This document shows, one piece after another, positions 1-64,000 of a DNA stretch of 64,000 nucleotides (position 1 is its first letter; every line of letters begins with the position of its first letter). The notes beneath the pieces are model-generated. The model was given only the letters and a program-made list of their open reading frames with translations, made no database searches and was not told the DNA's origin. The stretch is from Clostridium saccharobutylicum DSM 13864 (lineage in GTDB: Bacteria > Bacillota > Clostridia > Clostridiales > Clostridiaceae). Where the stretch lies: NCBI RefSeq assembly GCF_000473995.1, contig NC_022571.1:296501-360500 (forward strand). Direction: 5' to 3'. The translations under genes and the position numbers were made by a program.

Positions 1-10
1 ATGTCGCTGA

Positions 11-102
11 AAGGTTCTAAATAGATGGTTGCATTCACTTTAGCATGTTCCCACTGTTCAGTGTGACAGGCTAAAGTGGAACAACCATCTATTTAGAACC
101 TT
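11..102. repeat. Long hairpin, probably part of a palindromic interspersed element
   Basis: Bases 11-31 and 82-102 are perfect 21-bp inverted repeats. An inner pair (CACTTTAG at 36-43, CTAAAGTG at 71-78) lengthens the stem. The sequence at about 150-205 resembles the right flank of the palindromic elements near 36.9 and 49.3 kb, so this may be a third copy cut by the window edge. Confidence 0.6.
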
Positions 103-202
103 AAGCAGATCATTTTCAAGGCCTACTACACAAAAATATTTCTCATTTCTAGTAGATATATTAACCACAAATAAGTCTAATTCTTAAATTGGATATTCAT
201 AC

Positions 203-265
203 ATGTTCCTTAAGCAAGTTAATGACATGCAAGAATGGAACAACTTCTGCCGAAGAAATCCTACA
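203..265. repeat. Fragment of palindromic repeat, loop inverted relative to the 49-kb copy
   Basis: It contains ATGCAAGAATGGAACAACTT, closely matching bases near 49168-49190 in the 49-kb palindrome. The preceding 25 bases match that copy only as reverse complement, so the loop portion appears flipped. The fragment overlaps the 3' side of the MarR gene region. Confidence 0.5.
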
Positions 266-282
266 GTCATTTTCACAATCAC

Positions 283-768
283 CTATTTAAGCTTTTTAAG
301 TACAGTTATAACATTTGATAAAGAGTTATCTAATGTAGAAACTTCGTTATCAGAAAGAGATGATATTTTTTCAGCTAACGAATATGAGAATGCTTTACGA
401 AAAGCATTTAATAAATCATAAGCTTTTTCAGTTAGTTCAACTCTAAGAATTCTTCTGTCGTTAGAATCAGGGTATCTATTAACTAATCCACAATTAATTA
501 AATTATCTATAATTGGAGTCATATTAGATTTTGATATTCCTAAACTATATGCTATTTGAGAAATGGGAGATGAATTATAGTTTAGAAGGTAAAAAACAAC
601 TCTAGCATGTGAAGGTGGAATTGAAAGGTCTGAAAAGTGCTCTTTTTCATTATCAAATGTTAATTGAAAAATTTTTGCTATGTCCTGCACATTAGTTATA
701 CTATTTTGAATAATACATAAAAAGTCTACCATTGAATCTGCGACTTTGAATAAATTATCTTTATCCAT
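283..768 (-). CDS. MarR-family transcriptional regulator
   Basis: A 161-residue DNA-binding regulator of MarR size. The winged-helix core is visible: a helix-turn-helix around residues 65-100 (ISQIAYSLGISKSNMTPIID) followed by the wing DSNDRRILRVELTEKA, the usual MarR signature. N- and C-terminal helices would form the dimer interface. The start is supported by AGGAAGG 11 bases upstream of ATG. MarR proteins often control neighbouring efflux or stress genes; the nearest candidate is the divergent TolC-like gene 730 bp away, but that link is only inferred from position. The ligand is unknown. The 3' end runs into repeat sequence at 203-265. Confidence 0.88.
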   Translation of the reverse strand: MDKDNLFKVADSMVDFLCIIQNSITNVQDIAKIFQLTFDNEKEHFSDLSIPPSHARVVFYLLNYNSSPISQIAYSLGISKSNMTPIIDNLINCGLVNRYPDSNDRRILRVELTEKAYDLLNAFRKAFSYSLAEKISSLSDNEVSTLDNSLSNVITVLKKLK

Positions 769-1502
769 ATTGAAACAATCCTTCCTAAGAGAATATATGA
801 GTAAATTATAAACTATTAATAAGGCATAATCAAAAAAATAACCAATTCATCTGCTAAGCCTATTTTTATCATAGGAAGCTCGACTCGCATGCGCTTGTTG
901 AGTAAGCGATTCATACCAAATCATAGATTTGGGTTCATTGCTCATGTCAGCATATTCACCTAATATCCCACTGGAAGATCAATATGTTTTCTTACCTGAT
1001 GAAAAATAATCATGACATTTTGGAATTGTTATTTTCTTTCATATGCCTAATTTGAAAACAACATAAAAGGTTATTGACTTATAATAGTTATAAAAATATA
1101 ATCAATATTATGAAATAGTATCCTATGATATTAATAATTTGGGAAATTAATTCTTACATATTGAATATATTTCAAAATATAATTTAGAATTAAGTTTCAT
1201 TTAAGGAAAATAAAATATATTTTGATTATTATTAATATTAATTAGTTGAAATTGTTGTTGGAAATATATTGGGGTATTATAATTTAATTAATATTTTAGA
1301 TAATTTACAACAATTTAGTTTATAATTAGTTAATATATATATGATAAACTTTAGTTTAGAGTTATGTGTGTAAATTATTAAAAAGTCAAATATTAAATAA
1401 CATTACATTATATAAAGTTTAATTAAATAAAGTAGTTTATAGATTTTAAATAGATTATATATTTTCATAAGTAAGTCAAAATTTACGAAGAGGTGAAATA
1501 AA
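769..1502. other. Intergenic region between divergent marR and tolC-like genes
   Basis: No credible ORF. It holds the promoter of the MarR gene, an interspersed repeat copy at 874-940 and an extremely AT-rich stretch (1080-1490) leading to the TolC-like gene. No operator could be assigned with confidence. Confidence 0.6.
874..940. repeat. Interspersed repeat, copy 1 (same as in the glmS ribozyme P1 loop)
   Basis: Closely similar to 3300-3362. Both contain TGAGTAAG followed about 10 bases later by the palindrome CCAAATCATAGATTTGG, and both start GGAAnnTCnAnTCnCATnCG. The element looks like a short mobile or structured repeat. Confidence 0.6.
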
Positions 1503-2849
1503 ATGAGAAAGAACATAAATAAGATAATAGCAATAGCTATTGGAATAAGTGTAATGAGTGCAAATTCTCTACCAGTATTTGCAAGTGAAACAGGACAAGC
1601 TACAGCATCAGTAAGCACAAGCTCACAAAGTGTACAAAAGAATATACTTACTGTACAACAAGCTGTAGATGCAGCAATAGCAAATAGTGATAAGTTAAAA
1701 TTAAAGACTAAGGAAATACAAAAATATAGAGATGAAATTAAAGTTCAAAGAAAAATTAATGATGCAAAAAAGGATGTTGCTGGGGACCTTGATCATGATG
1801 CAAAGAAAGTTATAGACTTTCCTTATGATAAGCTTAATATAACAGCAGATCAAACAGAACAAGAACAAAATTTTATGAAAGATCAAATTAAAAATGATAT
1901 TACAAGTCAATATAATGACATTGTTTCAACTGAAGTAGCAATAGATAAAGCAAAAAAGAACATAGAAATACAAACTACTAAATTGAATAATTTAAAATTA
2001 AAGAATCAATTGGGGTTAACAATAGATACAGATGTAACATCAACACAACTTCAAATTCAGACTTTGAAAGATACTGTAACAGCTAAGGAAAATACTTTAA
2101 AAGACAAAAAAGATTATTTTCAAGTATTAACAAATTTGAATTTAGATAATTATACTTTTGATCATAGTTTAGATTATAAGACATTTAGAATAGATGGAAC
2201 TATTGATAAATATGTTTCAGATAAATTAGATGAATATTTTAAATACAATGAAAAGATGTTTAATCTTGCTAAAGATAATGTTGGAAATGTAAAATCTGCT
2301 AGTGATTATGATGCAGATGTTGATGATCAAATACATGATTTCAAAGAACCTAATAAAAGTAGCTATTCAGATATAACAACAACAGCTGCTGTTAAAATTA
2401 AAAATGCTGATGGAACTACTACTAGTGGAGAAGTCATTAATAATATTTCCGCAGAATCTCAGTGGAAAAGTGCAGAGAGTACTTATGAGTCTGATTTAAG
2501 CAATTATAGCGGTTACTTAGATTTAAAATATAGCGTTGATAGCAGTAGAGTTACGATAGATGAATCAAAGAAGACTTTAACAAACGCAATAAAAGGATTA
2601 TATTCACAAGTGCTTGATTTAGAAAATCAAATTGCCCAAGTACAAGAAAATATTAAGTTAACTAATAAACAGCTTGAATTTGCAAAATTACAATATGATT
2701 TAGGATTAACAACAAAATCAGATTATGATAACACTGTGTTAAAAGCTCAAGATCTTGATACAAATTTAAGAACTCTTATTAATAACTACAATATATTAAA
2801 AGATAAAATTCAAGAACCATGGTTAGTTGCTGGTAGTAGCAATCAATAA
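1503..2849 (+). CDS. TolC-family-like secreted coiled-coil protein
   Basis: 448 residues with a clear signal peptide (MRKNINKIIAIAIGISVMSA, cleavage after about residue 28, VFASE) and long alpha-helical stretches. The two halves each start with a TolC-like helix: LTVQQAVDAAIANSDKLKLK near residue 50 and VTIDESKKTLTNAIKGLYSQ near 350, with KLQYDLGLTTKSDYDN near 400. This is the duplicated outer-membrane-efflux-protein pattern. In a Gram-positive cell there is no outer membrane, so the protein is probably exported to the cell wall and its role is unknown. The start is supported by AGAGGTG eight bases upstream. It is monocistronic: a strong terminator follows, and glmS begins with its own long leader. 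Confidence 0.75.
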   Translation: MRKNINKIIAIAIGISVMSANSLPVFASETGQATASVSTSSQSVQKNILTVQQAVDAAIANSDKLKLKTKEIQKYRDEIKVQRKINDAKKDVAGDLDHDAKKVIDFPYDKLNITADQTEQEQNFMKDQIKNDITSQYNDIVSTEVAIDKAKKNIEIQTTKLNNLKLKNQLGLTIDTDVTSTQLQIQTLKDTVTAKENTLKDKKDYFQVLTNLNLDNYTFDHSLDYKTFRIDGTIDKYVSDKLDEYFKYNEKMFNLAKDNVGNVKSASDYDADVDDQIHDFKEPNKSSYSDITTTAAVKIKNADGTTTSGEVINNISAESQWKSAESTYESDLSNYSGYLDLKYSVDSSRVTIDESKKTLTNAIKGLYSQVLDLENQIAQVQENIKLTNKQLEFAKLQYDLGLTTKSDYDNTVLKAQDLDTNLRTLINNYNILKDKIQEPWLVAGSSNQ

Positions 2850-2899
2850 ATTAGATATAGATGATTTAAAGTAAAAATATAGAATGCTTTTTAAATATT

Positions 2900-2973
2900 G
2901 AAAATTGGGAGTATAAAATGAAAGTAAGATATCAAATTTTCATTTTAGATTCTCAATTTTCTTTTATTTTTTT
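2900..2973 (+). terminator. Rho-independent terminator after the TolC-like gene
   Basis: An inverted repeat (GAAAATTGGGAG and TAAAATGAAA paired with TTTCATTTTA and TCTCAATTTTC) is followed by the T-rich tract CTTTTATTTTTTT. Confidence 0.75.
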
Positions 2974-3130
2974 ATGTGAATTAAATAAAAAAATGTACAA
3001 ATTTAAGTGAAAAGTAATATTATATATTATAGACAAAATTTTTTTATATGATAAAATATACGCAAGGGTGTGAAATCCATATGGAAAGGTGTGGTAGTAT
3101 AAAGAATATAAATTTTAGATGAAAGAACTA

Positions 3131-3500
3131 AAAGCGCCAGAACTTAAGTGGTAATTTAAATTATAAATTTAAATTGTTAAATAAAACTTAGTGGTTGTAT
3201 TTTTATAAGTGAAATTTAATTTGATAAATTATAGATGAGATGAAAATTAACTATCTTATAATTAGTTTATTGATTAAATCTAAGTGGATTTCTTATTAAG
3301 GAAATTCAATTCACATACGTTCACTGAGTAAGTTCGATTAGCCAAATCATAGATTTGGAATCTCACTTAAGTTGACGAGGTTGGGGAGTTATCGAAACTT
3401 CGGCGGGTGCCCCACGGTAAAAGGTATCTTTATGCAATCATTTTTGTTAAGATACTGAAAGCACTACCGTTAACGACTGGCAAAACTTTAAAGTGATTTA
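3131..3500 (+). ncRNA. glmS ribozyme: glmS ribozyme (glucosamine-6-phosphate riboswitch) with enlarged P1 loop
   Basis: The conserved core is readable: AGCGCCAGAAC at 3133-3143 with self-cleavage expected between A3133 and G3134, GACGAGG at 3374-3380, the pseudoknot-forming stretch TATCGAAACTTCGGCGGGTG and CCCCACGG around 3389-3418, and AACGACTGGC near 3472. When glucosamine-6-phosphate binds, the RNA cleaves its own 5' end and the glmS mRNA is degraded. Stem P1 is AACTTAAGTG (3141-3150) paired with CACTTAAGTT (3364-3373), leaving a 213-nt loop that is far larger than in the textbook ribozymes. The 3' boundary is approximate. Confidence 0.93.
3300..3362. repeat. Interspersed repeat, copy 2, inside the glmS ribozyme P1 loop
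   Basis: Matches 874-940 over about 65 bases, including the shared palindrome CCAAATCATAGATTTGG and TGAGTAAG. It lies entirely within the loop closed by ribozyme stem P1. Confidence 0.65.
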
Positions 3501-3662
3501 AAGTACAAATCCAGTTAGGTGTTAAAGCCTTCTAAAGTTTAAAGCTTTAAGGGGTGCTAGGATAATTATGCTCTTTTTTAGATTTAGCTAGCACAGAGAT
3601 TTAAACTTAGATAAAAATTAGATTTTAATTTATTATGTAAAGAAAAGGAAGGAAGATATAAT

Positions 3663-5489
3663 ATGTGCGGAATAGTAGGATATTTAGGAAGTGGAAGAGC
3701 AACATCATTTTTAATTAATGGATTATCAAAATTAGAATATAGAGGCTATGATTCAGCCGGAGTTGCTGTTCTTAATGAAGGAAATATAGAAGTTAGAAAA
3801 TTTAAGGGACGTTTAGCTAATTTAGCTAATAATATAAATGAAAATCCTGTTGAAGGAAATATCGGAATTGGTCATACTAGATGGGCAACTCATGGAGCTC
3901 CATCAGATGTAAATTCACATCCACATTTAAACAGCAAAGAAACAATTGCTGTAGTTCAAAATGGTATAATAGAAAATTATTTAACTCTTAGAACATGGTT
4001 AAAAGGAGAAGGATATACTTTCAAATCAGAAACTGATACAGAAGTTATTCCAAATTTAATTGATTACTATTATAAGGGAGATTTATTTGAAGCTGTTAAG
4101 AAAGCACTTAAAAGACTTGAAGGAAGCTATGCTTTAGGAGTGGTTTGCAAAGATGAACCGGATAAATTAATAGCTGTTAGAAAAGAATGTCCATTAATAG
4201 TTGGACTTGGAAAGGATGAGTCATTTATAGCATCTGATATTCCAGCAGTATTAAGCTATACAAGAGATGTATATCTTTTAGAGGATCATGAAATTGCTGT
4301 ACTTTCAAAAGATGGAGTTAAGCTTTATAGTGAAGATGGAAAAGAAGTTCAAAAAGAAATATACCATGTAACATGGAGTGAAGATGCAGCTGAAAAAGGT
4401 GGATTTGAAGATTTCATGTTAAAAGAAATTCATGAACAACCAAGAGCTATAAGAGATACTATGGCTGGAAGAATTTCAATGGATCATGACATTGTATTAG
4501 ATGATTTAAAAATAACAAAGGAAGATTTAGAAAATACCGACAGAGTATTTATAGTAGCTTGTGGTACAGCTTATCATGCTGGACTTGTAGGTAAAAACTT
4601 AATTGAATCTCTTGCAAAAATCCCAGTTGAAGTTGATATTGCATCAGAATTCAGATATAGAAATCCATTAGTTACAGAAAAATCTTTAGTTATAGTTGTA
4701 AGTCAATCAGGAGAAACAGCTGATACTTTAGCAGCACTTAGAAATTCTAAAAATATAGGAGCTACAGTTATTGCATTAACTAATGTAGTAGGAAGTTCAG
4801 TTTCAAGAGAAGCAGATCATGTATTATATACACTTGCTGGTCCAGAAATTTCGGTTGCTTCAACTAAAGCATATACAACTCAAATTATTGGAATGTATAT
4901 GATAGCTATGAAATTTGCTGAATTATTAGGTAAATTAAAGAGCGATAGATTAGATAAATTAAAAGAAGAATTATTAGATTTACCAGAAAAGGTAGAGCTA
5001 GTTTTAGAAGATAAAGAATTAATAAAAGCTATAGCTGAAAAAGTATATGATGAAAATGATATGTTCTATTTAGGTAGAGGATTAGATTATGCATTAGCAT
5101 TAGAAGGTTCACTTAAATTAAAAGAAATATCATACATCCATGCTGAAGCATATGCTGGTGGAGAATTAAAACATGGTCCTATAGCATTAATTGAAGAAGG
5201 AACAAAAGTTGTAACTTTATTAACTCAAGAAGCTTTAAGAGAAAAAATGGTAAGTAATATTGTTGAAATTAAAGCTAGAGGTGCAGAAGTTATTGGCGTT
5301 TGTTATGAAGGAACTAAGGGATTAGAAGAAGTTTTAGATAATGTTATATATATCCCAAGAACTATAGATATATTTGCACCAGTACTTGGAGTTGCAGTGC
5401 TTCAATTATTCTCATACTATGTAGCTAAAGCTAAAGGCTGCGATATTGATAAGCCAAGAAACTTAGCTAAATCTGTTACTGTAGAATAA
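3663..5489 (+). CDS. glmS: Glutamine-fructose-6-phosphate aminotransferase (isomerising)
   Basis: 608 residues, the normal length. It makes glucosamine-6-phosphate from fructose-6-phosphate and glutamine, the first step towards UDP-GlcNAc and peptidoglycan. The N-terminal glutaminase domain starts MCGIVGYLG with the catalytic Cys exposed after Met removal, and contains the RYDSAG-like EYRGYDSAG and GHTRWATHG motifs. Two SIS sugar-isomerase domains follow (VACGTAYHAG near residue 300, SQSGETADT near 350, and the second near 460-600). It ends KSVTVE as in orthologues. GGAAGGA precedes ATG. Expression is controlled by the ribozyme in its leader. It appears to stand alone: an IS3-type element lies 140 bp downstream. 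Confidence 0.97.
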   Translation: MCGIVGYLGSGRATSFLINGLSKLEYRGYDSAGVAVLNEGNIEVRKFKGRLANLANNINENPVEGNIGIGHTRWATHGAPSDVNSHPHLNSKETIAVVQNGIIENYLTLRTWLKGEGYTFKSETDTEVIPNLIDYYYKGDLFEAVKKALKRLEGSYALGVVCKDEPDKLIAVRKECPLIVGLGKDESFIASDIPAVLSYTRDVYLLEDHEIAVLSKDGVKLYSEDGKEVQKEIYHVTWSEDAAEKGGFEDFMLKEIHEQPRAIRDTMAGRISMDHDIVLDDLKITKEDLENTDRVFIVACGTAYHAGLVGKNLIESLAKIPVEVDIASEFRYRNPLVTEKSLVIVVSQSGETADTLAALRNSKNIGATVIALTNVVGSSVSREADHVLYTLAGPEISVASTKAYTTQIIGMYMIAMKFAELLGKLKSDRLDKLKEELLDLPEKVELVLEDKELIKAIAEKVYDENDMFYLGRGLDYALALEGSLKLKEISYIHAEAYAGGELKHGPIALIEEGTKVVTLLTQEALREKMVSNIVEIKARGAEVIGVCYEGTKGLEEVLDNVIYIPRTIDIFAPVLGVAVLQLFSYYVAKAKGCDIDKPRNLAKSVTVE

Positions 5490-5630
5490 TAAAATTAATT
5501 GTAAGAAGGATTTTTGTAGATTTATAACAAAGTTTGATTAAAACTTAAAAAGTTGGTAATGCTATATAATAATGAATAGCATTATAGAAATATTAATAAT
5601 AAGTCATACAAGGCTAGACATTTTATAAAA

Positions 5631-7084
5631 TGGAACCTATGAAATAGACACTTAAAAAAGACTATTTTTATAGGTTCTTTTTTTGTACAATAAAATCAAG
5701 TATAAATTCAGTCAGGATGTGAACTAATGAGTAAAAAACTATTTACTAATGAAGAAATTGAATTGTTATCAAAGAATAAATATATATAAAACGTCACAAA
5801 TAAAGCAATCACGTATACAGATGAATTTAAAATACTTTTTATCGCTGAGCGTAGCAAAGGTAAACTACCTATTTATATTTTTCAGGATGCAGGATTTGAT
5901 ACAGATGTTATTTGGAAATAATAGAATTTGGTGCGCAAGTAAAAGATGGCGCAATGTTTATAATGAATCAGGAGAGCCTGGATTGAGAGATTCTCGAAAA
6001 TTAAATAGTGTTAGTTCACTAAAACGTGAACTAACCGTGAATGAAATAATAGTTAAAAAAGATGCTGAAATTGCTTATTGGAAAGCGGAGGCAGAACTAT
6101 TAAAAAAAATCGAGCTGCAAGAAAGGCAGGTGAAAAATAATAAATTAAGTTCAACATCAATATTCAAGATCATACAGAGTATAATTTCAAAATACAGTTA
6201 TAAAAATATAATTTCTCATTTATGCAAAATAGCTAAAGTCTCTAGATCAGGATATTATAATTATTTAAATTCAAGTAATAAGCATAATTCTAAAGATGAA
6301 AAGGATTTAGAATTAAAGCATATAATTTTTAAAGCATATAATCATAGAGGCTACAAGAAAGGATCACTCTCTATAAAAATGGTTCTAGAACATGAATTTA
6401 ATAGAGTAATAAATCGCAAGTGTATACAAAGAATTATGAGAAAATATAATATTGTGTGTCCAATTAGAAAGGCAAACCCTTATCGTAGAATGATGAAAGC
6501 TATTAAAGAACATACAGTTCTACCTAATACTTTGAACAGAGAATTCAAACAAGGTTTGGTCGGTAAGGTATTATTAACTGATATAACTTATTTAACATAT
6601 GGAGCAACTAATAGAGCCTATTTATCTACGATTAAAGATGCTTCTACAAATGAAATTCTCTCGTATCATCTTTCAGAAAGTCTTACATTAGATATAGCTA
6701 CTGAAACTGTTAAAAAGCTGATGAGGAATCATAAAAAATTACTTGATAAAGACGTTTTTATTCATTCAGATCAAGGTGTTCATTATGCTAGTCATAGATT
6801 TCAAAAACTTCTTAAGAAATATAAAATTGGGCAATCCATGTCTAGACGTGGAAACTGTTGGGACAACGCACCGCAGGAATCATTTTTGGACATATGAAAG
6901 ATTAAATAGACTTAAAAATTTGTACAACATTTTATGAATTAGAATCAACAATTAATAATTATATGGATTACTATAATAATTATTACAGGTATCAATGGGA
7001 AATTAAAAAGCCGGTCCCTGTTCAATATCGGGACCAGCTTTTAGCTACCTAGTCTTTTTCAAAATGTCCTTGACATAGGAATCA
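5631..7084 (+). mobile_element. IS3/IS150-type insertion sequence, decayed copy A
   Basis: About 1454 bp. The left end TGGAACCTATGAAATAGACA and the right end (reverse complement beginning TGATTCCTATGTCAAGGACA) form imperfect terminal repeats. Sequence is almost identical to copy B at 8142-9591. Both begin after TAAAA. AT-rich flanks prevent a firm target-duplication call. Confidence 0.85.
5727..7050 (+). pseudogene. IS3-family transposase (orfA+orfB), inactivated
   Basis: Compared with copy B, orfA has a nonsense mutation at codon 21 (AAA to TAA near 5787) and an extra T near 5911. The slippery run has eight As instead of seven near 6102-6109, which puts orfA and orfB in one frame. A lost T in the TTTTTT run near 6885 shifts the frame and ends orfB just after the DNAPQES motif, removing the C-terminus. 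The central region still encodes the DDE integrase core (LLTDITYLT, HSDQGVHYASHRFQ, SRRGNCWDNAPQES). The longest remaining open frame runs from about 5749 to 6897. Confidence 0.85.
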
Positions 7085-7390
7085 TTTTAAATATACCTGA
7101 GGTAGAACTATGCTTTAATTATCATTGAAAACTGGAGACAAGAAATAATAATTATTACTATTGCAAGCATACCAATGTAGTCATGGAAAGTAGAAACGGT
7201 AAAATTAATGGTATTCAACGCAGACACTATCTTGCAAGAGATGAAGACTATTACTAAGGAAGAATCTTATTAGAATGTAATAATTAATTCTTGACAGTTT
7301 AAGCTCTCAAGAACACATTTAGGTATTGATTTATTAAAAGTATACTAAATTCAAATTATAAATATTCCAAAAATAACTTGCTTATTTATA
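7085..7390. other. Gene-free stretch between IS copy A and a membrane-protein gene
   Basis: No intact ORF. The plus strand around 7150-7290 reads as a short protein-like fragment interrupted by stops (for example NGIQRRHYLARDEDYY before a stop), suggesting a decayed gene I cannot identify. Confidence 0.35.
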
Positions 7391-7774
7391 CTACAAGTTA
7401 AAAGGTTTCCTTTTTCTATTTATGCAGATTGCCATTAATATTGGAAGTATTAATGATAAAATGATTGTCCATTTAAAACCACTATCCATAATTGTATTAA
7501 TTAAATCAAGAATAATAAGTAAAAAATAAGAATATACACCTATGGATTTCTTAAATAAAATAAGAATAATTGCTATAAGCAGTAGTAGTTGTAATATTAA
7601 GCTTATGGTCATTTGAGCATTTGTTAGTGGTAGTGTAATGCCTTGTTTAGTAAGTGAAGCTTTTTGTGTCAATAATACTACTGTTCCAAATATACTCGCT
7701 ATACAAAGTATAATATAAATAATTGATATTATTATTATTCCAGCGCCTAATTTTTGTGATTGTGAATTTTCCAT
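7391..7774 (-). CDS. Small integral membrane protein, unknown function
   Basis: 127 residues when started at the ATG of MENSQSQKLG, which has GAGG six bases upstream; a longer frame extends 19 codons further but lacks a ribosome site. Four hydrophobic segments are visible at about residues 9-35, 50-72, 78-95 and 100-118, with a short basic tail (NRKRKP), so it should sit in the cytoplasmic membrane. No family was recognised. It is isolated between two IS3 copies and transcribed towards copy A. Confidence 0.6.
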   Translation of the reverse strand: MENSQSQKLGAGIIIISIIYIILCIASIFGTVVLLTQKASLTKQGITLPLTNAQMTISLILQLLLLIAIILILFKKSIGVYSYFLLIILDLINTIMDSGFKWTIILSLILPILMAICINRKRKPFNL

Positions 7775-8141
7775 AATAAACCTCGCAATATCTTTTTTGT
7801 ACATAATATCATATATTTTCATTAATTTCAAATATTTATAAGTTAAGATAGAACAATAGCAACTTTAACACTTTGGGTCTCAGAAATTCCATCGGCAGGA
7901 ACAAATATTACATTAATTTAATGCCTTCAAGTATTTCTATTATAAATTTTTAATGATAGTTATTATATTAATCATTTTAAGAATCGACTTATTAAATAGC
8001 CATAGTATTGAATGCTGACGTAAAATGCTAATATATGTTGCACAATTATACTTAAGTATAAATATATTACAAATTCTTGTAATATAAAAATTAGCAAAAT
8101 ATCTTTGAATAAAATTTAATAAATTGGCTATGTTTTTAAAA
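7775..8141. other. Intergenic region upstream of the membrane-protein gene and IS copy B
   Basis: No intact gene. Near 7859-7920 the plus strand encodes a short protein-like tail (TLTLWVSEIPSAGTNITLI then stop), possibly the C-terminal relic of a lost gene. The minus-strand promoter of the 7391-7774 gene must lie near 7800-7850. Confidence 0.35.
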
Positions 8142-8237
8142 TGGAACCTATGAAATAGACACTTAAAAAAGACTATTTTTATAGGTTCTTTTTTTGTACA
8201 ATAAAATCAAGTATAAATTCAGTCAGGATGTGAACTA

Positions 8238-8642
8238 ATGAGTAAAAAACTATTTACTAATAAAGAAATTGAATTGTTATCAAAGAATAAATATATAAAA
8301 AACGTCACAAATAAAGCAATCACGTATACAGATGAATTTAAAATACTTTTTATCGCTGAGCGTAGCAAAGGTAAACTACCTATTCATATTTTTCAGGATG
8401 CAGGATTTGATACAGATGTTATTGGAAATAATAGAATTTGGTGCGCAAGTAAAAGATGGCGTAATATTTATAATGAATCAGGAGCGCTTGGATTGAGAGA
8501 TTCTCGAAAATTAAATAGTGGTCGTCCACTAAAACGTGAACTAACCGTGAATGAAATAATAGCTAAAAAAGATGCTGAAATTGCTTATTGGAAAGCGGAG
8601 GCAGAACTATTAAAAAAATCGAGCTGCAAGAAAGGCAGGTGA
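8238..8642 (+). CDS. IS3-family transposase OrfA
   Basis: 134 residues. N-terminal helix-turn-helix DNA-binding region around 28-75 (TDEFKILFIAERSKGKLPIHIFQDAGF, NNRIWCASKRWRNIYNESG) and a leucine-zipper-like helix near 100-130 (VNEIIAKKDAEIAYWKAEAELLKK). It binds the terminal repeats. The slippery sequence CTATTAAAAAAATCG near 8607-8621 lets some ribosomes slip -1 into OrfB, giving the OrfAB fusion transposase. The start has AGGATGTG just upstream. Confidence 0.87.
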   Translation: MSKKLFTNKEIELLSKNKYIKNVTNKAITYTDEFKILFIAERSKGKLPIHIFQDAGFDTDVIGNNRIWCASKRWRNIYNESGALGLRDSRKLNSGRPLKRELTVNEIIAKKDAEIAYWKAEAELLKKSSCKKGR

Positions 8643-9559
8643 AAAATAATAAATTAAGTTCAACATCAATATTCAAGATCATACAGAGTATAATTTCAAA
8701 ATACAGTTATAAAAATATAATTTCTCATTTATGCAAAATAGCTGAAGTCTCTAGATCAGGATATTATAATTATTTAAATTCAAGTAATAAGCGTAATTCT
8801 AAAGATGAAAAGGATTTAGAATTAAAGCATATAATTCTTAAAGCATTTAATCATAGAGGCTACAAGAAAGGATCACGCTCTATAAAAATGGTTTTAGAAC
8901 ATGAATTTAATAGAGTAATAAATCGAAAGTGTATACAAAGAATTATGAGAAAATATAATATTGTGTGTCCAATTAGAAAGGCAAACCCTTATCGTAGAAT
9001 GATGAAAGCTACTAAAGAACATACAGTTCTACCTAATACTTTGAACAGGGAATTCAAACAAGGTTTGGTCGGTAAGGTATTATTAACTGATATAACTTAT
9101 TTAACATATGGAGCATCTAATAGAGCCTATTTATCTACTATTAAAGATGCTTCTACAAATGAAATTCTCTCGTATCATCTTTCAGAAAGTCTTACATTAG
9201 ATATAGCTACTGAAACTGTTAAAAAGCTGATGAGGAATCATAAAAAATTACTTGATAAAGATGTTTTTATTCATTCAGATCAAGGCGTTCATTACACTAG
9301 TCCTAGATTTCAAAAACTTCTTAAGAAATATAAAATTGGACAATCCATGTCTAGACGCGGAAACTGTTGGGACAACGCCCCGCAGGAATCATTTTTTGGA
9401 CATATGAAAGATGAAATAGACTTAAAAATTTGTACAACATTTTACGAATTAGAATCAACAATTAATAATTATATGGATTACTATAATAATTACAGATACC
9501 AATGGGGACTTAAAAAGCTGGCTCCTGTTCAATATCGGGACCAGCTTTTAGCTGCCTAG
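8588..9559 (+). CDS. IS3-family transposase OrfB (DDE integrase domain)
   Basis: The open frame of 323 residues runs from a TTG at 8588, but the protein is probably made mainly as an OrfAB fusion by -1 frameshifting at the A7 run, entering this frame just before IELQERQ. The DDE catalytic core is complete: first Asp in LLTDITYLTYG, second in HSDQGVHYTSPRFQ, and Glu in WDNAPQESFFGHMKDE, with the C-terminal YYNNYRYQWGLKKLAPVQYR region typical of IS3/IS150. No stops interrupt it, so this copy could be active and could mobilise copy A in trans. Confidence 0.9.
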   Translation: MESGGRTIKKIELQERQVKNNKLSSTSIFKIIQSIISKYSYKNIISHLCKIAEVSRSGYYNYLNSSNKRNSKDEKDLELKHIILKAFNHRGYKKGSRSIKMVLEHEFNRVINRKCIQRIMRKYNIVCPIRKANPYRRMMKATKEHTVLPNTLNREFKQGLVGKVLLTDITYLTYGASNRAYLSTIKDASTNEILSYHLSESLTLDIATETVKKLMRNHKKLLDKDVFIHSDQGVHYTSPRFQKLLKKYKIGQSMSRRGNCWDNAPQESFFGHMKDEIDLKICTTFYELESTINNYMDYYNNYRYQWGLKKLAPVQYRDQLLAA

Positions 9560-9678
9560 CCTTTTTCAAAATGTCCTTGACATAGGGACCATTTTATTTA
9601 ATATAATGTTGAAATATAGCCTAAAAAATTATAGATGGAATTGTCCACCTATAATGCTCAATATATGAATATTACTAA

Positions 9679-9858
9679 TCACTTTTTGGTTTTCTTTTTA
9701 GTAGAGTATATTAACAAATCAATAATTGTTCCTACTAACATACCTAAGCTCATACCAATATTTAAATTCCCCAATGCTTTCCCTAAAAGCATTCCTGACG
9801 ACATTCCTATTAACATATAGAAAACTTTATATTCAATATCATTATTTTTTTTATCCAT
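9679..9858 (-). CDS. Small glycine-zipper membrane protein
   Basis: 59 residues, with AGGAGG eight bases upstream of ATG. It starts MDKKNNDIEYKVFYMLIGMS. The middle is rich in Gly spaced three or four residues apart (IGMSSGMLLGKALG, IGMSLGMLVG), giving two likely membrane helices at about 14-29 and 33-51, and a very basic tail (KKKTKK). No family function is known to me. A protein of similar size and style, with inverted charge order, is encoded just downstream of the RiPP operon at 27886-28059. Confidence 0.65.
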   Translation of the reverse strand: MDKKNNDIEYKVFYMLIGMSSGMLLGKALGNLNIGMSLGMLVGTIIDLLIYSTKKKTKK

Positions 9859-9977
9859 TAATTTAACCTCCTATCTTGTATAATATAGATTACGATGTAT
9901 ATTATACATAATAATTTACTATTGTTCATTAGATTATAGTCTTGAATAGCACTTATTATAACATAATTTACAGAATA

Positions 9978-10172
9978 TCACACCTGATATATATACATTG
10001 AATCTCTATTTTTTAAATCTTTTATTTTGATATATGAATGTGTTACATTGATTTGAACCATAAAGTTTTTAATCTTTATTCTCTCTTTATCTGTATCAAA
10101 TATTTGAAGCAATTTGAACCACTTAATATAATTGCTGATATATTTTGTTGCAGCACCATTAAATCTATTCAT
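9978..10172 (-). pseudogene. IS1595-type transposase, C-terminal remnant
   Basis: The frame encodes 64 residues beginning RFNGAATKYISNYIKWFKLL after the first two residues. This resembles the C-terminal end of IS1595-family transposases, where a phrase like F-x-G-V-x-TKYLxNYLxWF precedes the stop. No catalytic part is present upstream, so this is a fragment. Identification rests on one motif. Confidence 0.5.
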
Positions 10173-10598
10173 TCATTTTTTTAAATTGCTATGGAAAGGA
10201 TTAGTATGCTAAATATGATATAATCGTATAAAAAGAAACTTGTTGCTATGCTAATTTCTATAATTTTAGCACTTTTTTTAATAGAGGAGACATTAACCAT
10301 TCACTTAGCATATTTAAGCCATTTATCCAATGTTTTCTTACTTTTATAGATTGCAGAATTATTAAACTCCGTAAAAGTTTTCTTACAAGATTTTCATATA
10401 TAATATCTAATAAATATTTTATTATTTATATACAGTGTATTCGGATTCTTTTTTACATTTGTAAAATTGCTTGTTGTATAATTCAGTTATTCATTAGTTC
10501 ACATGTGATATTATACATAAATAATTTAGTAAAAATGCATTATTTATAATATGATTAAATAACAAAAACTATGAAATATTGTGATTTAGCGTGGTAAC

Positions 10599-10635
10599 AC
10601 TATTTCAAATTCTAAAAAGTAGAATTTGAAATAGT
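10599..10635. repeat. 15-bp perfect inverted repeat
   Basis: ACTATTTCAAATTCT at 10599-10613 pairs with AGAATTTGAAATAGT at 10621-10635, with a 7-base loop. Outer bases (GTGGTAA and TTATCAC) extend the pairing imperfectly. It may be an insertion-sequence end or an old terminator; no T-run follows. Confidence 0.5.
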
Positions 10636-10699
10636 TAATTATCACAGTAAATATAAACACAATTGGGTTGAACAAATAATCTATACTACCTTTAAGAAA

Positions 10700-11327
10700 T
10701 AGTTTTTATAATTTTTTGAAGTTGTAGGCTGCAATTTTAAATCCAGCTCATAATTTTGAGTACAATAATCACCGAATCGGTATAGTATCAATTTTATACA
10801 TTCTTACCAAAACACAAGGAATAATTTCTATGTCTGCTCGTCTATTTATCATTAATTTTTTCTCTTTGAGTAGATGTATTATAAGCTTTTTTACTAAATC
10901 TTATGGTATTAAACTTCTTTGAATATTTTCTTTGGACACTGTGAATTCAAAGAACGTTTTTCACATACTTGGGTCGAATTTAGTTGTATAAGATTTTGGA
11001 CTTTTTCCTGTATGTTTCATTTTTGACAGTTGAATTTTGTAAGCTAGTTGAAAATATATTTTTTGAATCTTTACGCACCAAATTATTTGAAGCATCTGCT
11101 ACAACTTGATTTAAGATAAGTATTTTTAAAAGTTGAAATTCTTATGTTGAAGTAACAATTTCTTCAGCTTTTAAAGAAATATCACATAATAATTTAGATT
11201 GGTTAATTAAAATTGAAAGTTTTGAATCAGTCTGCAAATCTCTAGTTCTATATGGATTATCATTTTTATGTCTTTTTTCAGGGTACGGTTTAAGTTCTTT
11301 AATGATTTGATATTTTAGTATGTCCAT
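10700..11327 (-). pseudogene. Decayed DDE transposase (possibly IS1182-like)
   Basis: Reading the minus strand from 11327, the open part encodes MDILKYQIIKELKPYPEKRH and onward for 61 residues. Further stop-interrupted frames then give phrases such as KTFFEFTVSKENIQRSLIP and KKAYNTSTQREKIND, resembling the Cys/basic region before the C-terminus of IS1182-type transposases. Several frame changes and stops rule out function. Family assignment is tentative. Confidence 0.4.
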
Positions 11328-11515
11328 ATTTGAAATATTTAAATAGAAATCTGTGATTAAAATTTATACAAAGTTATTAAAAGTATTAATTAGTATATAA
11401 GGTGGAAAACGTATAATTAACGTAACTATTCAGCTGTAGTAATTTAATTTTTAGTAAGTATAATTTTAGATATGACAAATAGGGGAATAAAATTAACTAA
11501 TATAAAGGTAAGTAT

Positions 11516-12745
11516 CTAATCGTTATATCCACTTAATCTATCAGTCAGATTAAGACTAGTACTTTTTTTAGATTTCTTTTTGGAGTATGACTCGCTATTT
11601 GCGATATAATCTTCTTTGAAGCCATTTGCTAGTATTTTAGCATATCTTTTTTTAAAAGATTCAATTTTATCTATGGTTAAAGAGTTACCTGTATTCCAAG
11701 ATAAATCTGATTCTTTTTTTATTTCTAGCAATAAATTTTTCATTGAATGTGACAATTTTTGATTTTCTAACTCAGATATGCCATTTAACTCTCTTAAAAT
11801 ATGAGCGCTACATAAAGCATCATTACAATTAGAATATTGGTGATAGGTCTTCCAGCAGTCGCCGACTGCTGTTCCGGTAAAATTAGATATAATATTTATA
11901 TCGTCAACTGCTTCTTTACCACGTTTTTGATGTGCTTCATAATATGTATATATATCATTGGAAGCTAGGTGGAGCTATTGACGTTTTTTATCTATAGATA
12001 TTGCAGTTTCATCAAAATGAACAGCACCTTGAGAATTAATTATTGAGTTTTTTATATTGCCCTCAACGTTTTTTTAGTTCTCATGGCAGTATTAATTAAA
12101 ATTAATCATTGTTTCTTGACTAAACTAATACGAAACATATCAAAAATTAATTCTGAACCCCTTTTATATGGAGTCAGCTGATATTGTGTTAAATAAACTG
12201 ATACAGCTATTACTTTATATCCATATTGAACACTATTAGTTATTCCATTAGGAAATTTACCGATATTTCTTCTTTTACATTTTGAACATTTTTTACTTCT
12301 GCTCTATGCTCAATAACTTTAACTTTTATCTCTGGTATATCCATAACTTGGCGAATAGTATGTCTTTCTGGAGATACATCTTGTAAGGATTCTCCACAAA
12401 TATCACATTTATATACTGTATATATTATTCTTTCATCTGGATTATCACTAAGTTGAAGAGTTTTACCTTCATGACCTTTCTGCCCCCTTGAAGTTTTACC
12501 AGATTTAATTCTTAAACTTTTAGTTTTCTTTTTGAAAGCATCTACAATGGTGGTTTATTACTATTTTTATTGACTTGACTTTCTAACGATTTTACACGCT
12601 CATTTAAAGCTTTATTTTCCTTAGAAAGCTGATCTATATTTGCACTTTGTTCTTTTATTTTATTGAATAATTATTTAATAAAACCTATAGCCTTAGATAT
12701 TCTTTTATTATAGATTTCAGTGATTTTGCCTTCGCTCACGAAAAT
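11516..12745 (-). pseudogene. IS66-family transposase remnant
   Basis: Translated on the minus strand, the 5' part gives a coiled-coil start, then NKNSNKPPL and KSGKTSRGQKGHEGKTLQLS, then the zinc-binding phrase YKCDICGESLQDVSPERHTI and RQVMDIPEIKVKVIEHRAEV, all characteristic of the IS66 N-terminal and zinc-finger domains. Near 11516-11755 an open stretch encodes a later region (MKNLLLEIKKESDLSWNTG). Stops and frameshifts occur throughout, and the last part (the DNNQAERD-type catalytic end) is missing. Confidence 0.75.
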
Positions 12746-12759
12746 CACCACCTATCATT

Positions 12760-13120
12760 AATTTATACAAGATGTGTTTATAATACCAAAAACTAATTAT
12801 AATAGAAAAGTTATTTAGAAATTAATGATAGTACTTATATTAAAATTACTTAATGCATCAATAATTACAATATTAATAAAAAATTCTGTTTATACCAGGT
12901 TTTGTACGTTTGGTGCAAATTCTATTCAATTAATGTCAGATTATGCTAGTATATAGTTAAATATGAGTTGAACAGTTACTTAAAAGTATTATTTTACAAT
13001 AAATGAGATAAAGGGAAATGTGATTGAAAAAATAAAAAGCTTATATTGTAAAGTATTGCGCTATTTTGCTTTGATATGTCTGTACAAAATAAATCTAGAT
13101 TTATTTTTAGAGGTTATTTA
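12760..13120. other. Gene-free stretch between transposase remnants
   Basis: AT-rich, no ORF or structure I can interpret. Confidence 0.4.
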
Positions 13121-13470
13121 AATGATAAGTTTAAGGAAAAATACAAGTGAAGATAATAAAAAGGCAATATTAGAAATAGAGACAGCAATAAAAAACTAAA
13201 AATATAAGAGTGTACAAACTATTCTATGTAGTTTTAATGTATTTTCAAGGTTTTAAAAATAAAAGAATTGCAGAGATGGAAGAATTTAAGGACATGCTGT
13301 TGACAACTGTATTAAAAAAATATAAGTCCTAAAGATTAGAGGGTTTTAGTGAAGAAAGCACTGGTGCTCCTAGAAAATTAAGTTCTGGTAAGAACAGAAA
13401 GTTATTCATGTAATAGCTAATAATACGCCCGACGAAATGGGCTTTTAAGGAAGAAAAAATCAATTATTTG
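13121..13470 (+). pseudogene. IS630-family transposase, 5' remnant
   Basis: Frame-shifted reading gives a helix-turn-helix segment (YKSVQTILCSFNVFSRF in one frame, FKNKRIAEMEEFKDMLL in another) followed by APRKLSSG-like and QKVIHVIANNTPDEMGF. This order matches the N-terminal HTH and the KLSxEQxxxVxxxxxxxxPxExGF linker of IS630-type transposases. At least four disruptions occur and the DDE domain is absent, so it is dead. Confidence 0.6.
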
Positions 13471-13675
13471 ATAATGCTAAAATCGATTATGTTAATTTGA
13501 TACAACTATTTTTAAAATATATGGAACATAGCTTACAATTAATTTTAAAAGTTTTAGTGATTTAGAGTTGTTATACAAAATTTCATTTAAACAATAAATA
13601 TCAGTATGTGGTAATTCAAGTGGATAAATTTCTGCTTTTTGATTACAAATATTTTGAGAATTGGAGGTGAAAAAG
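13471..13675 (+). promoter_or_regulatory. Upstream region of the RiPP operon
   Basis: This 200-bp AT-rich stretch between the IS630 remnant and the first precursor gene must contain the operon promoter. GGAGGTG at 13663-13669 is a strong ribosome site for precursor 1. I could not settle on a single -35/-10 pair. Confidence 0.45.
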
Positions 13676-13822
13676 ATGGAAGCGTTAAAAGACATGTATG
13701 AAAAAGACCTGTATTTTGAAGAATTAGAAAATACAGATGAATTAGATGCTGCAGGTGTAGGTGCTGCATTAGGCCTAGGATACGCTGTCGGCATAATTAT
13801 TTATGTTGGCATAGCAACATAA
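13676..13822 (+). CDS. Daptide-like RiPP precursor peptide 1
   Basis: 48 residues with GGAGGTG seven bases upstream of ATG. The acidic leader (about residues 1-24) carries LYFEELENTDELD; the core starts near DAAG and is a Gly/Ala/Val/Ile-rich hydrophobic helix (GVGAALGLGYAVGIIIYVG) ending in Ala-Thr. It has no Cys, ruling out lanthionine, thioether or disulfide chemistry. The (Y/V)FEELE motif and the C-terminal AT are shared with the next two peptides. In daptides a hydrophobic peptide ends in Thr, which is converted to a dimethylated diamine; the enzymes downstream fit this. The product is probably a membrane-active peptide exported after leader cleavage. Confidence 0.85.
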   Translation: MEALKDMYEKDLYFEELENTDELDAAGVGAALGLGYAVGIIIYVGIAT

Positions 13823-13892
13823 TGGAACTGGAATTATTGATGAAATTTACAGAAGGTAAAATGTTTTCTTAAAAGGGAAGGAGGGCTGTGAG

Positions 13893-14021
13893 ATGGAGAA
13901 AAGTGATGAATTAGTTTTTGAGGAACTAGAACTTCAAGAAGATCTTTTTTGGGAGTATGTTGCTGCAGGTTCAATAGGTGTAGCTGGTGGTATCGTTGTT
14001 TATGTTGCTATAGCAACATAA
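13893..14021 (+). CDS. Daptide-like RiPP precursor peptide 2
   Basis: 42 residues, with GGAAGGAGGG about 10 bases upstream of ATG. The leader is the shortest of the three and contains LVFEELELQEDL. The core (about residue 24 onward: VAAGSIGVAGGIVVYVAIAT) is a Gly-zipper-like hydrophobic helix that again ends Ala-Thr. It lies 70 bp downstream of precursor 1 with its own ribosome site, so the three peptides are made separately, as in multi-component daptide or two-peptide bacteriocin systems. Confidence 0.85.
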   Translation: MEKSDELVFEELELQEDLFWEYVAAGSIGVAGGIVVYVAIAT

Positions 14022-14067
14022 AATTTAAAAGAAATAAACTCGATAGTTTATGAAGGAGGTGAAAAAG

Positions 14068-14202
14068 ATGGAGGAAATAAAAGATATGTATTTTGAAGAA
14101 TTAGAAAAAGCTGAAGAATTAAGTGATCTTTCAGATTTTGCAGCAGCAGCAGCACCTTGGATTATTGGCGGAACGTCTGTTGCCGTTGCCTTAGCAACAT
14201 AA
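14068..14202 (+). CDS. Daptide-like RiPP precursor peptide 3
   Basis: 44 residues, with GGAGGTG seven bases upstream of ATG. The leader MEEIKDMYFEELEKAEEL is nearly the same as that of precursor 1. The core is the most divergent: five alanines, then PWIIGGTSVAVALAT. It contains internal Thr and Ser but no Cys. The Pro-Trp pair would kink the helix start. The C-terminal Ala-Thr is conserved, suggesting the Thr is the modified residue. Confidence 0.85.
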   Translation: MEEIKDMYFEELEKAEELSDLSDFAAAAAPWIIGGTSVAVALAT

Positions 14203-14228
14203 TAAATTAATATTTTGTTGTAATAAAT

Positions 14229-14275
14229 AATAGTCCATATGATTCTTGATTTTATATTAAGTAGTATGGACTATT
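14229..14275 (+). terminator. Hairpin between precursor genes and the biosynthetic genes
   Basis: AATAGTCCATA (14229-14239) pairs perfectly with TATGGACTATT (14265-14275), with weaker outer pairing. No T-run follows, so it is more likely an attenuator or RNA-stabilising hairpin that keeps precursor transcripts abundant while allowing read-through to the enzymes. Confidence 0.5.
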
Positions 14276-14299
14276 ACAATATTTAAAAGAGGAGTAATT

Positions 14300-15100
14300 A
14301 TGAATAGATATTATGGTATATTTAAAAAAATAAAGGATAGTTGTCCGGAGTTAATTAATGAGTATCCACTATACTATAAAGAAGCGGCAGACCTTTATGA
14401 CCAGTTATCTGTAGACAATAATGATGTTAGTTTTGTTATGCAACAAGCATTAATGTTTGGGGGACCTATTCTTGAATTATGTAGTGGAAGTGGAAGGCTG
14501 ACTTTGCCGCTTTTAAAATTAGGTTTAAAAATTACGGCTGTAGATTTATCTGATGATATGTTATCAAATTTAGAAGCTCAGTTAACTAAGAGCAAGAAAT
14601 ATGCAAGATTAAAAAAAAATCTGACAATAGTATCAGAGGACATGACTAAGCTGGAATTAAACGAAAAATTTAATCTTATTATTATTGGGGCTACAAGTAT
14701 TAGATTAGTAGAAGATGACTTTGCTGAGTTTTTTAATAAAATGTATGAATTATTAAACGAGGGCGGTTGTCTATTTTTTGATTTTGAAAACATTCCGATT
14801 AATAAAAATGAAAATGATGCTCCTGAACCGATGGCTGTAGTTGACTTACCTGATAAAGAAAAGAAATTATCTCTAGTTTGTGTTCAAAGAATCGTAAATC
14901 ATCAGGAAGAAAGAGCTTTTGTTAACTTTTTGAGGGTAATTCCAGGATCTGAAGAAAAAGTTTTGTTAAGTTATACAGAGTATAGGATATTCGGGATTGA
15001 GGATATTAAAAGCGCTGTAGAAAGAAGTAATTTTGGATCATGTGAAATGAATAATATTCCGAATTCGAATACTTACTTTTGTAAAATGGTGAAAAAATAA
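14300..15100 (+). CDS. SAM-dependent methyltransferase of the RiPP operon (daptide MpaM-type role)
   Basis: 266 residues, class I Rossmann methyltransferase. The SAM-binding motif I is PILELCSGSGRLTLPLLKLG around residues 56-75, followed by the acidic ribose-binding VDLSDDML and the EDM motif near 115. The first 55 residues form a helical cap. In daptide pathways a methyltransferase N,N-dimethylates the amine installed on the decarboxylated C-terminal Thr; that role is inferred here from context. GAGG lies seven bases before ATG. The gene begins the enzyme part of the operon, 97 bp after precursor 3 and 43 bp before the recognition protein. Confidence 0.85.
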   Translation: MNRYYGIFKKIKDSCPELINEYPLYYKEAADLYDQLSVDNNDVSFVMQQALMFGGPILELCSGSGRLTLPLLKLGLKITAVDLSDDMLSNLEAQLTKSKKYARLKKNLTIVSEDMTKLELNEKFNLIIIGATSIRLVEDDFAEFFNKMYELLNEGGCLFFDFENIPINKNENDAPEPMAVVDLPDKEKKLSLVCVQRIVNHQEERAFVNFLRVIPGSEEKVLLSYTEYRIFGIEDIKSAVERSNFGSCEMNNIPNSNTYFCKMVKK

Positions 15101-15143
15101 TTGCTTTATATGTAAAAAAAGTTATAGATAGCGGGGAAATACG

Positions 15144-17354
15144 ATGAATAAAAATATTTGTTTTATTGAATTGATAAAAGATGAAAATGGTTTTTTTAAA
15201 GCTGGACAAACTGTAGAAACAGCTTGCATTAGAGCGTACTTAAAAGAAAATGAAATTGATTCAATGATATATGTTGACGAGTCTCTTCCATCGATAAGTG
15301 ATATGTGTGATGACATATTGTCTTTATCAGATGAGATTTTAGTTTTTGTTGTACATGAAGAATGTAAGGGAATAATGAAGGTACTAATATCATGTATTAA
15401 GGAATTAGAAGACGTTGAAATTTACATATTAGGGGATACGATGGATGTTGAAGATAAAGATATTATTAATATAAATTCTGAAAAGAAATTAATTGAAGTA
15501 TTAAAGGGTGAGGTTGATAATACAAATTCTGATTTTTTTTCAGTATCTCCATATGCTAGTGGTATATTACTTACTAGAGATATTAGCAAATATGGTATTT
15601 GGATTGGAAGAAGTACCAGGGAATTAAGACAGATTGATGCTATAAAAAAAGATATTAATGAGTTAGTTAAAGCATATTCTGGATTAGCTGAATCAGAAGA
15701 TAAAGTTATTCCTTTTATTGGTCAATTTATAGAAGATAAAGAATACTTGGAGAATGTTATTGATAAATTAAAAAACGTTAATATATCTTTTTTGAAATTT
15801 CTTTTACCAGTACATGAAAGTAATTTTGATGAAGTTATTAAAATGTCTAGATCTATGCCTCAATGTAAGTATTCATTAAAATTTGAAACTGCGTTGGATG
15901 AAAATAAGGTTAATAGCCTTTTGGCTTTGATTCAGGATCAGAAAATTGAAGGAATATATTTTCCGGCATCATGGCTTAAAGAGAAAAGTAAATTTATTTC
16001 AATAATACATTCAGAATCGATTGATATTTTCCCAATTGGTGAGGTGGATAATAAAGCCTTGAGTCCTGAAACTACTTCAATAGTTTTAGAGAATACAAGA
16101 TTAAGGTATTTACCTTTCTATAGAGGTTTCCTGAACAGCAAAATTGGTATTTATGGCGGAGACAAACTAGATGGATATGTACATCATCTTGAAGTTTCAG
16201 ATGAGTTTATGAATAAAAACAATAATGATTTTATAAATGAAATCATGAGCGTAAATTCTTCTGTGTATGTAAAAGATAAGAAACTAGATATTGGAGATGA
16301 AAAGTGGTTATTTGATGAAAAGGGCATTGCTAATGTTGATAGTAAAAGTTTCAATAATGTTTCGGATTCATTTTCTAAGTCAAATGTAAACTTAAGCAAC
16401 TTTATTCAGGTTAGTGATCATAGTTTATATAATAATACATTATCATATGTAAGTGATACTAAAATATATGAAATATCATATAAAGAAGGTAAAAGGAACT
16501 TAAGCCATATTAAAGAAGAATTGAAAAATAAAGAAAAAGTAGTATATATATTTAAATTAGTTGATGAAGAAGATTTTAAATTATTGTTGGAAGATGCAGA
16601 AAAATATAAAGATTCACATAAATTAACTGATCTTACATTAGCTTATGGATATTTAGAAAATAGTTGTAGGTTCGGATTTTCCTCACAATGTTCTGTATCC
16701 AAGATACCAAGAATCAAAATTGACAGTGGAGGAAATATCCGTACATGCGATATGCAGACAGAACCAATTTCAAAAGTAAGTGACTCCTTATTTGAGATTG
16801 AACATAATTGCATGATAAAAAGAGAAAAGAAAATTCATGAAAAAGGTTGTTATGACTGTTCTATGAGTTCATGGTGCAGCAAATGTACAGAATTACCTGA
16901 ATTCATGGATGGAATGTATTGTGAAATTATGAAGAAGAAATCATATGTCTTAGATTATACAATGATTCCTTTTATATACTTTAGGTTAAAAGAAACAAAT
17001 GGAAATTATACAGACATAATTCCTGATTACGTTATTATTTCAAATGAATATATGTATAATTATATTCCATCAGAAATAAAGGGAGAAGTAGCACCATATT
17101 TGCCTAAATTCACTTCACTTTTAACAATTAACGGAAAATGTTTGATATGGTCACCAGCAACAAACAAATATTACAATGTTAGTAGTGAGCTTGCATATAT
17201 TGTTGAGTTGTTACTAAGAAGAGTAAGGGCGGAATCAATTCCAGAATTAGTTTCTAAGTTGTTAAAAATTGATATAGAAAAGAGTGAAAGAATATTTGAC
17301 TTTGCAATTAATGCATTTAAAAAGGCTGGAGTTTTATATAGGGAAGTTAAGTAA
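15144..17354 (+). CDS. SPASM-like, PqqD/RRE-containing RiPP recognition protein without a radical SAM motif
   Basis: 736 residues. The C-terminal 70 or so residues (from about 660, ending in NYVSSEL-like YYNVSSELAYIVELLLRR and KKAGVLYREVK) look like a PqqD-type RiPP recognition element that binds leader peptides. Before it, residues about 505-595 hold a Cys-rich SPASM-like segment: Cys near 508 and 515, GNIRTCDM near 532-538, CYDC near 568, WCSKC near 578 and YC near 592. No CxxxCxxC radical SAM triad exists anywhere, and the first 450 residues match nothing I know, though a degenerate barrel is possible. In daptide clusters a separate recognition protein brings the precursor to the enzymes; this is the likely counterpart, enlarged. 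GGGG lies nine bases before ATG. Confidence 0.7.
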   Translation: MNKNICFIELIKDENGFFKAGQTVETACIRAYLKENEIDSMIYVDESLPSISDMCDDILSLSDEILVFVVHEECKGIMKVLISCIKELEDVEIYILGDTMDVEDKDIININSEKKLIEVLKGEVDNTNSDFFSVSPYASGILLTRDISKYGIWIGRSTRELRQIDAIKKDINELVKAYSGLAESEDKVIPFIGQFIEDKEYLENVIDKLKNVNISFLKFLLPVHESNFDEVIKMSRSMPQCKYSLKFETALDENKVNSLLALIQDQKIEGIYFPASWLKEKSKFISIIHSESIDIFPIGEVDNKALSPETTSIVLENTRLRYLPFYRGFLNSKIGIYGGDKLDGYVHHLEVSDEFMNKNNNDFINEIMSVNSSVYVKDKKLDIGDEKWLFDEKGIANVDSKSFNNVSDSFSKSNVNLSNFIQVSDHSLYNNTLSYVSDTKIYEISYKEGKRNLSHIKEELKNKEKVVYIFKLVDEEDFKLLLEDAEKYKDSHKLTDLTLAYGYLENSCRFGFSSQCSVSKIPRIKIDSGGNIRTCDMQTEPISKVSDSLFEIEHNCMIKREKKIHEKGCYDCSMSSWCSKCTELPEFMDGMYCEIMKKKSYVLDYTMIPFIYFRLKETNGNYTDIIPDYVIISNEYMYNYIPSEIKGEVAPYLPKFTSLLTINGKCLIWSPATNKYYNVSSELAYIVELLLRRVRAESIPELVSKLLKIDIEKSERIFDFAINAFKKAGVLYREVK

Positions 17355-17370
17355 AAAAGGAGATATAAAT

Positions 17371-18639
17371 ATGAGCATAAACCCGGTGGTAAGAGTTAGT
17401 CAAAAGTTTGATGAAGGTAATGATATTGGATTGATAACCTCAGGTGAGGATAAATATATTTATGATTCAGATGGAAAAAAGTATCTTGATTTTTGCGGTG
17501 GAATCTGGAATATGCCTTTTGGATATACGAATCTAGCTATAAATGAAAAGATTATTAAACAGTTAAATAAGCTGCCATTTTGTAATCTTGTTACCAATAT
17601 AGCGGATATTCAACATAATTATGCAGTAAGACTTTGTAAAATAATAGGAACAGGGGCGGTATTATATACATGCTCTGGTTCAGAGTCTATTGAAGCAGCT
17701 ATTAAGACATGTCGTAAGTATCAGGCTATAAAAAAGAGTAGTAGAAAAGGAATATCAGCTTTCCCATTGTCCTATCATGGAACTACTTATGGAGCTATGA
17801 GTGTCAGTGGAATTGATCAGGTATTATTAGAAGATTACTTTCCATTATTAGATAATATTATGTGGATTGATTTACCTAAAGATTTACAAGATGAAGATAT
17901 TTGGATTGAGGTAGTTGAAAATCATTTTAAGAAAAATGCTGAAAATATGGCTGGTATTATAATTGAACCTATTTTCGGATCAGGTGGAATAGTTCCAATT
18001 CCTGAAAAAGTCTTTAAGAGAATTCAAGAGTTATGTTCATCAAATGACATTTTATTAGTTGTTGATGAGGTTACAACAGGCTTTGGAAGAACAGGAATAC
18101 CATTCGCATTTCAAAGATATGGAATTAAACCAGATTTAATTTGTCTTTCTAAAGGAATTAGTAATGGATATCTTCCCCTTGGAGCATTAGCTTTTTCAAA
18201 CAGAGTTGTAGAAACATTTATTGAAAAGGATGCTACATTGGAACATTTTTCAACGCAAGGTGGAAATTTAATCTCCATAGCAGCTGCAGATGCGGTTCTT
18301 GATTTAATGGAACATTATGAAGACTATGAAGTAGCTGCTAAAGGTGAATACATGGTAAATTATTTAAAACAGTTACTTGGGTCTTATAAAAGTATATCAG
18401 TAAGAGGAACGGGATTAATGATTGGTATTTCATTTCCTAAAGATTTGGATGCAGAACGTCTTCTTGATGTTTGGGCAAAAATCAGAAAGAGAGGATTATT
18501 AGTATATATTTTCTCTAATCCAGGTTACAATCTTGGATTAAGTCTTTTTCCTCCATTCACAAGTACTAAGGATGATTTGAAAAAAGCAGCAGATAAGATA
18601 GTATCACTATTAAAGCGTTATCCAGATATTGTTTATTAA
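17371..18639 (+). CDS. Class III PLP-dependent aminotransferase of the RiPP operon (daptide MpaD-type role)
   Basis: 422 residues, started at the ATG of MSINPVVRV, which has AAGGAG eight bases upstream; the frame is open further back into the previous gene without a ribosome site. Fold-type I class III motifs are complete: SGSESIEAAIKTCRKYQ for phosphate binding, DEVTTGFGRTG near 225 with the pyridine-binding Asp, and the Schiff-base Lys in LSKGISNGYLPLGA near residue 259. Daptide aminotransferases convert the ketone left by oxidation and decarboxylation of the C-terminal Thr into an amine. The alternative, an ornithine- or GABA-type free-substrate enzyme, is less likely inside this operon. 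Confidence 0.87.
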   Translation: MSINPVVRVSQKFDEGNDIGLITSGEDKYIYDSDGKKYLDFCGGIWNMPFGYTNLAINEKIIKQLNKLPFCNLVTNIADIQHNYAVRLCKIIGTGAVLYTCSGSESIEAAIKTCRKYQAIKKSSRKGISAFPLSYHGTTYGAMSVSGIDQVLLEDYFPLLDNIMWIDLPKDLQDEDIWIEVVENHFKKNAENMAGIIIEPIFGSGGIVPIPEKVFKRIQELCSSNDILLVVDEVTTGFGRTGIPFAFQRYGIKPDLICLSKGISNGYLPLGALAFSNRVVETFIEKDATLEHFSTQGGNLISIAAADAVLDLMEHYEDYEVAAKGEYMVNYLKQLLGSYKSISVRGTGLMIGISFPKDLDAERLLDVWAKIRKRGLLVYIFSNPGYNLGLSLFPPFTSTKDDLKKAADKIVSLLKRYPDIVY

Positions 18640-18672
18640 AGGTATATATAATTATGTTATGGAGGTGATGTT

Positions 18673-19863
18673 ATGCAGATAAAGCATTTACAAATTGAGC
18701 AGGAAAATGAGAAATCACCAATAGGACAAATATATCTCATTAGAAATACTGTGAATAATAGATATGTACGTCTTGGAAAAAATGAAACATATTATTTATT
18801 ATCTGTTTTGGGTGAAAGTGGTTTTGCAGTAGAGCTAAATTTAAGTGATGTCAAAGAAATGCCCGAAGAATTTAAAACTAAAATAAGAGCTAAATTTGAA
18901 GAGTGGGGCTTTTTAAATGACAAAATAAAAGACGTTAAACGGGCTCCCGTTGAAAGCATTAGAAAGATTCATATTGTTAAATTTAACATAGAAAAAGTAC
19001 TTAAAGTTATATATCCAATATATTCCACGTTTTTCTCTAAGGGAGGGTTTGCAGTCTGGATTTCAGCTTTGTTGGGGGTAGTAGGATATTACATATATGC
19101 TATATCAACTTTTGATCCTTCATCAAGTGTTGATGTACCAATATTACACTTCACTGTTGGAAACATAATTTTAATAGCGCTGACAATATTTGCAAGTATT
19201 ATTTTGCATGAATTTGCACATGCTGTTACCTGTATCAAGTATGGAGGAAAGGTAACTAATATGGGAATAGTGTTATATTATTGTATACCTTGTTTTTACT
19301 GTGATGTTTCAGGAGTTTATAGTATTAAGGATAGGAAAAAAAGAGCTATTGTAGGAGCGGCAGGTATATTAACAAATTTATTTATTGGCAATATTATGTT
19401 GCTTATTGCAATTATTTTGTCTAACTTTAATATTGTTTCAATCTTACTATATTATATAGCCATAGGTATTATTTTTATCAGTATATATAATTTAATTCCA
19501 TTTGTTAAATTAGATGGATACTGGATTTTATCAGCTTTATGCAAAGTAGATAATCTAATGGATAAATCAGTAATATTAGCATATACCACATTCTTTTCAA
19601 GAAAGAATTTAAATAAGATTAATATGAAGGTGGGTAAAAGAAGAATACTTTCATTATACGGAATTATTGTATTGTTTTTTAATGAAGTGTTCTGGATTTA
19701 TACATTTTACAATATAAAGAACATGTTTCATTTAAATGGTTATTTAGCAAAAGGCATTTTTGTAACTGCTGCTATTGTAATTTTAGCGGATTTCGTTAAG
19801 ACAATACATTATTATTATATGGTTATTAAAAATGATTATAGAAGAATTCTAATGATGATGTAA
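18673..19863 (+). CDS. M50-family intramembrane zinc metalloprotease (YydH/MpaP-like)
   Basis: 396 residues. The N-terminal 90 residues form a soluble PqqD-like or winged-helix domain (VNNRYVRLGKNETYYLLSVL). The membrane part has the zinc site HEFAH near residues 178-182 within ILHEFAHAVTC, and the second site PFVKLDGYWIL near 275-285, the M50 (x)DG motif. Six or so hydrophobic segments surround them. Such proteases are standard in YydF epipeptide and daptide loci, where they remove the leader peptide, often coupled to export. GGAGGTGATG gives a strong start. It is followed 20 bp later by the ABC ATPase. Confidence 0.88.
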   Translation: MQIKHLQIEQENEKSPIGQIYLIRNTVNNRYVRLGKNETYYLLSVLGESGFAVELNLSDVKEMPEEFKTKIRAKFEEWGFLNDKIKDVKRAPVESIRKIHIVKFNIEKVLKVIYPIYSTFFSKGGFAVWISALLGVVGYYIYAISTFDPSSSVDVPILHFTVGNIILIALTIFASIILHEFAHAVTCIKYGGKVTNMGIVLYYCIPCFYCDVSGVYSIKDRKKRAIVGAAGILTNLFIGNIMLLIAIILSNFNIVSILLYYIAIGIIFISIYNLIPFVKLDGYWILSALCKVDNLMDKSVILAYTTFFSRKNLNKINMKVGKRRILSLYGIIVLFFNEVFWIYTFYNIKNMFHLNGYLAKGIFVTAAIVILADFVKTIHYYYMVIKNDYRRILMMM

Positions 19864-19883
19864 TAATATAGGGGGATAAGCGT

Positions 19884-20765
19884 TTGAATAAAGTAGAGGT
19901 AAATGGATTAGTAAAATATTATGGAGATTTTTGTGCGGTTAATGATGTGAATTTCTCCTTTTCAAGTGGAAAATTAACAGCGATATGCGGAAGAAATGGT
20001 TCAGGAAAAACAACATCAATCCGCTGCCTATTAGGATTGCTTAAGGAAGATAAAGGTGAGTTTTTAGTTAATGGGTTAAAACAGAAACTTGATTTTAAGA
20101 AAATTGGGTATCTGCCTGAAGAAAGAGGATTGTTTGTTAAAGAAAGAATAGACTTTCAACTTGAACTGCTTGCAAGATTAAAAGGAATGAACAAAAAAGA
20201 TGCAAGAGAATCTATAGACAATTGGATGAATAAATTTGATATAGCACAATATAAAACAAAAAAACTAGAAAATTTGTCAAAAGGAAATCAGCAGAAAGTT
20301 CAGATGATTGCAGCACTAGTGCATAACCCTGACATTATAATATTAGATGAGCCGTTTAGTGGTTTAGATCCAATAAATATGCAGTTTTTCATTGATTTAA
20401 TAAAGAAATTGAAGAAAAATGGAAAATGTATATTAGTTTCAAGTCATCAACTAGCATTGATAGAAGGAATTTGTGAAGATATATGCATAATTAATAAAGG
20501 AAAATGTGTTTATTCAGGTTCTATTATAGATTTGCAGAATAAATATAGTTCTGATTATTTATATTTTTCTACAAAATCAGATCTGAAAGGACTGGATGTT
20601 CAAGAATATGGTCCATTAAGTTATAGAATAAAATTAAATAGTCCAGATGAATTTAAGAAAAAGCTGAATGAAATAATGAATAGTTCTATTGAGGTAGAAA
20701 CCATTGGACGCAAAAAGTTAAATCTTCAGGAAATTTTTGTTGAGTTGGTTGGAGATAAGAATTAA
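19884..20765 (+). CDS. ABC transporter ATP-binding protein of the RiPP exporter
   Basis: 293 residues from a TTG start, with GGGGG 10 bases upstream. Walker A is GRNGSGKTT near residues 36-44, the signature LSKGNQQKVQ near 133, Walker B plus catalytic Glu IIILDEPFSGLDP near 150, and the H-loop SSHQ near 190. The C-terminal third is the extension seen in NatA/CcmA-like drug and peptide exporters. With the next gene, which begins 19 bp after its stop, it should form the exporter and possibly self-immunity pump (YydI-like position). Confidence 0.92.
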   Translation: MNKVEVNGLVKYYGDFCAVNDVNFSFSSGKLTAICGRNGSGKTTSIRCLLGLLKEDKGEFLVNGLKQKLDFKKIGYLPEERGLFVKERIDFQLELLARLKGMNKKDARESIDNWMNKFDIAQYKTKKLENLSKGNQQKVQMIAALVHNPDIIILDEPFSGLDPINMQFFIDLIKKLKKNGKCILVSSHQLALIEGICEDICIINKGKCVYSGSIIDLQNKYSSDYLYFSTKSDLKGLDVQEYGPLSYRIKLNSPDEFKKKLNEIMNSSIEVETIGRKKLNLQEIFVELVGDKN

Positions 20766-20784
20766 AGGGGAGGGAGCACATAAT

Positions 20785-22026
20785 ATGAAAGAGTTTAGTA
20801 CTGTATTTATATTTTATTTACGTAAGCATTTACGTAGCAAAGGATTTATGATTATAACATTATTAATGTGCGCAGCAGCCGTAATAATGCTACTGATTAC
20901 GAACGGCTTTTTAAATGAATCTAAAAAAGAGAAACTTTATATAGTAAATCATACTAAAGAGCTTAGGGACATCTGGGATAGTGATGTTTATCAGAATGAT
21001 TCTATGGGAGATATACAATTAGATTTTTCTATGTTAAATAATGAAGATTCAGATAGTGACTTAGTTAAAAAAGCAAAGGATGAAAAGATTTCAATTGCAG
21101 TATTTGAAGAAGAGAATGGACAAGTTACTATGAATGTAATAGATAGAGGTAAGATTAATTATACCGATATAAGCCTTCTTCAAAATATTACAAAGCAGAT
21201 TCTTCAGACAAAGAATTCTATAGAATCTGGAATATCACCAGAAGTTTTAAAAGAGATTAATACAACAATTAATATAAAGAATACTAATACATCCCTTAAT
21301 GAAGGCAGTGTCGCAGTACCATTTATATTATTTTTAGTTATGATTCTATTTATCATATTGTATTCAAATTCAGCTGTTAATGAAATTGCTTATTTAAAGA
21401 CAAATAGAGTTATGGAGATATTCTCAACTTCAATTAGACCACTTCCATTATATCTTGGAGTCAATATATCAGCAGCTTTAATTCCAGTTATTCAACTTAG
21501 CATCACTGGAGTATGTATTTGGATTATGAATAATTTTGTTAATCTTAATTTTGATAAGATTAGCAGTTCAATTGGAATAAAATTAAACAGTATTGATTTT
21601 TCAACATTATTGTTATACATGGTATTTCTTTTATTGGGTTATTTTGTATATTCGTTTATTTCTACATCTCTTGTTTCCATTGTCAGCAGGATAGAGGATA
21701 TTAACAGTATATCAGTTCCTATTGCAATGATTGGATTAATTCAATATTTTATTGGAATAATTGCATTACAGCAGGATTCTTTAATTTTAAAAATATTTTC
21801 ATACATTCCATTAACATCACCTTCAGTTATGTTTTTAAGATATGCATGTGGATATGCTGGGACTGGTGAAGTCGCAGTTTCAATCTGTATATTAGTTGTA
21901 GTTGAGTGTATGATTGCCTTTTTAGGAGCACATTTATTTACAAGAGGAATATCCTATTATGGCAATCTAAAAGAATTTTTATCAGTAACATCGCAAGTAA
22001 AAAAGAGAAATAAAAATATTGCGTAG
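20785..22026 (+). CDS. ABC-2-type permease of the RiPP exporter
   Basis: 413 residues, started at the ATG of MKEFSTVFIFYLRKHL, behind GGGAGGG; an earlier in-frame start overlaps the ATPase gene and is unlikely. It has one N-terminal membrane helix (residues 20-42), a large external domain to about 175, and five further helices to the end: the NatB/ABC-2 layout. It partners the ATPase just upstream. The external domain may hold the peptide during release. In YydF-type operons the equivalent (YydJ) contributes to export and self-protection. Confidence 0.87.
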   Translation: MKEFSTVFIFYLRKHLRSKGFMIITLLMCAAAVIMLLITNGFLNESKKEKLYIVNHTKELRDIWDSDVYQNDSMGDIQLDFSMLNNEDSDSDLVKKAKDEKISIAVFEEENGQVTMNVIDRGKINYTDISLLQNITKQILQTKNSIESGISPEVLKEINTTINIKNTNTSLNEGSVAVPFILFLVMILFIILYSNSAVNEIAYLKTNRVMEIFSTSIRPLPLYLGVNISAALIPVIQLSITGVCIWIMNNFVNLNFDKISSSIGIKLNSIDFSTLLLYMVFLLLGYFVYSFISTSLVSIVSRIEDINSISVPIAMIGLIQYFIGIIALQQDSLILKIFSYIPLTSPSVMFLRYACGYAGTGEVAVSICILVVVECMIAFLGAHLFTRGISYYGNLKEFLSVTSQVKKRNKNIA

Positions 22027-22035
22027 GAGAATATT

Positions 22036-22797
22036 ATGGAGATTAATTTTGAAGGAAAAAATATATTGGTAAGCGGAGCAGCTGGACATCTTGGAGAACA
22101 GTTAGTTAAAGATTACTGCCAATCAGGTGCAGCAACTTTACTATTAATAGATTCACCTGAACATGAAAAAGATCTTAAAAAGATTGAGAAGGAATATGAA
22201 GGCAGGACAAGGGTTAAGACATATATTGCAGACTTTAGAAACATAGAAGAAATTATTAAGGTAGTTAACCAAATTGCTGATGAAGGAATAGTGGTAGATG
22301 TACTTATTAATAATGCTGGAATAAATATAATGAAAAAAGCTAATGAAATGGATGAAGAAATATGGGATTGCGTTGTAGACGTAAATCTCAAAGGAAGCTT
22401 TTTCCTAACTAAGGAGATTGGATATAAATCCTTAATAAGTCAAAAGGGAAATGTTGTATTTATTTCTTCCCAGCATGGAGTAGTAGGAAATGTCATGCGT
22501 ACAGCATATTGTTCGAGCAAGACAGGTATCTTAGGACTTGTCAGAGCATTGACAGCTGAATGGTCAGTATATGGAGTCAGAGTTAATGCTGTTTCTCCTA
22601 CATATATACTAAATGAAGATAATGAAAGTTTTCTTATGAGTGCTAGGGAAAGGAGAAATATGTTAAATAAAATACCATTACATAAGTATGCAGAAACAGA
22701 GGATGTATCCAATGCTATTATGTTCTTAAGCAGCGACAAAGCTTCAATGATAACAGGGCATAATTTAGTTGTCGATGGCGGATATACTTCTTTGTAA
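22036..22797 (+). CDS. Short-chain dehydrogenase/reductase of the RiPP operon, candidate Thr oxidase
   Basis: 253 residues, classical SDR length. The cofactor loop is GAAGHLGE (replacing the usual TGxxxGxG) near residue 15, then NNAGINI near 92, the catalytic Ser in VVFISSQHG near 140, and YCSSK with Tyr and Lys near 158-162. The C-terminal PTYI and GHNLVVDGGY match SDRs. In daptide loci an alcohol dehydrogenase oxidises the C-terminal Thr to a beta-keto acid, which loses CO2. No iron-type dehydrogenase is present here, and this SDR sits in the operon 10 bp after the permease, so it is the best candidate for that step. Substrate is inferred. Confidence 0.85.
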   Translation: MEINFEGKNILVSGAAGHLGEQLVKDYCQSGAATLLLIDSPEHEKDLKKIEKEYEGRTRVKTYIADFRNIEEIIKVVNQIADEGIVVDVLINNAGINIMKKANEMDEEIWDCVVDVNLKGSFFLTKEIGYKSLISQKGNVVFISSQHGVVGNVMRTAYCSSKTGILGLVRALTAEWSVYGVRVNAVSPTYILNEDNESFLMSARERRNMLNKIPLHKYAETEDVSNAIMFLSSDKASMITGHNLVVDGGYTSL

Positions 22798-22823
22798 TTA
22801 GAGAAGAATGGAAGGCGAAAAAG

Positions 22824-24128
22824 ATGAAGAGCATAGTTTTTATTGTTAGATCAAGTTGTGATAATCAAGAACAGGCAGAATCGAGTTACATGCCACCTTT
22901 AGGAGTTTTATCAATTGCAAATACACTTAGGATGCACGGATATCATGTTCATGTTTTAGATTTTAGTGCACGTGATTATGAAACTAGTGAAATTTATGAA
23001 TTAATTGAAAGAGTAAATCCGATTTACATTGCATTTTCGGTATATACAGAAAATGTCGACAATGTTTTTATTATGTGTAAGGCTTTTAAGAAGAAGTTTA
23101 AAAATATTCCTATAGTGTTGGGAGGGCCTCATCCAACATTAGATACAGAGTATTGTAAAAGAAAAAGATTTGTAGATTTTATATTGATAGGTGATGGTGA
23201 ACACAATGCATTAGAACTTGCAGAGGCAATCAGAACAAATGAGAGGTTAATCCATTTTAGAGATATACAGGGATTGGTGTATGTGGATGAAGAGATAAAA
23301 TATAGTAATGGACGGTCAAGAAAATTTATTACTAATATAGATTTGATTCCTATTATAAACAGAGATTATATACCAAAGTATTTTACAGCTACTATACCTA
23401 ATATGTATTCAAGCAGGGGATGTCCCGGCAGATGTATTTATTGTGCAGCTCCTGAAATGTCTGGAGGAAAGTACCGTGTTAGAGAAATTGAAAATGTTTT
23501 TCTTGAAACATTGTATGTAGAGGACGTGTGTAAAGGTTATGAACAGATTTTCTACTGTGATGATACATTTACAGTATTTAATAAACGCCTTGAAAAATTT
23601 GTTGAATTATGTGATAAGTCTGCAATTAAATTCCGCTGGAGATGTGAGTCAAGAGTAGATGCTATGTTTAAAAATAGCTATTTGTTAAAAGGTCTTAAAG
23701 AAGCAGGATGCAAGAGAATTCAATTTGGAATAGAAAGTGGAAATCAGGAAGTCTTAAATAATATAGGAAAGAGCATGATTCTTTCACAGGCTTATGAGAT
23801 TATAGATAAGACAGTGAATACAGGAATTGATGTAGCGGCCAGTTTTATTTTTGGACATTACTGCGACACGGTTGAAACAATGGAAGATACTATCGGAATG
23901 ATGGAAAACCTTAGAGAATTGTATGGTAACAAGGTTGGGGTAGCATATGGTTTAAATACGCCTTTCCCTGGAACATATCAATATGAACATATGGAAGAGC
24001 TGGGAATAGAAATGACTGCAAAGAAATTTTCTGAATTAGATATGTTAAGTCCTGTTATCCAAACTAAGAATTTTAATATAGATGACTTAAAGCGTTTCAA
24101 TAGCCGTGCACTGAAACTATATAATTAG
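22824..24128 (+). CDS. B12-binding-domain radical SAM enzyme
   Basis: 434 residues. The first 165 form a cobalamin-binding-type Rossmann domain (PPLGVLSIANTLRMHGYHV, VLGGPHPTL, LIGDGEHNALE). The radical SAM core follows, with its cluster triad in SRGCPGRCIYCAAP near residues 197-210 and GIESGNQEVL near 305. Radical SAM enzymes of this class often perform C-methylation or rearrangements on unactivated carbons. In this operon it could methylate the peptide core or a sugar. It is the first gene of the second half, 26 bp after the SDR, and has no counterpart in the described daptide clusters I know. Confidence 0.88.
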   Translation: MKSIVFIVRSSCDNQEQAESSYMPPLGVLSIANTLRMHGYHVHVLDFSARDYETSEIYELIERVNPIYIAFSVYTENVDNVFIMCKAFKKKFKNIPIVLGGPHPTLDTEYCKRKRFVDFILIGDGEHNALELAEAIRTNERLIHFRDIQGLVYVDEEIKYSNGRSRKFITNIDLIPIINRDYIPKYFTATIPNMYSSRGCPGRCIYCAAPEMSGGKYRVREIENVFLETLYVEDVCKGYEQIFYCDDTFTVFNKRLEKFVELCDKSAIKFRWRCESRVDAMFKNSYLLKGLKEAGCKRIQFGIESGNQEVLNNIGKSMILSQAYEIIDKTVNTGIDVAASFIFGHYCDTVETMEDTIGMMENLRELYGNKVGVAYGLNTPFPGTYQYEHMEELGIEMTAKKFSELDMLSPVIQTKNFNIDDLKRFNSRALKLYN

Positions 24129-24139
24129 GAGGGCATAAG

Positions 24140-24553
24140 ATGGATTATATATTAATAATTTGTAAAAGTGGGGTAATGTATTCAGGACAGTTATTACAAG
24201 AATATAGTGATGATTTAAAGTGGGTTGCCATTAAACCAAGTACAAAATCTAATATTTGTTTATACTTTGCTGCAGATAGAATTAAAAAAATATATTTTCA
24301 GGATGGAACATCAGAAACTAAAATTGAAACTGATTTAAAAGAAATTCCAGAATTAGATTTAGAGATTCCAGAAGAAAATATTTCATTAATACGTGTAAAA
24401 GGAGGAATTTCGTACCGCGGTGAGAGAATTAGTAAAGAAGATATTTCAACAGAAATTCATTATACAGAAGGTTATTGGATTTCACCAAGCAGTATTAAAG
24501 AAACAATTATTTATATTCCAGAATATGAGGTAGAGGAGGTGTATTCAATATGA
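24140..24553 (+). CDS. Two-repeat small beta-barrel-like protein, unknown function
   Basis: 137 residues, soluble, no signal peptide. The two halves look like a tandem duplication: LIICKSGVMYSGQLL near residue 4 and LIRVKGGISYRGERI near 82, each followed by a W..I or YWISPSSIKE segment and a hydrophobic strand ending IKKIYFQDG or VEEVYSI. Predicted beta-rich, of SH3- or Sm-barrel character. No family was recognised. The next gene's ATG overlaps its stop codon (ATGA), so it is translationally coupled to the glycosyltransferase and may act with it. AGGAGGG precedes its start. Confidence 0.7.
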   Translation: MDYILIICKSGVMYSGQLLQEYSDDLKWVAIKPSTKSNICLYFAADRIKKIYFQDGTSETKIETDLKEIPELDLEIPEENISLIRVKGGISYRGERISKEDISTEIHYTEGYWISPSSIKETIIYIPEYEVEEVYSI

Positions 24554-25785
24554 AGATTGTTTTCTTTACATTTCCATATGCAGGACATGCAGCTCCCAAT
24601 ATACCTTTGTTTCAAGAGTTATTAAAAAGGAAAGTTAAACTTATTATATTTGGAAGTGAAATATATCTTAAAAAATATTTGATTGGTGATAATGTAGTAT
24701 TTGAGCCTTATCCCCAATATATTACAGATGCCTGTAAAATCAATACAGACTTAAGCTTAACTCCAGAGGAAGCAGCAGTTGCATATTACTCTTACTATTA
24801 TGATGAAGATAGATCAAGAAGAAGAGAGTATTTAATGGCTGACATAGCCAATCATTTTTACATTGATTACTATGAAAAGTTAAAAGAATTTAACCCAGAT
24901 TCAATTATGTATGATTATAATGCTTTCTTTACGAAAAAGATAATGTCAAAGCTGAAGGTAAAATGCATGGAATTAAACAGTAATACATGCGAACCTGAGA
25001 GTTTAATAAAAAGTAAAAGCTGGAAAAGTTTTATATCAAATATTGTAGCTAATCAGGTAAAGGAGTCATCATCTTTAGATGAAATAATAACAATGAATAG
25101 GAAGATGCACAGGCTTTACAAGAAAATACTCTATCAATATGAAATAGATGATATAGAAAAAAACTATTTTGCTTATCACTGCCCTGAACTTCAGAATGAG
25201 GTAGAACTTGTTAATCCAAGTAATATTTATCTTGGTTTTAATTTGCCAAAAGTTCCTAACTGTGAAAAGGATGGAAGCATATATGTTTCAAGAGGAACAA
25301 TGAGTGATACTTTTGGTGTACAAACATTATTAAAAACATTGAAGAGCCTTGGAAATATAGATGCTAAGATTATAGCAAGCCTTGGAAATAACAAGGCTGC
25401 ACAAGCAATAATTAATGAAGAGGTATGTCCTGATAATGTAAAAGTTAATCTTTACACTGACCAGCTTAAATGTTTAGGGAATGCTTCTATATTTGTTACA
25501 CATGGTGGGATTACAGGTGTTAGGGAATCACTAATGAATATGACACCTATGGTTGTGATCCCTGTTAATTTCAATGATTATCAGGTTGGAAAAGCATTAG
25601 AAAAGGTACATGCAGGCATTTTAATAGAAAAATATCCACTAGATAAAAATGAGATTGAAGAAAAAGTTAATTATATGATGGCGCATGTTAATGAATATAG
25701 AGATGGTGTAAATTATATCGCTGAAAAGCTAAGATTGCGCTGGGATGAGTTTGGAGTTAATTATTTATTAAAGGAAATTTACTAG
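24550..25785 (+). CDS. GT1-family (macrolide-type) glycosyltransferase
   Basis: 411 residues with a GT-B fold. The N-terminal acceptor domain starts MKIVFFTFPYAGHAAPNIPL with the conserved His after PYAG. The C-terminal nucleotide-sugar domain has YVSRGTMSD near 250, VNLYTDQLKCL near 300 and FVTHGGITGVRESLMNMTPM near 320, the HGG-x(5)-E donor-binding motif of MGT/UGT enzymes. It should transfer a sugar from an NDP-sugar to a small molecule or, here, perhaps the modified peptide. Its ATG overlaps the previous stop. The next gene carries a sugar-nucleotidyltransferase domain that could supply the donor. Confidence 0.88.
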   Translation: MKIVFFTFPYAGHAAPNIPLFQELLKRKVKLIIFGSEIYLKKYLIGDNVVFEPYPQYITDACKINTDLSLTPEEAAVAYYSYYYDEDRSRRREYLMADIANHFYIDYYEKLKEFNPDSIMYDYNAFFTKKIMSKLKVKCMELNSNTCEPESLIKSKSWKSFISNIVANQVKESSSLDEIITMNRKMHRLYKKILYQYEIDDIEKNYFAYHCPELQNEVELVNPSNIYLGFNLPKVPNCEKDGSIYVSRGTMSDTFGVQTLLKTLKSLGNIDAKIIASLGNNKAAQAIINEEVCPDNVKVNLYTDQLKCLGNASIFVTHGGITGVRESLMNMTPMVVIPVNFNDYQVGKALEKVHAGILIEKYPLDKNEIEEKVNYMMAHVNEYRDGVNYIAEKLRLRWDEFGVNYLLKEIY

Positions 25786-25820
25786 ATTTTATACAAAGAT
25801 ATTGGATAGGAAGTGATAAC

Positions 25821-27776
25821 ATGATTGCAATTATATTAGCAGCAGGAAAAGGAAGTCGGCTTGCATCGTTTTATTCTTGCAGTAGCAAATGCATGCTACC
25901 TTTTCAAGGAAAACCTTTGCTTGAGAGGACGTTATATCGTCTTTCTCACTGCAATGAGTTGGAAAAAATTTACATTGTTATTCGTACGCAAGAAGAAGAA
26001 ATACCAGCATATTTTGGTTCGAATTATTGTAGCATTCCAATTGAATATTGCGTACAGAATTCAGAATATCCAGGGATAATAAACGCTGTTTATTCTGTAA
26101 AAGATTTAACAAAATATACAAATGAGGATATTATTATTAACTTGGGTGATGAATATTTCGAAGAGTTAGATTTTAACAGTGTAATAAAAGAACATAAAGT
26201 GAAAAAATCATTAGTTACTCCTGTTGTTGTATATTCTGACGATACGGAAGAAATAAAAAGTAACTATACGGTTAATATTACTGAAACAGGTGAAATTATT
26301 GACGCAATTGAGAAACCTTTAAGTATATTTAATAACTATGTTGGCACTGGAATATTAATTGTTTGTGGAAAATTGTTGCAGGATTTCGCTTTGAAATGTA
26401 ATTATAAATTTGAAGAGAAACAATTAGTAGATTGGATGAAATTTGCAATGCATACCAATGGTCATTGCTATGTTTACAAATCTGGAACAAGGTTTTGTAA
26501 TTTGAATAATCAGAAGAATATGGAATATTTATATACACTTTCATATAAAGAAACATCGAAAACCATCGAGGATATGTTTTCAAAAGTGGTAGAATCGTAT
26601 CCCGATAGGATAGCTGTACGTTATGAAGGTCAATCAATCACCTTTAAAGAATTAGATGAAAAGTCTAATTCTTTTGCGAGTAATATACTTCAAGAAGATT
26701 TTAAGCATGGTGATTGTGTTGCTCTTATGTTCACACGTTCAATTGAACAAATCATAGCTTTTATTGGTGTATTAAAGGCTGGTGGGTATTATTTAATGTT
26801 GGATGAAAATTTTTCGAAGAAAACAATTGAATATATGGTTGAAAAAGCTAATATAAAACTATTAATAAGCAATAATGGACTAGCCATAAAAATAGGGCTG
26901 AGAAATAGAATAATTGATTTTGCAGCGTTAGTAAAAAGGCAAGAAAAACTGGTTGAGTTGCCAGAACATTTTTGTGATAAAGTATTTATTTTATGTACTT
27001 CTGGTTATGAAGGCCTAAGAAAAGGTGCTATAATCAATAAAAATTCAGTTGTGAATTTAGTAATATCTATGAAAGAATCAGTGTTTGATGCTTGTAAGAA
27101 AGAACATTTAGATGTAGGGGTTTGTGCTTCAGTCTCTGTTAATTCTTCTATACAACAGATATATACATCTTTGCTATATGGACATACATTGCATATTATC
27201 CCTACAACAGTCAAGTCACGACCAGAACACTTGATTTTTTATTTGAACCAAGTTGATGTTTGTGATATAACCCCTTCAATGATTTCGCTTATTACAAAAC
27301 ATATTAGAATTCATCCAGAAACTGCAATTTACACCAGACATTTAATATCAAGTGGGGAGGAATTGAAAAAAGCAACTATACATAGCTTTTTTCAGCAATG
27401 TACATCAACTACTGTTACAAATGTGTATGGTTTGGCAGAATGTACGGTTCAAAGTATGATGTTTCATATTAATGAAGGAATCGAACAAGGGTTGAAAAGA
27501 ATTCCAATTGGAAAACCGATAAGAAATACGAGAGTATATTTATTAGATTCAGATAAGAGAATAATTAGTCCAGGGAAAATAGGCGATATATGGATAGCTG
27601 GTGATGGTATCAGTTTAGGATATTTACAAGATGTAGAATTAACTAATAGTAGATTCGATACAGATATTATTAATAGAAATAAAAAGATGTATAAAACAGG
27701 AGATGTAGGTTATTTGGATTTAGATGGAAATATGTATTATTATGGTCGTGTAGACACCAAAATGAAGTTTAAATGA
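25821..27776 (+). CDS. Fusion of nucleotidyltransferase and adenylation (AMP-binding) domain, C-terminally truncated
   Basis: 651 residues. Residues 1-230 form a nucleotidyltransferase domain (MIAIILAAGKGSRLASFYSC, with the G-x-G-x-R motif and a Lys in SKCMLPFQGKPLLER). Residues from about 255 are an adenylate-forming domain with motifs CTSGYEGLRKGAI (the A3 phosphate loop, altered from TSGTTGxPKG), NVYGLAECTV (A5), GKPIRNTRVYLLD and YKTGDVGYLDLDGNMYYYGRVD (A7). The protein stops right at A8 (TKMKFK then TGA), so the small C-terminal subdomain with the catalytic Lys is missing. Such a fusion is unusual; it may be an evolutionary relic or use another protein's C-terminal part. Last gene of the operon. 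Confidence 0.75.
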   Translation: MIAIILAAGKGSRLASFYSCSSKCMLPFQGKPLLERTLYRLSHCNELEKIYIVIRTQEEEIPAYFGSNYCSIPIEYCVQNSEYPGIINAVYSVKDLTKYTNEDIIINLGDEYFEELDFNSVIKEHKVKKSLVTPVVVYSDDTEEIKSNYTVNITETGEIIDAIEKPLSIFNNYVGTGILIVCGKLLQDFALKCNYKFEEKQLVDWMKFAMHTNGHCYVYKSGTRFCNLNNQKNMEYLYTLSYKETSKTIEDMFSKVVESYPDRIAVRYEGQSITFKELDEKSNSFASNILQEDFKHGDCVALMFTRSIEQIIAFIGVLKAGGYYLMLDENFSKKTIEYMVEKANIKLLISNNGLAIKIGLRNRIIDFAALVKRQEKLVELPEHFCDKVFILCTSGYEGLRKGAIINKNSVVNLVISMKESVFDACKKEHLDVGVCASVSVNSSIQQIYTSLLYGHTLHIIPTTVKSRPEHLIFYLNQVDVCDITPSMISLITKHIRIHPETAIYTRHLISSGEELKKATIHSFFQQCTSTTVTNVYGLAECTVQSMMFHINEGIEQGLKRIPIGKPIRNTRVYLLDSDKRIISPGKIGDIWIAGDGISLGYLQDVELTNSRFDTDIINRNKKMYKTGDVGYLDLDGNMYYYGRVDTKMKFK

Positions 27777-27885
27777 ATTCAAATTGCATGAACAGACGCT
27801 TATATTCCTACATGTACAAATGATCTAAATCTTGTGTATTTGTTAATATTTAGATACATGAATTTGTAAACGAGGAGGATATTAT
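27777..27885 (+). other. Possible decayed continuation of the adenylation domain
   Basis: In the same frame after the TGA at 27774-27776, the sequence reads IQIA, a second TGA, then TDAYIPTCTND and onward. The tail of A8 in intact enzymes is roughly G-x-R-I-E-L. A Gly codon changed to TGA would give this picture, but the likeness is short. Confidence 0.35.
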
Positions 27886-28059
27886 ATGAATAATTCACCT
27901 AAACATCAAAATGATAATTCAAAAATTGGAGCTTCTATTGGCATGCTTTTAGGTGTATGTTTTGGAACTATATTTAATAATGTCGGGATATATATGCTAA
28001 TAGGTTTTACATTAGGACTATTTTATGATGAGCATCAAGAGAAGAAGAGAAAAAAATAA
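27886..28059 (+). CDS. Small glycine-zipper membrane protein after the RiPP operon
   Basis: 57 residues, with GAGGAGG nine bases upstream of ATG. It starts MNNSPKHQNDNSKIGASIGM and has two hydrophobic helices (about residues 14-30 and 33-47) with Gly every four residues (IGASIGMLLGVCFG), then a very basic tail (EKKRKK). It resembles 9679-9858 in size and pattern. It lies 110 bp after the operon and could provide self-protection against the peptides or be unrelated; no family evidence was seen. Confidence 0.65.
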   Translation: MNNSPKHQNDNSKIGASIGMLLGVCFGTIFNNVGIYMLIGFTLGLFYDEHQEKKRKK

Positions 28060-28198
28060 TTTGAAGGTTAGTTATTATATAACTAAGTGAAGATATCTTG
28101 TGTTTATCAAAAGTTTACAGTAATCATATGAAAGAAACTTATACCAAAACAAGTTTTAGGGCTGTCGCATTAGCAGATTCAAAATCCGTAGCGATAGC

Positions 28199-28450
28199 TC
28201 ATTTTTTGCACTCAAGTGGAAACTTTTCCGACTATGGAAGAATGTCTTCAAGGAAATCAAGATTAGTATCTTCCATGCGCTTCGGAATTTCAGTAAGAAG
28301 CAATTCAAAATAATTGTAGGGTTTTAAATTATTTGATTTAGCTGTCTCTGCAATACTATAAATAACAGCACTAACTTTAGCATCATCAATTGTATTTATA
28401 ATATACTATATAAATATCTATAATAGTGCATTTTTGCTTGAATAATTTTA
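28199..28450 (-). pseudogene. IS66-type transposase, C-terminal remnant
   Basis: The minus strand reads DDAKVSAVIYSIAETAKSNN, LKPYNYFELLLTEIPKRMED, and LDFLEDILP followed by TAG (expected Trp), then SEKFPLECKK and stop. This is the classic end of IS66 TnpC-type transposases (AKANxLxPYxYLxxL, LLPW). Only the last 80 residues remain, with one nonsense codon. Confidence 0.75.
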
Positions 28451-28689
28451 CAGTTGAATAAAAAACAGATTTTTAGGCTATTTTTAATGAACCAAAAATT
28501 TCTTCTATAGGCGTACCGCTTGCGGCAGCTTCGTAAATATATATTACTTTGGATTTTTCTAAATCTTTCTTAGCAACTTTATATCCAGTATTAAAGTTAT
28601 GAGAATCATTGCAGTATATTGTGCAATAAGTATAATTTACTAACAGTATTATTAGACATCTATTAATATTTTTCTCAATTCTTACCTCT

Positions 28690-29469
28690 TACTTGATATC
28701 CATCTAGTCCTAAGTAAGTTTTGCAATCTCTAAAAAATGGTTCAATCGCCAAACGGTCGGTATATTGAGTTAAAATATCTAACGATACTAATGATTTCTC
28801 TAAGGAAATAAAAGTTTTCAATGCTCCATCTTTTTGAAAAACATCTTTAGGATAACTTAAAACAATAGAAACGTTTTTTCTATCTTTTAAGTTGCCAACA
28901 TAATTGTAAATATGGTATTGCTTATCTTTGACAGTGACAAGGTAAAAGTCTTCAATATTTAATAACGTAGCAAACTTATGAAGTTTTATTCCTAGTTTTT
29001 CATGGCCTTGTGGAAAAATAACTCTATTAGTTTTTAAAGCACCAATATAACTATAGCCAGCTTTTTCGGAAGCATTAAAAATATCTTTACAACTGTATCA
29101 ACTGTCAGCTAATACATAGCTTTTATTTTCAGGCTTAGGAAGTGTTGCAATTAACTTTTTAGTTAATTTGATTTTACTCATAAATTTTTTATCATAGATA
29201 TCAATTGAATATGGGAACACTAATCCGTCACACGATAGTAAAGAAACTAGTATTTGATGACCATATATATTCTTACCTTTTAAGTGAGAATTATGAAATG
29301 AACACTTTTCAATTGGATTCTTAGCTTTTGATGAGAGATTTGACTTTTCAGAAATAATGTCATTAACAATAAAGTATATTGGCTGTCTAGATTTTCTTGA
29401 TTTTGATATAATTGTGTTCTGAAACATTTGTGTATAGCTCCTTGTTGTCATTGTTGTGTGCAAACTCAA
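28690..29469 (-). pseudogene. DDE transposase (IS4/IS701-like), interrupted
   Basis: From the ATG at 29469 the minus strand encodes 123 residues including GKNIYGHQILVSLLSCDGLV and ENKSYVLADS, then TGA where a Trp codon is expected. Reading on, in-frame sequence continues with YSCKDIFNASEKAGYSYIG, DRLAIEPFFRDCKTYLGLDG and stops near 28690. Conserved Asp residues (LADS and others) and the late E-x(6)-K/R region fit a DDE transposase. The nonsense mutation and lost ends make it a relic. Confidence 0.7.
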
Positions 29470-30122
29470 TTATAATGAGGATTTATCATAAATGTTTTTT
29501 TATTTTATTCAATTGTAAAATTATTCAGGCATTTTAAAACTATTATAGTTTTAAAATGAAAATTGATGGATTTTGGAAGAGAAAAGCATAAAATATCCAG
29601 TTAATGTTAAAAATGAAATAGCATTAATATTTAATACAGATTCTATACTATTAATTTTACTATCTATCTTATGGATGAATGCTTGTCGTTTTTCACTATA
29701 ATCTGTTTTTTGTTCTCGTTTGCTATCTGCTAACTCAGCTTTACATCCATCTAAAAGTTCTTTCCTATGAAAGCAATTATTAAAGAAAACATTAAGATTT
29801 TTACAATTTTATTTTCATTCATAAAAATTCCCCTAGCTCAATAATGTTACTATAAATATAATATCATAAATAAAATGATTCAATAAAGTTATAATTGTAG
29901 TTTATAACTTCATTATTAGAAGACTAAAATTAAATGATTAAATAATGAAAAGTGATCGCTAACTTTAATTTTAAAATTAATATTTTATTGAAAATAGAAT
30001 TTCAGATGATTAAGGTAATGTTAAGACTTATATGTTAAATTTGGTTTAATAGGAAAGCGAATTGATAAAAAACTAAATACACTTTGCAAATATTAAAATA
30101 GGGTTATATAAGGAGAGTAAGT
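29470..30122. other. Gene-poor region before the chemoreceptor block
   Basis: On the minus strand near 29550-29820 there is a broken reading frame: an N-terminal membrane helix (MNENKIVKILMFSLIIAFIG) and, after a frameshift, SKREQKTDYSEKRQAFIHKI plus a second hydrophobic end. It may be a decayed small membrane protein. The rest is AT-rich promoter-like sequence for the chemoreceptor. Confidence 0.35.
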
Positions 30123-31838
30123 ATGAAATTTATAGGGGATTTATCTATTAAAATTAAGTTGATATTAGGTTTTATGTGCATTGCTTTATTAGTAGCAATA
30201 ACAGGCTTTTTTGGACACTATGGAATGACAAATATTCAGAATAATTCTCAGGAATTATATTCTAACAATTTTCAAGGAATCGATGAAGTACATTTAATAA
30301 AAGAAAATCTATTAGATGAAATATCAATAGTTCAAAACACAATTTTAGATAGCAATGTTACTAAAACTGAAGAAGCTATGAAGATAATTGATTCAACTCA
30401 ATCAAATAATAGTACATATATTGATTCGTATAGTAAAAGATCTATGTCGGATGATGAAAAAGAAACTTTTAATAATTTTCTTTCTTGTTTAAATAAATAT
30501 AGAACATCAAGAGATGAACTTTTAGATTTACTTAAAAAAGAAGAATATTCACAAGTTATAAGTAAAAGACTAGAGCTTATTCAAGCTAGGGATAGTATGT
30601 TTGAACAGCTTAGTAAATTAATTTCTATAAATCAGGACTTAGCAAAAGAAGCAAATGATAGCAATTTAATAAATTATAAGATGACAACTAATATAATGCA
30701 TATAACTTCGATAGTTAGTATTATTTTAGCAATTGTTATTGGATTAGTTTTATCATTATATATATCTAAGACAGTGAATAAAGGATTGCTATTTGCGGAG
30801 GCTCTAGGAAATGGGGATTTAACACATTCGATAGAAAGCAAAAATAATGATGAATTTGGAAAACTTATTAATGCATTAAATCATGCAAAGGAAAAGATGA
30901 AAATCTTGATTGAAAACATAATAGATCAAGCTCAAGGGGTAACAGCATCTAGTGAAGAATTATCGGCTACATTAGAAGAAATGTCTAGTAATTTTGAAAA
31001 TATAGATAAAAATACAGCAGATATAGTTGAAAATGTATTAGGAATAAATACAATAACTGAAGAATTAACTTTAACTATGGACGAAGTTAATTCAGGAATA
31101 GGACAGTTAGCTTCAAATTCAACTGAAAGCAGCCAACAATCAATAGAGATTAAGGAAAGAGCTACAGATATAAAAGAGAAAGGATTTGATTCTAAAAGGG
31201 CTGCTGATAAATTATATGAGGAGAAACAAAATAATATAGTTAATGCAATTGAGCAAGGGAAAGTAGTTAGTGAAATTGGAATAATTGCTAAATCTATTGC
31301 ATCAATAGCAGAACAAACAAATTTACTTGCATTAAATGCAGCAATTGAAGCGGCAAGGGCTGGGGAAAATGGAAAGGGATTTGCAGTTGTTGCAGATGAA
31401 GTGAAGGTATTAGCTGAGCAGTCATCAGAGTATGTAAAGAATATTCAGAATGTAATTTCAAATGTTAAAGCTACTTTTGATAATTTAGCAGGTAATTCAA
31501 AAGACATATTGAATTATATTGATAATAATGTGAAAAAAAATTATGACTTATTAGTTGATACAGGAGATAGATATGAAAAAGATGCTGTATTTATAAGTGA
31601 TTTATCACAAAACATTGCATCGATGAGTCAACAGTTAAATGCATCTACAGAAGAAATTTCAAATGTAGTACAAACTATTTCAAGCAATGTGAAAAATACT
31701 AAACATAATTCAGAAGAAATTTTAATTGGCATAGGAGAGACAAATAAAGCTATTGAACAAGTTGCTGTAGTAGCTCAACAACAAGCAATAACAGCTGAGA
31801 AACTAACACAACTGGTTTTGAATTTTAAAATACAATAA
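30123..31838 (+). CDS. Methyl-accepting chemotaxis protein with four-helix-bundle sensor
   Basis: 571 residues. Membrane helices at about 13-33 and 190-212 enclose a helical sensory domain of the 4HB type ([20 protein letters not shown]). A HAMP linker follows ([19 protein letters not shown]), then the cytoplasmic signalling domain with the conserved hairpin tip [20 protein letters not shown] and [19 protein letters not shown] near 400-440. It relays ligand state to CheA/CheW. AGGAGAG lies seven bases before ATG. The ligand is unknown. It is transcribed alone, with a terminator downstream. Confidence 0.93.
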
Positions 31839-31857
31839 ATTTGATATAAGAAATGAA

Positions 31858-31906
31858 GAAGTTAATGATTTTATAATCATTAATTATATTCATTTTTTAT
31901 TTTTGA
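31858..31906 (+). terminator. Terminator after the first chemoreceptor gene
   Basis: TTAATGATTTTATAATCATTAA is a near-perfect hairpin; after a few bases comes the T-rich tract CATTTTTTATTTTTG. Confidence 0.65.
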
Positions 31907-32107
31907 AAGAAATGATTGTTTATTAAAATTATATTAATTCATGTGATTTTTTTAAATTTCATCAAGAAAATACAATAATGTATATAAAGTTATTTAAAAT
32001 GAGTGCGATATAATAATAAATATATAAAATGTAAAATGTGGATAGTTAACTAAATAATGAAAAATATAACCATTGTAAAATAAATAATATTAAGGAGGAA
32101 CATTTGA

Positions 32108-34114
32108 ATGAAATTAGCAAAATTAAAATTTAATACTATTCGTAGTAAACTAATTATTAGTTTGGTAGCAATCTGTATAATACCATTAATTATAGCTGGA
32201 TTTATTTCATATAATCAATCAAAGTCAATACTTAATAATAAGCTAACACTTACAAGTACGCAAACACTTTCAGAAATAAATTATGGGTTATTAGATTACT
32301 TTCATGGGTTTACAAATACAGTATCTATGATTTCAAAAAATCCTTCAATTATAAATATTGAAGGAGATAATAACTCAGAAGTTATAATGAATGTATTAAA
32401 GAGCGTGCAGGATAGTGATAAGGATGTTATGGATATATATTATGGAACAGCATCAGGAAAATTTTATACATATCCTGACAACCCAATGCCTAGTGGATAT
32501 GATGCAACTACAAGAGTATGGTATAAGCAGGCATTAGAACATAAGGGTCAAGTTATAATAACACCAGTATATCAAGATGCTTCAACTGGAAAAAATGTTG
32601 TAGGAATTGCACAAACAGTAGAAAAGGATGGACAAGTAATTGGAGTTTTAGGATTAGATTGTGAATTATCTACACTTGCAGAAAGAATAGCTGCAAAGAA
32701 GATTGGTAATTCGGGTTATGTTTTTGTTTCTGATTTATCTGGAAATATTTTAGCTCATCCTGAAAAAGAGAGTATTAATACAGATGTATCAGATAAGTTA
32801 AGCATTTGGGATAAAGTAAAATCAGAAGATAGTGGATTTATTAATTATGAATTAAATGGAGTGAAAAAGTTTGGAGTGTACCAAACAAATGAATTAACAG
32901 GATGGAAGTTAGTCGCTACATTAGACGAAAGTGAATTATCTAATGATACAAAGTCGATATTACAAACAACTTTATTTATAATATTGGTGATGGGTTTGAT
33001 ATCAATATTAATGTCTCTAATATTAAGTAAGGGAATAGCTAATAATATAAAAAAATTAAAGGATGTATTTGCAAAAGCTTCAGAGGGAGATTTAACTGTA
33101 TCTATATCTGCGTCGACAAATGATGAATTTATGGATTTAGCTAATTCGTTTAATTCTATGATTGAAAATATGTCAGAACTTATGGATAGTGTTACAAAAT
33201 CATCTAAAGAAGTGTTAGAAACCTCATCAAATCTTGCAGGTATGTCACAAGAAGTAACTGCTTCCATAGGAGAAGTGGCAAAGGCAATTGAAGAAGTTTC
33301 AGAAGGTGCAACAAATCAATCTCAAAATGCTCAGAGCGGTGCATCAGAAATGAATGAATTATCAGATAGGTTAGATAAAATGAATGTAAATTCCAATGAA
33401 ATGGATGAACTTTCTAATAACACTAAGGATTTAGGTTCTAAAGGATTATCCATGATAGATATGTTGATAGAAAAATCAAACAAAACTAAAATAGCAACCA
33501 ATGAGGTTAATGAAATAGTTCAAGATATGAATGAAAGCACTAAAAAAATTAATACAATATCTGAGACTATTGCTGAGATAACAGAACAAACAGGTCTTCT
33601 ATCATTAAATGCAAGTATAGAATCTGCACGTGCTGGTGAAGCAGGAAAAGGGTTTGCAGTTGTAGCAGAAGAGATAAGAAAACTTGCAGAACAATCTAAG
33701 AATTCAACTGAGGAAATAAAGTTAATTATAACAAGTATACAAGAAAAGTCGAATACAGCAGTAAAGGCTATCAAATCTACTGAAAGTGTAGTAAATGAAC
33801 AAGATTTAGCAGTTGGACAAACTCAAATAATATTTAGCGAAATTCTTGATTCAATTTCAATAATGATTGATAAGGTTGAAGAGGTAAAGTTATCTATTGT
33901 TGATATAAATGAAAAGAAGCAAAGTACATTAATAGAAATTGAAAATATATCTTCAATATCTGAGGAGACTGCATCTGCATCGGAAGAAGTTACTGCTTCA
34001 ACTGAAGAAATAACTGCAGCTATGGATAAATTTGTAGAGTATGCGGATGGTCTTCAAGTATTAGCAGAAAGATTAGGATCAGAAATAGATAAATTTAAAA
34101 TCAACGAACATTAA
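32108..34114 (+). CDS. Methyl-accepting chemotaxis protein, dCache_1 sensor (copy 1)
   Basis: 668 residues. A membrane helix near 16-36 and another near 285-305 enclose a double-Cache sensor. The amino-acid-recognition pattern is present: RVWYKQA (Arg, Trp-Tyr), then PVYQDASTG and, on the last strand, GVLGLD. A HAMP domain and a signalling domain follow, with hairpin tip [20 protein letters not shown]. Its C-terminal half is nearly identical to that of the next gene, so the two arose by tandem duplication. AAGGAGG lies ten bases before ATG. Likely ligand: an amino acid, from the motif only. Confidence 0.93.
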
Positions 34115-34269
34115 ACAAAATAGTAAAGAAAAATGTGATGTGTGTGTTTTAGGTAAGGAAGGATATCCTACTGATACAGCTTTGCAGAGAATATGTTAGT
34201 TAATATATTGAATTATTGTTGGTTTATTGTTCTCAATTAAAAGTCAATCAGTATATAGGCAATAATATG

Positions 34270-34313
34270 AAGGAATGTAGGAATCAAAAACCTAAATTCC
34301 TTTATTTTTTTTA
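34270..34313 (+). terminator. Terminator between the tandem chemoreceptors
   Basis: AAGGAATGTAGG pairs with CCTAAATTCCTT around a nine-base loop, followed by TATTTTTTTTATG. Confidence 0.8.
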
Positions 34314-34494
34314 TGTATATTAAACATAATTATAATTAAAATCAATACAAATACAAATGATTAGAGTTTGCTGTACGTTTGCATATAAAGGAGCTTTAGT
34401 TTTGTGCGATAATATAGTTAATATGTAGAATTTACAATAAGTTTGTTGTATTGGTATGACAAGAAACTAGTACTATTTAGAAAGAGGGAGTATA

Positions 34495-36495
34495 ATGCAA
34501 TTAAAAAAAATGAAGTTTAATAATATTCGAAGTAAATTGATTATCAGCCTGGTAGGAATTTGTATAATTCCATTAATTATTTTAGGTTATGGTTCTTATT
34601 TACAATCAAAATCAATACTAAGTCAAAAACTAGCAGTCACAAGTCAACAAACACTTTCGGAAGTAAATAACGGAATAGATAATTATTTTTATGGATTTGA
34701 AAATATGGTTACAATGTTAGCAACTAATTACGATGTTGTTAACAGTGATAACAGTATTAATGCTTCGTTTATACCAGGAGTGTTACAGAATGCAAAAGAA
34801 ATTGATAATGATATATTTAGTGCATATTTTGGAACGGCTGATGGTGGGTTTCAGATATATCCTAATAATAAAATGCCTGATGGATTTGATCCTAGAGAAA
34901 GAACTTGGTATAAACAAGCTTTGGACAACAAAGGTAAAGTAATAATAACACTACCATTTAAAGATGCACAAACAGGTAAAAATGTTGTATCTGTAGCAAG
35001 GACAGTGGAGAGAGATGGCAAAGTAATTGGCGTTTGTGCAATGAATGTTTCGTTGGAGACATTGACAGAAAAAATAAGTTCAAAGAAAATAGGAGATTCA
35101 GGATATGCATTTGTTTCTGATTTAGAAGGTAATATCATAGCGCATCCTCAAAAAGAGCTACTTGGAACAAATGAAGCTTCTAAATTATCAATTTGGAATG
35201 ATGTAAAATCATCAAATAATGGATTTGTAAACTATACTTATAATAATATTACTAAGTTTGCTGCATATCAAACCAATAGTACCACTGGATGGAAAGTAAT
35301 AACTACATTGAATGAGCAAGAAATATCTAAGGATACAAGATCAATATTATTTACAACATTAATCATAATATTAGTTATGGCAGTAATTTCAATCTTTATG
35401 TCTCTAATATTAAGTAAGGGAATAGCTAATAATCTAAAAAAATTAAAGGCTGTATTTGCAAAAGCTTCAGAGGGAGATTTAACTGTATCTATATCAGCAT
35501 CTACAAATGATGAATTTATGGATTTAGCTGATTCGTTTAATTCCATGATTCAAAATATATCAGAACTTATGAATAGTGTCACAAAATCATCTAAAGAAGT
35601 ATTGGAAACTTCATCGAATCTTGCAAGTATGTCAGAAGAAGTAACTGCTTCTATAGGAGAAGTGGCAAAGGCAATTGAAGAAGTTTCTGAAGGTGCAACA
35701 AATCAATCTCAAAATGCTCAAAATGGTGCATCAGAAATGAATGAATTATCAGATAGGTTAGATAAAATCAGTGTAAATTCTAATGAAATGGATAAGCTTT
35801 CTAATAACACTAAGGATTTAGGTTCTAAAGGATTATCTATGATAGATACGTTAATAGAAAAATCCAACAAAACTAAAATAGCAACCAATGAGGTTAATGA
35901 AATAGTTCAAGATATGAATGAAAGCACTAAAAAAATTAATACAATATCTGAGACTATTGCTGAAATAACAGAACAAACAGGTCTTTTATCATTAAACGCA
36001 AGTATAGAATCTGCACGTGCTGGTGAGGCAGGAAAAGGATTTGCTGTTGTAGCAGAAGAGATAGGAAAACTTGCAGAACAATCTAAGAATTCAACTGAGG
36101 AAATAAAGTTAATTATAGCAAATATACAAGAAAAGTCGGATACAGCAGTAAAGGCTATCAAATCTACTGAAAATGTAGTAAATGAACAAGATTTAGCAGT
36201 GGGACAAACTCAAATAATATTTAGCGAAATTCTTGATTCAATTTCAATAATGATTGATAAGGTTGAAGAGGTAAAGTTATCTATTGTTGACATAAATGAA
36301 AAGAAGCAAAGTACATTAATGGAAATTGAAAATATTTCTTCAATATCCGAGGAGACTGCATCCGCATCAGAAGAAGTTACTGCTTCAACAGAAGAAATAA
36401 CTGCAGCTATGGACAAATTTACAAAGTATGCAGATAGTCTTCAATTATTAGCAGAAAAGTTAGAGTCGGAAATAAATAAATTTAGGGTTGAGTAA
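34495..36495 (+). CDS. Methyl-accepting chemotaxis protein, dCache_1 sensor (copy 2)
   Basis: 666 residues, same plan as copy 1: membrane helices near 17-37 and 283-303, dCache_1 between, HAMP, then signalling domain with [20 protein letters not shown]. The sensor keeps RTWYKQA but has LPFKDAQTG where copy 1 has PVYQDASTG, and CAMNVSL where copy 1 has LGLDCEL; the Tyr and the last Asp of the amino-acid-binding motif are therefore replaced by Phe and Asn. It probably senses a different ligand or signals through another route. AGAGGGAG precedes ATG. Confidence 0.93.
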
Positions 36496-36612
36496 AGTAT
36501 GATTATAAACAAAAATTAAAAAATAATTAAAGTTAACATTTCTCTAGAAAAGAATAAATTCTAAAAGAAAAAAGCATGTATATTATTTCTGCCTGATATG
36601 TGGCTTTATTAT

Positions 36613-36673
36613 ATAAAATTAATACCTGTAGATTAGAAATAAAAAATTATCTAAGCTACAGGTATTAATTTAT
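36613..36673 (+). terminator. Terminator-like hairpin after the chemoreceptor block
   Basis: AAAATTAATACCTGTAG pairs with CTACAGGTATTAATTT around a 25-base loop. Weak T-tract afterwards. Confidence 0.6.
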
Positions 36674-36734
36674 ATCTTTTATAGATATCTGATTTATAAA
36701 TCACACTTATGCTTTGAATTTATGTCCAAAAGTA

Positions 36735-36926
36735 GAAAGAGAGGTGATACATTTGTGTAGTGTTACCTCAAAAAATTTTGATAGCTATGCTTCTTAGATT
36801 GTAAGTTGTTCCGTATATGCTTGTTCACAGCATGTCTGTGAAGCAAGCATTGCGGGTACAACTTGCAGTCTTAGAAGCATCTATCAAAATTTTCAGTAGC
36901 CGAAACAAATGCATTACCTCTATTTC
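36735..36926. repeat. About 190-bp palindromic element, copy in the 36.8-kb intergenic region
   Basis: Outer arms at 36735-36756 and 36905-36926 match at 19 of 22 positions. Inner arms repeat: AAAATTTTGATAG with CTATCAAAATTTT, GCTTCTTAGA with TCTTAGAAGC, and CACAGCATGTCTGTG at the tip. Flanks of about 20-45 bp on both sides also match those of the 49-kb copy, including CGGTTATT and GATATCTATAAA on the right. Confidence 0.75.
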
Positions 36927-36971
36927 GGTTATTCACCACATGATCTATAGTTTGGATATCTATAAAGTATG

Positions 36972-37622
36972 TTATTTATAAATTATACTAACTATTACTT
37001 CAACAGTTTCTTTATATGAATTGAAAAGGTTGAATTTGTGTTCAAAATCAGAAGTTGTATAAGCATCGACAGCATTAGTATTTATACAATCATAATAATT
37101 AATACAAAGTAAATCACCAGTACAAATTTTAAAGTTCTCATCATCTATATTAGTTTCAAAAATTCCATTTAAGGGATAGAAACAAATAGCTACAAGATTT
37201 TTATCATTAGAAAGGTTATACTTAAAATTAAAATCATTTTCAGGTTTTATACTTATATGAGTTAACTCTCCATTATAATTTCTTTTTGTCATTAAATTAA
37301 AAACAGAACAAGTTCCCTTAGTTGCAGTATTCCAATCACCTAGAAAGCTGTCTTGTTCAAATGGCACAAGCGTTTTTGAATATTTATTTTCATGTGTAAG
37401 TATTACTCTTCCTTCAGTAACCATAAGATGTCTTGATACATTGGGTAAATTGGTAAATGTAGATTCTGGTATATCTATCCTAGCAAAGCCAAGCCTCCAT
37501 AAAAAATTTTTTTCGGCATAAGTTGACCCTAAAGGATAGGTTATTATTTCTGTTGCCATACCGCCAGACCAAAATGTTGGAGTGTAATCTTCTTTTTTTA
37601 TTAATTGTACACTATAGCTCAA
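36972..37622 (-). CDS. HutD/Ves family protein
   Basis: 216 residues. It fits the HutD/Ves cupin-like family: WSGGMATEIITYPLGS near residues 18-33 and WRLGFARIDIPESTFTNLPNVSRHLMVTEG near 42-72 are the typical conserved stretch (trade of sensor-like Arg, Phe-Ser-x-hPxxxR). Family members are small double-stranded beta-helix proteins linked in some bacteria to histidine utilisation or temperature regulation; the biochemical function is unknown. It is transcribed away from the FNT gene and no hut genes are nearby. AGGAGGAAT lies just before the start. Confidence 0.85.
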   Translation of the reverse strand: MSYSVQLIKKEDYTPTFWSGGMATEIITYPLGSTYAEKNFLWRLGFARIDIPESTFTNLPNVSRHLMVTEGRVILTHENKYSKTLVPFEQDSFLGDWNTATKGTCSVFNLMTKRNYNGELTHISIKPENDFNFKYNLSNDKNLVAICFYPLNGIFETNIDDENFKICTGDLLCINYYDCINTNAVDAYTTSDFEHKFNLFNSYKETVEVIVSIIYK

Positions 37623-37933
37623 ATCATTATTCCTCCATATAAAAAATATTGTTTTAATATATCTTACTACAAAAAAGAATCAAGTTATATTTAGAAATTA
37701 ATTTTTTATGAAATGTAATGAAAATCAAATATATTTTATAAAATAAATGATTATATTAATGAATGTAAATTAAGGGATAAATAAGAATTTATTGCGAATA
37801 GAAAAACACTTATTAGAGAAATCTATATTAAAGAAGTTATATTAATTGTAATTTTATAGCTGAATTTTTATGGGATTTTTTAACTAAGAAAGATGGTTTG
37901 ATTGTAATAAGTATTCAAACTAAGGAGGAAAAA

Positions 37934-38701
37934 ATGTATAGTAATGATATTTATACACTTAGTAAATTAGCAGAAAAAAAATATAAGCATGCAAGTGAAA
38001 AAACAGCGAAATATATTGGCAGAGCTATTGTGACTGGATTTTATGTAATTGTTGCAATAATACTTTCATATACAACAGGAGCAATACTTTATCCTAATTT
38101 TCCTGAGTTCTCGAAAATATTGGTAGCAGGGACATTTTCATTTGCTTTAGCGTTAATTGTTTTTTTAAGTGGAGAATTATTTACTGGAAATAATTTAATT
38201 ATGTGCGTAGCAATGTATGAGAAAAAAATTACATTTAAAATGGCACTTAAGGTTTGGATTTATAGCTATATAGGAAACTGTATAGGTTCAATTATATTAT
38301 CATATTTGTTTATAAAAAGTGGAGCATCATTTGCAGTGATTCAACATTATATTGAGCCAATCGCACATACAAAATTAGAACTGCCAATTTATCAATTGAT
38401 ATTAAGAGGAATCTTATGTAATTTTGTTGTTTGTTTAGGATATTTAACAGGTATAAAGATGCAAAGTGAAGGCGGAAAATTAGTAATGATGTTCTTCTGC
38501 GTATTTGCTTTTATAATTGCTGGATTTGAGCATAGTGTAGCTAATATGGGCGTATTTTCTATAGCATATTTTGCATTAGGAGGTTTGCCAATATTATTAA
38601 TTTTAAGAAATTTATTATGGGTAACGTTAGGAAACATTATAGGTGGAGGGGTATTGCTAGGATTAACATCTGTATTAATAAGTGTTGATGATAATAATTA
38701 G
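37934..38701 (+). CDS. Formate/nitrite transporter (FNT) family channel
   Basis: 255 residues, started at the ATG of MYSNDIYTL, which has AAGGAGG seven bases upstream. An earlier frame start 12 codons back lacks a ribosome site. Six membrane helices are visible, with the pore-lining repeats LSGELFTGNNLIM near 90 and FEHSVANMGVF near 200, the two FNT signature loops. FNT proteins pass formate, nitrite or hydrosulfide. In a fermenting clostridium formate or HS is plausible. It is monogenic; HutD-like protein is divergent upstream. Confidence 0.92.
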   Translation: MYSNDIYTLSKLAEKKYKHASEKTAKYIGRAIVTGFYVIVAIILSYTTGAILYPNFPEFSKILVAGTFSFALALIVFLSGELFTGNNLIMCVAMYEKKITFKMALKVWIYSYIGNCIGSIILSYLFIKSGASFAVIQHYIEPIAHTKLELPIYQLILRGILCNFVVCLGYLTGIKMQSEGGKLVMMFFCVFAFIIAGFEHSVANMGVFSIAYFALGGLPILLILRNLLWVTLGNIIGGGVLLGLTSVLISVDDNN

Positions 38702-38760
38702 GAATATTCGTTAAAATATTAGAAGTTAGATACATTCACATTATAAAATTATTGGATTAC

Positions 38761-38800
38761 AGGATATATTATTGAGTGAGAGATGATATATCCTATTTTT
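38761..38800 (+). terminator. Terminator after the FNT gene
   Basis: AGGATATAT (38761-38769) and ATATATCCT (38786-38794) form a stem, followed by ATTTTTATATG. Confidence 0.65.
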
Positions 38801-39040
38801 ATATGTATATACTGCTTTTAATTTTAGGTTAAATTACTGTTATTCATTCTCATACAAATTATTTTTTGTAACATAGATAGTTATTAATTTTATTGAGTTA
38901 TTGTTTACCCTAATCAAATAGAAAGATATAATTAATTTATATAGTGATAGTAAAATATAAGATACATAAGAAAACTATATTAATTTAAAAAAATATTATA
39001 TAAGAACTATTAATATATAATTTATATAGATGGTGAGTAA
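38801..39040. other. AT-rich intergenic region before a small hypothetical gene
   Basis: No coding sequence or structure recognised; it probably holds the promoter of the 39041-40057 gene pair. Confidence 0.5.
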
Positions 39041-39463
39041 ATGATTAAAATTAAGTTAGAGAAAAATAAAAGTGGAAAAATAATATTCAAATTGAAAGTT
39101 GCAGAAATTGATAGAAATAATATTTTATTGAAGCGAGCTCTTATGGAGGGGAAAGTCATTAAAGGAAATACTAGATTTAATTACGAAGTACCTTTAAGAT
39201 TCTTCATTCCTATATGTAATAATGTGGATAAGACTAAATTTAATTTAGATAATAAAAGTTTGTTATCTTATTTAGAGTTTTCTGATTATTATGATGAAAA
39301 TTATTATACGGAGATTGAGGCTACACCTAAGTATATGAAAAAATGGAGAGAAGAGGGCTGTCCAGATATTTATAGAATTACAATAGATAAAGAAACTTAT
39401 GACATAAAAAAGGAAGTGGCGTTTAAAAAGCCAACCATATCATTTGGGAAATTTAAATTATAG
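39041..39463 (+). CDS. Conserved-looking hypothetical protein upstream of 5-formyl-THF cyclo-ligase
   Basis: 140 residues, basic, soluble, with no signal peptide or membrane segment. It alternates strands and charged turns (IKLEKNKSGKIIFKLKVAEI at the N-terminus), and has an aromatic/acidic stretch YLEFSDYYDENYYTEIEATP near residue 85. I recognise no family. TGGTGAG lies six bases before ATG. The folate gene starts 12 bp after its stop, so the two are likely co-transcribed. Confidence 0.75.
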   Translation: MIKIKLEKNKSGKIIFKLKVAEIDRNNILLKRALMEGKVIKGNTRFNYEVPLRFFIPICNNVDKTKFNLDNKSLLSYLEFSDYYDENYYTEIEATPKYMKKWREEGCPDIYRITIDKETYDIKKEVAFKKPTISFGKFKL

Positions 39464-39475
39464 GGGGAGATTATT

Positions 39476-40057
39476 ATGGAGTTTTTAAAAGATAAAAAGT
39501 TGCTAAGAAAAGAAGTTTTAGATAGACGTAAGGATATAGATAAAAAAGAAAAAGAAAAGATGGATGAAATAATAGAAGAAAAATTATATGAAAGCAGTTA
39601 TTATAAAAATGCGAAAAATATATTTATTTATATTTCTTATGATTCGGAAATTAATACTAGAAATATAATAAACAATTCGCTAAAAGCAGGTAAGAAAATT
39701 TATGTTCCGCGAACTGAATTTAAAACAAAACTTATGGATGCAGTCGAAGTTACAACTTTGGATAATTTAACTAAGAGTTCATATGGAATTTTAGAACCTT
39801 CAATAGAAGAGTCAGCGATTGATCCAAATGAGTTAGATTTAATCATTGTTCCAGGAGTAGCATTTGATGAAAGTCATGGAAGAATGGGATATGGAGCAGG
39901 ATTTTACGATAGATATTTTAAGAGAATTAATGAGAAAAGCTTAAAGAAAATAACAAAGTTAGCAATGGCGTATGATTTTCAGGTAATAAATAAAGTCCCT
40001 ATGGACAAAGATGATGTGCCTGTTGATTGTATTTTTACTGAGAAAAGAGTTATTTAA
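39476..40057 (+). CDS. 5-formyltetrahydrofolate cyclo-ligase
   Basis: 193 residues, the usual size. The enzyme converts 5-formyl-THF and ATP to 5,10-methenyl-THF, recycling folate. The family signature GRMGYGAGFYDRYF lies near residues 139-152, with the ATP-binding basic N-terminus (KKLLRKEVLDRRKDI) and VPGVAFDESHGR before the signature. GGGGGAG lies eight bases before ATG. It is co-transcribed with the preceding hypothetical gene and followed by the large coiled-coil gene. Confidence 0.93.
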   Translation: MEFLKDKKLLRKEVLDRRKDIDKKEKEKMDEIIEEKLYESSYYKNAKNIFIYISYDSEINTRNIINNSLKAGKKIYVPRTEFKTKLMDAVEVTTLDNLTKSSYGILEPSIEESAIDPNELDLIIVPGVAFDESHGRMGYGAGFYDRYFKRINEKSLKKITKLAMAYDFQVINKVPMDKDDVPVDCIFTEKRVI

Positions 40058-40109
40058 TAATTAGAACTGTTCAAAATAATTCATAGAGCTTAAGATAAAG
40101 GTGGTAATT

Positions 40110-42737
40110 ATGAAATATATAGAGAGCAATTTTAGTTATTTAAGAGAAACTAAGTTTAAAAAGTACTATGATGAGTTAGTAAAGGCTGAATGTGCAGTAG
40201 AAAGGTTCCCTAGAATAAGCAAGATAATTATAAGAAGAGTGGTTGAGGATTTACTAAGATTTATAGCAAAAGAAAAAAATATAGATACTAATATTTGTAT
40301 GAATACTTTGATTCAAAATATTAAGTTTAATTTTGATTTTTTATTTCCACAAGAAATTTATAATAAAATTGACATAATACGATTTAATGGAAATGAACCA
40401 GTAGTTAATAATAATATACGTAATAGAATCATTAAGTCTCCAATACAACTGTTAGAAATTACACATAATATTCTGTGTTGCTATCTTAAAGAAACTGAAC
40501 CACAATCTATGATTAAGATTAAAGATTTAACGTTTACTGCTCCCACTACTATTGAATATGATAGAATAGAACTTAAAAAGCTTAGAAAAGAAATTTTATT
40601 AAGAAAAAATAAGATTGATGATTTAAGAATTAAGGTGATTGAGCTAGGAAATCAATCGAAGAGTATAAGAGAATTAACTAATATTATAATAGCGACAAGA
40701 GAAGAAAAAGTAAACTTGGAGAGTATGGAAAAAATATTAGTTAGTAAAATAAATAGATATAATATTGAGTTAGTTAATTTAGATGAAAACTATGAAATGT
40801 ATATAAAGGGTTTTAATCAATTAAAAAAAGAATGTTATGACAATAATGAATTGCTAATTATTAAAGAAGATCAACTCCTTAGAGCAGAGTTAGAAAATCA
40901 AGAAGTAAGAAATTTGATTAAAAGTTTAGAAGAACAGGATAGAGAAATAGCAAAACAAGTAGATATTATAGATGGGCAATTAGAGCAAATTAGAAAGTTA
41001 TATGAAAGCTCATTAAATAAAAGTAATACATATCAAGATATTATAGAAACAATAGAATTTTCATATGATGATAAACTTAAAACAGAGTTACAATTTCAAA
41101 AAACAAGTGTAAAAATGGAAGTTGAATTTGAGGATAGAAAGTTTAATGAAGTTATTGCTATATATAATAGAAACATAGATGATCTTAAAAGAAAGATAAA
41201 AATATTTAAAGAGATATTAAGTGAGAAGATTAAGAAGGAAATTAAATTTGAAGAATTTTATAGGGGATTTTTAAATCTAGATGGCAAGCAGCTTAGAATT
41301 ATATATTCAATGATAGTAAATAATAAAAAAACTCAGGTAGATAAATCTAAAGAATTGCTATTAAAAAAGGTAAATGAACAAAGCTTTAATGATTCTTTAA
41401 ATGAAAGATTAGAATCATTGAAAAATATAAGTGATGATAATATAAGATTATTTTTATACTATAAATTGATAAAAGTTGGGGATGTTCGATTTGGTTCAAT
41501 GTACAATAAAAGAAAATTCATTAATACATTGGATAGAATGATTGAAAAATCATATGGAATTTTAACTACTGAAAAAGAATTTAGGACTGGATATAATAAG
41601 CTGGAATCAATAGTTATGTATTATTTAGAAAAGGTAATGCGAAATTTAAAGAATAGATACAGTAATATACAGATACACGAAGAGCTTATTGATGATATCT
41701 TTAATGTTATTAGGATGTTGAATTCATGTGCAACAGAAATAATTCATAATAAGATTGATGTTAAAAGTGCTCCAGATGACATACTCAAAGCAGCAATAAA
41801 AAAAGAACCATTTGCATTTTTAGAGATTATAATAGATTTTGCAGGAATTGAATTATATTATAAGATTTGCAATATTATTTTTAAATTTTCTCAATTAATA
41901 GTAAAATCATATTCATCATCGTTAGTAAATAATGAGCTTTCACTATTAAGATTTTTAAATGGACCATTTCTTATGCTTGTATTTATGTCTAGCGAAGGTC
42001 CAATTTTAAATAAAAAACAAGATGAAAAATTATTAGCTCTTATAGTGATGGAAATATTAATTGTGGAATTTAATTCTAAAGATAAAAAAGTTGATTTAAT
42101 AAGATATGATAAAATGGTTGAACTTTGGAAACACAAACAACAAAAATATAATGATATTTTTATTGAGAAGCAAGACAAAGAACATGTTGTTAAGTTATTA
42201 TCGAAAGAAAGATGCGATTTAGAAATTAAGTATAATAAGGCCGTTGGAAATTATAATGAATTAAATTATATGTATAATAATTATAACGAAAAATTTAAAA
42301 GTATTGTTTTAAATTCAAATAAGGGTACACTTTTATCATCATATGCAAAATATATTGAGTTGATTGATAAAAAGCTAGAAGCAGAAAATCGTATTAGTGA
42401 AGCGAAAAGCAAGTTAGGAACATTTAAAAGTGTATTGTCACCAGAATTGTGGAAATCGCATAGTGATAAAATTCGTAGTGAATCTGAAATTGTTGAAGCA
42501 GAAAAAATGTTGATACTTGAAGCAAAAAATAGTCCGCATTTTCAAGAAGAGTATCAAGTTTTTGAAAAATTAAAAAAAGAGATCAGTAAAGCAAAGAACA
42601 TATTAGATGAAGAAAAACATAGTTTAGATGAAAAGATTGTGTCAATTAACGAATTGAAAAATAAAATTGATGAACTTGATAATCAGCTTAATATTATAAA
42701 GGATATATATGTTGATATGGAAGAAGGATATTATTAA
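40110..42737 (+). CDS. Large coiled-coil protein with a possible DUF4145-like N-terminus
   Basis: 875 residues, started at the ATG of MKYIESNFSYL, which has AAAGGTGG six bases upstream; a GTG nine bases earlier is in frame but less likely. The first 125 residues (SNFSYLRETKFKKYYDELVKA, with a helical RRVVEDLLRFIAKE) recall the DUF4145 domain that starts some restriction-system proteins. Then come long coiled coils at about 150-440 and 695-870, divided by a compact helical middle. No nuclease, ATPase or membrane motif is visible. The role could be structural or regulatory. It is an isolated gene. Confidence 0.6.
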   Translation: MKYIESNFSYLRETKFKKYYDELVKAECAVERFPRISKIIIRRVVEDLLRFIAKEKNIDTNICMNTLIQNIKFNFDFLFPQEIYNKIDIIRFNGNEPVVNNNIRNRIIKSPIQLLEITHNILCCYLKETEPQSMIKIKDLTFTAPTTIEYDRIELKKLRKEILLRKNKIDDLRIKVIELGNQSKSIRELTNIIIATREEKVNLESMEKILVSKINRYNIELVNLDENYEMYIKGFNQLKKECYDNNELLIIKEDQLLRAELENQEVRNLIKSLEEQDREIAKQVDIIDGQLEQIRKLYESSLNKSNTYQDIIETIEFSYDDKLKTELQFQKTSVKMEVEFEDRKFNEVIAIYNRNIDDLKRKIKIFKEILSEKIKKEIKFEEFYRGFLNLDGKQLRIIYSMIVNNKKTQVDKSKELLLKKVNEQSFNDSLNERLESLKNISDDNIRLFLYYKLIKVGDVRFGSMYNKRKFINTLDRMIEKSYGILTTEKEFRTGYNKLESIVMYYLEKVMRNLKNRYSNIQIHEELIDDIFNVIRMLNSCATEIIHNKIDVKSAPDDILKAAIKKEPFAFLEIIIDFAGIELYYKICNIIFKFSQLIVKSYSSSLVNNELSLLRFLNGPFLMLVFMSSEGPILNKKQDEKLLALIVMEILIVEFNSKDKKVDLIRYDKMVELWKHKQQKYNDIFIEKQDKEHVVKLLSKERCDLEIKYNKAVGNYNELNYMYNNYNEKFKSIVLNSNKGTLLSSYAKYIELIDKKLEAENRISEAKSKLGTFKSVLSPELWKSHSDKIRSESEIVEAEKMLILEAKNSPHFQEEYQVFEKLKKEISKAKNILDEEKHSLDEKIVSINELKNKIDELDNQLNIIKDIYVDMEEGYY

Positions 42738-42886
42738 GTACAAAATTATCTACCTATGATTACGAATGTTTAAAAATATTGGAGTTTATTTATTAAATTG
42801 TATATAATTAATATAAACAATTAACGTATTAATAATTTAATATGAAATTAAAGTTTATTATATTTACAATTTTAGGAGGGCTATAT

Positions 42887-44152
42887 ATGAAAATTGAAAC
42901 AAAATGCTTACATGAAGGCTATAAGCCTCAAAATGGGGATCCGGTAGCATTACCAATATATCAAAGTATTACATATAGATATGATAATGCAGATGAAATC
43001 GGAAAATTATTTGATTTAACATCTTCTGGACATATGTATTCACGTATATCTAATCCAACAGTTGCAGCAGTTGAAGAAAAAATAGCAGCATTGGAAGGTG
43101 GCGTAGCTGCTCTTTGTACAACATCAGGTCAAGCAGCTGCATTAATAAGTATATTAAATATTCTTAGTGCAGGAGATCACATAGTAAGTGTTTCTACTAT
43201 ATATGGAGGAACAATTAATCTTTTTGCAGTAACACTTAAAAAGTTTGGAATAGAGTGTACATTTGTTGATGCTGAAGCATCTGAAGAAGAAATACAAAAA
43301 GCATTTAAAGAAAATACTAAGGTTGTTTTTGGAGAAACTATTGCTAATCCTGCGATTGCTATATTCGATATTGAAAAGTTTGCAAATATTGCACACAAAA
43401 ATAATGTTCCGCTTATTATAGATAATACATTTGCAACTCCAATTCTTTGTAGGCCTATAGAATTTGGAGCAGATATAGTTATTCATTCAACAAGTAAATA
43501 CATGGATGGACACGCGGTTCAAATTGGTGGTGTAATCGTAGATAGTGGAAAGTTTGATTGGACGAATGGAAAATTTCCAGAGTTTACAGAACCAGATGCA
43601 TCCTATCATGGAATTGTATATACTGAAAAATTTGGAAATGCAGTATATATCACAAAAGCAAGAGTTCAATTGATGAGAGATATTGGAGCATATCCATCTG
43701 CAAATGCAGCATTTCTTTTGAATTTAGGACTTGAAAGTTTACCTGTTAGAATTGAAAAACATTGTAGAAATGCAGAAGCAGTAGCAGAGTTTTTAAATTC
43801 AAATGGTAAGGTGGAATTTGTAAACTATCCAACAATTAAATGCAATAAATATAACGATTTAGCAAAGAAGTATTTGCCAAATGGATGTAGTGGAGTAATT
43901 TCATTTTCAATAAAAGGTGATCGTGATGATGCTATCAGATTTATGAATAGCTTAAAATTAATAGAAAATGTAGTTCATGTTGCAGATATTCGCACATCTG
44001 TACTTCATCCAGCAAGTTCAACTCATCGTCAGCTTACAGATGAACAGCTTGTAGCAGCAGGAATAACACCAGGACTTATAAGAATATCAGTGGGGCTTGA
44101 AAATATTGATGATATTATAGAAGATATAAAACAAGCATTGGAGCAAGTTTAG
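42887..44152 (+). CDS. metY: O-acetylhomoserine sulfhydrylase (Cys/Met-metabolism PLP enzyme)
   Basis: 421 residues, started at the ATG of MKIETKCLHEG, which has GGAGGG seven bases upstream; an earlier ATG 15 codons back has no ribosome site. It forms homocysteine from O-acetylhomoserine and sulfide. PLP motifs: SGQAAALISILN near 75, the ring-stacking Tyr in IYGGTINLF near 100, DNTFATP near 185, and the Schiff-base Lys in HSTSKYMDGH near 205. The ending (RISVGLENIDDIIEDIKQAL) is standard. The cystathionine-gamma-synthase relatives cannot be excluded, but length and sequence favour this one. Confidence 0.9.
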   Translation: MKIETKCLHEGYKPQNGDPVALPIYQSITYRYDNADEIGKLFDLTSSGHMYSRISNPTVAAVEEKIAALEGGVAALCTTSGQAAALISILNILSAGDHIVSVSTIYGGTINLFAVTLKKFGIECTFVDAEASEEEIQKAFKENTKVVFGETIANPAIAIFDIEKFANIAHKNNVPLIIDNTFATPILCRPIEFGADIVIHSTSKYMDGHAVQIGGVIVDSGKFDWTNGKFPEFTEPDASYHGIVYTEKFGNAVYITKARVQLMRDIGAYPSANAAFLLNLGLESLPVRIEKHCRNAEAVAEFLNSNGKVEFVNYPTIKCNKYNDLAKKYLPNGCSGVISFSIKGDRDDAIRFMNSLKLIENVVHVADIRTSVLHPASSTHRQLTDEQLVAAGITPGLIRISVGLENIDDIIEDIKQALEQV

Positions 44153-44230
44153 GCACATGAAAATAAATAACAGGCCCAAAACTGTCATTAATATTTTTCA
44201 TCAGGCAAGTAAGTAAAGTGTCATAATAAT
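44152..44230. repeat. Untranslated-region repeat, copy 1
   Basis: GCACATGAAAATAAATAAC, then TTTTTCATCAGGCAAG. Closely similar sequences lie at 51427-51492 and, in part, at 54880. Probably an RNA-level hairpin element placed at gene ends. Confidence 0.6.
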
Positions 44231-44245
44231 AGAACTATTATAAGA

Positions 44246-44293
44246 AAAAAGTTGTTATACGAGCTAATCTATTAGCTGTATAACAACTTTTTT
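44246..44293. terminator. Bidirectional terminator between metY and thrS
   Basis: AAAAAGTTGTTATAC pairs with GTATAACAACTTTTT, enclosing a smaller GAGCTAAT/ATTAGCT hairpin. T-runs occur on both strands, so it can serve the two convergent genes. Confidence 0.85.
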
Positions 44294-44305
44294 AATATAC
44301 TTTAA

Positions 44306-46237
44306 TTATCTTTCTTTATTAGCTATTTCCGCTACAATTCTTTGGATGAATGCATCTAACTTAATAGCACCTTCATCATCATTTTTTCTGCTTCTTACAG
44401 AAACTTCATTGTTTGCAGCTTCCTTTTCACCAACAACTAAGATGTAAGGAGTTCTTTCAAGTCTTGCTTCTCTAATCTTGTAACCAATCTTTTCAGCTCT
44501 ATAGTCAGCTTCAACTCTAACGCCTTTATTTCTTAATGCTTTTGTAACTGATTCAGCATAATCGTTGTATTTATCCGAGATTGGTAATACTTTTGCTTGA
44601 ACTGGAGAAAGCCAAGTAGGGAATGCACCAGCATATTCTTCTATAAGCATTGCAAGTGTTCTTTCGTAACATCCAATTGATGATCTATGAATTATATATG
44701 GACGTTTTTTTTCTCCATTTTTATCTATATAGCTCATATCAAATCTTTCAGCTAAAGCAAAGTCAATTTGAACTGTAAATAATGTATCTTCTTTGCCATG
44801 AACGTTTCTAAATTGTAAATCAAGCTTTGGACCATAGAAAGCAGCTTCATCATCAGCTTCAACATAATCAATCTTTAAGTGATTTAAAATATTTCTCATT
44901 GTATCTTGAGTTTTGTTCCAAGCATCAGGATCGTTAATATATTTCTCAGTATTGTTTGGATCCCATTTAGAAAATCTATAAGTTATTTTTTCAGAAATTC
45001 CTAAAGTATTCATTATATATTGAATTAATTCAATAACACCTTTAAATTCGTCTTCTAATTGTTCAGGAGTAACAATTAAATGTCCATCAGCTAAAGTGAA
45101 TTGTCTAACTCTTATAAGACCGTGCATTTCTCCAGAAGATTCATTTCTGAATAGAGTAGAAGTTTCACCATATCTTAGTGGAAGATCTCTGTAACTGTGT
45201 TGTTCAGCATTGTATATAGTGTATTGGAATGGGCAAGTCATTGGTCTTAAAGCAAATACTTCATCGTCCTTTTCCTCATCACCTAATACAAACATACCAT
45301 CTTTATAATGATCCCAGTGACCAGAAATCTTATATAAATCACTTTTGGCCATTAATGGAGTTTTAGTTAAAAGGTATCCTCTTTTTTCTTCTTCATCTTC
45401 AACCCATCTTTGAAGAGTTTGAACTATCTTAGCTCCTTTTGGCATTAGTAAAGGAAGTCCTTGACCTACATTTTCGTCAGTTGTGAATAGTTTTAATTCT
45501 CTACCAAGTTTATTATGATCTCTTTTTTTAGCTTCTTCTAAAGCTTCTAGGAAAGCTTCTAAATCTGATTTCTTTAAGAAAGCAGTACCATAGATTCTAG
45601 TAAGCATTTTATTCTTTTCGTCACCTTTCCAGTAAGCACCAGCACTTCTAGTAAGTTTGATTGCTTTAACTGGTTTTAATGAAATAAGGTGAGGACCGGC
45701 ACATAAATCAGTAAATTCACCCATTTTATAGAATGAAATTATTTCATTTTCAGGTAGATCATTTATTAATTCTACTTTGTATGGTTCATCTTTCATTAAT
45801 TCTAAAGCTTCATTTCTTGGAAGTTCAAATCTTTCTATAGAAGGATTTTCTTTAATTATCTTTTGCATTTCAGCTTCAAGTTTTTCTAAGTTAGCAGAAG
45901 TAAAAGCAGCATCTCTATCAAAATCGTAGTAGAATCCATTAGCAATAGAAGGTCCTATAGCTAATTTTGTTTCAGGGAATAATCTTTTTACAGCATAAGC
46001 TAATACATGTGAGATGCTGTGTCTTAATGCATCTTTACCTTCTTGAGAATCGAATGTGCATATGCTTAATTCAACATCCTCATTAATTTCTTTTCTAAGA
46101 TCACAAACTGTACCATTAACAATTCCACAACAAGCATTTCTAGCTAAACCTTCACTGATTGATTTAGCAATGTCATAAACAGATAATCCAGATTCGAATT
46201 CTTTAACCGAACCATCTTTTAAAGTTATTTTTATCAT
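44306..46237 (-). CDS. thrS: Threonyl-tRNA synthetase
   Basis: 643 residues, started at the ATG of MIKITLKDGS, which has GGAG eight bases upstream; an in-frame start 13 codons earlier is less likely. It charges tRNA-Thr. Domains in order: TGS (1-60), editing domain with HSISHVLAY near 74-82 and LCAGPHLIS near 185 (zinc-like and Ser-editing residues), class II catalytic core with motif 2 (RNESSGEMHGLIRVRQF) and motif 3 (GCYERTLAMLIEEY), and the anticodon-binding domain. Regulated by the T-box leader upstream. It is convergent with metY. Confidence 0.97.
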   Translation of the reverse strand: MIKITLKDGSVKEFESGLSVYDIAKSISEGLARNACCGIVNGTVCDLRKEINEDVELSICTFDSQEGKDALRHSISHVLAYAVKRLFPETKLAIGPSIANGFYYDFDRDAAFTSANLEKLEAEMQKIIKENPSIERFELPRNEALELMKDEPYKVELINDLPENEIISFYKMGEFTDLCAGPHLISLKPVKAIKLTRSAGAYWKGDEKNKMLTRIYGTAFLKKSDLEAFLEALEEAKKRDHNKLGRELKLFTTDENVGQGLPLLMPKGAKIVQTLQRWVEDEEEKRGYLLTKTPLMAKSDLYKISGHWDHYKDGMFVLGDEEKDDEVFALRPMTCPFQYTIYNAEQHSYRDLPLRYGETSTLFRNESSGEMHGLIRVRQFTLADGHLIVTPEQLEDEFKGVIELIQYIMNTLGISEKITYRFSKWDPNNTEKYINDPDAWNKTQDTMRNILNHLKIDYVEADDEAAFYGPKLDLQFRNVHGKEDTLFTVQIDFALAERFDMSYIDKNGEKKRPYIIHRSSIGCYERTLAMLIEEYAGAFPTWLSPVQAKVLPISDKYNDYAESVTKALRNKGVRVEADYRAEKIGYKIREARLERTPYILVVGEKEAANNEVSVRSRKNDDEGAIKLDAFIQRIVAEIANKER

Positions 46238-46339
46238 TTTTAAATCTCCTCTCAATATAAAAAGTATAATTATCATAGTTTTATAGTCGTTAGATGTTTA
46301 GAATTATGATATAAGACCTAAAATTACATTTGAATTTTA

Positions 46340-46645
46340 AAAATTGCAAATAAAAAACTCCATCTCTAAAAATATAGAGACGAAGTAAAATCCGTGGTTC
46401 CACTCTAATTACCTAAATGAAATAAATATTATAATTAAAATACAATTAAAGTATAGAAATTAAACTAATACTTAATTCTAATATAGGTCACTTAAAATTA
46501 TCGTAACGTGATAATAACGGGCTTTATTAAGGCCACTCAGAGGTGGTTTTCAGTCTAAATTTATTTAAGAATAATCACACCAATATATTCTCTCTCTGCA
46601 AATAAGATTTTAGCTTACTGTCCTCATCAACGTGTTAGCTTATAT
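46340..46645 (-). ncRNA. T-box riboswitch leader of thrS
   Basis: On the minus strand this leader contains the T-box core AGAGTGGAACCACGG near 46385-46405, preceded by a long Stem I region (TGATGAGGACAGTAAG near 46615-46630). The attenuator hairpin GTCTCTATATTTTTAGAGAT plus a T-run lies near 46350-46380. The specifier is probably ACC (Thr), within GAAAACCACC near 46545. Uncharged tRNA-Thr pairs with specifier and T-box bulge and prevents termination, so thrS is turned on by Thr starvation. Confidence 0.9.
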
Positions 46646-47069
46646 TATTTTTTATTATAATCACTTGAATTTTTTCTGTCAACAAGATATTAGAAAAAAT
46701 ATTAAAAACTTATTATATATATTTACAATATATGACAAGTGTATATAATAAGTTTACTACTATGGAAATAAGACACAATCAAAAAAACATAACCAGTATG
46801 TGTGCATGTTTTTTGCTATATTCGGTTATAATTTTCTTTCATGTGATCAATATATAAGTTCTAAAAAGATTGTTCATCAAACCTAAATTTCTACTTTTAT
46901 AAATATTAAATTAGTAATCGTACTAATTATGAATTTTATTAATGAGAACTTATATATAAATCTAATAATCAATAGAATATAGATCTGATAAGGATATTAA
47001 AACAATTATGTAAAAAAATTCAAAAAATATATTGATTTAGTTACTAAAAAAGAGTTATAATATTGCTAT
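46646..47069. other. Intergenic region between the thrS leader and the tRNA genes
   Basis: No ORF seen. It should contain the thrS promoter (minus) and the tRNA promoter (plus). AT-rich throughout. Confidence 0.5.
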
Positions 47070-47154
47070 GCAGATGTGGCGGAATTGGCAGACGCACTAG
47101 ACTTAGGATCTAGCGCCTTTCGGTGTAAGGGTTCGACTCCCTTCATCTGCACCA
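47070..47154 (+). tRNA. tRNA-Leu (anticodon TAG)
   Basis: 85 bases. Acceptor arms GCAGATG and CATCTGC pair, with ACCA encoded at the end. The anticodon stem-loop CTAGACTTAGGATCTAG gives TAG, reading CUA codons. The long variable arm (GCGCCTTTCGGTGT) is typical of class II tRNA-Leu. Confidence 0.95.
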
Positions 47155-47161
47155 ATTTTAT

Positions 47162-47236
47162 GCGGAAGTGACTCAACGGTAGAGTGTCACCTTCCCAAGG
47201 TGAACGTTGCGGGTTCGAATCCCGTCTTTCGCTCCA
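47162..47236 (+). tRNA. tRNA-Gly (anticodon CCC)
   Basis: 75 bases. Acceptor GCGGAAG pairs with CTTTCGC (one G-T), and TCCA ends the gene. The anticodon loop TTCCCAA within TCACC...GGTGA gives CCC, reading GGG. GTTCGAATC is the T-loop. It lies seven bases after tRNA-Leu, so the two form one transcript. Confidence 0.93.
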
Positions 47237-47266
47237 AAATCAAATTAATATAGAAATAAATTAAAG

Positions 47267-47297
47267 AAGGACTTCCCTTATAATTGGAGGTCCTTTT
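47267..47297 (+). terminator. Terminator after the tRNA pair
   Basis: AAGGACTTCC (47267-47276) pairs with GGAGGTCCTT (47286-47295) around a nine-base loop, with TT and an AT-rich tail. Confidence 0.7.
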
Positions 47298-47374
47298 AAA
47301 TTTGTGGATTTAAAGTACTAATTTAATAAAGCTCAATAACTAAGGCATATTAAAAAATTATATACTTGAAAGCT

Positions 47375-47821
47375 TTAATCCATATTTTTGATAAGTTTAT
47401 CTAAAGTCAAATTAACAATCATTTCTTCAGAATAAAATTTTTCGCCCATAATTTTAAAGATTACATCAGATTTTTTATAACCTTCTTTATAAAGTTTTAA
47501 ATTTTTAGTTATTCTTTTAAGTGTATTTTTTGGTATATTTAATTGTAATGCTAATTCTTTAAAAGAATAGTAATCTTTTTTTAGAATATCAAAAAGTTTG
47601 TTTTGAAGATCTAGCTTGTACCTAAGATCAACCTCTTTACAATGATGAGGACCATATTTTCCTCTATGATGATATGGGCATAAATATTTGTAATTTAATT
47701 GTATATCAAGGCCACCTTCACTTCTATGAATGATATGATGTATGTCAGCAGGGGCGTTGCATATTTCACATAAAGCCAATAAATCATCCTCCTCAGAATT
47801 CATCTTATAGATTTCAGCCAT
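47375..47821 (-). CDS. HNH-type nuclease-like protein with C-terminal helix-turn-helix
   Basis: 148 residues. The N-terminal part has two Cys pairs around the HNH-like core: CEICN, HHIIHRSEGG, then YLCPYHHRGKYGPHHC, which resembles the zinc-bearing HNH endonuclease fold. From about residue 90 to 120 a helix-turn-helix (SFKELALQLNIPKNTLKRIT) looks like a DNA-binding module. Its cellular role is unknown; related small proteins occur as phage-like or stand-alone HNH genes. It has no clear ribosome site; MAEIYKMN is the likely start. It is isolated. Confidence 0.75.
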   Translation of the reverse strand: MAEIYKMNSEEDDLLALCEICNAPADIHHIIHRSEGGLDIQLNYKYLCPYHHRGKYGPHHCKEVDLRYKLDLQNKLFDILKKDYYSFKELALQLNIPKNTLKRITKNLKLYKEGYKKSDVIFKIMGEKFYSEEMIVNLTLDKLIKNMD

Positions 47822-48150
47822 AAGATATTTAAAATAAAAAGAGTCATTATAACTAAAATTATATCAATAATTTTATATTTTTTCTAAATGAAAAATTTAG
47901 AAAAAATATAGAACTTAATTTAATATTATAAGTTAAGTTTTGGTAAATATCAATTTTTATATTTATTATAAAAAAAATACTATATGGTAATAAAATACAG
48001 TAAAGTGGGTAATATATTATATAGAAGATTATTTTGTAAACATAAATGTTTTATGGAATTTTAAAATTTAGTATAACATACTATATATTATAGTATATAA
48101 AAGATATTGTTAATATATAGTATAAAATATATATTAGGAAGGTGATTAAA
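47822..48150. other. Intergenic region between divergent HNH and hypothetical genes
   Basis: Very AT-rich; no ORF. It should contain promoters for both divergent genes. Confidence 0.5.
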
Positions 48151-48825
48151 ATGGTGGAAAACTATAATTCTTTTGATTATTGGGAAAAAGTTATTGATGC
48201 AAACAAAACAATAAGAGGGCATATATTTATGCAAGAATTACCTAATGAAAATAGTATCTATTTCCATACTCTTATATTTAGTAAGAAAACTGGAATAAAT
48301 AGTATATGGGGATACTTTCCTAATGTGAGAAGTTTACTTGGATATATTCAATATTCATTTTTACAAGAAGCATTTTATAAATGGATTTATGGTAGAGAAA
48401 CATTAGTAACTAAGATTCCATATGTTACTGTTGAAAAAATTATTTCCGAAGGAGAACGTAAGAATAAAATATCTAAAGACGCAGCAGCTAGTATGAGATA
48501 TGAATATAGACTTTTGAATCACCTTTGGAATATGCCATCAAAAAAAGTTAAAATAGAATTAAAAAAATTTATTTCTGCTTTTAATAAAAGATGGATTGGA
48601 GACAAAAATGGATTTTTATATATAAAGGTTTTCAAAACACCAGAAGAACTTGGTGATTTGGTAATTTCCTCTTCTCTTTTTACGAGTACAGAAGAGGAAT
48701 TACAGGATAAAATAGGAATGACAATAGATGAGTGGAAAAATGTTTGTAGTACAGCTATAAAAGATACTGATAATGGTAAAATATTTAGAAATATTTTATT
48801 AAAAAAATTAAGTGAAGTATTTTAG
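48151..48825 (+). CDS. Hypothetical protein
   Basis: 224 residues, started at the ATG of MVENYNSFDYW, which has AGGAAGGTG seven bases upstream. It is soluble, with aromatic-rich segments (ENSIYFHTLIF, NSIWGYFPNVRSLLGYIQYSF) and a basic helical middle (KKVKIELKKFISAFNKRWIG). I recognise no family. No neighbours share its strand, so it stands alone between an HNH-type gene and the palindromic element near 49.1 kb. Confidence 0.75.
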   Translation: MVENYNSFDYWEKVIDANKTIRGHIFMQELPNENSIYFHTLIFSKKTGINSIWGYFPNVRSLLGYIQYSFLQEAFYKWIYGRETLVTKIPYVTVEKIISEGERKNKISKDAAASMRYEYRLLNHLWNMPSKKVKIELKKFISAFNKRWIGDKNGFLYIKVFKTPEELGDLVISSSLFTSTEEELQDKIGMTIDEWKNVCSTAIKDTDNGKIFRNILLKKLSEVF

Positions 48826-48925
48826 AAAATTTAATAAATAACAAATTATATTGATTAGTTATTTAAATTTTACTGGTATAATCAAAAAACACAATTATAA
48901 CTTTGAAATGTATTCTAAATCAAAA

Positions 48926-48981
48926 AAATGGTACTCTTTTGTGTAGTTACATTTAGTAACTAATACAAAAGAGTACCATTT
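48926..48981. repeat. Long terminator-like palindrome
   Basis: AAATGGTACTCTTTTGT (48926-48942) pairs perfectly with ACAAAAGAGTACCATTT (48965-48981), with inner TAGTTAC/GTAACTA. It may terminate transcription in both directions. Confidence 0.65.
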
Positions 48982-49058
48982 CTATTACATGATAAATTTA
49001 CATATAGGGTTACTCGTTGAGAATTAAACTTATAATATTAGAATGTATTTCCATACTA

Positions 49059-49247
49059 GAAATAAGGGGAATTCTTTTGCGTAGCGTTGCGTTGATAATT
49101 TAGTTGTAGGATTTCTTCATCAGAAGTTGTTCTATTATCGCTTGTCATCAACTTGTTTAAGGAGCATGCAAGAATGGGACAACTTCTGCTGTTAGAAATC
49201 CACAGCTAAATTATCTAGCAACCGAGCTAAAGAATTCTCCTTATTTC
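49059..49247. repeat. About 190-bp palindromic element, copy at 49.1 kb
   Basis: Arms GAAATAAGGGGAATTCTTT (49059-49077) and AAAGAATTCTCCTTATTTC (49229-49247) match except one base. Inner arms include GATAATTTAG with CTAAATTATC, GGATTTCT with AGAAATCC, and CAGAAGTTGT with ACAACTTCTG. Its flanks resemble those of the 36.8-kb copy. Confidence 0.78.
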
Positions 49248-49337
49248 GGTTAGTTATTACATAAGTCTAAGTCTTGATTTTGATATCTATAAAATGTTAT
49301 TTTATATTTAAATTTTTTTCAGTAAATTCAGTATTTA

Positions 49338-49817
49338 TTAAATATTGATGTTTTCAACAGAAGCTATGCTTTGAGATGAGATTCCAAGCATTTCACCAGT
49401 AAATCCAAGACCTTCTTCAGTAGTTGCTTTAATATTGATTTGATCAATATTTATATTGAGAGACTTTGCTATGTTTTCCCTCATTTTTTCAATATGAGGT
49501 AGCATTTTTGGCTTTTGGGCTATTATTGTAGCATCAATATTATTTACTTTATATCCTTTTTTATTAATTAGCATATTTGTTTCCTTAAGCAGTTTAATAC
49601 TAGAGATACCTTTGAATCTATCATCCGTATCAGGAAAGTGTTTGCCAATATCTCCAAGAGCGCATGCGCCTAATAAAGAATCCATTATAGCGTGAAGTAG
49701 AACATCTGCATCTGAATGTCCAAGCAATCCCTTCTCATATGGTATTTCAACGCCACCTAAAATTAATTTTCTATTGTCGACCAATTTATGAACATCATAT
49801 CCTAATCCAACTCTCAT
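49338..49817 (-). CDS. ispF: 2-C-methyl-D-erythritol 2,4-cyclodiphosphate synthase
   Basis: 159 residues, started at the ATG of [12 protein letters not shown], behind GGAGTG; a start three codons upstream is also open. It catalyses ring closure to MEcPP in the non-mevalonate isoprenoid pathway. Metal-binding DVH near residues 8-10, the conserved [18 protein letters not shown] near 34-51 and [10 protein letters not shown] near 56-65 are all present, and the C-terminal [10 protein letters not shown] loop is intact. It is monocistronic. Confidence 0.95.
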
Positions 49818-49909
49818 ACATATCACTCCGTTTAAATGTTATTATATTTTATATATTTTAACATAATAACAGTATTATATGAAAAGAAATATAATCAAAT
49901 TTATGAGTT

Positions 49910-50074
49910 TTAACTAAAAAGACGTTTCTTTTTATCTGAATAGATATTTGATGAAGATTTGGATTTAAATTTAAACTTATTAGAGAAAAAATGAAAAAGC
50001 TTATTTAAAAGATAGTTGGCAAAAGTTATTTTTCGTTTATTGATAAAGTCTACGTATATAATTTTCCTTTTCAT
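49910..50074 (-). CDS. Small basic protein upstream of ispF
   Basis: 54 residues, with GGGGGATA just before ATG. It starts MKRKIIYVDFINKRKITFAN and is rich in Lys and Phe (KLFHFFSNKFKFKSKS), ending DKKKRLFS. No family recognised. It lies on the same strand as ispF, 90 bp upstream, and could be co-transcribed. It may be an RNA-binding or cationic peptide; that is a guess. Confidence 0.5.
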   Translation of the reverse strand: MKRKIIYVDFINKRKITFANYLLNKLFHFFSNKFKFKSKSSSNIYSDKKKRLFS

Positions 50075-50379
50075 ATACTATCCCCCAAAAAATATTAATT
50101 TAGACATATTGAAAAAATAGCCATTCAATATGCCAAGCTATTTTTTATCATACTTGGTAGGCATATTAATTTAATAGTTCCCTATACCAAATATATATCA
50201 TTATTTAATGTAAAATATAATTGCATTTTGAATTTTTTATTTTATTTCATATGCCTTAAATTAACACTAATTATATAAAGTTTTACGGACAAGCAAATTT
50301 CTATGCTATAATAATATATTATGAAAGAATGTTAATTTTGATTGTATAGTTTTTAGATTTTATAAGAGGTGTTGGGGAT
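50075..50379. other. Intergenic region before the sigma-I/RsgI fusion gene
   Basis: Short hairpin TTGAAAAAATAGC/TTCAATATGCCAAGCTATTTTT near 50107-50150 may terminate or attenuate minus-strand transcription. No ORF beyond the small gene at 49910-50074. Confidence 0.45.
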
Positions 50380-51420
50380 ATGGAAACTACGAAATTTAAT
50401 AGAAATAAGTATGTATTTACATCGATTCCAGCTATGTCACTTGTAGGAGAATCAATGATAGCTAATAGAAGTAAACAATTGACTTTGTTTTTACAGGAGT
50501 TAGATTCTTATAATATTTTACTGAGGGATTTGGTTAATTTTCCATTGAAGGAATCTGATAGAAATGTAGCATTAAATATAGCATATTATATAAATGGTAT
50601 AGATGATTTAGAGAAATCTGTAAAAAGTAAAAAGGATTTGCCTATAACTAGATTGAGCAGAGCTATTAATATAAAATCTAACTATTTACAAAAAATGAGA
50701 GATTATATTTTAGCATATTATATAATATTCTCTAATAAGCAATATAAATTGATACAGGATTATTTTAGAATAAAGTTAAAAGAAGATAATAGAGAAGTAA
50801 TTAATCTTCCGAATAAAAAAATAGATGAAATCCATAGAGGTATAGTAGTAGCATCATTTAAGAAATCAGTATATGTATTAAATTCCAAGGGAGAGTTTTT
50901 GAAGTTAAAAACTATTCGCAGACCAAGAATTGGAGAATTGGCGGATGGGAAACAAAAAAAAGGTATACGAGATTATAAAATACATATATCAATTGCTTTA
51001 ATTATTCTAGTATTTTTATGTTGTGCTATAGTTGCTCAGTATAGAAAAATAGAAACTATAGTTGTTATACAAATTAATTCTAATATTAAACTTCATGTAA
51101 ATAGGTTTGATAAAGTAATATATGCATATTCACCTACAGAAAAGGGAAAGACTCTTCTTGAAAGCACTGATGTTTTAAATAAAAATATTGATGATGCTAT
51201 GTCAGAAATATTTGATTATGCATTTGATAATCAAATGATAGATTTAAGTAAAAAAAGTATAATAACGATAAATGGAAAACAAGTGAAGTATGGTGAACTT
51301 TCTAAAACGAATAAATTTTTAGAAGATAAGAATGTACCAATACTTATAAACAATGGAGGAAATCAACAAAGATTGCCTCAAGGTTTTGAACAGGAAGAAA
51401 AAGCTGAAAGTAAAAAATAA
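50380..51420 (+). CDS. Sigma-I C-terminal domain fused to RsgI-type anti-sigma factor
   Basis: 346 residues. Residues about 25-150 resemble the C-terminal half of sigma-I: FLQELDSYNILLRDLVNF, then LPITRLSRAINIKSNYLQKM and RDYILAYYIIFSN, the DNA-binding helix-turn-helix part. Residues about 160-190 are the short RsgI N-terminal motif (RGIVVASFKKSVYVLNSKGEFLKLK) that binds sigma-I. A single membrane helix (about 207-227) is followed by the external start of an RsgI sensor (IVVIQINSNIKLHVNRFDKVIYAYS). No sigma region 2 is present. It is a hybrid, perhaps a self-contained membrane regulator. GAGGTGTTGGGG precedes ATG. Confidence 0.78.
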   Translation: METTKFNRNKYVFTSIPAMSLVGESMIANRSKQLTLFLQELDSYNILLRDLVNFPLKESDRNVALNIAYYINGIDDLEKSVKSKKDLPITRLSRAINIKSNYLQKMRDYILAYYIIFSNKQYKLIQDYFRIKLKEDNREVINLPNKKIDEIHRGIVVASFKKSVYVLNSKGEFLKLKTIRRPRIGELADGKQKKGIRDYKIHISIALIILVFLCCAIVAQYRKIETIVVIQINSNIKLHVNRFDKVIYAYSPTEKGKTLLESTDVLNKNIDDAMSEIFDYAFDNQMIDLSKKSIITINGKQVKYGELSKTNKFLEDKNVPILINNGGNQQRLPQGFEQEEKAESKK

Positions 51421-51426
51421 ATTTAA

Positions 51427-51577
51427 GAAACATGAAAATAAATAACAAGTCCAAAATTGTTAAGGATATTTTTCATCAGGCAAGAAGATAAATTGCTCTC
51501 ATAGTAGGTCTATTAGGTCAATTTATCCACGTAGCATGATGATAAATAGGCTGACAAATGGACTTGTTATTTTTTGG
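51427..51577. repeat. Untranslated-region repeat, copy 2, with terminator
   Basis: ATGAAAATAAATAACAAG and TTTTTCATCAGGCAAG are shared with copy 1. AATAACAAGTCCA (51441-51453) pairs with TGGACTTGTTATT (51559-51571), with inner hairpin ATAAATTG/CAATTTAT; TTTTTT follows. It lies between convergent genes and likely ends both. Confidence 0.65.
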
Positions 51578-52460
51578 TGGTTGATAAAATTTGTTTGAAT
51601 GTAGCCATAGTATAATTGGAATTAATATAAATTCGATTAAGTTCAAGAGGAGAATCATCTCTATCGGCAAGTCCTCTATCAGTGGTGAATGCTAGGCTAT
51701 ATCCAGCAGCTTTTGCAGCTTTAATGCTATCTTTATTGTATTTTCCATAAGGATAAGCAATTGAAAATACAGACTTGCCTGTTATTGATTCTAGTGTTTT
51801 TTTTGATTCTTTTAATTGTTTTAATTGTTCATCATAACTTAATTTGTTAAGTTCGGAATGATTAACAGTATGACTTTGAATATCTACTCCGTAATCAGAC
51901 ATTTCTTTTATAGCATCTTTAGATAAATAATATTCTCCGTCTAGGTCAGAGGTTATGCAAAAAATAGTAGCTTTCATATCAAGTTCTTTCAAGATAGGGA
52001 AAGCGTTTTGATAATTATCCATATATCCATCATCAAATGTAATAACTATACTTTTTTCAGGAATAGGAGAATTATTTAATAAATAATCACTAAGTTCGCT
52101 TAGAGTTAAAGTTACATATCCTTGATCTTTTAAATATTTAAGTTCATTTTTAAGCTTTTGAGGAGATATTGTAACTTCATTATGATTAGAATCTCTAACT
52201 GAATGATAATATAATACTGGAACACCTCTATTATCATTAGTTAAGGTTGACTCGTCAAAAGTTCTTTTTTTTTCAATATTTGAATTATTTATTTTAGAAT
52301 CATTTCCAGATTCATATTCATCTAAAGCTTTACTAATATTTTTAGATTCTACTTTTGGAAGAATATTTTTATATATAGAATATCCACTTAATACACAAAC
52401 TAAAAAAGTAGCTATAAAGATGAGAAGACTTTTATTTTTAAAGTTATATTTTTTTAACAT
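51567..52460 (-). CDS. Membrane-anchored polysaccharide deacetylase
   Basis: 297 residues, started at the ATG of MLKKYNFKNK; the frame is open further upstream but without a ribosome site. One N-terminal membrane helix (residues 10-30) anchors it outside. The NodB/CE4 domain includes TFDDGYMDNY near 145, SHTVNHSEL near 200 with the metal-binding His pair, and AYPYGKYN near 240. Such enzymes remove acetyl groups from cell-wall or secreted polysaccharide. GGAAGGG-like AAGGG is about 12 bases before ATG. It is convergent with the 50380-51420 gene. Confidence 0.92.
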   Translation of the reverse strand: MLKKYNFKNKSLLIFIATFLVCVLSGYSIYKNILPKVESKNISKALDEYESGNDSKINNSNIEKKRTFDESTLTNDNRGVPVLYYHSVRDSNHNEVTISPQKLKNELKYLKDQGYVTLTLSELSDYLLNNSPIPEKSIVITFDDGYMDNYQNAFPILKELDMKATIFCITSDLDGEYYLSKDAIKEMSDYGVDIQSHTVNHSELNKLSYDEQLKQLKESKKTLESITGKSVFSIAYPYGKYNKDSIKAAKAAGYSLAFTTDRGLADRDDSPLELNRIYINSNYTMATFKQILSTTKK

Positions 52461-52785
52461 ATTATTGTTACAACCCTTCTTATATCGTAATTTAATATTG
52501 TATTCTTTTATAATTATATCCAAAATTAAATAAAATAAATGAGCAATCACATAATTGATAATCATTTATTCTAAAATAATATCTGTGTTAAGAATTCATG
52601 TATTATTTTAGAATAAGATTTAAAAAGTGTAGCATAATATAAAAAGAGTACAACTTATTAACATTATCAACATCCCCCTGTGGATAAGATGTTATAAATA
52701 TGTTAACATACATAATTTTACAAAAAAGTTTTGTGGATATATGATGAAAATTTTATAAAAAAGTATAAGCCAAGGAGAAGAAAAT

Positions 52786-53511
52786 ATGGGCTATATAGTG
52801 AATGTAATCGGTGCATTGGGGATAAGTTTAATGTTATCTACAGCTTATCCACAACAATTGTTAATAAATAGTGAATTACAGAGTTCAAGTGAATTTAGAA
52901 TTGTGGAAAAGTCTATACGAAAAGACCTAGATTATCTAAAAGAGGACATAAAAATACCTCAATTAATAGGAGGAAATGATGAAAAAAAGATAAATTTAAT
53001 AAATAGTATAATTAATAAGAATATTTTGCCCAAGGCAAATGAAGCAGAAGAAATATCAAAACAATATTTCGATATAAATGTACAAGAAAAGCCTAGATTT
53101 CCTTATGAAGTTTATTCAACTTATAATATAACAAGTGACAAAAATTCATTTGTTAGTTTTTATGATGATTATTATGAATATTTAGGAGGAGCACATGGAT
53201 TGACTAGTAGAACTTCATATACAATAGATAAAAATAAAGAAGAACTTCTCAATTTAAAGGATTTATTTGCTTCAGGATATAATTATGCTGATATTATAAA
53301 TAATGAAATAAGAGAACAAATTAAAAAAAATCCACAGGATTATTTTGATTCAGGAAGTGAATTTAAGGGGATTGGTGAAAATCAATCTTTTTATATAGAC
53401 GATGATAATTTAGTTATTTATTATCAATTATATGAAATAGCACCTTATGTGAAGGGAATACCAGAATTTAAAATTCCATTAAGCACTTTTGGAAAAAATT
53501 TTATATACTAA
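52786..53511 (+). CDS. DUF4163/DUF3298-domain protein (RsiV-like extracellular)
   Basis: 241 residues. A short N-terminal hydrophobic segment (GYIVNVIGALGISLMLSTAY) serves as signal or anchor. The rest matches the DUF4163 plus DUF3298 arrangement: KSIRKDLDYLKEDIKIPQLI near 43, YLGGAHGLTSRTSYTID near 130 (the characteristic GGAHG), and NLVIYYQLYEIAPYVKGIPEFKIPLS at the end. In RsiV-type proteins this fold binds lysozyme; here no sigma factor lies near, so the role is unclear. AAGGAGAAG is eight bases before ATG. Confidence 0.87.
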   Translation: MGYIVNVIGALGISLMLSTAYPQQLLINSELQSSSEFRIVEKSIRKDLDYLKEDIKIPQLIGGNDEKKINLINSIINKNILPKANEAEEISKQYFDINVQEKPRFPYEVYSTYNITSDKNSFVSFYDDYYEYLGGAHGLTSRTSYTIDKNKEELLNLKDLFASGYNYADIINNEIREQIKKNPQDYFDSGSEFKGIGENQSFYIDDDNLVIYYQLYEIAPYVKGIPEFKIPLSTFGKNFIY

Positions 53512-53607
53512 AATTTATAAGTATTATCGAGTACTAAGTTTTAGTAATACCAACCGAAATATGACATATATATGTTTGGTCGAACTATGAAAAGTTTATT
53601 TGGATTT

Positions 53608-53690
53608 ACTAAATTAGAAGTTGTAGCAAATATTGATTATTCTAAAAATATTTTTTAGAATAATCAATATTTGAACAATTCCTAATTTAG
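53608..53690. repeat. Intergenic palindrome of about 83 bp
   Basis: AAATATTGATTATTCTAAAA (from 53628) pairs with its reverse complement ending near 53672, and outer ACTAAATTAG pairs with CTAATTTAG-type sequence near 53683-53690. Likely an interspersed palindromic repeat between convergent genes. Confidence 0.65.
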
Positions 53691-53801
53691 CAATGTCAGC
53701 AATTCATTTTTTAATGACTATTTTATATATGTGTGTGATTTAAAATTTATATAGGTGATAAGTTATGTATTACTTTTCTCTTGTTATTTCATAACTTTAA
53801 A

Positions 53802-54857
53802 TTATTTATTAATACCATCATGTGCATTATTATTTTGATTTCCTCTAAATCCATACCCATCGGAAATTATTCTACCTATTCCAGTTACCTTTCCAGTTAT
53901 GCAACCTCGACAGTGAGCAGGAGTATCCCCTGTGCATATCTTACCTGGGTATAAAGCATATAATTTTCTATATTCACCTTCTGTAACATTTGGCATTACA
54001 ACATTGGCACCACTTTGTAGTGCAATCACTCTGCCATTTGGAGTTAATGACTCCATTGCAGTTGTTGCAGGAATATTTATATCTGGAAGAATTAAACGTG
54101 TTAAAGCCATAACTTTTAGAGCTAAAGTAAGGTTTCCACCTTCAGCATCATGTAACGGTGTATCTTCATTTGGTATAAACGGTCCTATACCTATCATATC
54201 TGCATTTATCTTTTTAAAGAATAATATATCCTTTGCAATAGATTCTAAGGTTTGACTAGGAAGTCCAACTAGAATGCCACTACCAACTTCATATCCTAAT
54301 TCGCCTAAGTTTTCTAAACACTTTAATCTTTCTTCAAAGCTCATATTTGGATCCATATCTTCATAAAGTTTTTTATCTGTAGTTTCAATACGAATCAAAT
54401 ATCTATCAGCGCCAGCTTCTTTAAAAGCTTTATATTCATCATAAGTTTTTTCGCCTAAACTTAAAGTTAAAGCCACATCTAATTTCTTTATTTCTTTTAT
54501 GATCTTAATCATTCTTTCCTTCGTAAAGTAGTCATCTTCTCCACCTTGAAGTACAAGAGTTCTATATCCATAGCTGACAGCTTTTTTGGCAAAATCTAAA
54601 ATTTCTTCTTCACTTAATCTATATCTTTTTAAATTTTTATTATCTCTTCTTAAACCACAATACATACAGTTTCTTTTACATATGTTTGTAAATTCGATTA
54701 ATCCTCTTAGATGAACATAGTTACCTAAGTATTTTTCACGAACTTCATCAGCTGCTTTGAAAAGTTCTTCATTTATATCATCATTTTTTAGCAATTCAAG
54801 TATTTCAATTTCATTTAAATCATGAGTAATTTTAGCTTTTTCAATAACTTTATTCAT
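53802..54857 (-). CDS. hydE: [FeFe]-hydrogenase maturation radical SAM enzyme
   Basis: 351 residues, started at the ATG of MNKVIEKAKI, which has AGGAGG eight bases upstream; an upstream in-frame start is unlikely. HydE helps build the H-cluster of [FeFe] hydrogenase. The radical SAM triad is C60-x3-C64-x2-C67 (CKRNCMYCGLRRDN), followed by VLQGGEDDYF and the SAM-binding GVGSGILVGLPSQT-like EVGSGILVGLPSQT. The C-terminal Cys trio CTGDTPAHCRGC matches the second cluster site of HydE. hydF and hydG are not in the window. Strong support for hydrogen-producing fermentation. Confidence 0.95.
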   Translation of the reverse strand: MNKVIEKAKITHDLNEIEILELLKNDDINEELFKAADEVREKYLGNYVHLRGLIEFTNICKRNCMYCGLRRDNKNLKRYRLSEEEILDFAKKAVSYGYRTLVLQGGEDDYFTKERMIKIIKEIKKLDVALTLSLGEKTYDEYKAFKEAGADRYLIRIETTDKKLYEDMDPNMSFEERLKCLENLGELGYEVGSGILVGLPSQTLESIAKDILFFKKINADMIGIGPFIPNEDTPLHDAEGGNLTLALKVMALTRLILPDINIPATTAMESLTPNGRVIALQSGANVVMPNVTEGEYRKLYALYPGKICTGDTPAHCRGCITGKVTGIGRIISDGYGFRGNQNNNAHDGINK

Positions 54858-54879
54858 AGTTCCTCCTAAATTAAAAATT

Positions 54880-54958
54880 AGGCACATGAGAGAAAATAAT
54901 AGATCAAAATAGACGAGCATACTGGTCTATTATTTTTTTTGATTGTGCCTTAATAAGT
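54880..54958. repeat. Untranslated-region repeat, copy 3 / hairpin in the hydE leader
   Basis: AGGCACATGA at the left and TGTGCCT near 54942-54948 pair, with inner AATAATAGATCA and TGGTCTATTATT. It resembles copy 1 at its left end. On the minus strand it sits just upstream of hydE. Confidence 0.5.
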
Positions 54959-55221
54959 ATACTCTATAAAATATTCTAGAAAAGTGCAATAAATAAAATT
55001 AAATTTTTATATGTTTGAATGAATAGACAAAGTATTGTTAAAGAATTTTGGGGCAAACTATTTATAGATTTTTTTATAATAATTATTACAAAATAAAGAA
55101 ATACTTTTGTTAAAACTCTTAAAATGAATTTTGGAGGTGAGTTAACAGTTAATAAAAGTTTATAAAACTATCTTGATTTTTTATAATATTGTCATTGTAA
55201 TATATTTCAAGAGGTGATTTT
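54959..55221. other. AT-rich region before the IS607 relic
   Basis: Should contain the hydE promoter on the minus strand and possibly the left end of the IS607-like element, which I cannot place. Confidence 0.4.
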
Positions 55222-55467
55222 ATGAAATACTATTCAATTGGATGATTTTTCGAATTGATAGGAAAAACAACTTAAACATTAAGGTAGCGGGATAAAGATA
55301 ATGTTTTAAACCACACCATACAACAGAAAGTGGTTATAGATATTATCCTTAAGAACAACTTAATCATTTTTTAGGACTTAGAGGAGAAGAACAATAAAAA
55401 GGAAAAGTAATGGGATATTGTGGAGTTAATTTAGATAAACAAAAAGATGATTAAGGAGTTGTTAAAG
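55222..55467 (+). pseudogene. IS607-type serine recombinase (TnpA), decayed
   Basis: Starting at ATG 55222 (GAGGTG upstream), translation gives MKYYSIG, stop, FFELIGKTT, stop, then after a frameshift KPHHTTESGYRYYP, EQLNHFLGLRGEE and GYCGVNLDKQKDD. These are the MerR-like DNA-binding part and the beginning of the serine recombinase catalytic domain (YCRVSxxxQKxD) of IS607-type TnpA, where the catalytic Ser would follow YCRV; here it is changed to YCGVN. At least five stops and one frameshift kill it. Confidence 0.8.
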
Positions 55468-55468
55468 G

Positions 55469-56581
55469 ATGATACTGGCGAAGAAAGTTAGAATTATTCC
55501 AAGTATAGAACAAGAGCAAAAATTATGGCAATCGGCTGGAACTGTAAGATTTATTTATAATTGGACACTTGCAAGACAAGAGGAGAATTATAAAAATGGT
55601 GGCAAGTTTATTTGCGATAATAATTTAAGAAAAGAAATTACCATACTTAAAAAAAATAATTTATCATGGCTTAATGAAGTTTCTAACAATGTTGCAAAAC
55701 AGGCTATAAAAGATGGATGTTTGGCTTATAAAAGATTTTTTAAAGGTTATTCAGATAAGCCAAGATTTAAAAGCAAAAGAAAAACCAAGCCATCATTTTA
55801 CAACGATAATGTAAAATTAAAAGTTAAGCGTAATATGGTTTTAATTGAAAAAGTAGGTTGGGTTAAAACATCAGAACAAATACCAATGAGTGTTAACTAT
55901 GCTAATCCAAGAGTGAGTTTTGATGGAAAATATTGGTATATATCTATAGGCATAGAAAAAGAACAACCAGTAGTGAAATTAACAGACGAGAGCATAGGTA
56001 TAGACGTTGGAATTAAAGACCTTGCTATATGCTCCAATAGAATGATTTTTAAAAATATTAATAAAACAAGTTTAGTTAAGAAATTAGAAAAAAGATTACG
56101 TAGGTTGCAACGTAAAATATCAACAAAATATGAGTTAAATAAAGAAGGGAGGATGTTTGTCAAAACAAGCAACATTATAAAACTTGAAAAGCAAATTAGA
56201 TTGCTTCATAGAAAGTTATCTAATATTCGGAACAATCATTTACACCAAGCAACTACTAAGATAGTGAAAACCAAGCCGTCAAGAGTAGTTATGGAGACAC
56301 TTAATATTAAAGGTATGATGAAGAATAAACATTTATCTAAAGCTATAGCTAAACAAGGATTGTATGAGTTTAAAAGACAACTTCAATATAAATGTGAATT
56401 TTATGGAATTGAATTTGTTGAAGCTGACAAATGGTATCCATCATCAAAGATCTGTAGTGAGTGTGGTCATGTAAAAGCTAAATTATCACTATCAGAAAGA
56501 ACTTATATCTGTGAAGAATGTGGAGCTGTAATTGATAGAGATTTTAATGCTTCAATTAATTTAAGTAGATATTCAGCATGA
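55469..56581 (+). CDS. tnpB: TnpB RNA-guided nuclease of an IS607-type element
   Basis: 370 residues, full length and open. RuvC catalytic residues are all present: Asp in GIDVGIKDLA (D179), Glu in VVMETLNIKGM (E276) and Asp in DRDFNASINLSRY near 356-358. The zinc finger CSECGHVKAKLSLSERTYIC to CEECG lies at 329-351, and the N-terminal helical region begins AKKVRIIPSIEQEQKLWQSA. TnpB uses an omega RNA read from the element's right end to cut matching DNA. AAGGAG lies 11 bases before ATG. The neighbouring tnpA is dead, so this copy cannot move itself but TnpB might still act. Confidence 0.92.
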   Translation: MILAKKVRIIPSIEQEQKLWQSAGTVRFIYNWTLARQEENYKNGGKFICDNNLRKEITILKKNNLSWLNEVSNNVAKQAIKDGCLAYKRFFKGYSDKPRFKSKRKTKPSFYNDNVKLKVKRNMVLIEKVGWVKTSEQIPMSVNYANPRVSFDGKYWYISIGIEKEQPVVKLTDESIGIDVGIKDLAICSNRMIFKNINKTSLVKKLEKRLRRLQRKISTKYELNKEGRMFVKTSNIIKLEKQIRLLHRKLSNIRNNHLHQATTKIVKTKPSRVVMETLNIKGMMKNKHLSKAIAKQGLYEFKRQLQYKCEFYGIEFVEADKWYPSSKICSECGHVKAKLSLSERTYICEECGAVIDRDFNASINLSRYSA

Positions 56582-56745
56582 TTACTTAAACAGTTATGTT
56601 TGAAGTGTAGGATTCGTTGTATCCGAAGTTAAGCCCTTGGAGTGTTATATAAAACGAAAGTAGTATGTTTTTAGAATTACAAAATCGGACACATTGAACG
56701 GGGAATTAAACAAACTTTATAAAGTTTTATAGGTTTTTGGCAACG
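56560..56745 (+). ncRNA. Probable omega RNA region and right end of the IS607-type element
   Basis: In IS200/IS605 and IS607 elements the guide RNA overlaps the 3' end of tnpB and runs to the right end. Downstream of the stop, this non-coding stretch has paired segments such as GTGTAGGATTCG/CCGAAGTTAAG and AAACGAAAGTAG. Where it ends is unclear; the adhE start codon is at 56754. Confidence 0.5.
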
Positions 56746-56753
56746 GTAAAGAA

Positions 56754-59369
56754 ATGAGAGTTACAAATGCAGAAGAACTAACCAATAGAATACAAGAATT
56801 AAGAAGGGCACAAAAGGAATATTCAAAGTTTACCCAAGAACAAGTAGATAATATATTTAGGGAGGCAGCTATGGCAGCTAATAATGCAAGAATAACTCTT
56901 GCTAAAATGGCTGTAGAAGAAAGTGGTATGGGTATAGTAGAAGATAAGGTTATAAAAAATCATTTCGCCGCCGAATATATATATAATCAATATAAAGATA
57001 CTAAAACATGTGGTGTAATTGAAAGAGATGAAATGTTTGGAATAACTCATATTGCTGAACCAATAGGAGTAATAGCAGCAATAGTACCAACAACAAATCC
57101 AACATCAACAGCAATATTTAAAACATTAATTGCTTTAAAAACAAGAAATGCAATAATTATAAGTCCCCATCCAAGAGCAAAAAATTCAACAATACAAGCA
57201 GCTAAAATAGTATTAGAAGCAGCAGAAAAAGCTGGAGCACCAAAAGGTATAATAGGGTGGATAGATGAACCTTCAATTGAACTATCAACAAATGTTATGG
57301 CACAATCAGATATTATACTAGCTACAGGCGGACCAGGAATGGTTAGAGCTGCATACTCTTCAGGAAAACCAGCAATTGGAGTTGGTGCTGGAAATACCCC
57401 AGCAATAATTGATGATACAGCTCATATAAAGATGGCTGTAAATTCTATTTTACTTTCAAAAACTTTTGATAATGGAGTAATTTGTGCATCAGAACAAAGT
57501 TTAGTAGTAATGGAATCAGTATATGAAGAAGTTAAATGGGAGTTAAATGCAAGAGGTGCATATATTCTTAAAGGCGATGAAGTAGATAAGGTTAGACGTG
57601 TAATATTAAATTCAAATGGAGCTTTAAATGCAGACATAGTAGGTCAATCAGCTCATAAAATAGCAAAACTTGCAGGGGTTGATGTAGATGAAGCTGTAAA
57701 GGTATTAATTGGAGAAATCGAATCACCTGAACTTGAAGAACCATTTTCACATGAAAAATTGTCACCAATCTTAGGTATGTATAAAGTTAAAACTTTTGAT
57801 GAAGCATTAAAGATAGCAGCAAGATTAATAGAATTAGGTGGATTTGGTCATACATCAATACTTTACACAGATCAAATAAAATCACTAGATAGAATAAAAC
57901 AATTTGGAACAGCAATGAAAACTGCTAGAACATTGGTAAATATGCCTGCATCTCAAGGTGCAATAGGAGATATATATAACTTCAAGTTAGCACCATCATT
58001 AACACTTGGATGTGGATCTTGGGGTGGAAACTCAATATCAGAAAATGTAGGACCTAAGCATTTAATAAATGTTAAAAGGATTGCTGAGAGGAGAGAAAAT
58101 ATGCTTTGGTTTAGAATTCCAGATAAAATTTATTTTAAATATGGTTGTCTTCCAGTAGCGTTAGAGGAACTAAATGCTATGCATAAGAAAAGAGCATTTA
58201 TAGTAACAGATAGAGTGCTATTCGATTTAGGATATACTCATAAAATTACAGATATATTAAGTAAAAACAATATAGAATATAAAATATTTTCAGATGTAGA
58301 GCCTGACCCAACATTAAAGGCAGCTAAAAAAGGTGCAGAAGAAATGAATAACTTTAATCCAGATGTAATTATATCGGTTGGAGGAGGTTCACCTATGGAT
58401 GCAGCTAAAATTATGTGGGTAATGTATGAGCATCCAGATGTTAAATTTGAAGATTTAGCTATGAGATTTATGGATATAAGAAAGAGAGTATATAAGTTCC
58501 CAACAATGGGAGAGAAAGCAATGATGGTTGCAATACCAACATCAGCAGGAACAGGTTCAGAAGTAACACCATTTGCAGTAATCACTGATGAAAATACAGG
58601 AATAAAATATCCATTAGCAGATTATGCATTAACTCCTAATATGGCAATAATAGATGCAGAACTTATGATGAGCATGCCAAAAGGATTAACTGCTGCTTCT
58701 GGAATAGATGCTTTAGTTCATGCAATTGAAGCTTATGTTTCAGTATTAGCATCAGAATATACTAATGGATTAGCATTGGAAGCTATAAGATTAACATTTA
58801 AATATTTGCCAGAGGCTTATAATGAAGGAACTACAAATGTTAAGGCTAGAGAAAAAATGGCTCATGCGTCTTCCGTAGCAGGAATGGCATTTGCAAATGC
58901 ATTTTTAGGAATATGCCATTCAATGGCACATAAATTAGGTGCATTTCATCATGTACCTCATGGTGTAGCAAATGCATTGTTAATAGATGAAGTAATTAGA
59001 TTTAATGCAACAGATGCTCCTAGAAAACAAGCAGCATTCCCACAATATAAATATCCAAATGCAGGATGGAGATATGCTAGAATAGCAGATTATTTACATT
59101 TGGGAGGAAAAACAGAAGAAGAAAAAATTGAACTTTTAATAAAAGCAATTGATGAATTAAAACAAAAAGTAGGAATACCTAATAGTATAAAAGAATTTGG
59201 AGTTTCAGAGGAGAAATTCTATTCAACAATAGATGAAATGGTAGAGCAGGCATTTGATGATCAATGCACAGGAGCTAATCCAAGATACCCATTAATGAGT
59301 GAAATTAAAGAAATGTATATAAAAGCATTTAATGGCGGAAATGTAGCAAATAGTGGAGATGACGAATAA
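56754..59369 (+). CDS. adhE: Bifunctional aldehyde/alcohol dehydrogenase
   Basis: 871 residues. The N-terminal aldehyde dehydrogenase half (to about 440) has PTTNPTSTAIFKTLIALK, GAGNTPAIIDD and the catalytic Cys in DNGVICASEQS near 245. The C-terminal iron alcohol dehydrogenase half has GGGSPMDAAK near 545, AGTGSEVTPFAV near 605 and the metal-binding HSMAHKLGAFHHVPHG near 720. It turns acetyl- or butyryl-CoA into ethanol or butanol using NADH, a solvent-forming step. The start lacks a good ribosome site (CGGTAAAGAA precedes ATG), and the IS607-like element ends just upstream, so its normal leader may have been displaced. Confidence 0.95.
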   Translation: MRVTNAEELTNRIQELRRAQKEYSKFTQEQVDNIFREAAMAANNARITLAKMAVEESGMGIVEDKVIKNHFAAEYIYNQYKDTKTCGVIERDEMFGITHIAEPIGVIAAIVPTTNPTSTAIFKTLIALKTRNAIIISPHPRAKNSTIQAAKIVLEAAEKAGAPKGIIGWIDEPSIELSTNVMAQSDIILATGGPGMVRAAYSSGKPAIGVGAGNTPAIIDDTAHIKMAVNSILLSKTFDNGVICASEQSLVVMESVYEEVKWELNARGAYILKGDEVDKVRRVILNSNGALNADIVGQSAHKIAKLAGVDVDEAVKVLIGEIESPELEEPFSHEKLSPILGMYKVKTFDEALKIAARLIELGGFGHTSILYTDQIKSLDRIKQFGTAMKTARTLVNMPASQGAIGDIYNFKLAPSLTLGCGSWGGNSISENVGPKHLINVKRIAERRENMLWFRIPDKIYFKYGCLPVALEELNAMHKKRAFIVTDRVLFDLGYTHKITDILSKNNIEYKIFSDVEPDPTLKAAKKGAEEMNNFNPDVIISVGGGSPMDAAKIMWVMYEHPDVKFEDLAMRFMDIRKRVYKFPTMGEKAMMVAIPTSAGTGSEVTPFAVITDENTGIKYPLADYALTPNMAIIDAELMMSMPKGLTAASGIDALVHAIEAYVSVLASEYTNGLALEAIRLTFKYLPEAYNEGTTNVKAREKMAHASSVAGMAFANAFLGICHSMAHKLGAFHHVPHGVANALLIDEVIRFNATDAPRKQAAFPQYKYPNAGWRYARIADYLHLGGKTEEEKIELLIKAIDELKQKVGIPNSIKEFGVSEEKFYSTIDEMVEQAFDDQCTGANPRYPLMSEIKEMYIKAFNGGNVANSGDDE

Positions 59370-59880
59370 AAGTCAGGCAGAGAAGGAAGAGACAAAAGTA
59401 GAAGAAGTGAAAAATAATATGTCTAAATAACAGCTTTTATATATAATTAGATTTAAACAAATTACACATAAGGGTATAGAGGGTACTGAATGAAAATTTA
59501 AAAGATATTAACTAGAGAGTGTGAAATAGTCTGTGTAAACTTTCTGAAAATATAATATATTAAATTTTCAGAATGAAGAGAGCACAGACTAACTCTTTAT
59601 CTAAAGATTAATTGGTGAAATTAGACGTTCTTAGTATACTATAAGAATTTAGAAATATATTAAGAACGCTAAAATAATGATTGAGTTAAATAAAAGTTAG
59701 CAGATACTTTTCTGATTGTATCCATTCCTAAATGTTCGTTTTACATACTAAAATTATACTCTTACTAAAATAATATAATAAATTTGTATATTATACAATT
59801 ATATTGTATAATGTTGTTTCATATAGTATAAAAAGGAAGAACATACTGATAAGAGATATACAGATTGGAGCGTGATACTT
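59370..59880. other. Intergenic region after adhE
   Basis: Contains a palindrome at 59528-59591: AGTCTGTG...TTTCTGAAAAT paired with TTTTCAGAATGAA...CACAGACT. A weaker hairpin lies near 59640. The rest is AT-rich promoter sequence of the LytTR gene. Confidence 0.6.
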
Positions 59881-60639
59881 TTGTATTCTATTATTTTAGT
59901 GGAGGATGAACCTTTACAAAGACGTGTTTTAAAAAAACTTATTATTTCAATAAATGAATCTGTAAAGATTTATGAGGCTGATAGTGAAAGCACAGCTTTA
60001 GATATAATTAAAAATAATGATATTAATATGTTTTTAATAGACATTCATTTAAAAGAATCTTCGGGATTAGATCTTGCAATTAAGATTAGAAGTATTCTTA
60101 AATATGAATTTAGACAAATGATTTTTTTAACAACTAATGTGAATTATATAACAGAAGCTTTTAAACGAACACATTGTTATGATTACATAATAAAGCCGTA
60201 TGATTATAAAGTGGTACAAGATATGATAAGTAAGATTATATTAAATGAAACTAATAATTTAAATAATAAGAATAATAATTTGAAAGAAGATGAAATTATT
60301 ATAACTTTAAAAAAAGGAAGTTATTTAAAAATAAAAACAAAAGATATTATTTTTATAGAGGTTAAAGGTAATAATTGTGAAGTAAATACTACTAATGGTA
60401 TTTATATTGCTAATAGAATGAGCTTGAAGAAAATCATGAAATTAATTAATTGTGACTATATAATTCAAAGTCACAGAGGTTTTGTTGTAAATATAAATTA
60501 TATATGTAAAATAGAAAGATTAGATGGAAAATTAAGCATGATATATTTCGATGAATATGATAGAACAGCTTTTTTGGGAGATAAATTTAAAGATATTATT
60601 ATATCTGAGTTTAGAAGAGAAAAATTGATAATATGTTAA
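59881..60639 (+). CDS. LytTR-family response regulator
   Basis: 252 residues from a TTG at 59881 (LYSIILVEDE...), placed because GGAG lies 10 bases upstream; a GTG nine bases earlier is also open. The receiver domain has the acidic pair EDE near 8-10, the phosphoacceptor Asp in FLIDIHLKES near 54, Thr in LTTNVNY near 82 and Lys in IIKPYDY near 103. The LytTR DNA-binding domain follows from about 140 (LKKGSYLKIKTKDIIFIEVKGNNC, SHRGFVVNINYI). Such regulators often run peptide-signalling or bacteriocin systems. No histidine kinase gene lies beside it in the window. It precedes the secreted peptide gene. Confidence 0.9.
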   Translation: MYSIILVEDEPLQRRVLKKLIISINESVKIYEADSESTALDIIKNNDINMFLIDIHLKESSGLDLAIKIRSILKYEFRQMIFLTTNVNYITEAFKRTHCYDYIIKPYDYKVVQDMISKIILNETNNLNNKNNNLKEDEIIITLKKGSYLKIKTKDIIFIEVKGNNCEVNTTNGIYIANRMSLKKIMKLINCDYIIQSHRGFVVNINYICKIERLDGKLSMIYFDEYDRTAFLGDKFKDIIISEFRREKLIIC

Positions 60640-60743
60640 ATGATTTTATTATAAATGTTTTGGATATGTTTAATATAGTTGACTTATGGACAGTCTTAAC
60701 TAACAGAAATACCAACATATATGCTAATATAATTTTATCTCTA

Positions 60744-60796
60744 AAAACGACCTATTTAGAGTTTTAGATGGAAACTTTAAATGGGTTTTTTAAGTG
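60744..60796 (+). terminator. Terminator after the LytTR regulator gene
   Basis: ACCTATTTAGAGTTTT pairs with GGAAACTTTAAATGGGT, followed by TTTTTT. It would separate the regulator from the downstream peptide gene. Confidence 0.65.
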
Positions 60797-60949
60797 TGTT
60801 GAAGGTTATTTCAGCTATTTTTTTAGGTATTAATATCCAAACAAATGCAGTTGTAATTATTTTACTTCATGAATTTAACATCGACTAAATATTTATTTTT
60901 GATGATAAAAAGCATATTTGACGGAAATAAAGACGAAATATGGGTTATT

Positions 60950-60982
60950 TACGTTTAATCAACGATTTTCTACGTTTAGTCA
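60950..60982 (+). promoter_or_regulatory. Direct repeats, candidate LytTR binding site
   Basis: TACGTTTAATCA (60950-60961) and TACGTTTAGTCA (60971-60982) are 21 bp apart start to start, the spacing of LytTR-type double sites (about two helical turns). Another pair, TGTAAATATGTAAT at 61011-61024 and 61040-61053, lies further down. Both precede the peptide gene. Confidence 0.6.
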
Positions 60983-61105
60983 TCTAGGTATTTACTTAAG
61001 TTGAGGATTGTGTAAATATGTAATTACATGTGGCCACAATGTAAATATGTAATAGTAATTAGATAGCGTTAACAATAAATCATGTTCACTTTATAATTAA
61101 TTTAT

Positions 61106-61135
61106 TTGACAGTTTTAATAAGAATTTAAATTAAT
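61106..61135 (+). promoter_or_regulatory. Candidate promoter of the secreted peptide gene
   Basis: TTGACA at 61106-61111, with an ATTAAT-like -10 about 18 bases later. About 70 bases lie between it and the start codon, and the direct repeats lie 50-160 bases upstream. Confidence 0.4.
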
Positions 61136-61201
61136 AAAAAATAGTTTACATAGATTTGATAAGTTTACGTCAGAATGATGAATAGATAGGAGATTGTAAA
61201 A

Positions 61202-61597
61202 ATGAAAAAAATATTATTATCAGCTCTTTTAGGGGTTGCTGTACTACTTCCAACTACTGCAGCATTTGCATATGCACATGGTGACACTGGTGAATGGTAT
61301 ATGCAGAGTTCAAAGACGGAGATTCAAGGTTCTTTATATTTAGTTAATAACAATAAACCAAATGTAGCTCAAGCTAAAACATATAATGTTGATGAGAATG
61401 GAAAAAAAGTTAGAGTAAAAATATATGCAACAGCAGATGGACAAACTATTGAGGGTAGTGATCGTGACGCTACTGGGTATCCAACAGCATATATTAAAAG
61501 CTCAGCTAGAAAACCTGATGCTTGGGGAAGCGGTCATACAACTACTCCATCACCAGATCCATATGAATGGTTATATATTCAAGTATCAGATCTTTAA
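61202..61597 (+). CDS. Secreted peptide, bacteriocin-like (lactococcin-972-like setting)
   Basis: 131 residues. A clear signal peptide (MKKILLSALLGVAVLLPTTA) ends at about residue 23 (AAFA), leaving a mature form of about 108 residues. It lacks Cys, is rich in Tyr, Thr, Ser and Gly, and starts YAHGDTGEWYMQSS, then a strand-rich middle and ends PYEWLYIQVSDL. No family match is certain. Its setting, a secreted peptide followed by two FtsX-type permeases and an apparently ATPase-like start, is that of lactococcin-972-type loci. AGGAG lies eight bases before ATG. A hairpin separates it from the permeases. Confidence 0.72.
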   Translation: MKKILLSALLGVAVLLPTTAAFAYAHGDTGEWYMQSSKTEIQGSLYLVNNNKPNVAQAKTYNVDENGKKVRVKIYATADGQTIEGSDRDATGYPTAYIKSSARKPDAWGSGHTTTPSPDPYEWLYIQVSDL

Positions 61598-61614
61598 TAA
61601 AATTTAATAAAATA

Positions 61615-61651
61615 ATAGTATTAGTAAAGCTTTATGCTTTACTAATACTAT
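61615..61651 (+). terminator. Hairpin between the secreted peptide and permease genes
   Basis: ATAGTATTAGTAAAG (61615-61629) pairs perfectly with CTTTACTAATACTAT (61637-61651). It probably reduces transcription into the permease genes or stabilises the peptide transcript. Confidence 0.75.
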
Positions 61652-61663
61652 ATGGAGTAAAAT

Positions 61664-62752
61664 ATGAGTAAATATACAAAGATAGATATATTTTTAATAA
61701 TTGGTTTTTTAGTTTCTGCCTTTGCATTTAGTTTAACTATAAGCAATGCATATTCAAAATACAATAAAGTTGTAGAAATGAATGAATTTAATAAAAATTA
61801 TAAAACTTTAAATGTAAATTTAATAAATGAAAATAAAAGTGAAGATAATAATATTCGAAAAAAAGACGTAAAGAATATGAATTTATCAGAAATAATAAGT
61901 GAGATTCAAGGCATTGGATATAAAAAAATTATTTTATCGCCACTTGAAACTCAAATAGAGGTTGGCAATCATTATTACATTAATCAGATATGGCCATGTT
62001 CTGCTGGAATTGATATAAGGAGTCAGAATATAATTAAAGGAAGATACTTAACTGAAGAAGAGTTAAACAGTAATGAAAAAGTTGCAGTTATAGGTTTTGG
62101 GTTAGAAAGATTAATTGAAGAAAAGAATGGTAAAAATTATATAAAGGTATTTGATGAATATTATAAAGTAATTGGAATTCTAGGAAATACAGAGGTATTT
62201 AAATATAGTAGTATAATTCCAATAAAATCATTTTATTTTATAGATAAGCCAATGGCTAAAGTTGATTTCTGGGAAAATTGTACAGATAATACGAATATTA
62301 AAGAAAATGATAGTAATATTAATATTATAGAAACTGATATTCAAAAGATTCCAATTGTAAAATATTTGTTTAGAAATGTTTATGAACTTAAAAATAGTTT
62401 ATATCAAGTAATTATTGGAATAACAAATTTACTTTTATTCTCATATTTTTCTGCTAAATCTATGCGACAAAAAGTTGCTATTATGAAAGTCCTCGGCGGT
62501 AAAAATAAAGATATATTTAAAGAAATATTTCTAAAGTTTATAAAAGTAGCTTCTATTGGTATTATTGGAGGACTAATATTATCAAATTTCACAATAAATT
62601 TTATGAGACAATCATTTATGTCTGAATATTCAGTGATTAACATTGAAAACATTGCGTTAACTTCAATTCTAATATTATTAATATCTATAGTTGTTTCTAT
62701 AGTGGTTCTATTTAATGTGATTAACTTTAAAATAATGAAGGAAATAAGGTAG
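61664..62752 (+). CDS. FtsX-type permease-like protein 1
   Basis: 362 residues. An N-terminal membrane helix (about 9-29) is followed by a soluble MacB-like periplasmic-type domain (to about 240: VAVIGFGLERLIEEKNGKNY, YYKVIGILGN) and three more helices near 245-262, 288-310 and 330-352, the FtsX/MacB layout. Between them, QKVAIMKVLGGKNKDIFKEI is the FtsX coupling helix. It would form a bacteriocin-associated ABC transporter or immunity pump with the next gene. TGGAG lies 9 bases before ATG. A short RNA hairpin lies just upstream. Confidence 0.85.
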   Translation: MSKYTKIDIFLIIGFLVSAFAFSLTISNAYSKYNKVVEMNEFNKNYKTLNVNLINENKSEDNNIRKKDVKNMNLSEIISEIQGIGYKKIILSPLETQIEVGNHYYINQIWPCSAGIDIRSQNIIKGRYLTEEELNSNEKVAVIGFGLERLIEEKNGKNYIKVFDEYYKVIGILGNTEVFKYSSIIPIKSFYFIDKPMAKVDFWENCTDNTNIKENDSNINIIETDIQKIPIVKYLFRNVYELKNSLYQVIIGITNLLLFSYFSAKSMRQKVAIMKVLGGKNKDIFKEIFLKFIKVASIGIIGGLILSNFTINFMRQSFMSEYSVINIENIALTSILILLISIVVSIVVLFNVINFKIMKEIR

Positions 62753-62757
62753 TTAAT

Positions 62758-63987
62758 ATGAGAAATAAATTTATCTTTTTTGATATAAGAAGAAATGGTA
62801 TTGTTAGTATATTAATTATCATAGAAATAGCTCTATGGATATTTTATACAGCTTCTTTAGTTTCATTAATCAACTTTGATAATTCATATAGAAAAAGATA
62901 CAATAGAGCAATTTCTATTGATAATTCAGAAATCATGACATTTTATAAAATGATTAATAATGATAATTCAGATGAAGATCACGATACCTATATAAATTAT
63001 ATAAAAGAAACTCTAAAAGTGATAAAAAACAGTAACTATACATATGGATTTATTCAAAGAGATATGAATGAAAGATTTCCAATCGAAACTTTTGGTTTCA
63101 CGCCTAAAGAATTATTTGGAAACTTTACAGAAATGGATGAACTTAATTCACCAGATAATCCAATTGGATTTAATTATGGAATGATAGAAAATTATAAGAA
63201 AAATATAATTGGAGAAATTTATGAAGATGATTGGACTCGAAGTGATAATTATATACCTGTAATTGTTGGAAACGAAATAGGCGAAAAAGTTCATATTGGT
63301 GATAGTTATGTATCGAATAATATAACATATAAAATCATAGGTATTTTTAAGAAGGATACATTAGCTTTTGATTATACAAGCAGTGTAGATAGTTCATTTT
63401 TGTTAAATACATCATTCGTTATCCCATTGAGCGAAGAAAAATTCTTTGATAATTTTGGGCATGAACCTATAACAATATTTTTTAATGGAGATAAGCAAAT
63501 TGGTTCAAAGAATCTAAACCCTGCCATAGAAAGTATATCAAAAGATATAGTGATTTCAAATTTTGAGGACGATTTAAATAAATTTTTAGACGAATTAAAA
63601 ACAAAAAAATATTATGAAATATTTAGAATAATTATAATTACTATTATTGCATCCACATCAATAATTACTACAATTAATTATAAAATAAATGAAGATAGGT
63701 CCAGAATTGGAATTTTATATTCTTTTGGAGTTAGTAAACTAAATATATTCAAAACTTTTTCTGCTGAATTTTTTATAAGCATAATTCTTGGAATTATAGG
63801 TGGAAGTTTATTTTATTTGAAGAACTGCAAAAGCGTTTATGTCTTTTTTATTAATGAGAATATATTATTTAATTTAAATATTTCGATAGGAATATTGTTA
63901 TTATTAATTATATTAATAATGTTAGTAGGATTTAGTCAAATAAATAAATTGACTCCAAAAGAGATGATAGGAGGGTTTGTAGAATGA
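62758..63987 (+). CDS. FtsX-type permease-like protein 2
   Basis: 409 residues with the same plan as its upstream neighbour: a helix near 12-35, an extended soluble domain (NEIGEKVHIGDSYVSNNIT, IIGIFKKD), then helices near 285-305, 335-355 and 370-395, with INEDRSRIGILYSFGVSKLN as coupling helix. It starts six bases after the previous stop and its own stop overlaps the start of a further gene (ATGA), so all are translationally coupled. Together they likely form one heteromeric ABC transporter. Confidence 0.82.
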   Translation: MRNKFIFFDIRRNGIVSILIIIEIALWIFYTASLVSLINFDNSYRKRYNRAISIDNSEIMTFYKMINNDNSDEDHDTYINYIKETLKVIKNSNYTYGFIQRDMNERFPIETFGFTPKELFGNFTEMDELNSPDNPIGFNYGMIENYKKNIIGEIYEDDWTRSDNYIPVIVGNEIGEKVHIGDSYVSNNITYKIIGIFKKDTLAFDYTSSVDSSFLLNTSFVIPLSEEKFFDNFGHEPITIFFNGDKQIGSKNLNPAIESISKDIVISNFEDDLNKFLDELKTKKYYEIFRIIIITIIASTSIITTINYKINEDRSRIGILYSFGVSKLNIFKTFSAEFFISIILGIIGGSLFYLKNCKSVYVFFINENILFNLNISIGILLLLIILIMLVGFSQINKLTPKEMIGGFVE

Positions 63988-64000
63988 GCATATTAGATGT
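63984..64000 (+). CDS. Start of a downstream gene, cut by the window end (possible ABC ATPase)
   Basis: ATG at 63984 overlaps the TGA of the previous gene; GGAGGG lies 8 bases upstream. Only MSILD is readable. An ATP-binding subunit would be expected from the two FtsX-type permeases, but the sequence does not show it. Confidence 0.5.

Follow-up and report, generated by a model that had tools for sequence, protein, structure and literature searches.

Results

A probable daptide-type operon in C. saccharobutylicum

The window analysed here, a 64,000-nucleotide stretch of the Clostridium saccharobutylicum DSM 13864 contig NC_022571.1, contains 14 open reading frames on the + strand between positions 13676 and 27776, covering ~14 kb with intergenic distances between -4 and 97 bases. 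The gene list of an initial annotation of this DNA was borne out in full, with every gene found in place on that strand. The features are:

13676..13822, +, dapA1, precursor type 1 (48 aa, ends VGIAT; GGAGG site)
13893..14021, +, dapA2, precursor type 2 (42 aa, ends VAIAT; GGAGG site)
14068..14202, +, dapA3, precursor type 3 (44 aa, ends VALAT; GGAGG site; P-W/F in core)
14300..15100, +, dapM, predicted amine N-methyltransferase (NF041820 daptide_MTase)
15144..17354, +, dapB, 736 aa, predicted pseudo-cobalamin-radical-SAM/SPASM/RRE scaffold
16665..16922, +, SPASM-type cysteine block of dapB, residues 508-593 (Cys 508, 516, 535, 569, 572, 578, 581, 593)
17088..17351, +, RRE (PqqD-like) domain of dapB, residues 649-736 (AlphaFold model match)
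17371..18639, +, dapD, class III aminotransferase (NF041821 daptide_amino; PLP-lysine motif SKGISNG)
18673..19863, +, dapP, M50 intramembrane protease, predicted leader peptidase (NF041824; HEFAH and LDGY motifs)
19884..20765, +, dapT1, ABC exporter ATPase (TTG start; PF00005; Walker A GRNGSGKT)
20785..22026, +, dapT2, ABC-2 permease (PF12698, E 1.8e-30)
22036..22797, +, dapC, SDR, predicted Thr oxidative decarboxylase (PF13561, E 6.4e-47; YCSSK and SGAAGHLG motifs)
22824..24128, +, cobalamin-binding radical SAM enzyme (PF02310, PF04055; intact CPGRCIYC at residue 200)
24140..24553, +, 137-aa protein of a family without a name (no Pfam/NCBIfam match)
24550..25785, +, GT1-type glycosyltransferase (TIGR01426 MGT, E 5.7e-19; PF06722, PF00201)
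25821..27776, +, nucleotidyltransferase plus cut-short adenylation core (AA-adenyl-dom, 239.8 bits, residues 274-650; nucleotidyltransferase matches)

The same gene order is found in L006 (Clostridia MAG SKW22) and L007 ([Clostridium] polysaccharolyticum DSM 1801) and is thus beyond chance. Neither a promoter scan (102 sites versus 112.8 in shuffles) nor a terminator scan (4 versus 4.4) revealed an excess of sites.

The three small precursor genes named in the initial annotation are present and each encodes a C-terminal Thr (3/3), with a FEELE leader motif N-terminal of the Thr-ended part. Precursors of this kind also lie upstream of the operon in L006 and L007, where only Thr-ended ORFs were sought. 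By alignment score, dapA1 pairs with precursor a of L007 (113; any other ≤69), dapA2 with L006_a (104) and L007_b (90), and dapA3 with L006_b (128) and L007_c (111). Orthologous partners were hence identified for 3/3 precursors in L007 and 2/3 in L006, the contig of which starts just upstream. A Tyr residue is located near the C-terminus in 5/5 sequences of types 1 and 2 and in 0/3 of type 3. This conserved trio of dissimilar precursors suggests a multi-peptide product.

Core enzymes match daptide models best, but below the cut-offs

The reading of the operon as daptide-type was upheld as the most likely one, as the precursors are Thr-ended with FEELE leaders and the daptide NCBIfams NF041820, NF041821 and NF041824 rank first for the methyltransferase, the aminotransferase and the M50 protease, respectively. 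All three scores are, however, under the curated cut-offs: dapM scored 143.7 bits (E 6.6e-42; cut-off 175), with the next family at 37.7 bits, dapD 303.2 bits (top of 69 families; cut-off 450) and dapP 194.4 bits (cut-off 300). For dapM, kinship was judged by its best family and by pairwise comparison. When the phylum was searched with NF041824, 135/398 genomes gave a match; these matches were mostly weak and 1 was above the cut-off. Four other-genome loci were examined after this search, three of which (L035, L036 and L037) contained no match to the DapB, methyltransferase, aminotransferase or SDR of the window and were set aside.

The grouping of the aminotransferase, raised as a check in the initial annotation, came out in part as expected. 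In a tree with its four class III paralogues from the same genome, in which five of ten inner branches are open, dapD clusters with daptide aminotransferases (99/96), and those paralogues were rejected as its nearest relatives. In pairwise comparison, however, the identity of dapD to Streptomyces MpaD (28.8% and 26.4%) falls within the range of its identity to the paralogues (26.4-30.4%).

Daptides had been introduced in that annotation as compounds from Microbacterium. This is correct for MpaA-BCDMP of Microbacterium paraoxydans, but the class is not limited to that genus, as the available text of Ren et al. 2023 reports 180 Bacillota daptide clusters with a PF13561 oxidoreductase (PMC10036551). 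By its sequence, the predicted dapC product fits this published Bacillota type. The SDR was also considered as an additional tailoring enzyme; this was rejected as it occupies the Bacillota DapC slot.

DapB is likely a retired radical SAM protein

The RRE/SPASM label initially given to the 736-aa protein proved apt, with an RRE match at residues 649-736 and SPASM-type cysteines. In the AlphaFold model of DapB, residues 1-342 match cobalamin radical-SAM enzymes, and both the cobalamin-binding and the radical-SAM barrel fold are present. Radical SAM enzymes bear a SAM-cluster cysteine motif. This motif, CxxxCxxC, was found in 0/26 DapB family sequences, including that of the window, and DapB was therefore rejected as a working radical SAM enzyme. 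By contrast, the eight SPASM-type cysteines are all present in 25/26 DapBs, again including our own, and the remaining sequence is a fragment. Their spacing is C516-X13-G-X4-C535, C569-X2-C572-X5-C578-X2-C581 and C593, plus C508. Compared to the SPASM seven-cysteine motif given in the available text of PMC6231123, CX9-15GX4C-gap-CX2CX5CX3C-gap-C, seven cysteines are kept, the last spacing is one residue short and the Gly occurs in 17/26 sequences. The SPASM model TIGR04085 matched 5/18 A4 members at E ≤ 0.1 (best 0.0017), the DapB of the window not being among them. Finally, aligning the DapB family profile to two annotated Streptomyces MpaBs gave a score of 49.9 across the SPASM-RRE region, versus ≤17.7 in 40 shuffles. 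Based on the AlphaFold fold, the absence of CxxxCxxC, the eight kept cysteines and the MpaB profile alignment, DapB is likely a radical-SAM/SPASM protein that has been retired and now serves as a leader-binding scaffold. DapB is an accessory protein of all surveyed daptide clusters.

Other searches with DapB returned little. Searching PDB sequences with the DapB profile yielded 0 matches, tblastn of Bacillota DapB against plasmids gave no match, and the profile of the radical SAM enzyme encoded downstream showed no similarity to DapB. Pfam searches of 20 A1 members of the DapB family identified PqqD in one, and the other families were weak and unrelated. AlphaFold modelling of the SPASM-RRE half from a three-sequence alignment gave a pLDDT of 50.8, and so no fold search was made from that model.

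An alternative is that DapB is active, whereby its two predicted Fe-S clusters either carry out redox chemistry or serve the downstream B12 radical SAM enzyme in trans, as in a split radical-SAM/SPASM pair. The downstream enzyme has the CxxxCxxC motif, and a search of it for an RRE and a SPASM block found neither. In L049, moreover, a DapB-like gene adjoins a B12 radical SAM gene of 41% identity and SDR, aminotransferase and methyltransferase matches are absent, and the retention of all eight cysteines goes beyond what a mere relic would need. Two observations nevertheless make this alternative unlikely: at the Bacillota daptide loci L034 and L039 all eight cysteines are present in stretches where the radical SAM enzyme of the window found no match, and the two annotated Streptomyces MpaBs are devoid of SPASM cysteines.

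The retired-enzyme reading can be extended, more tentatively, to both phyla. It is conceivable, at somewhat less than even confidence, that Bacillota and actinobacterial DapB/MpaB proteins descend from a cobalamin radical-SAM/SPASM maturase, the Bacillota proteins keeping two auxiliary Fe-S clusters and acting as a scaffold shared by the SDR and, where the present cassette occurs, the B12 radical SAM enzyme, and MpaB being a remnant from which both the barrel and the SPASM cysteines have disappeared. On this view, a dead radical enzyme became the docking platform for another chemistry.

A four-gene cassette follows the core genes

The B12 radical SAM enzyme shares 72% identity with its counterpart in L006 and 67% with that in L007. 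The 137-aa protein has 13 family members including itself, none with a precomputed Pfam domain. The last gene had been described as a nucleotidyltransferase-adenylation fusion; the gene is there, but its adenylation half ends at motif A8, without a C-terminal subdomain or a canonical A3 (P-loop) motif. A full adenylation domain comprises the A3 P-loop and a C-terminal subdomain with the A10 lysine. The C-terminal subdomain is missing in 10/10 sequences of 593-651 aa, the one from the window among them, and just 1/11 aligned rows (P0023) has a canonical A3. These sequences were collected at E ≤ 1e-60 and similar length, such that longer or more distant fusions with a complete adenylation domain would escape. 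A working adenylation domain was rejected given the absent A3 motif and C-terminal subdomain; judged by sequence, the adenylation part looks eroded and is probably no working adenylation enzyme. DapB and the NTase-A gene co-occurred in 7/20, an indirect count from the longest contigs that we did not take as proof. That the last four genes tailor the product, as initially proposed, we can only infer.

The last gene has a counterpart of 44% identity in L006, whereas the one in L007 is broken, leaving a piece of 110 aa and, apart from it, a carrier-protein ORF. This break and the cut-short adenylation half would suit a decayed or diverted descendant of a daptide cluster, in which the chemistry halts at the ketone or at the primary amine and the other genes drift. 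The core genes, however, are open at full length with catalytic motifs in place for the SDR, aminotransferase, M50 protease and ABC ATPase, and the genes from methyltransferase to GT1 are kept over three lineages at 37-76% identity to L006 and L007. We therefore regard decay as quite improbable. Amino-sugar routes often use class III aminotransferases and SDRs, and the operon contains GT1 and nucleotidyltransferase genes; that the aminotransferase, methyltransferase and SDR supply the glycosyltransferase by modifying a free sugar or a free amino acid, not a peptide C-terminus, is nonetheless hardly credible, as daptide models are the best match for the aminotransferase, methyltransferase and M50 protease, and on the stretches L034, L039 and L048, where the GT1 of the window found no match, all three enzymes are encoded alongside DapB and Thr-ended precursors (a single candidate in L048).

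Discussion

Proposed pathway

Taken together, the operon is quite probably a Bacillota-type daptide cluster that would make a dimethylated amine from the C-terminal Thr of three distinct, small and hydrophobic peptides, with leader recognition likely falling to a retired cobalamin-radical-SAM/SPASM DapB. On sequence grounds, its final peptide product is predicted to be a daptide. In the proposed pathway, the DapB RRE would bind the FEELE leader and present the C-terminal Thr to the SDR DapC. DapC, with NAD+, would oxidise the Thr beta-hydroxyl, and the resulting beta-keto acid would lose CO2 to leave an aminoacetone end, which DapD would transaminate and DapM would then dimethylate at the amine, giving the Dmp terminus (a dimethylated diamine) of daptides. 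DapP may remove the leader and DapT1T2 export the peptide. DapB may still bind two auxiliary Fe-S clusters in a structural role. Since neither an RRE nor a SPASM block turned up in the B12 radical SAM enzyme, it may borrow leader binding from DapB, and the GT1 and nucleotidyltransferase may attach a sugar, perhaps at the Tyr that precursor types 1 and 2 have close to the C-terminus. The same order of terminal chemistry is experimental for actinobacterial daptides in the available texts of PMC10036551 and PMC12338566; for the C. saccharobutylicum operon it is inferred. The clusters that the available text of PMC12338566 describes as reconstituted, from T. fusca and S. azureus, are both actinobacterial. 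C. saccharobutylicum DSM 13864 is an industrial solvent producer for which a marker-less deletion system is described in the accessible text of PMC6158908, and the product and the role of DapB are therefore testable in the host. The word "daptide" is absent from the available text of PMC11063209, a paper on 57 C. saccharobutylicum genomes.

Comparison with known systems

Like the daptide systems MpaA-BCDMP, TfDap and SaDap, the operon combines Thr-ended precursors with a class III aminotransferase, methyltransferase, RRE protein, intramembrane protease and ABC exporter. Unlike MpaA-BCDMP-type daptides, which have a PF00465 dehydrogenase, it has an SDR (PF13561) and an additional four-gene cassette. 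The SDR-type oxidoreductase is shared with Bacillota daptide clusters (Ren et al. 2023; hominicin-type cluster). These clusters, as the available text of PMC10036551 relates, were found by PSI-BLAST with MpaB, which already implied distant DapB similarity across phyla. The same text reports subgroups of daptide clusters that carry radical SAM, glycosyltransferase and nucleotidyltransferase genes, and the extra tailoring-type genes are thus not new by themselves.

DapB differs more. It has 736 aa with a pseudo-radical-SAM part and a Cys-bearing SPASM, whereas the two annotated Streptomyces MpaBs have 346 and 360 aa without SPASM cysteines, a comparison confined to annotated Streptomyces MpaBs. 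DapB resembles the SPASM radical SAM RiPP maturases CteB, SuiB and AlbA in having an RRE, a barrel and a SPASM cysteine block; unlike them, it is without a SAM-cluster motif, its RRE is C-terminal and its N-terminal fold is cobalamin-binding-like. Residues 1-342 share the fold of the cobalamin radical SAM enzymes CysS, OxsB, TsrM and AprD4, from which DapB differs in missing the SAM-cluster cysteine motif. The pseudo-rSAM family TIGR04150, a named radical-SAM relative that presumably belongs to GG-type peptide clusters, matched the L049 DapB very weakly (E 0.07) and the DapB of the window not at all.

In the available texts of PMC10036551 and PMC12338566, DapB is an unknown-function domain plus an RRE, and the main text of Ren et al. 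2023 (PMC10036551), as far as available, calls it a DUF-RRE fusion and does not contain the terms SPASM, iron-sulfur or Fe-S. A radical-SAM origin of DapB was not found in the accessible literature searched, which included both papers; the available passages of a review naming both daptide and SPASM draw no connection, and "pseudo-rSAM" or "degenerate radical SAM" with RiPP gave nothing in that literature. A common radical-SAM/SPASM origin in both phyla, if true, would revise the view of DapB and explain the unknown part of MpaB, and Bacillota DapBs would be predicted Fe-S proteins needing anaerobic handling. The novel part of the operon is its predicted DapB of 736 residues; the remainder is a variant of known daptide clusters.

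The operon is a probable new variant of a published daptide cluster type

The operon is real and consists of 14 consecutive plus-strand genes (13676–27776) with spacings of −4 to 97 bases, in a strain (C. saccharobutylicum NCP262 = DSM 13864) whose genome is a single replicon of 5,107,814 bases (PMC3869335). The best NCBIfam matches of its methyltransferase (NF041820, 143.7 bits), aminotransferase (NF041821, 303.2 bits) and M50 protease (NF041824, 194.4 bits) were all to daptide models, at scores under the curated cut-offs of 175, 450 and 300, respectively. The SDR belongs to PF13561. Passages of Ren et al. 2023 (PMC10036551) describe a PF13561 oxidoreductase in Bacillota daptide clusters versus PF00465 in Actinomycetota, a protease that is shorter in the former than in the latter, and radical SAM, glycosyltransferase and nucleotidyltransferase genes encoded in subgroups of the clusters. 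On these grounds the operon fits a published type of daptide cluster, of which it is a new variant.

VGIAT, VAIAT and VALAT are the C-terminal ends of the three window precursors, which have the leader motif FEELE in common. A look-up of Thr-ended ORFs upstream of the methyltransferase revealed three like precursors in the [Clostridium] polysaccharolyticum DSM 1801 locus (L007) and two in the Clostridia MAG SKW22 locus (L006), the contig of which starts just upstream of them. In best-score pairing, precursor A1 paired with L007_a (score 113, any other ≤69), A2 with L006_a (104) and L007_b (90), and A3 with L006_b (128) and L007_c (111). This pairing across the two loci shows the window precursors to be representatives of three orthologous types rather than copies. 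By contrast, the precursors of two other DapB loci, L034 and L039, include repeated copies, identical or near-identical. A Tyr lies close to the C-terminus in 5/5 type 1 and type 2 precursors and in 0/3 of type 3.

The aminotransferase tree comprised 13 rows, nine daptide enzymes and four paralogues from the window's genome. The window enzyme grouped with those of L006 and L007 (support 100/100), and the nine daptide enzymes stood apart from the four paralogues (99/96), in a tree where five of the ten inner branches are open and two of the paralogue branches are long. Counting against this grouping, the window enzyme is no more similar to Streptomyces MpaD, the actinobacterial counterpart (28.8% and 26.4% identity), than to its own paralogues (26.4–30.4%). 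A comparable distance between the two phyla is remarked on in a passage of Ren et al. (PMC10036551).

The downstream cassette

The B12 radical SAM gene retains an intact CPGRCIYC motif and is 72% identical in L006 and 67% in L007; together with the SDR it shows the strongest conservation among the modifying enzymes. For the 137-aa protein, a family of 13 members was found, its own sequence counted, with a precomputed Pfam domain in 0/13.

In the last gene (25821–27776) a nucleotidyltransferase is joined to an adenylation core; the core reaches only to motif A8 and lacks the C-terminal subdomain. Eleven sequences, its own counted, were collected at E ≤ 1e-60. Ten are 593–651 aa long and end close to the same point, while only the final piece remains in the eleventh (P0031, 383 aa). 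One of the 11 sequences carries a canonical A3 motif; ten lack it. Majority-residue shares over the 11 rows were 0.72 for the nucleotidyltransferase, 0.51 for the main adenylation part and 0.64 for the final adenylation piece, which is thus better conserved than the remainder of that half despite the missing A3. The L007 counterpart is split: a 110-aa piece comes first, and a separate ORF after it encodes a carrier-protein domain. From the A8 end, the A3 loss, the residue shares and the L007 split, we read the last gene as a probable worn nonribosomal module whose nucleotidyltransferase part would still be needed. A second link of nucleotidyltransferase activity to the daptide pathway is provided by locus L038 (345–1967), where this domain is fused to a daptide-type methyltransferase in a 540-aa protein.

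Distribution of DapB loci

DapB relatives are rare, occurring in 4/206 genomes of the family (A1 profile search, E ≤ 1e-3) and, in the A4 search (E ≤ 1e-6), in 2/398 phylum-sample and 3/391 class-sample genomes, two samples that overlap; the window's own genome is counted in each. Nine DapB loci with some context were covered (window, L006, L007, L034, L038, L039, L040, L048 and L049). An SDR match is present at seven and was not found at L038, whose contig is only 5.7 kb, or at L049. A window-type B12 radical SAM match lies on the same strand at five (window, L006, L007, L040 and L049); the match at L048 is 20% identical and on the opposite strand. At L049 (10849–14877) a DapB-like gene adjoins a B12 radical SAM gene 41% identical to that of the window, in a cluster that also holds a C39 exporter and two genes for LanM-type synthetases; this stretch showed no match to the SDR, aminotransferase or methyltransferase of the window. 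YcaO and ThiF genes are added in L034 and L040. The latter, from a same-family genome, combines daptide-type genes over 4902–16997 with a B12 radical SAM gene and a separate PqqD protein as well as the YcaO and ThiF genes.

Flanks of the operon and other features

Small membrane-protein-like ORFs of 57 and 59 aa, alike by eye, flank the operon at 27886–28059 (+) and 9679–9858 (−); the former, 109 bases past the last operon gene, had no Pfam match. Upstream, 5749–13600 holds two IS3-type element copies. The stretch between these and the operon (9560–13600) is gene-poor, its sole ORF of at least 90 aa being a minus-strand frame (13492–13794) that overlaps the first precursor. Two RNA features were recorded:

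3327–3527, +, glmS ribozyme, upstream of glmS (3663–5489); ordinary
56634–56705, +, RAGATH-18 RNA (Rfam RF03064, 73.6 bits)

The RAGATH-18 RNA sits between two genes, an OrfB/TnpB-type gene (55469–56581) 52 bases upstream of it and an aldehyde-alcohol dehydrogenase gene (56754–59369, named by eye) 48 bases downstream. A guide-type RNA of the OrfB/TnpB-type element is one possible identity; the RNA could also belong to the dehydrogenase gene.

DapB and its actinobacterial counterpart

DapB, the component of greatest specialist interest in the operon, is predicted to adopt a cobalamin radical SAM enzyme fold. Its SPASM-type cysteine set is conserved, whereas the radical cluster motif is absent; the protein also includes the leader-binding domain needed by the pathway. 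A profile of 26 DapBs was compared with two Streptomyces proteins that carry the MpaB annotation (L041 and L042), a set separate from the experimentally studied MpaB and TfDapB. DapB residues 472–704 aligned with MpaB 115–319 over 201 columns (score 49.9, probability 80.8%), compared with scores of 14.4 for reversed MpaB, ≤17.7 for 40 column-shuffled versions, 16.3 for an aminotransferase profile and 14.5 for a methyltransferase profile. The CX2CX5CX2C stretch of DapB is absent from both MpaBs in this alignment; the L041 protein has zero cysteines and that of L042 one, residue 304, in the RRE part. The alignment speaks for common descent of DapB and MpaB, and names the formerly uncharacterised part of MpaB as SPASM-like. 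Such distant similarity was already implied, since, according to a passage of Ren et al. (PMC10036551), Bacillota daptide clusters were reached by PSI-BLAST with the DUF-RRE protein.
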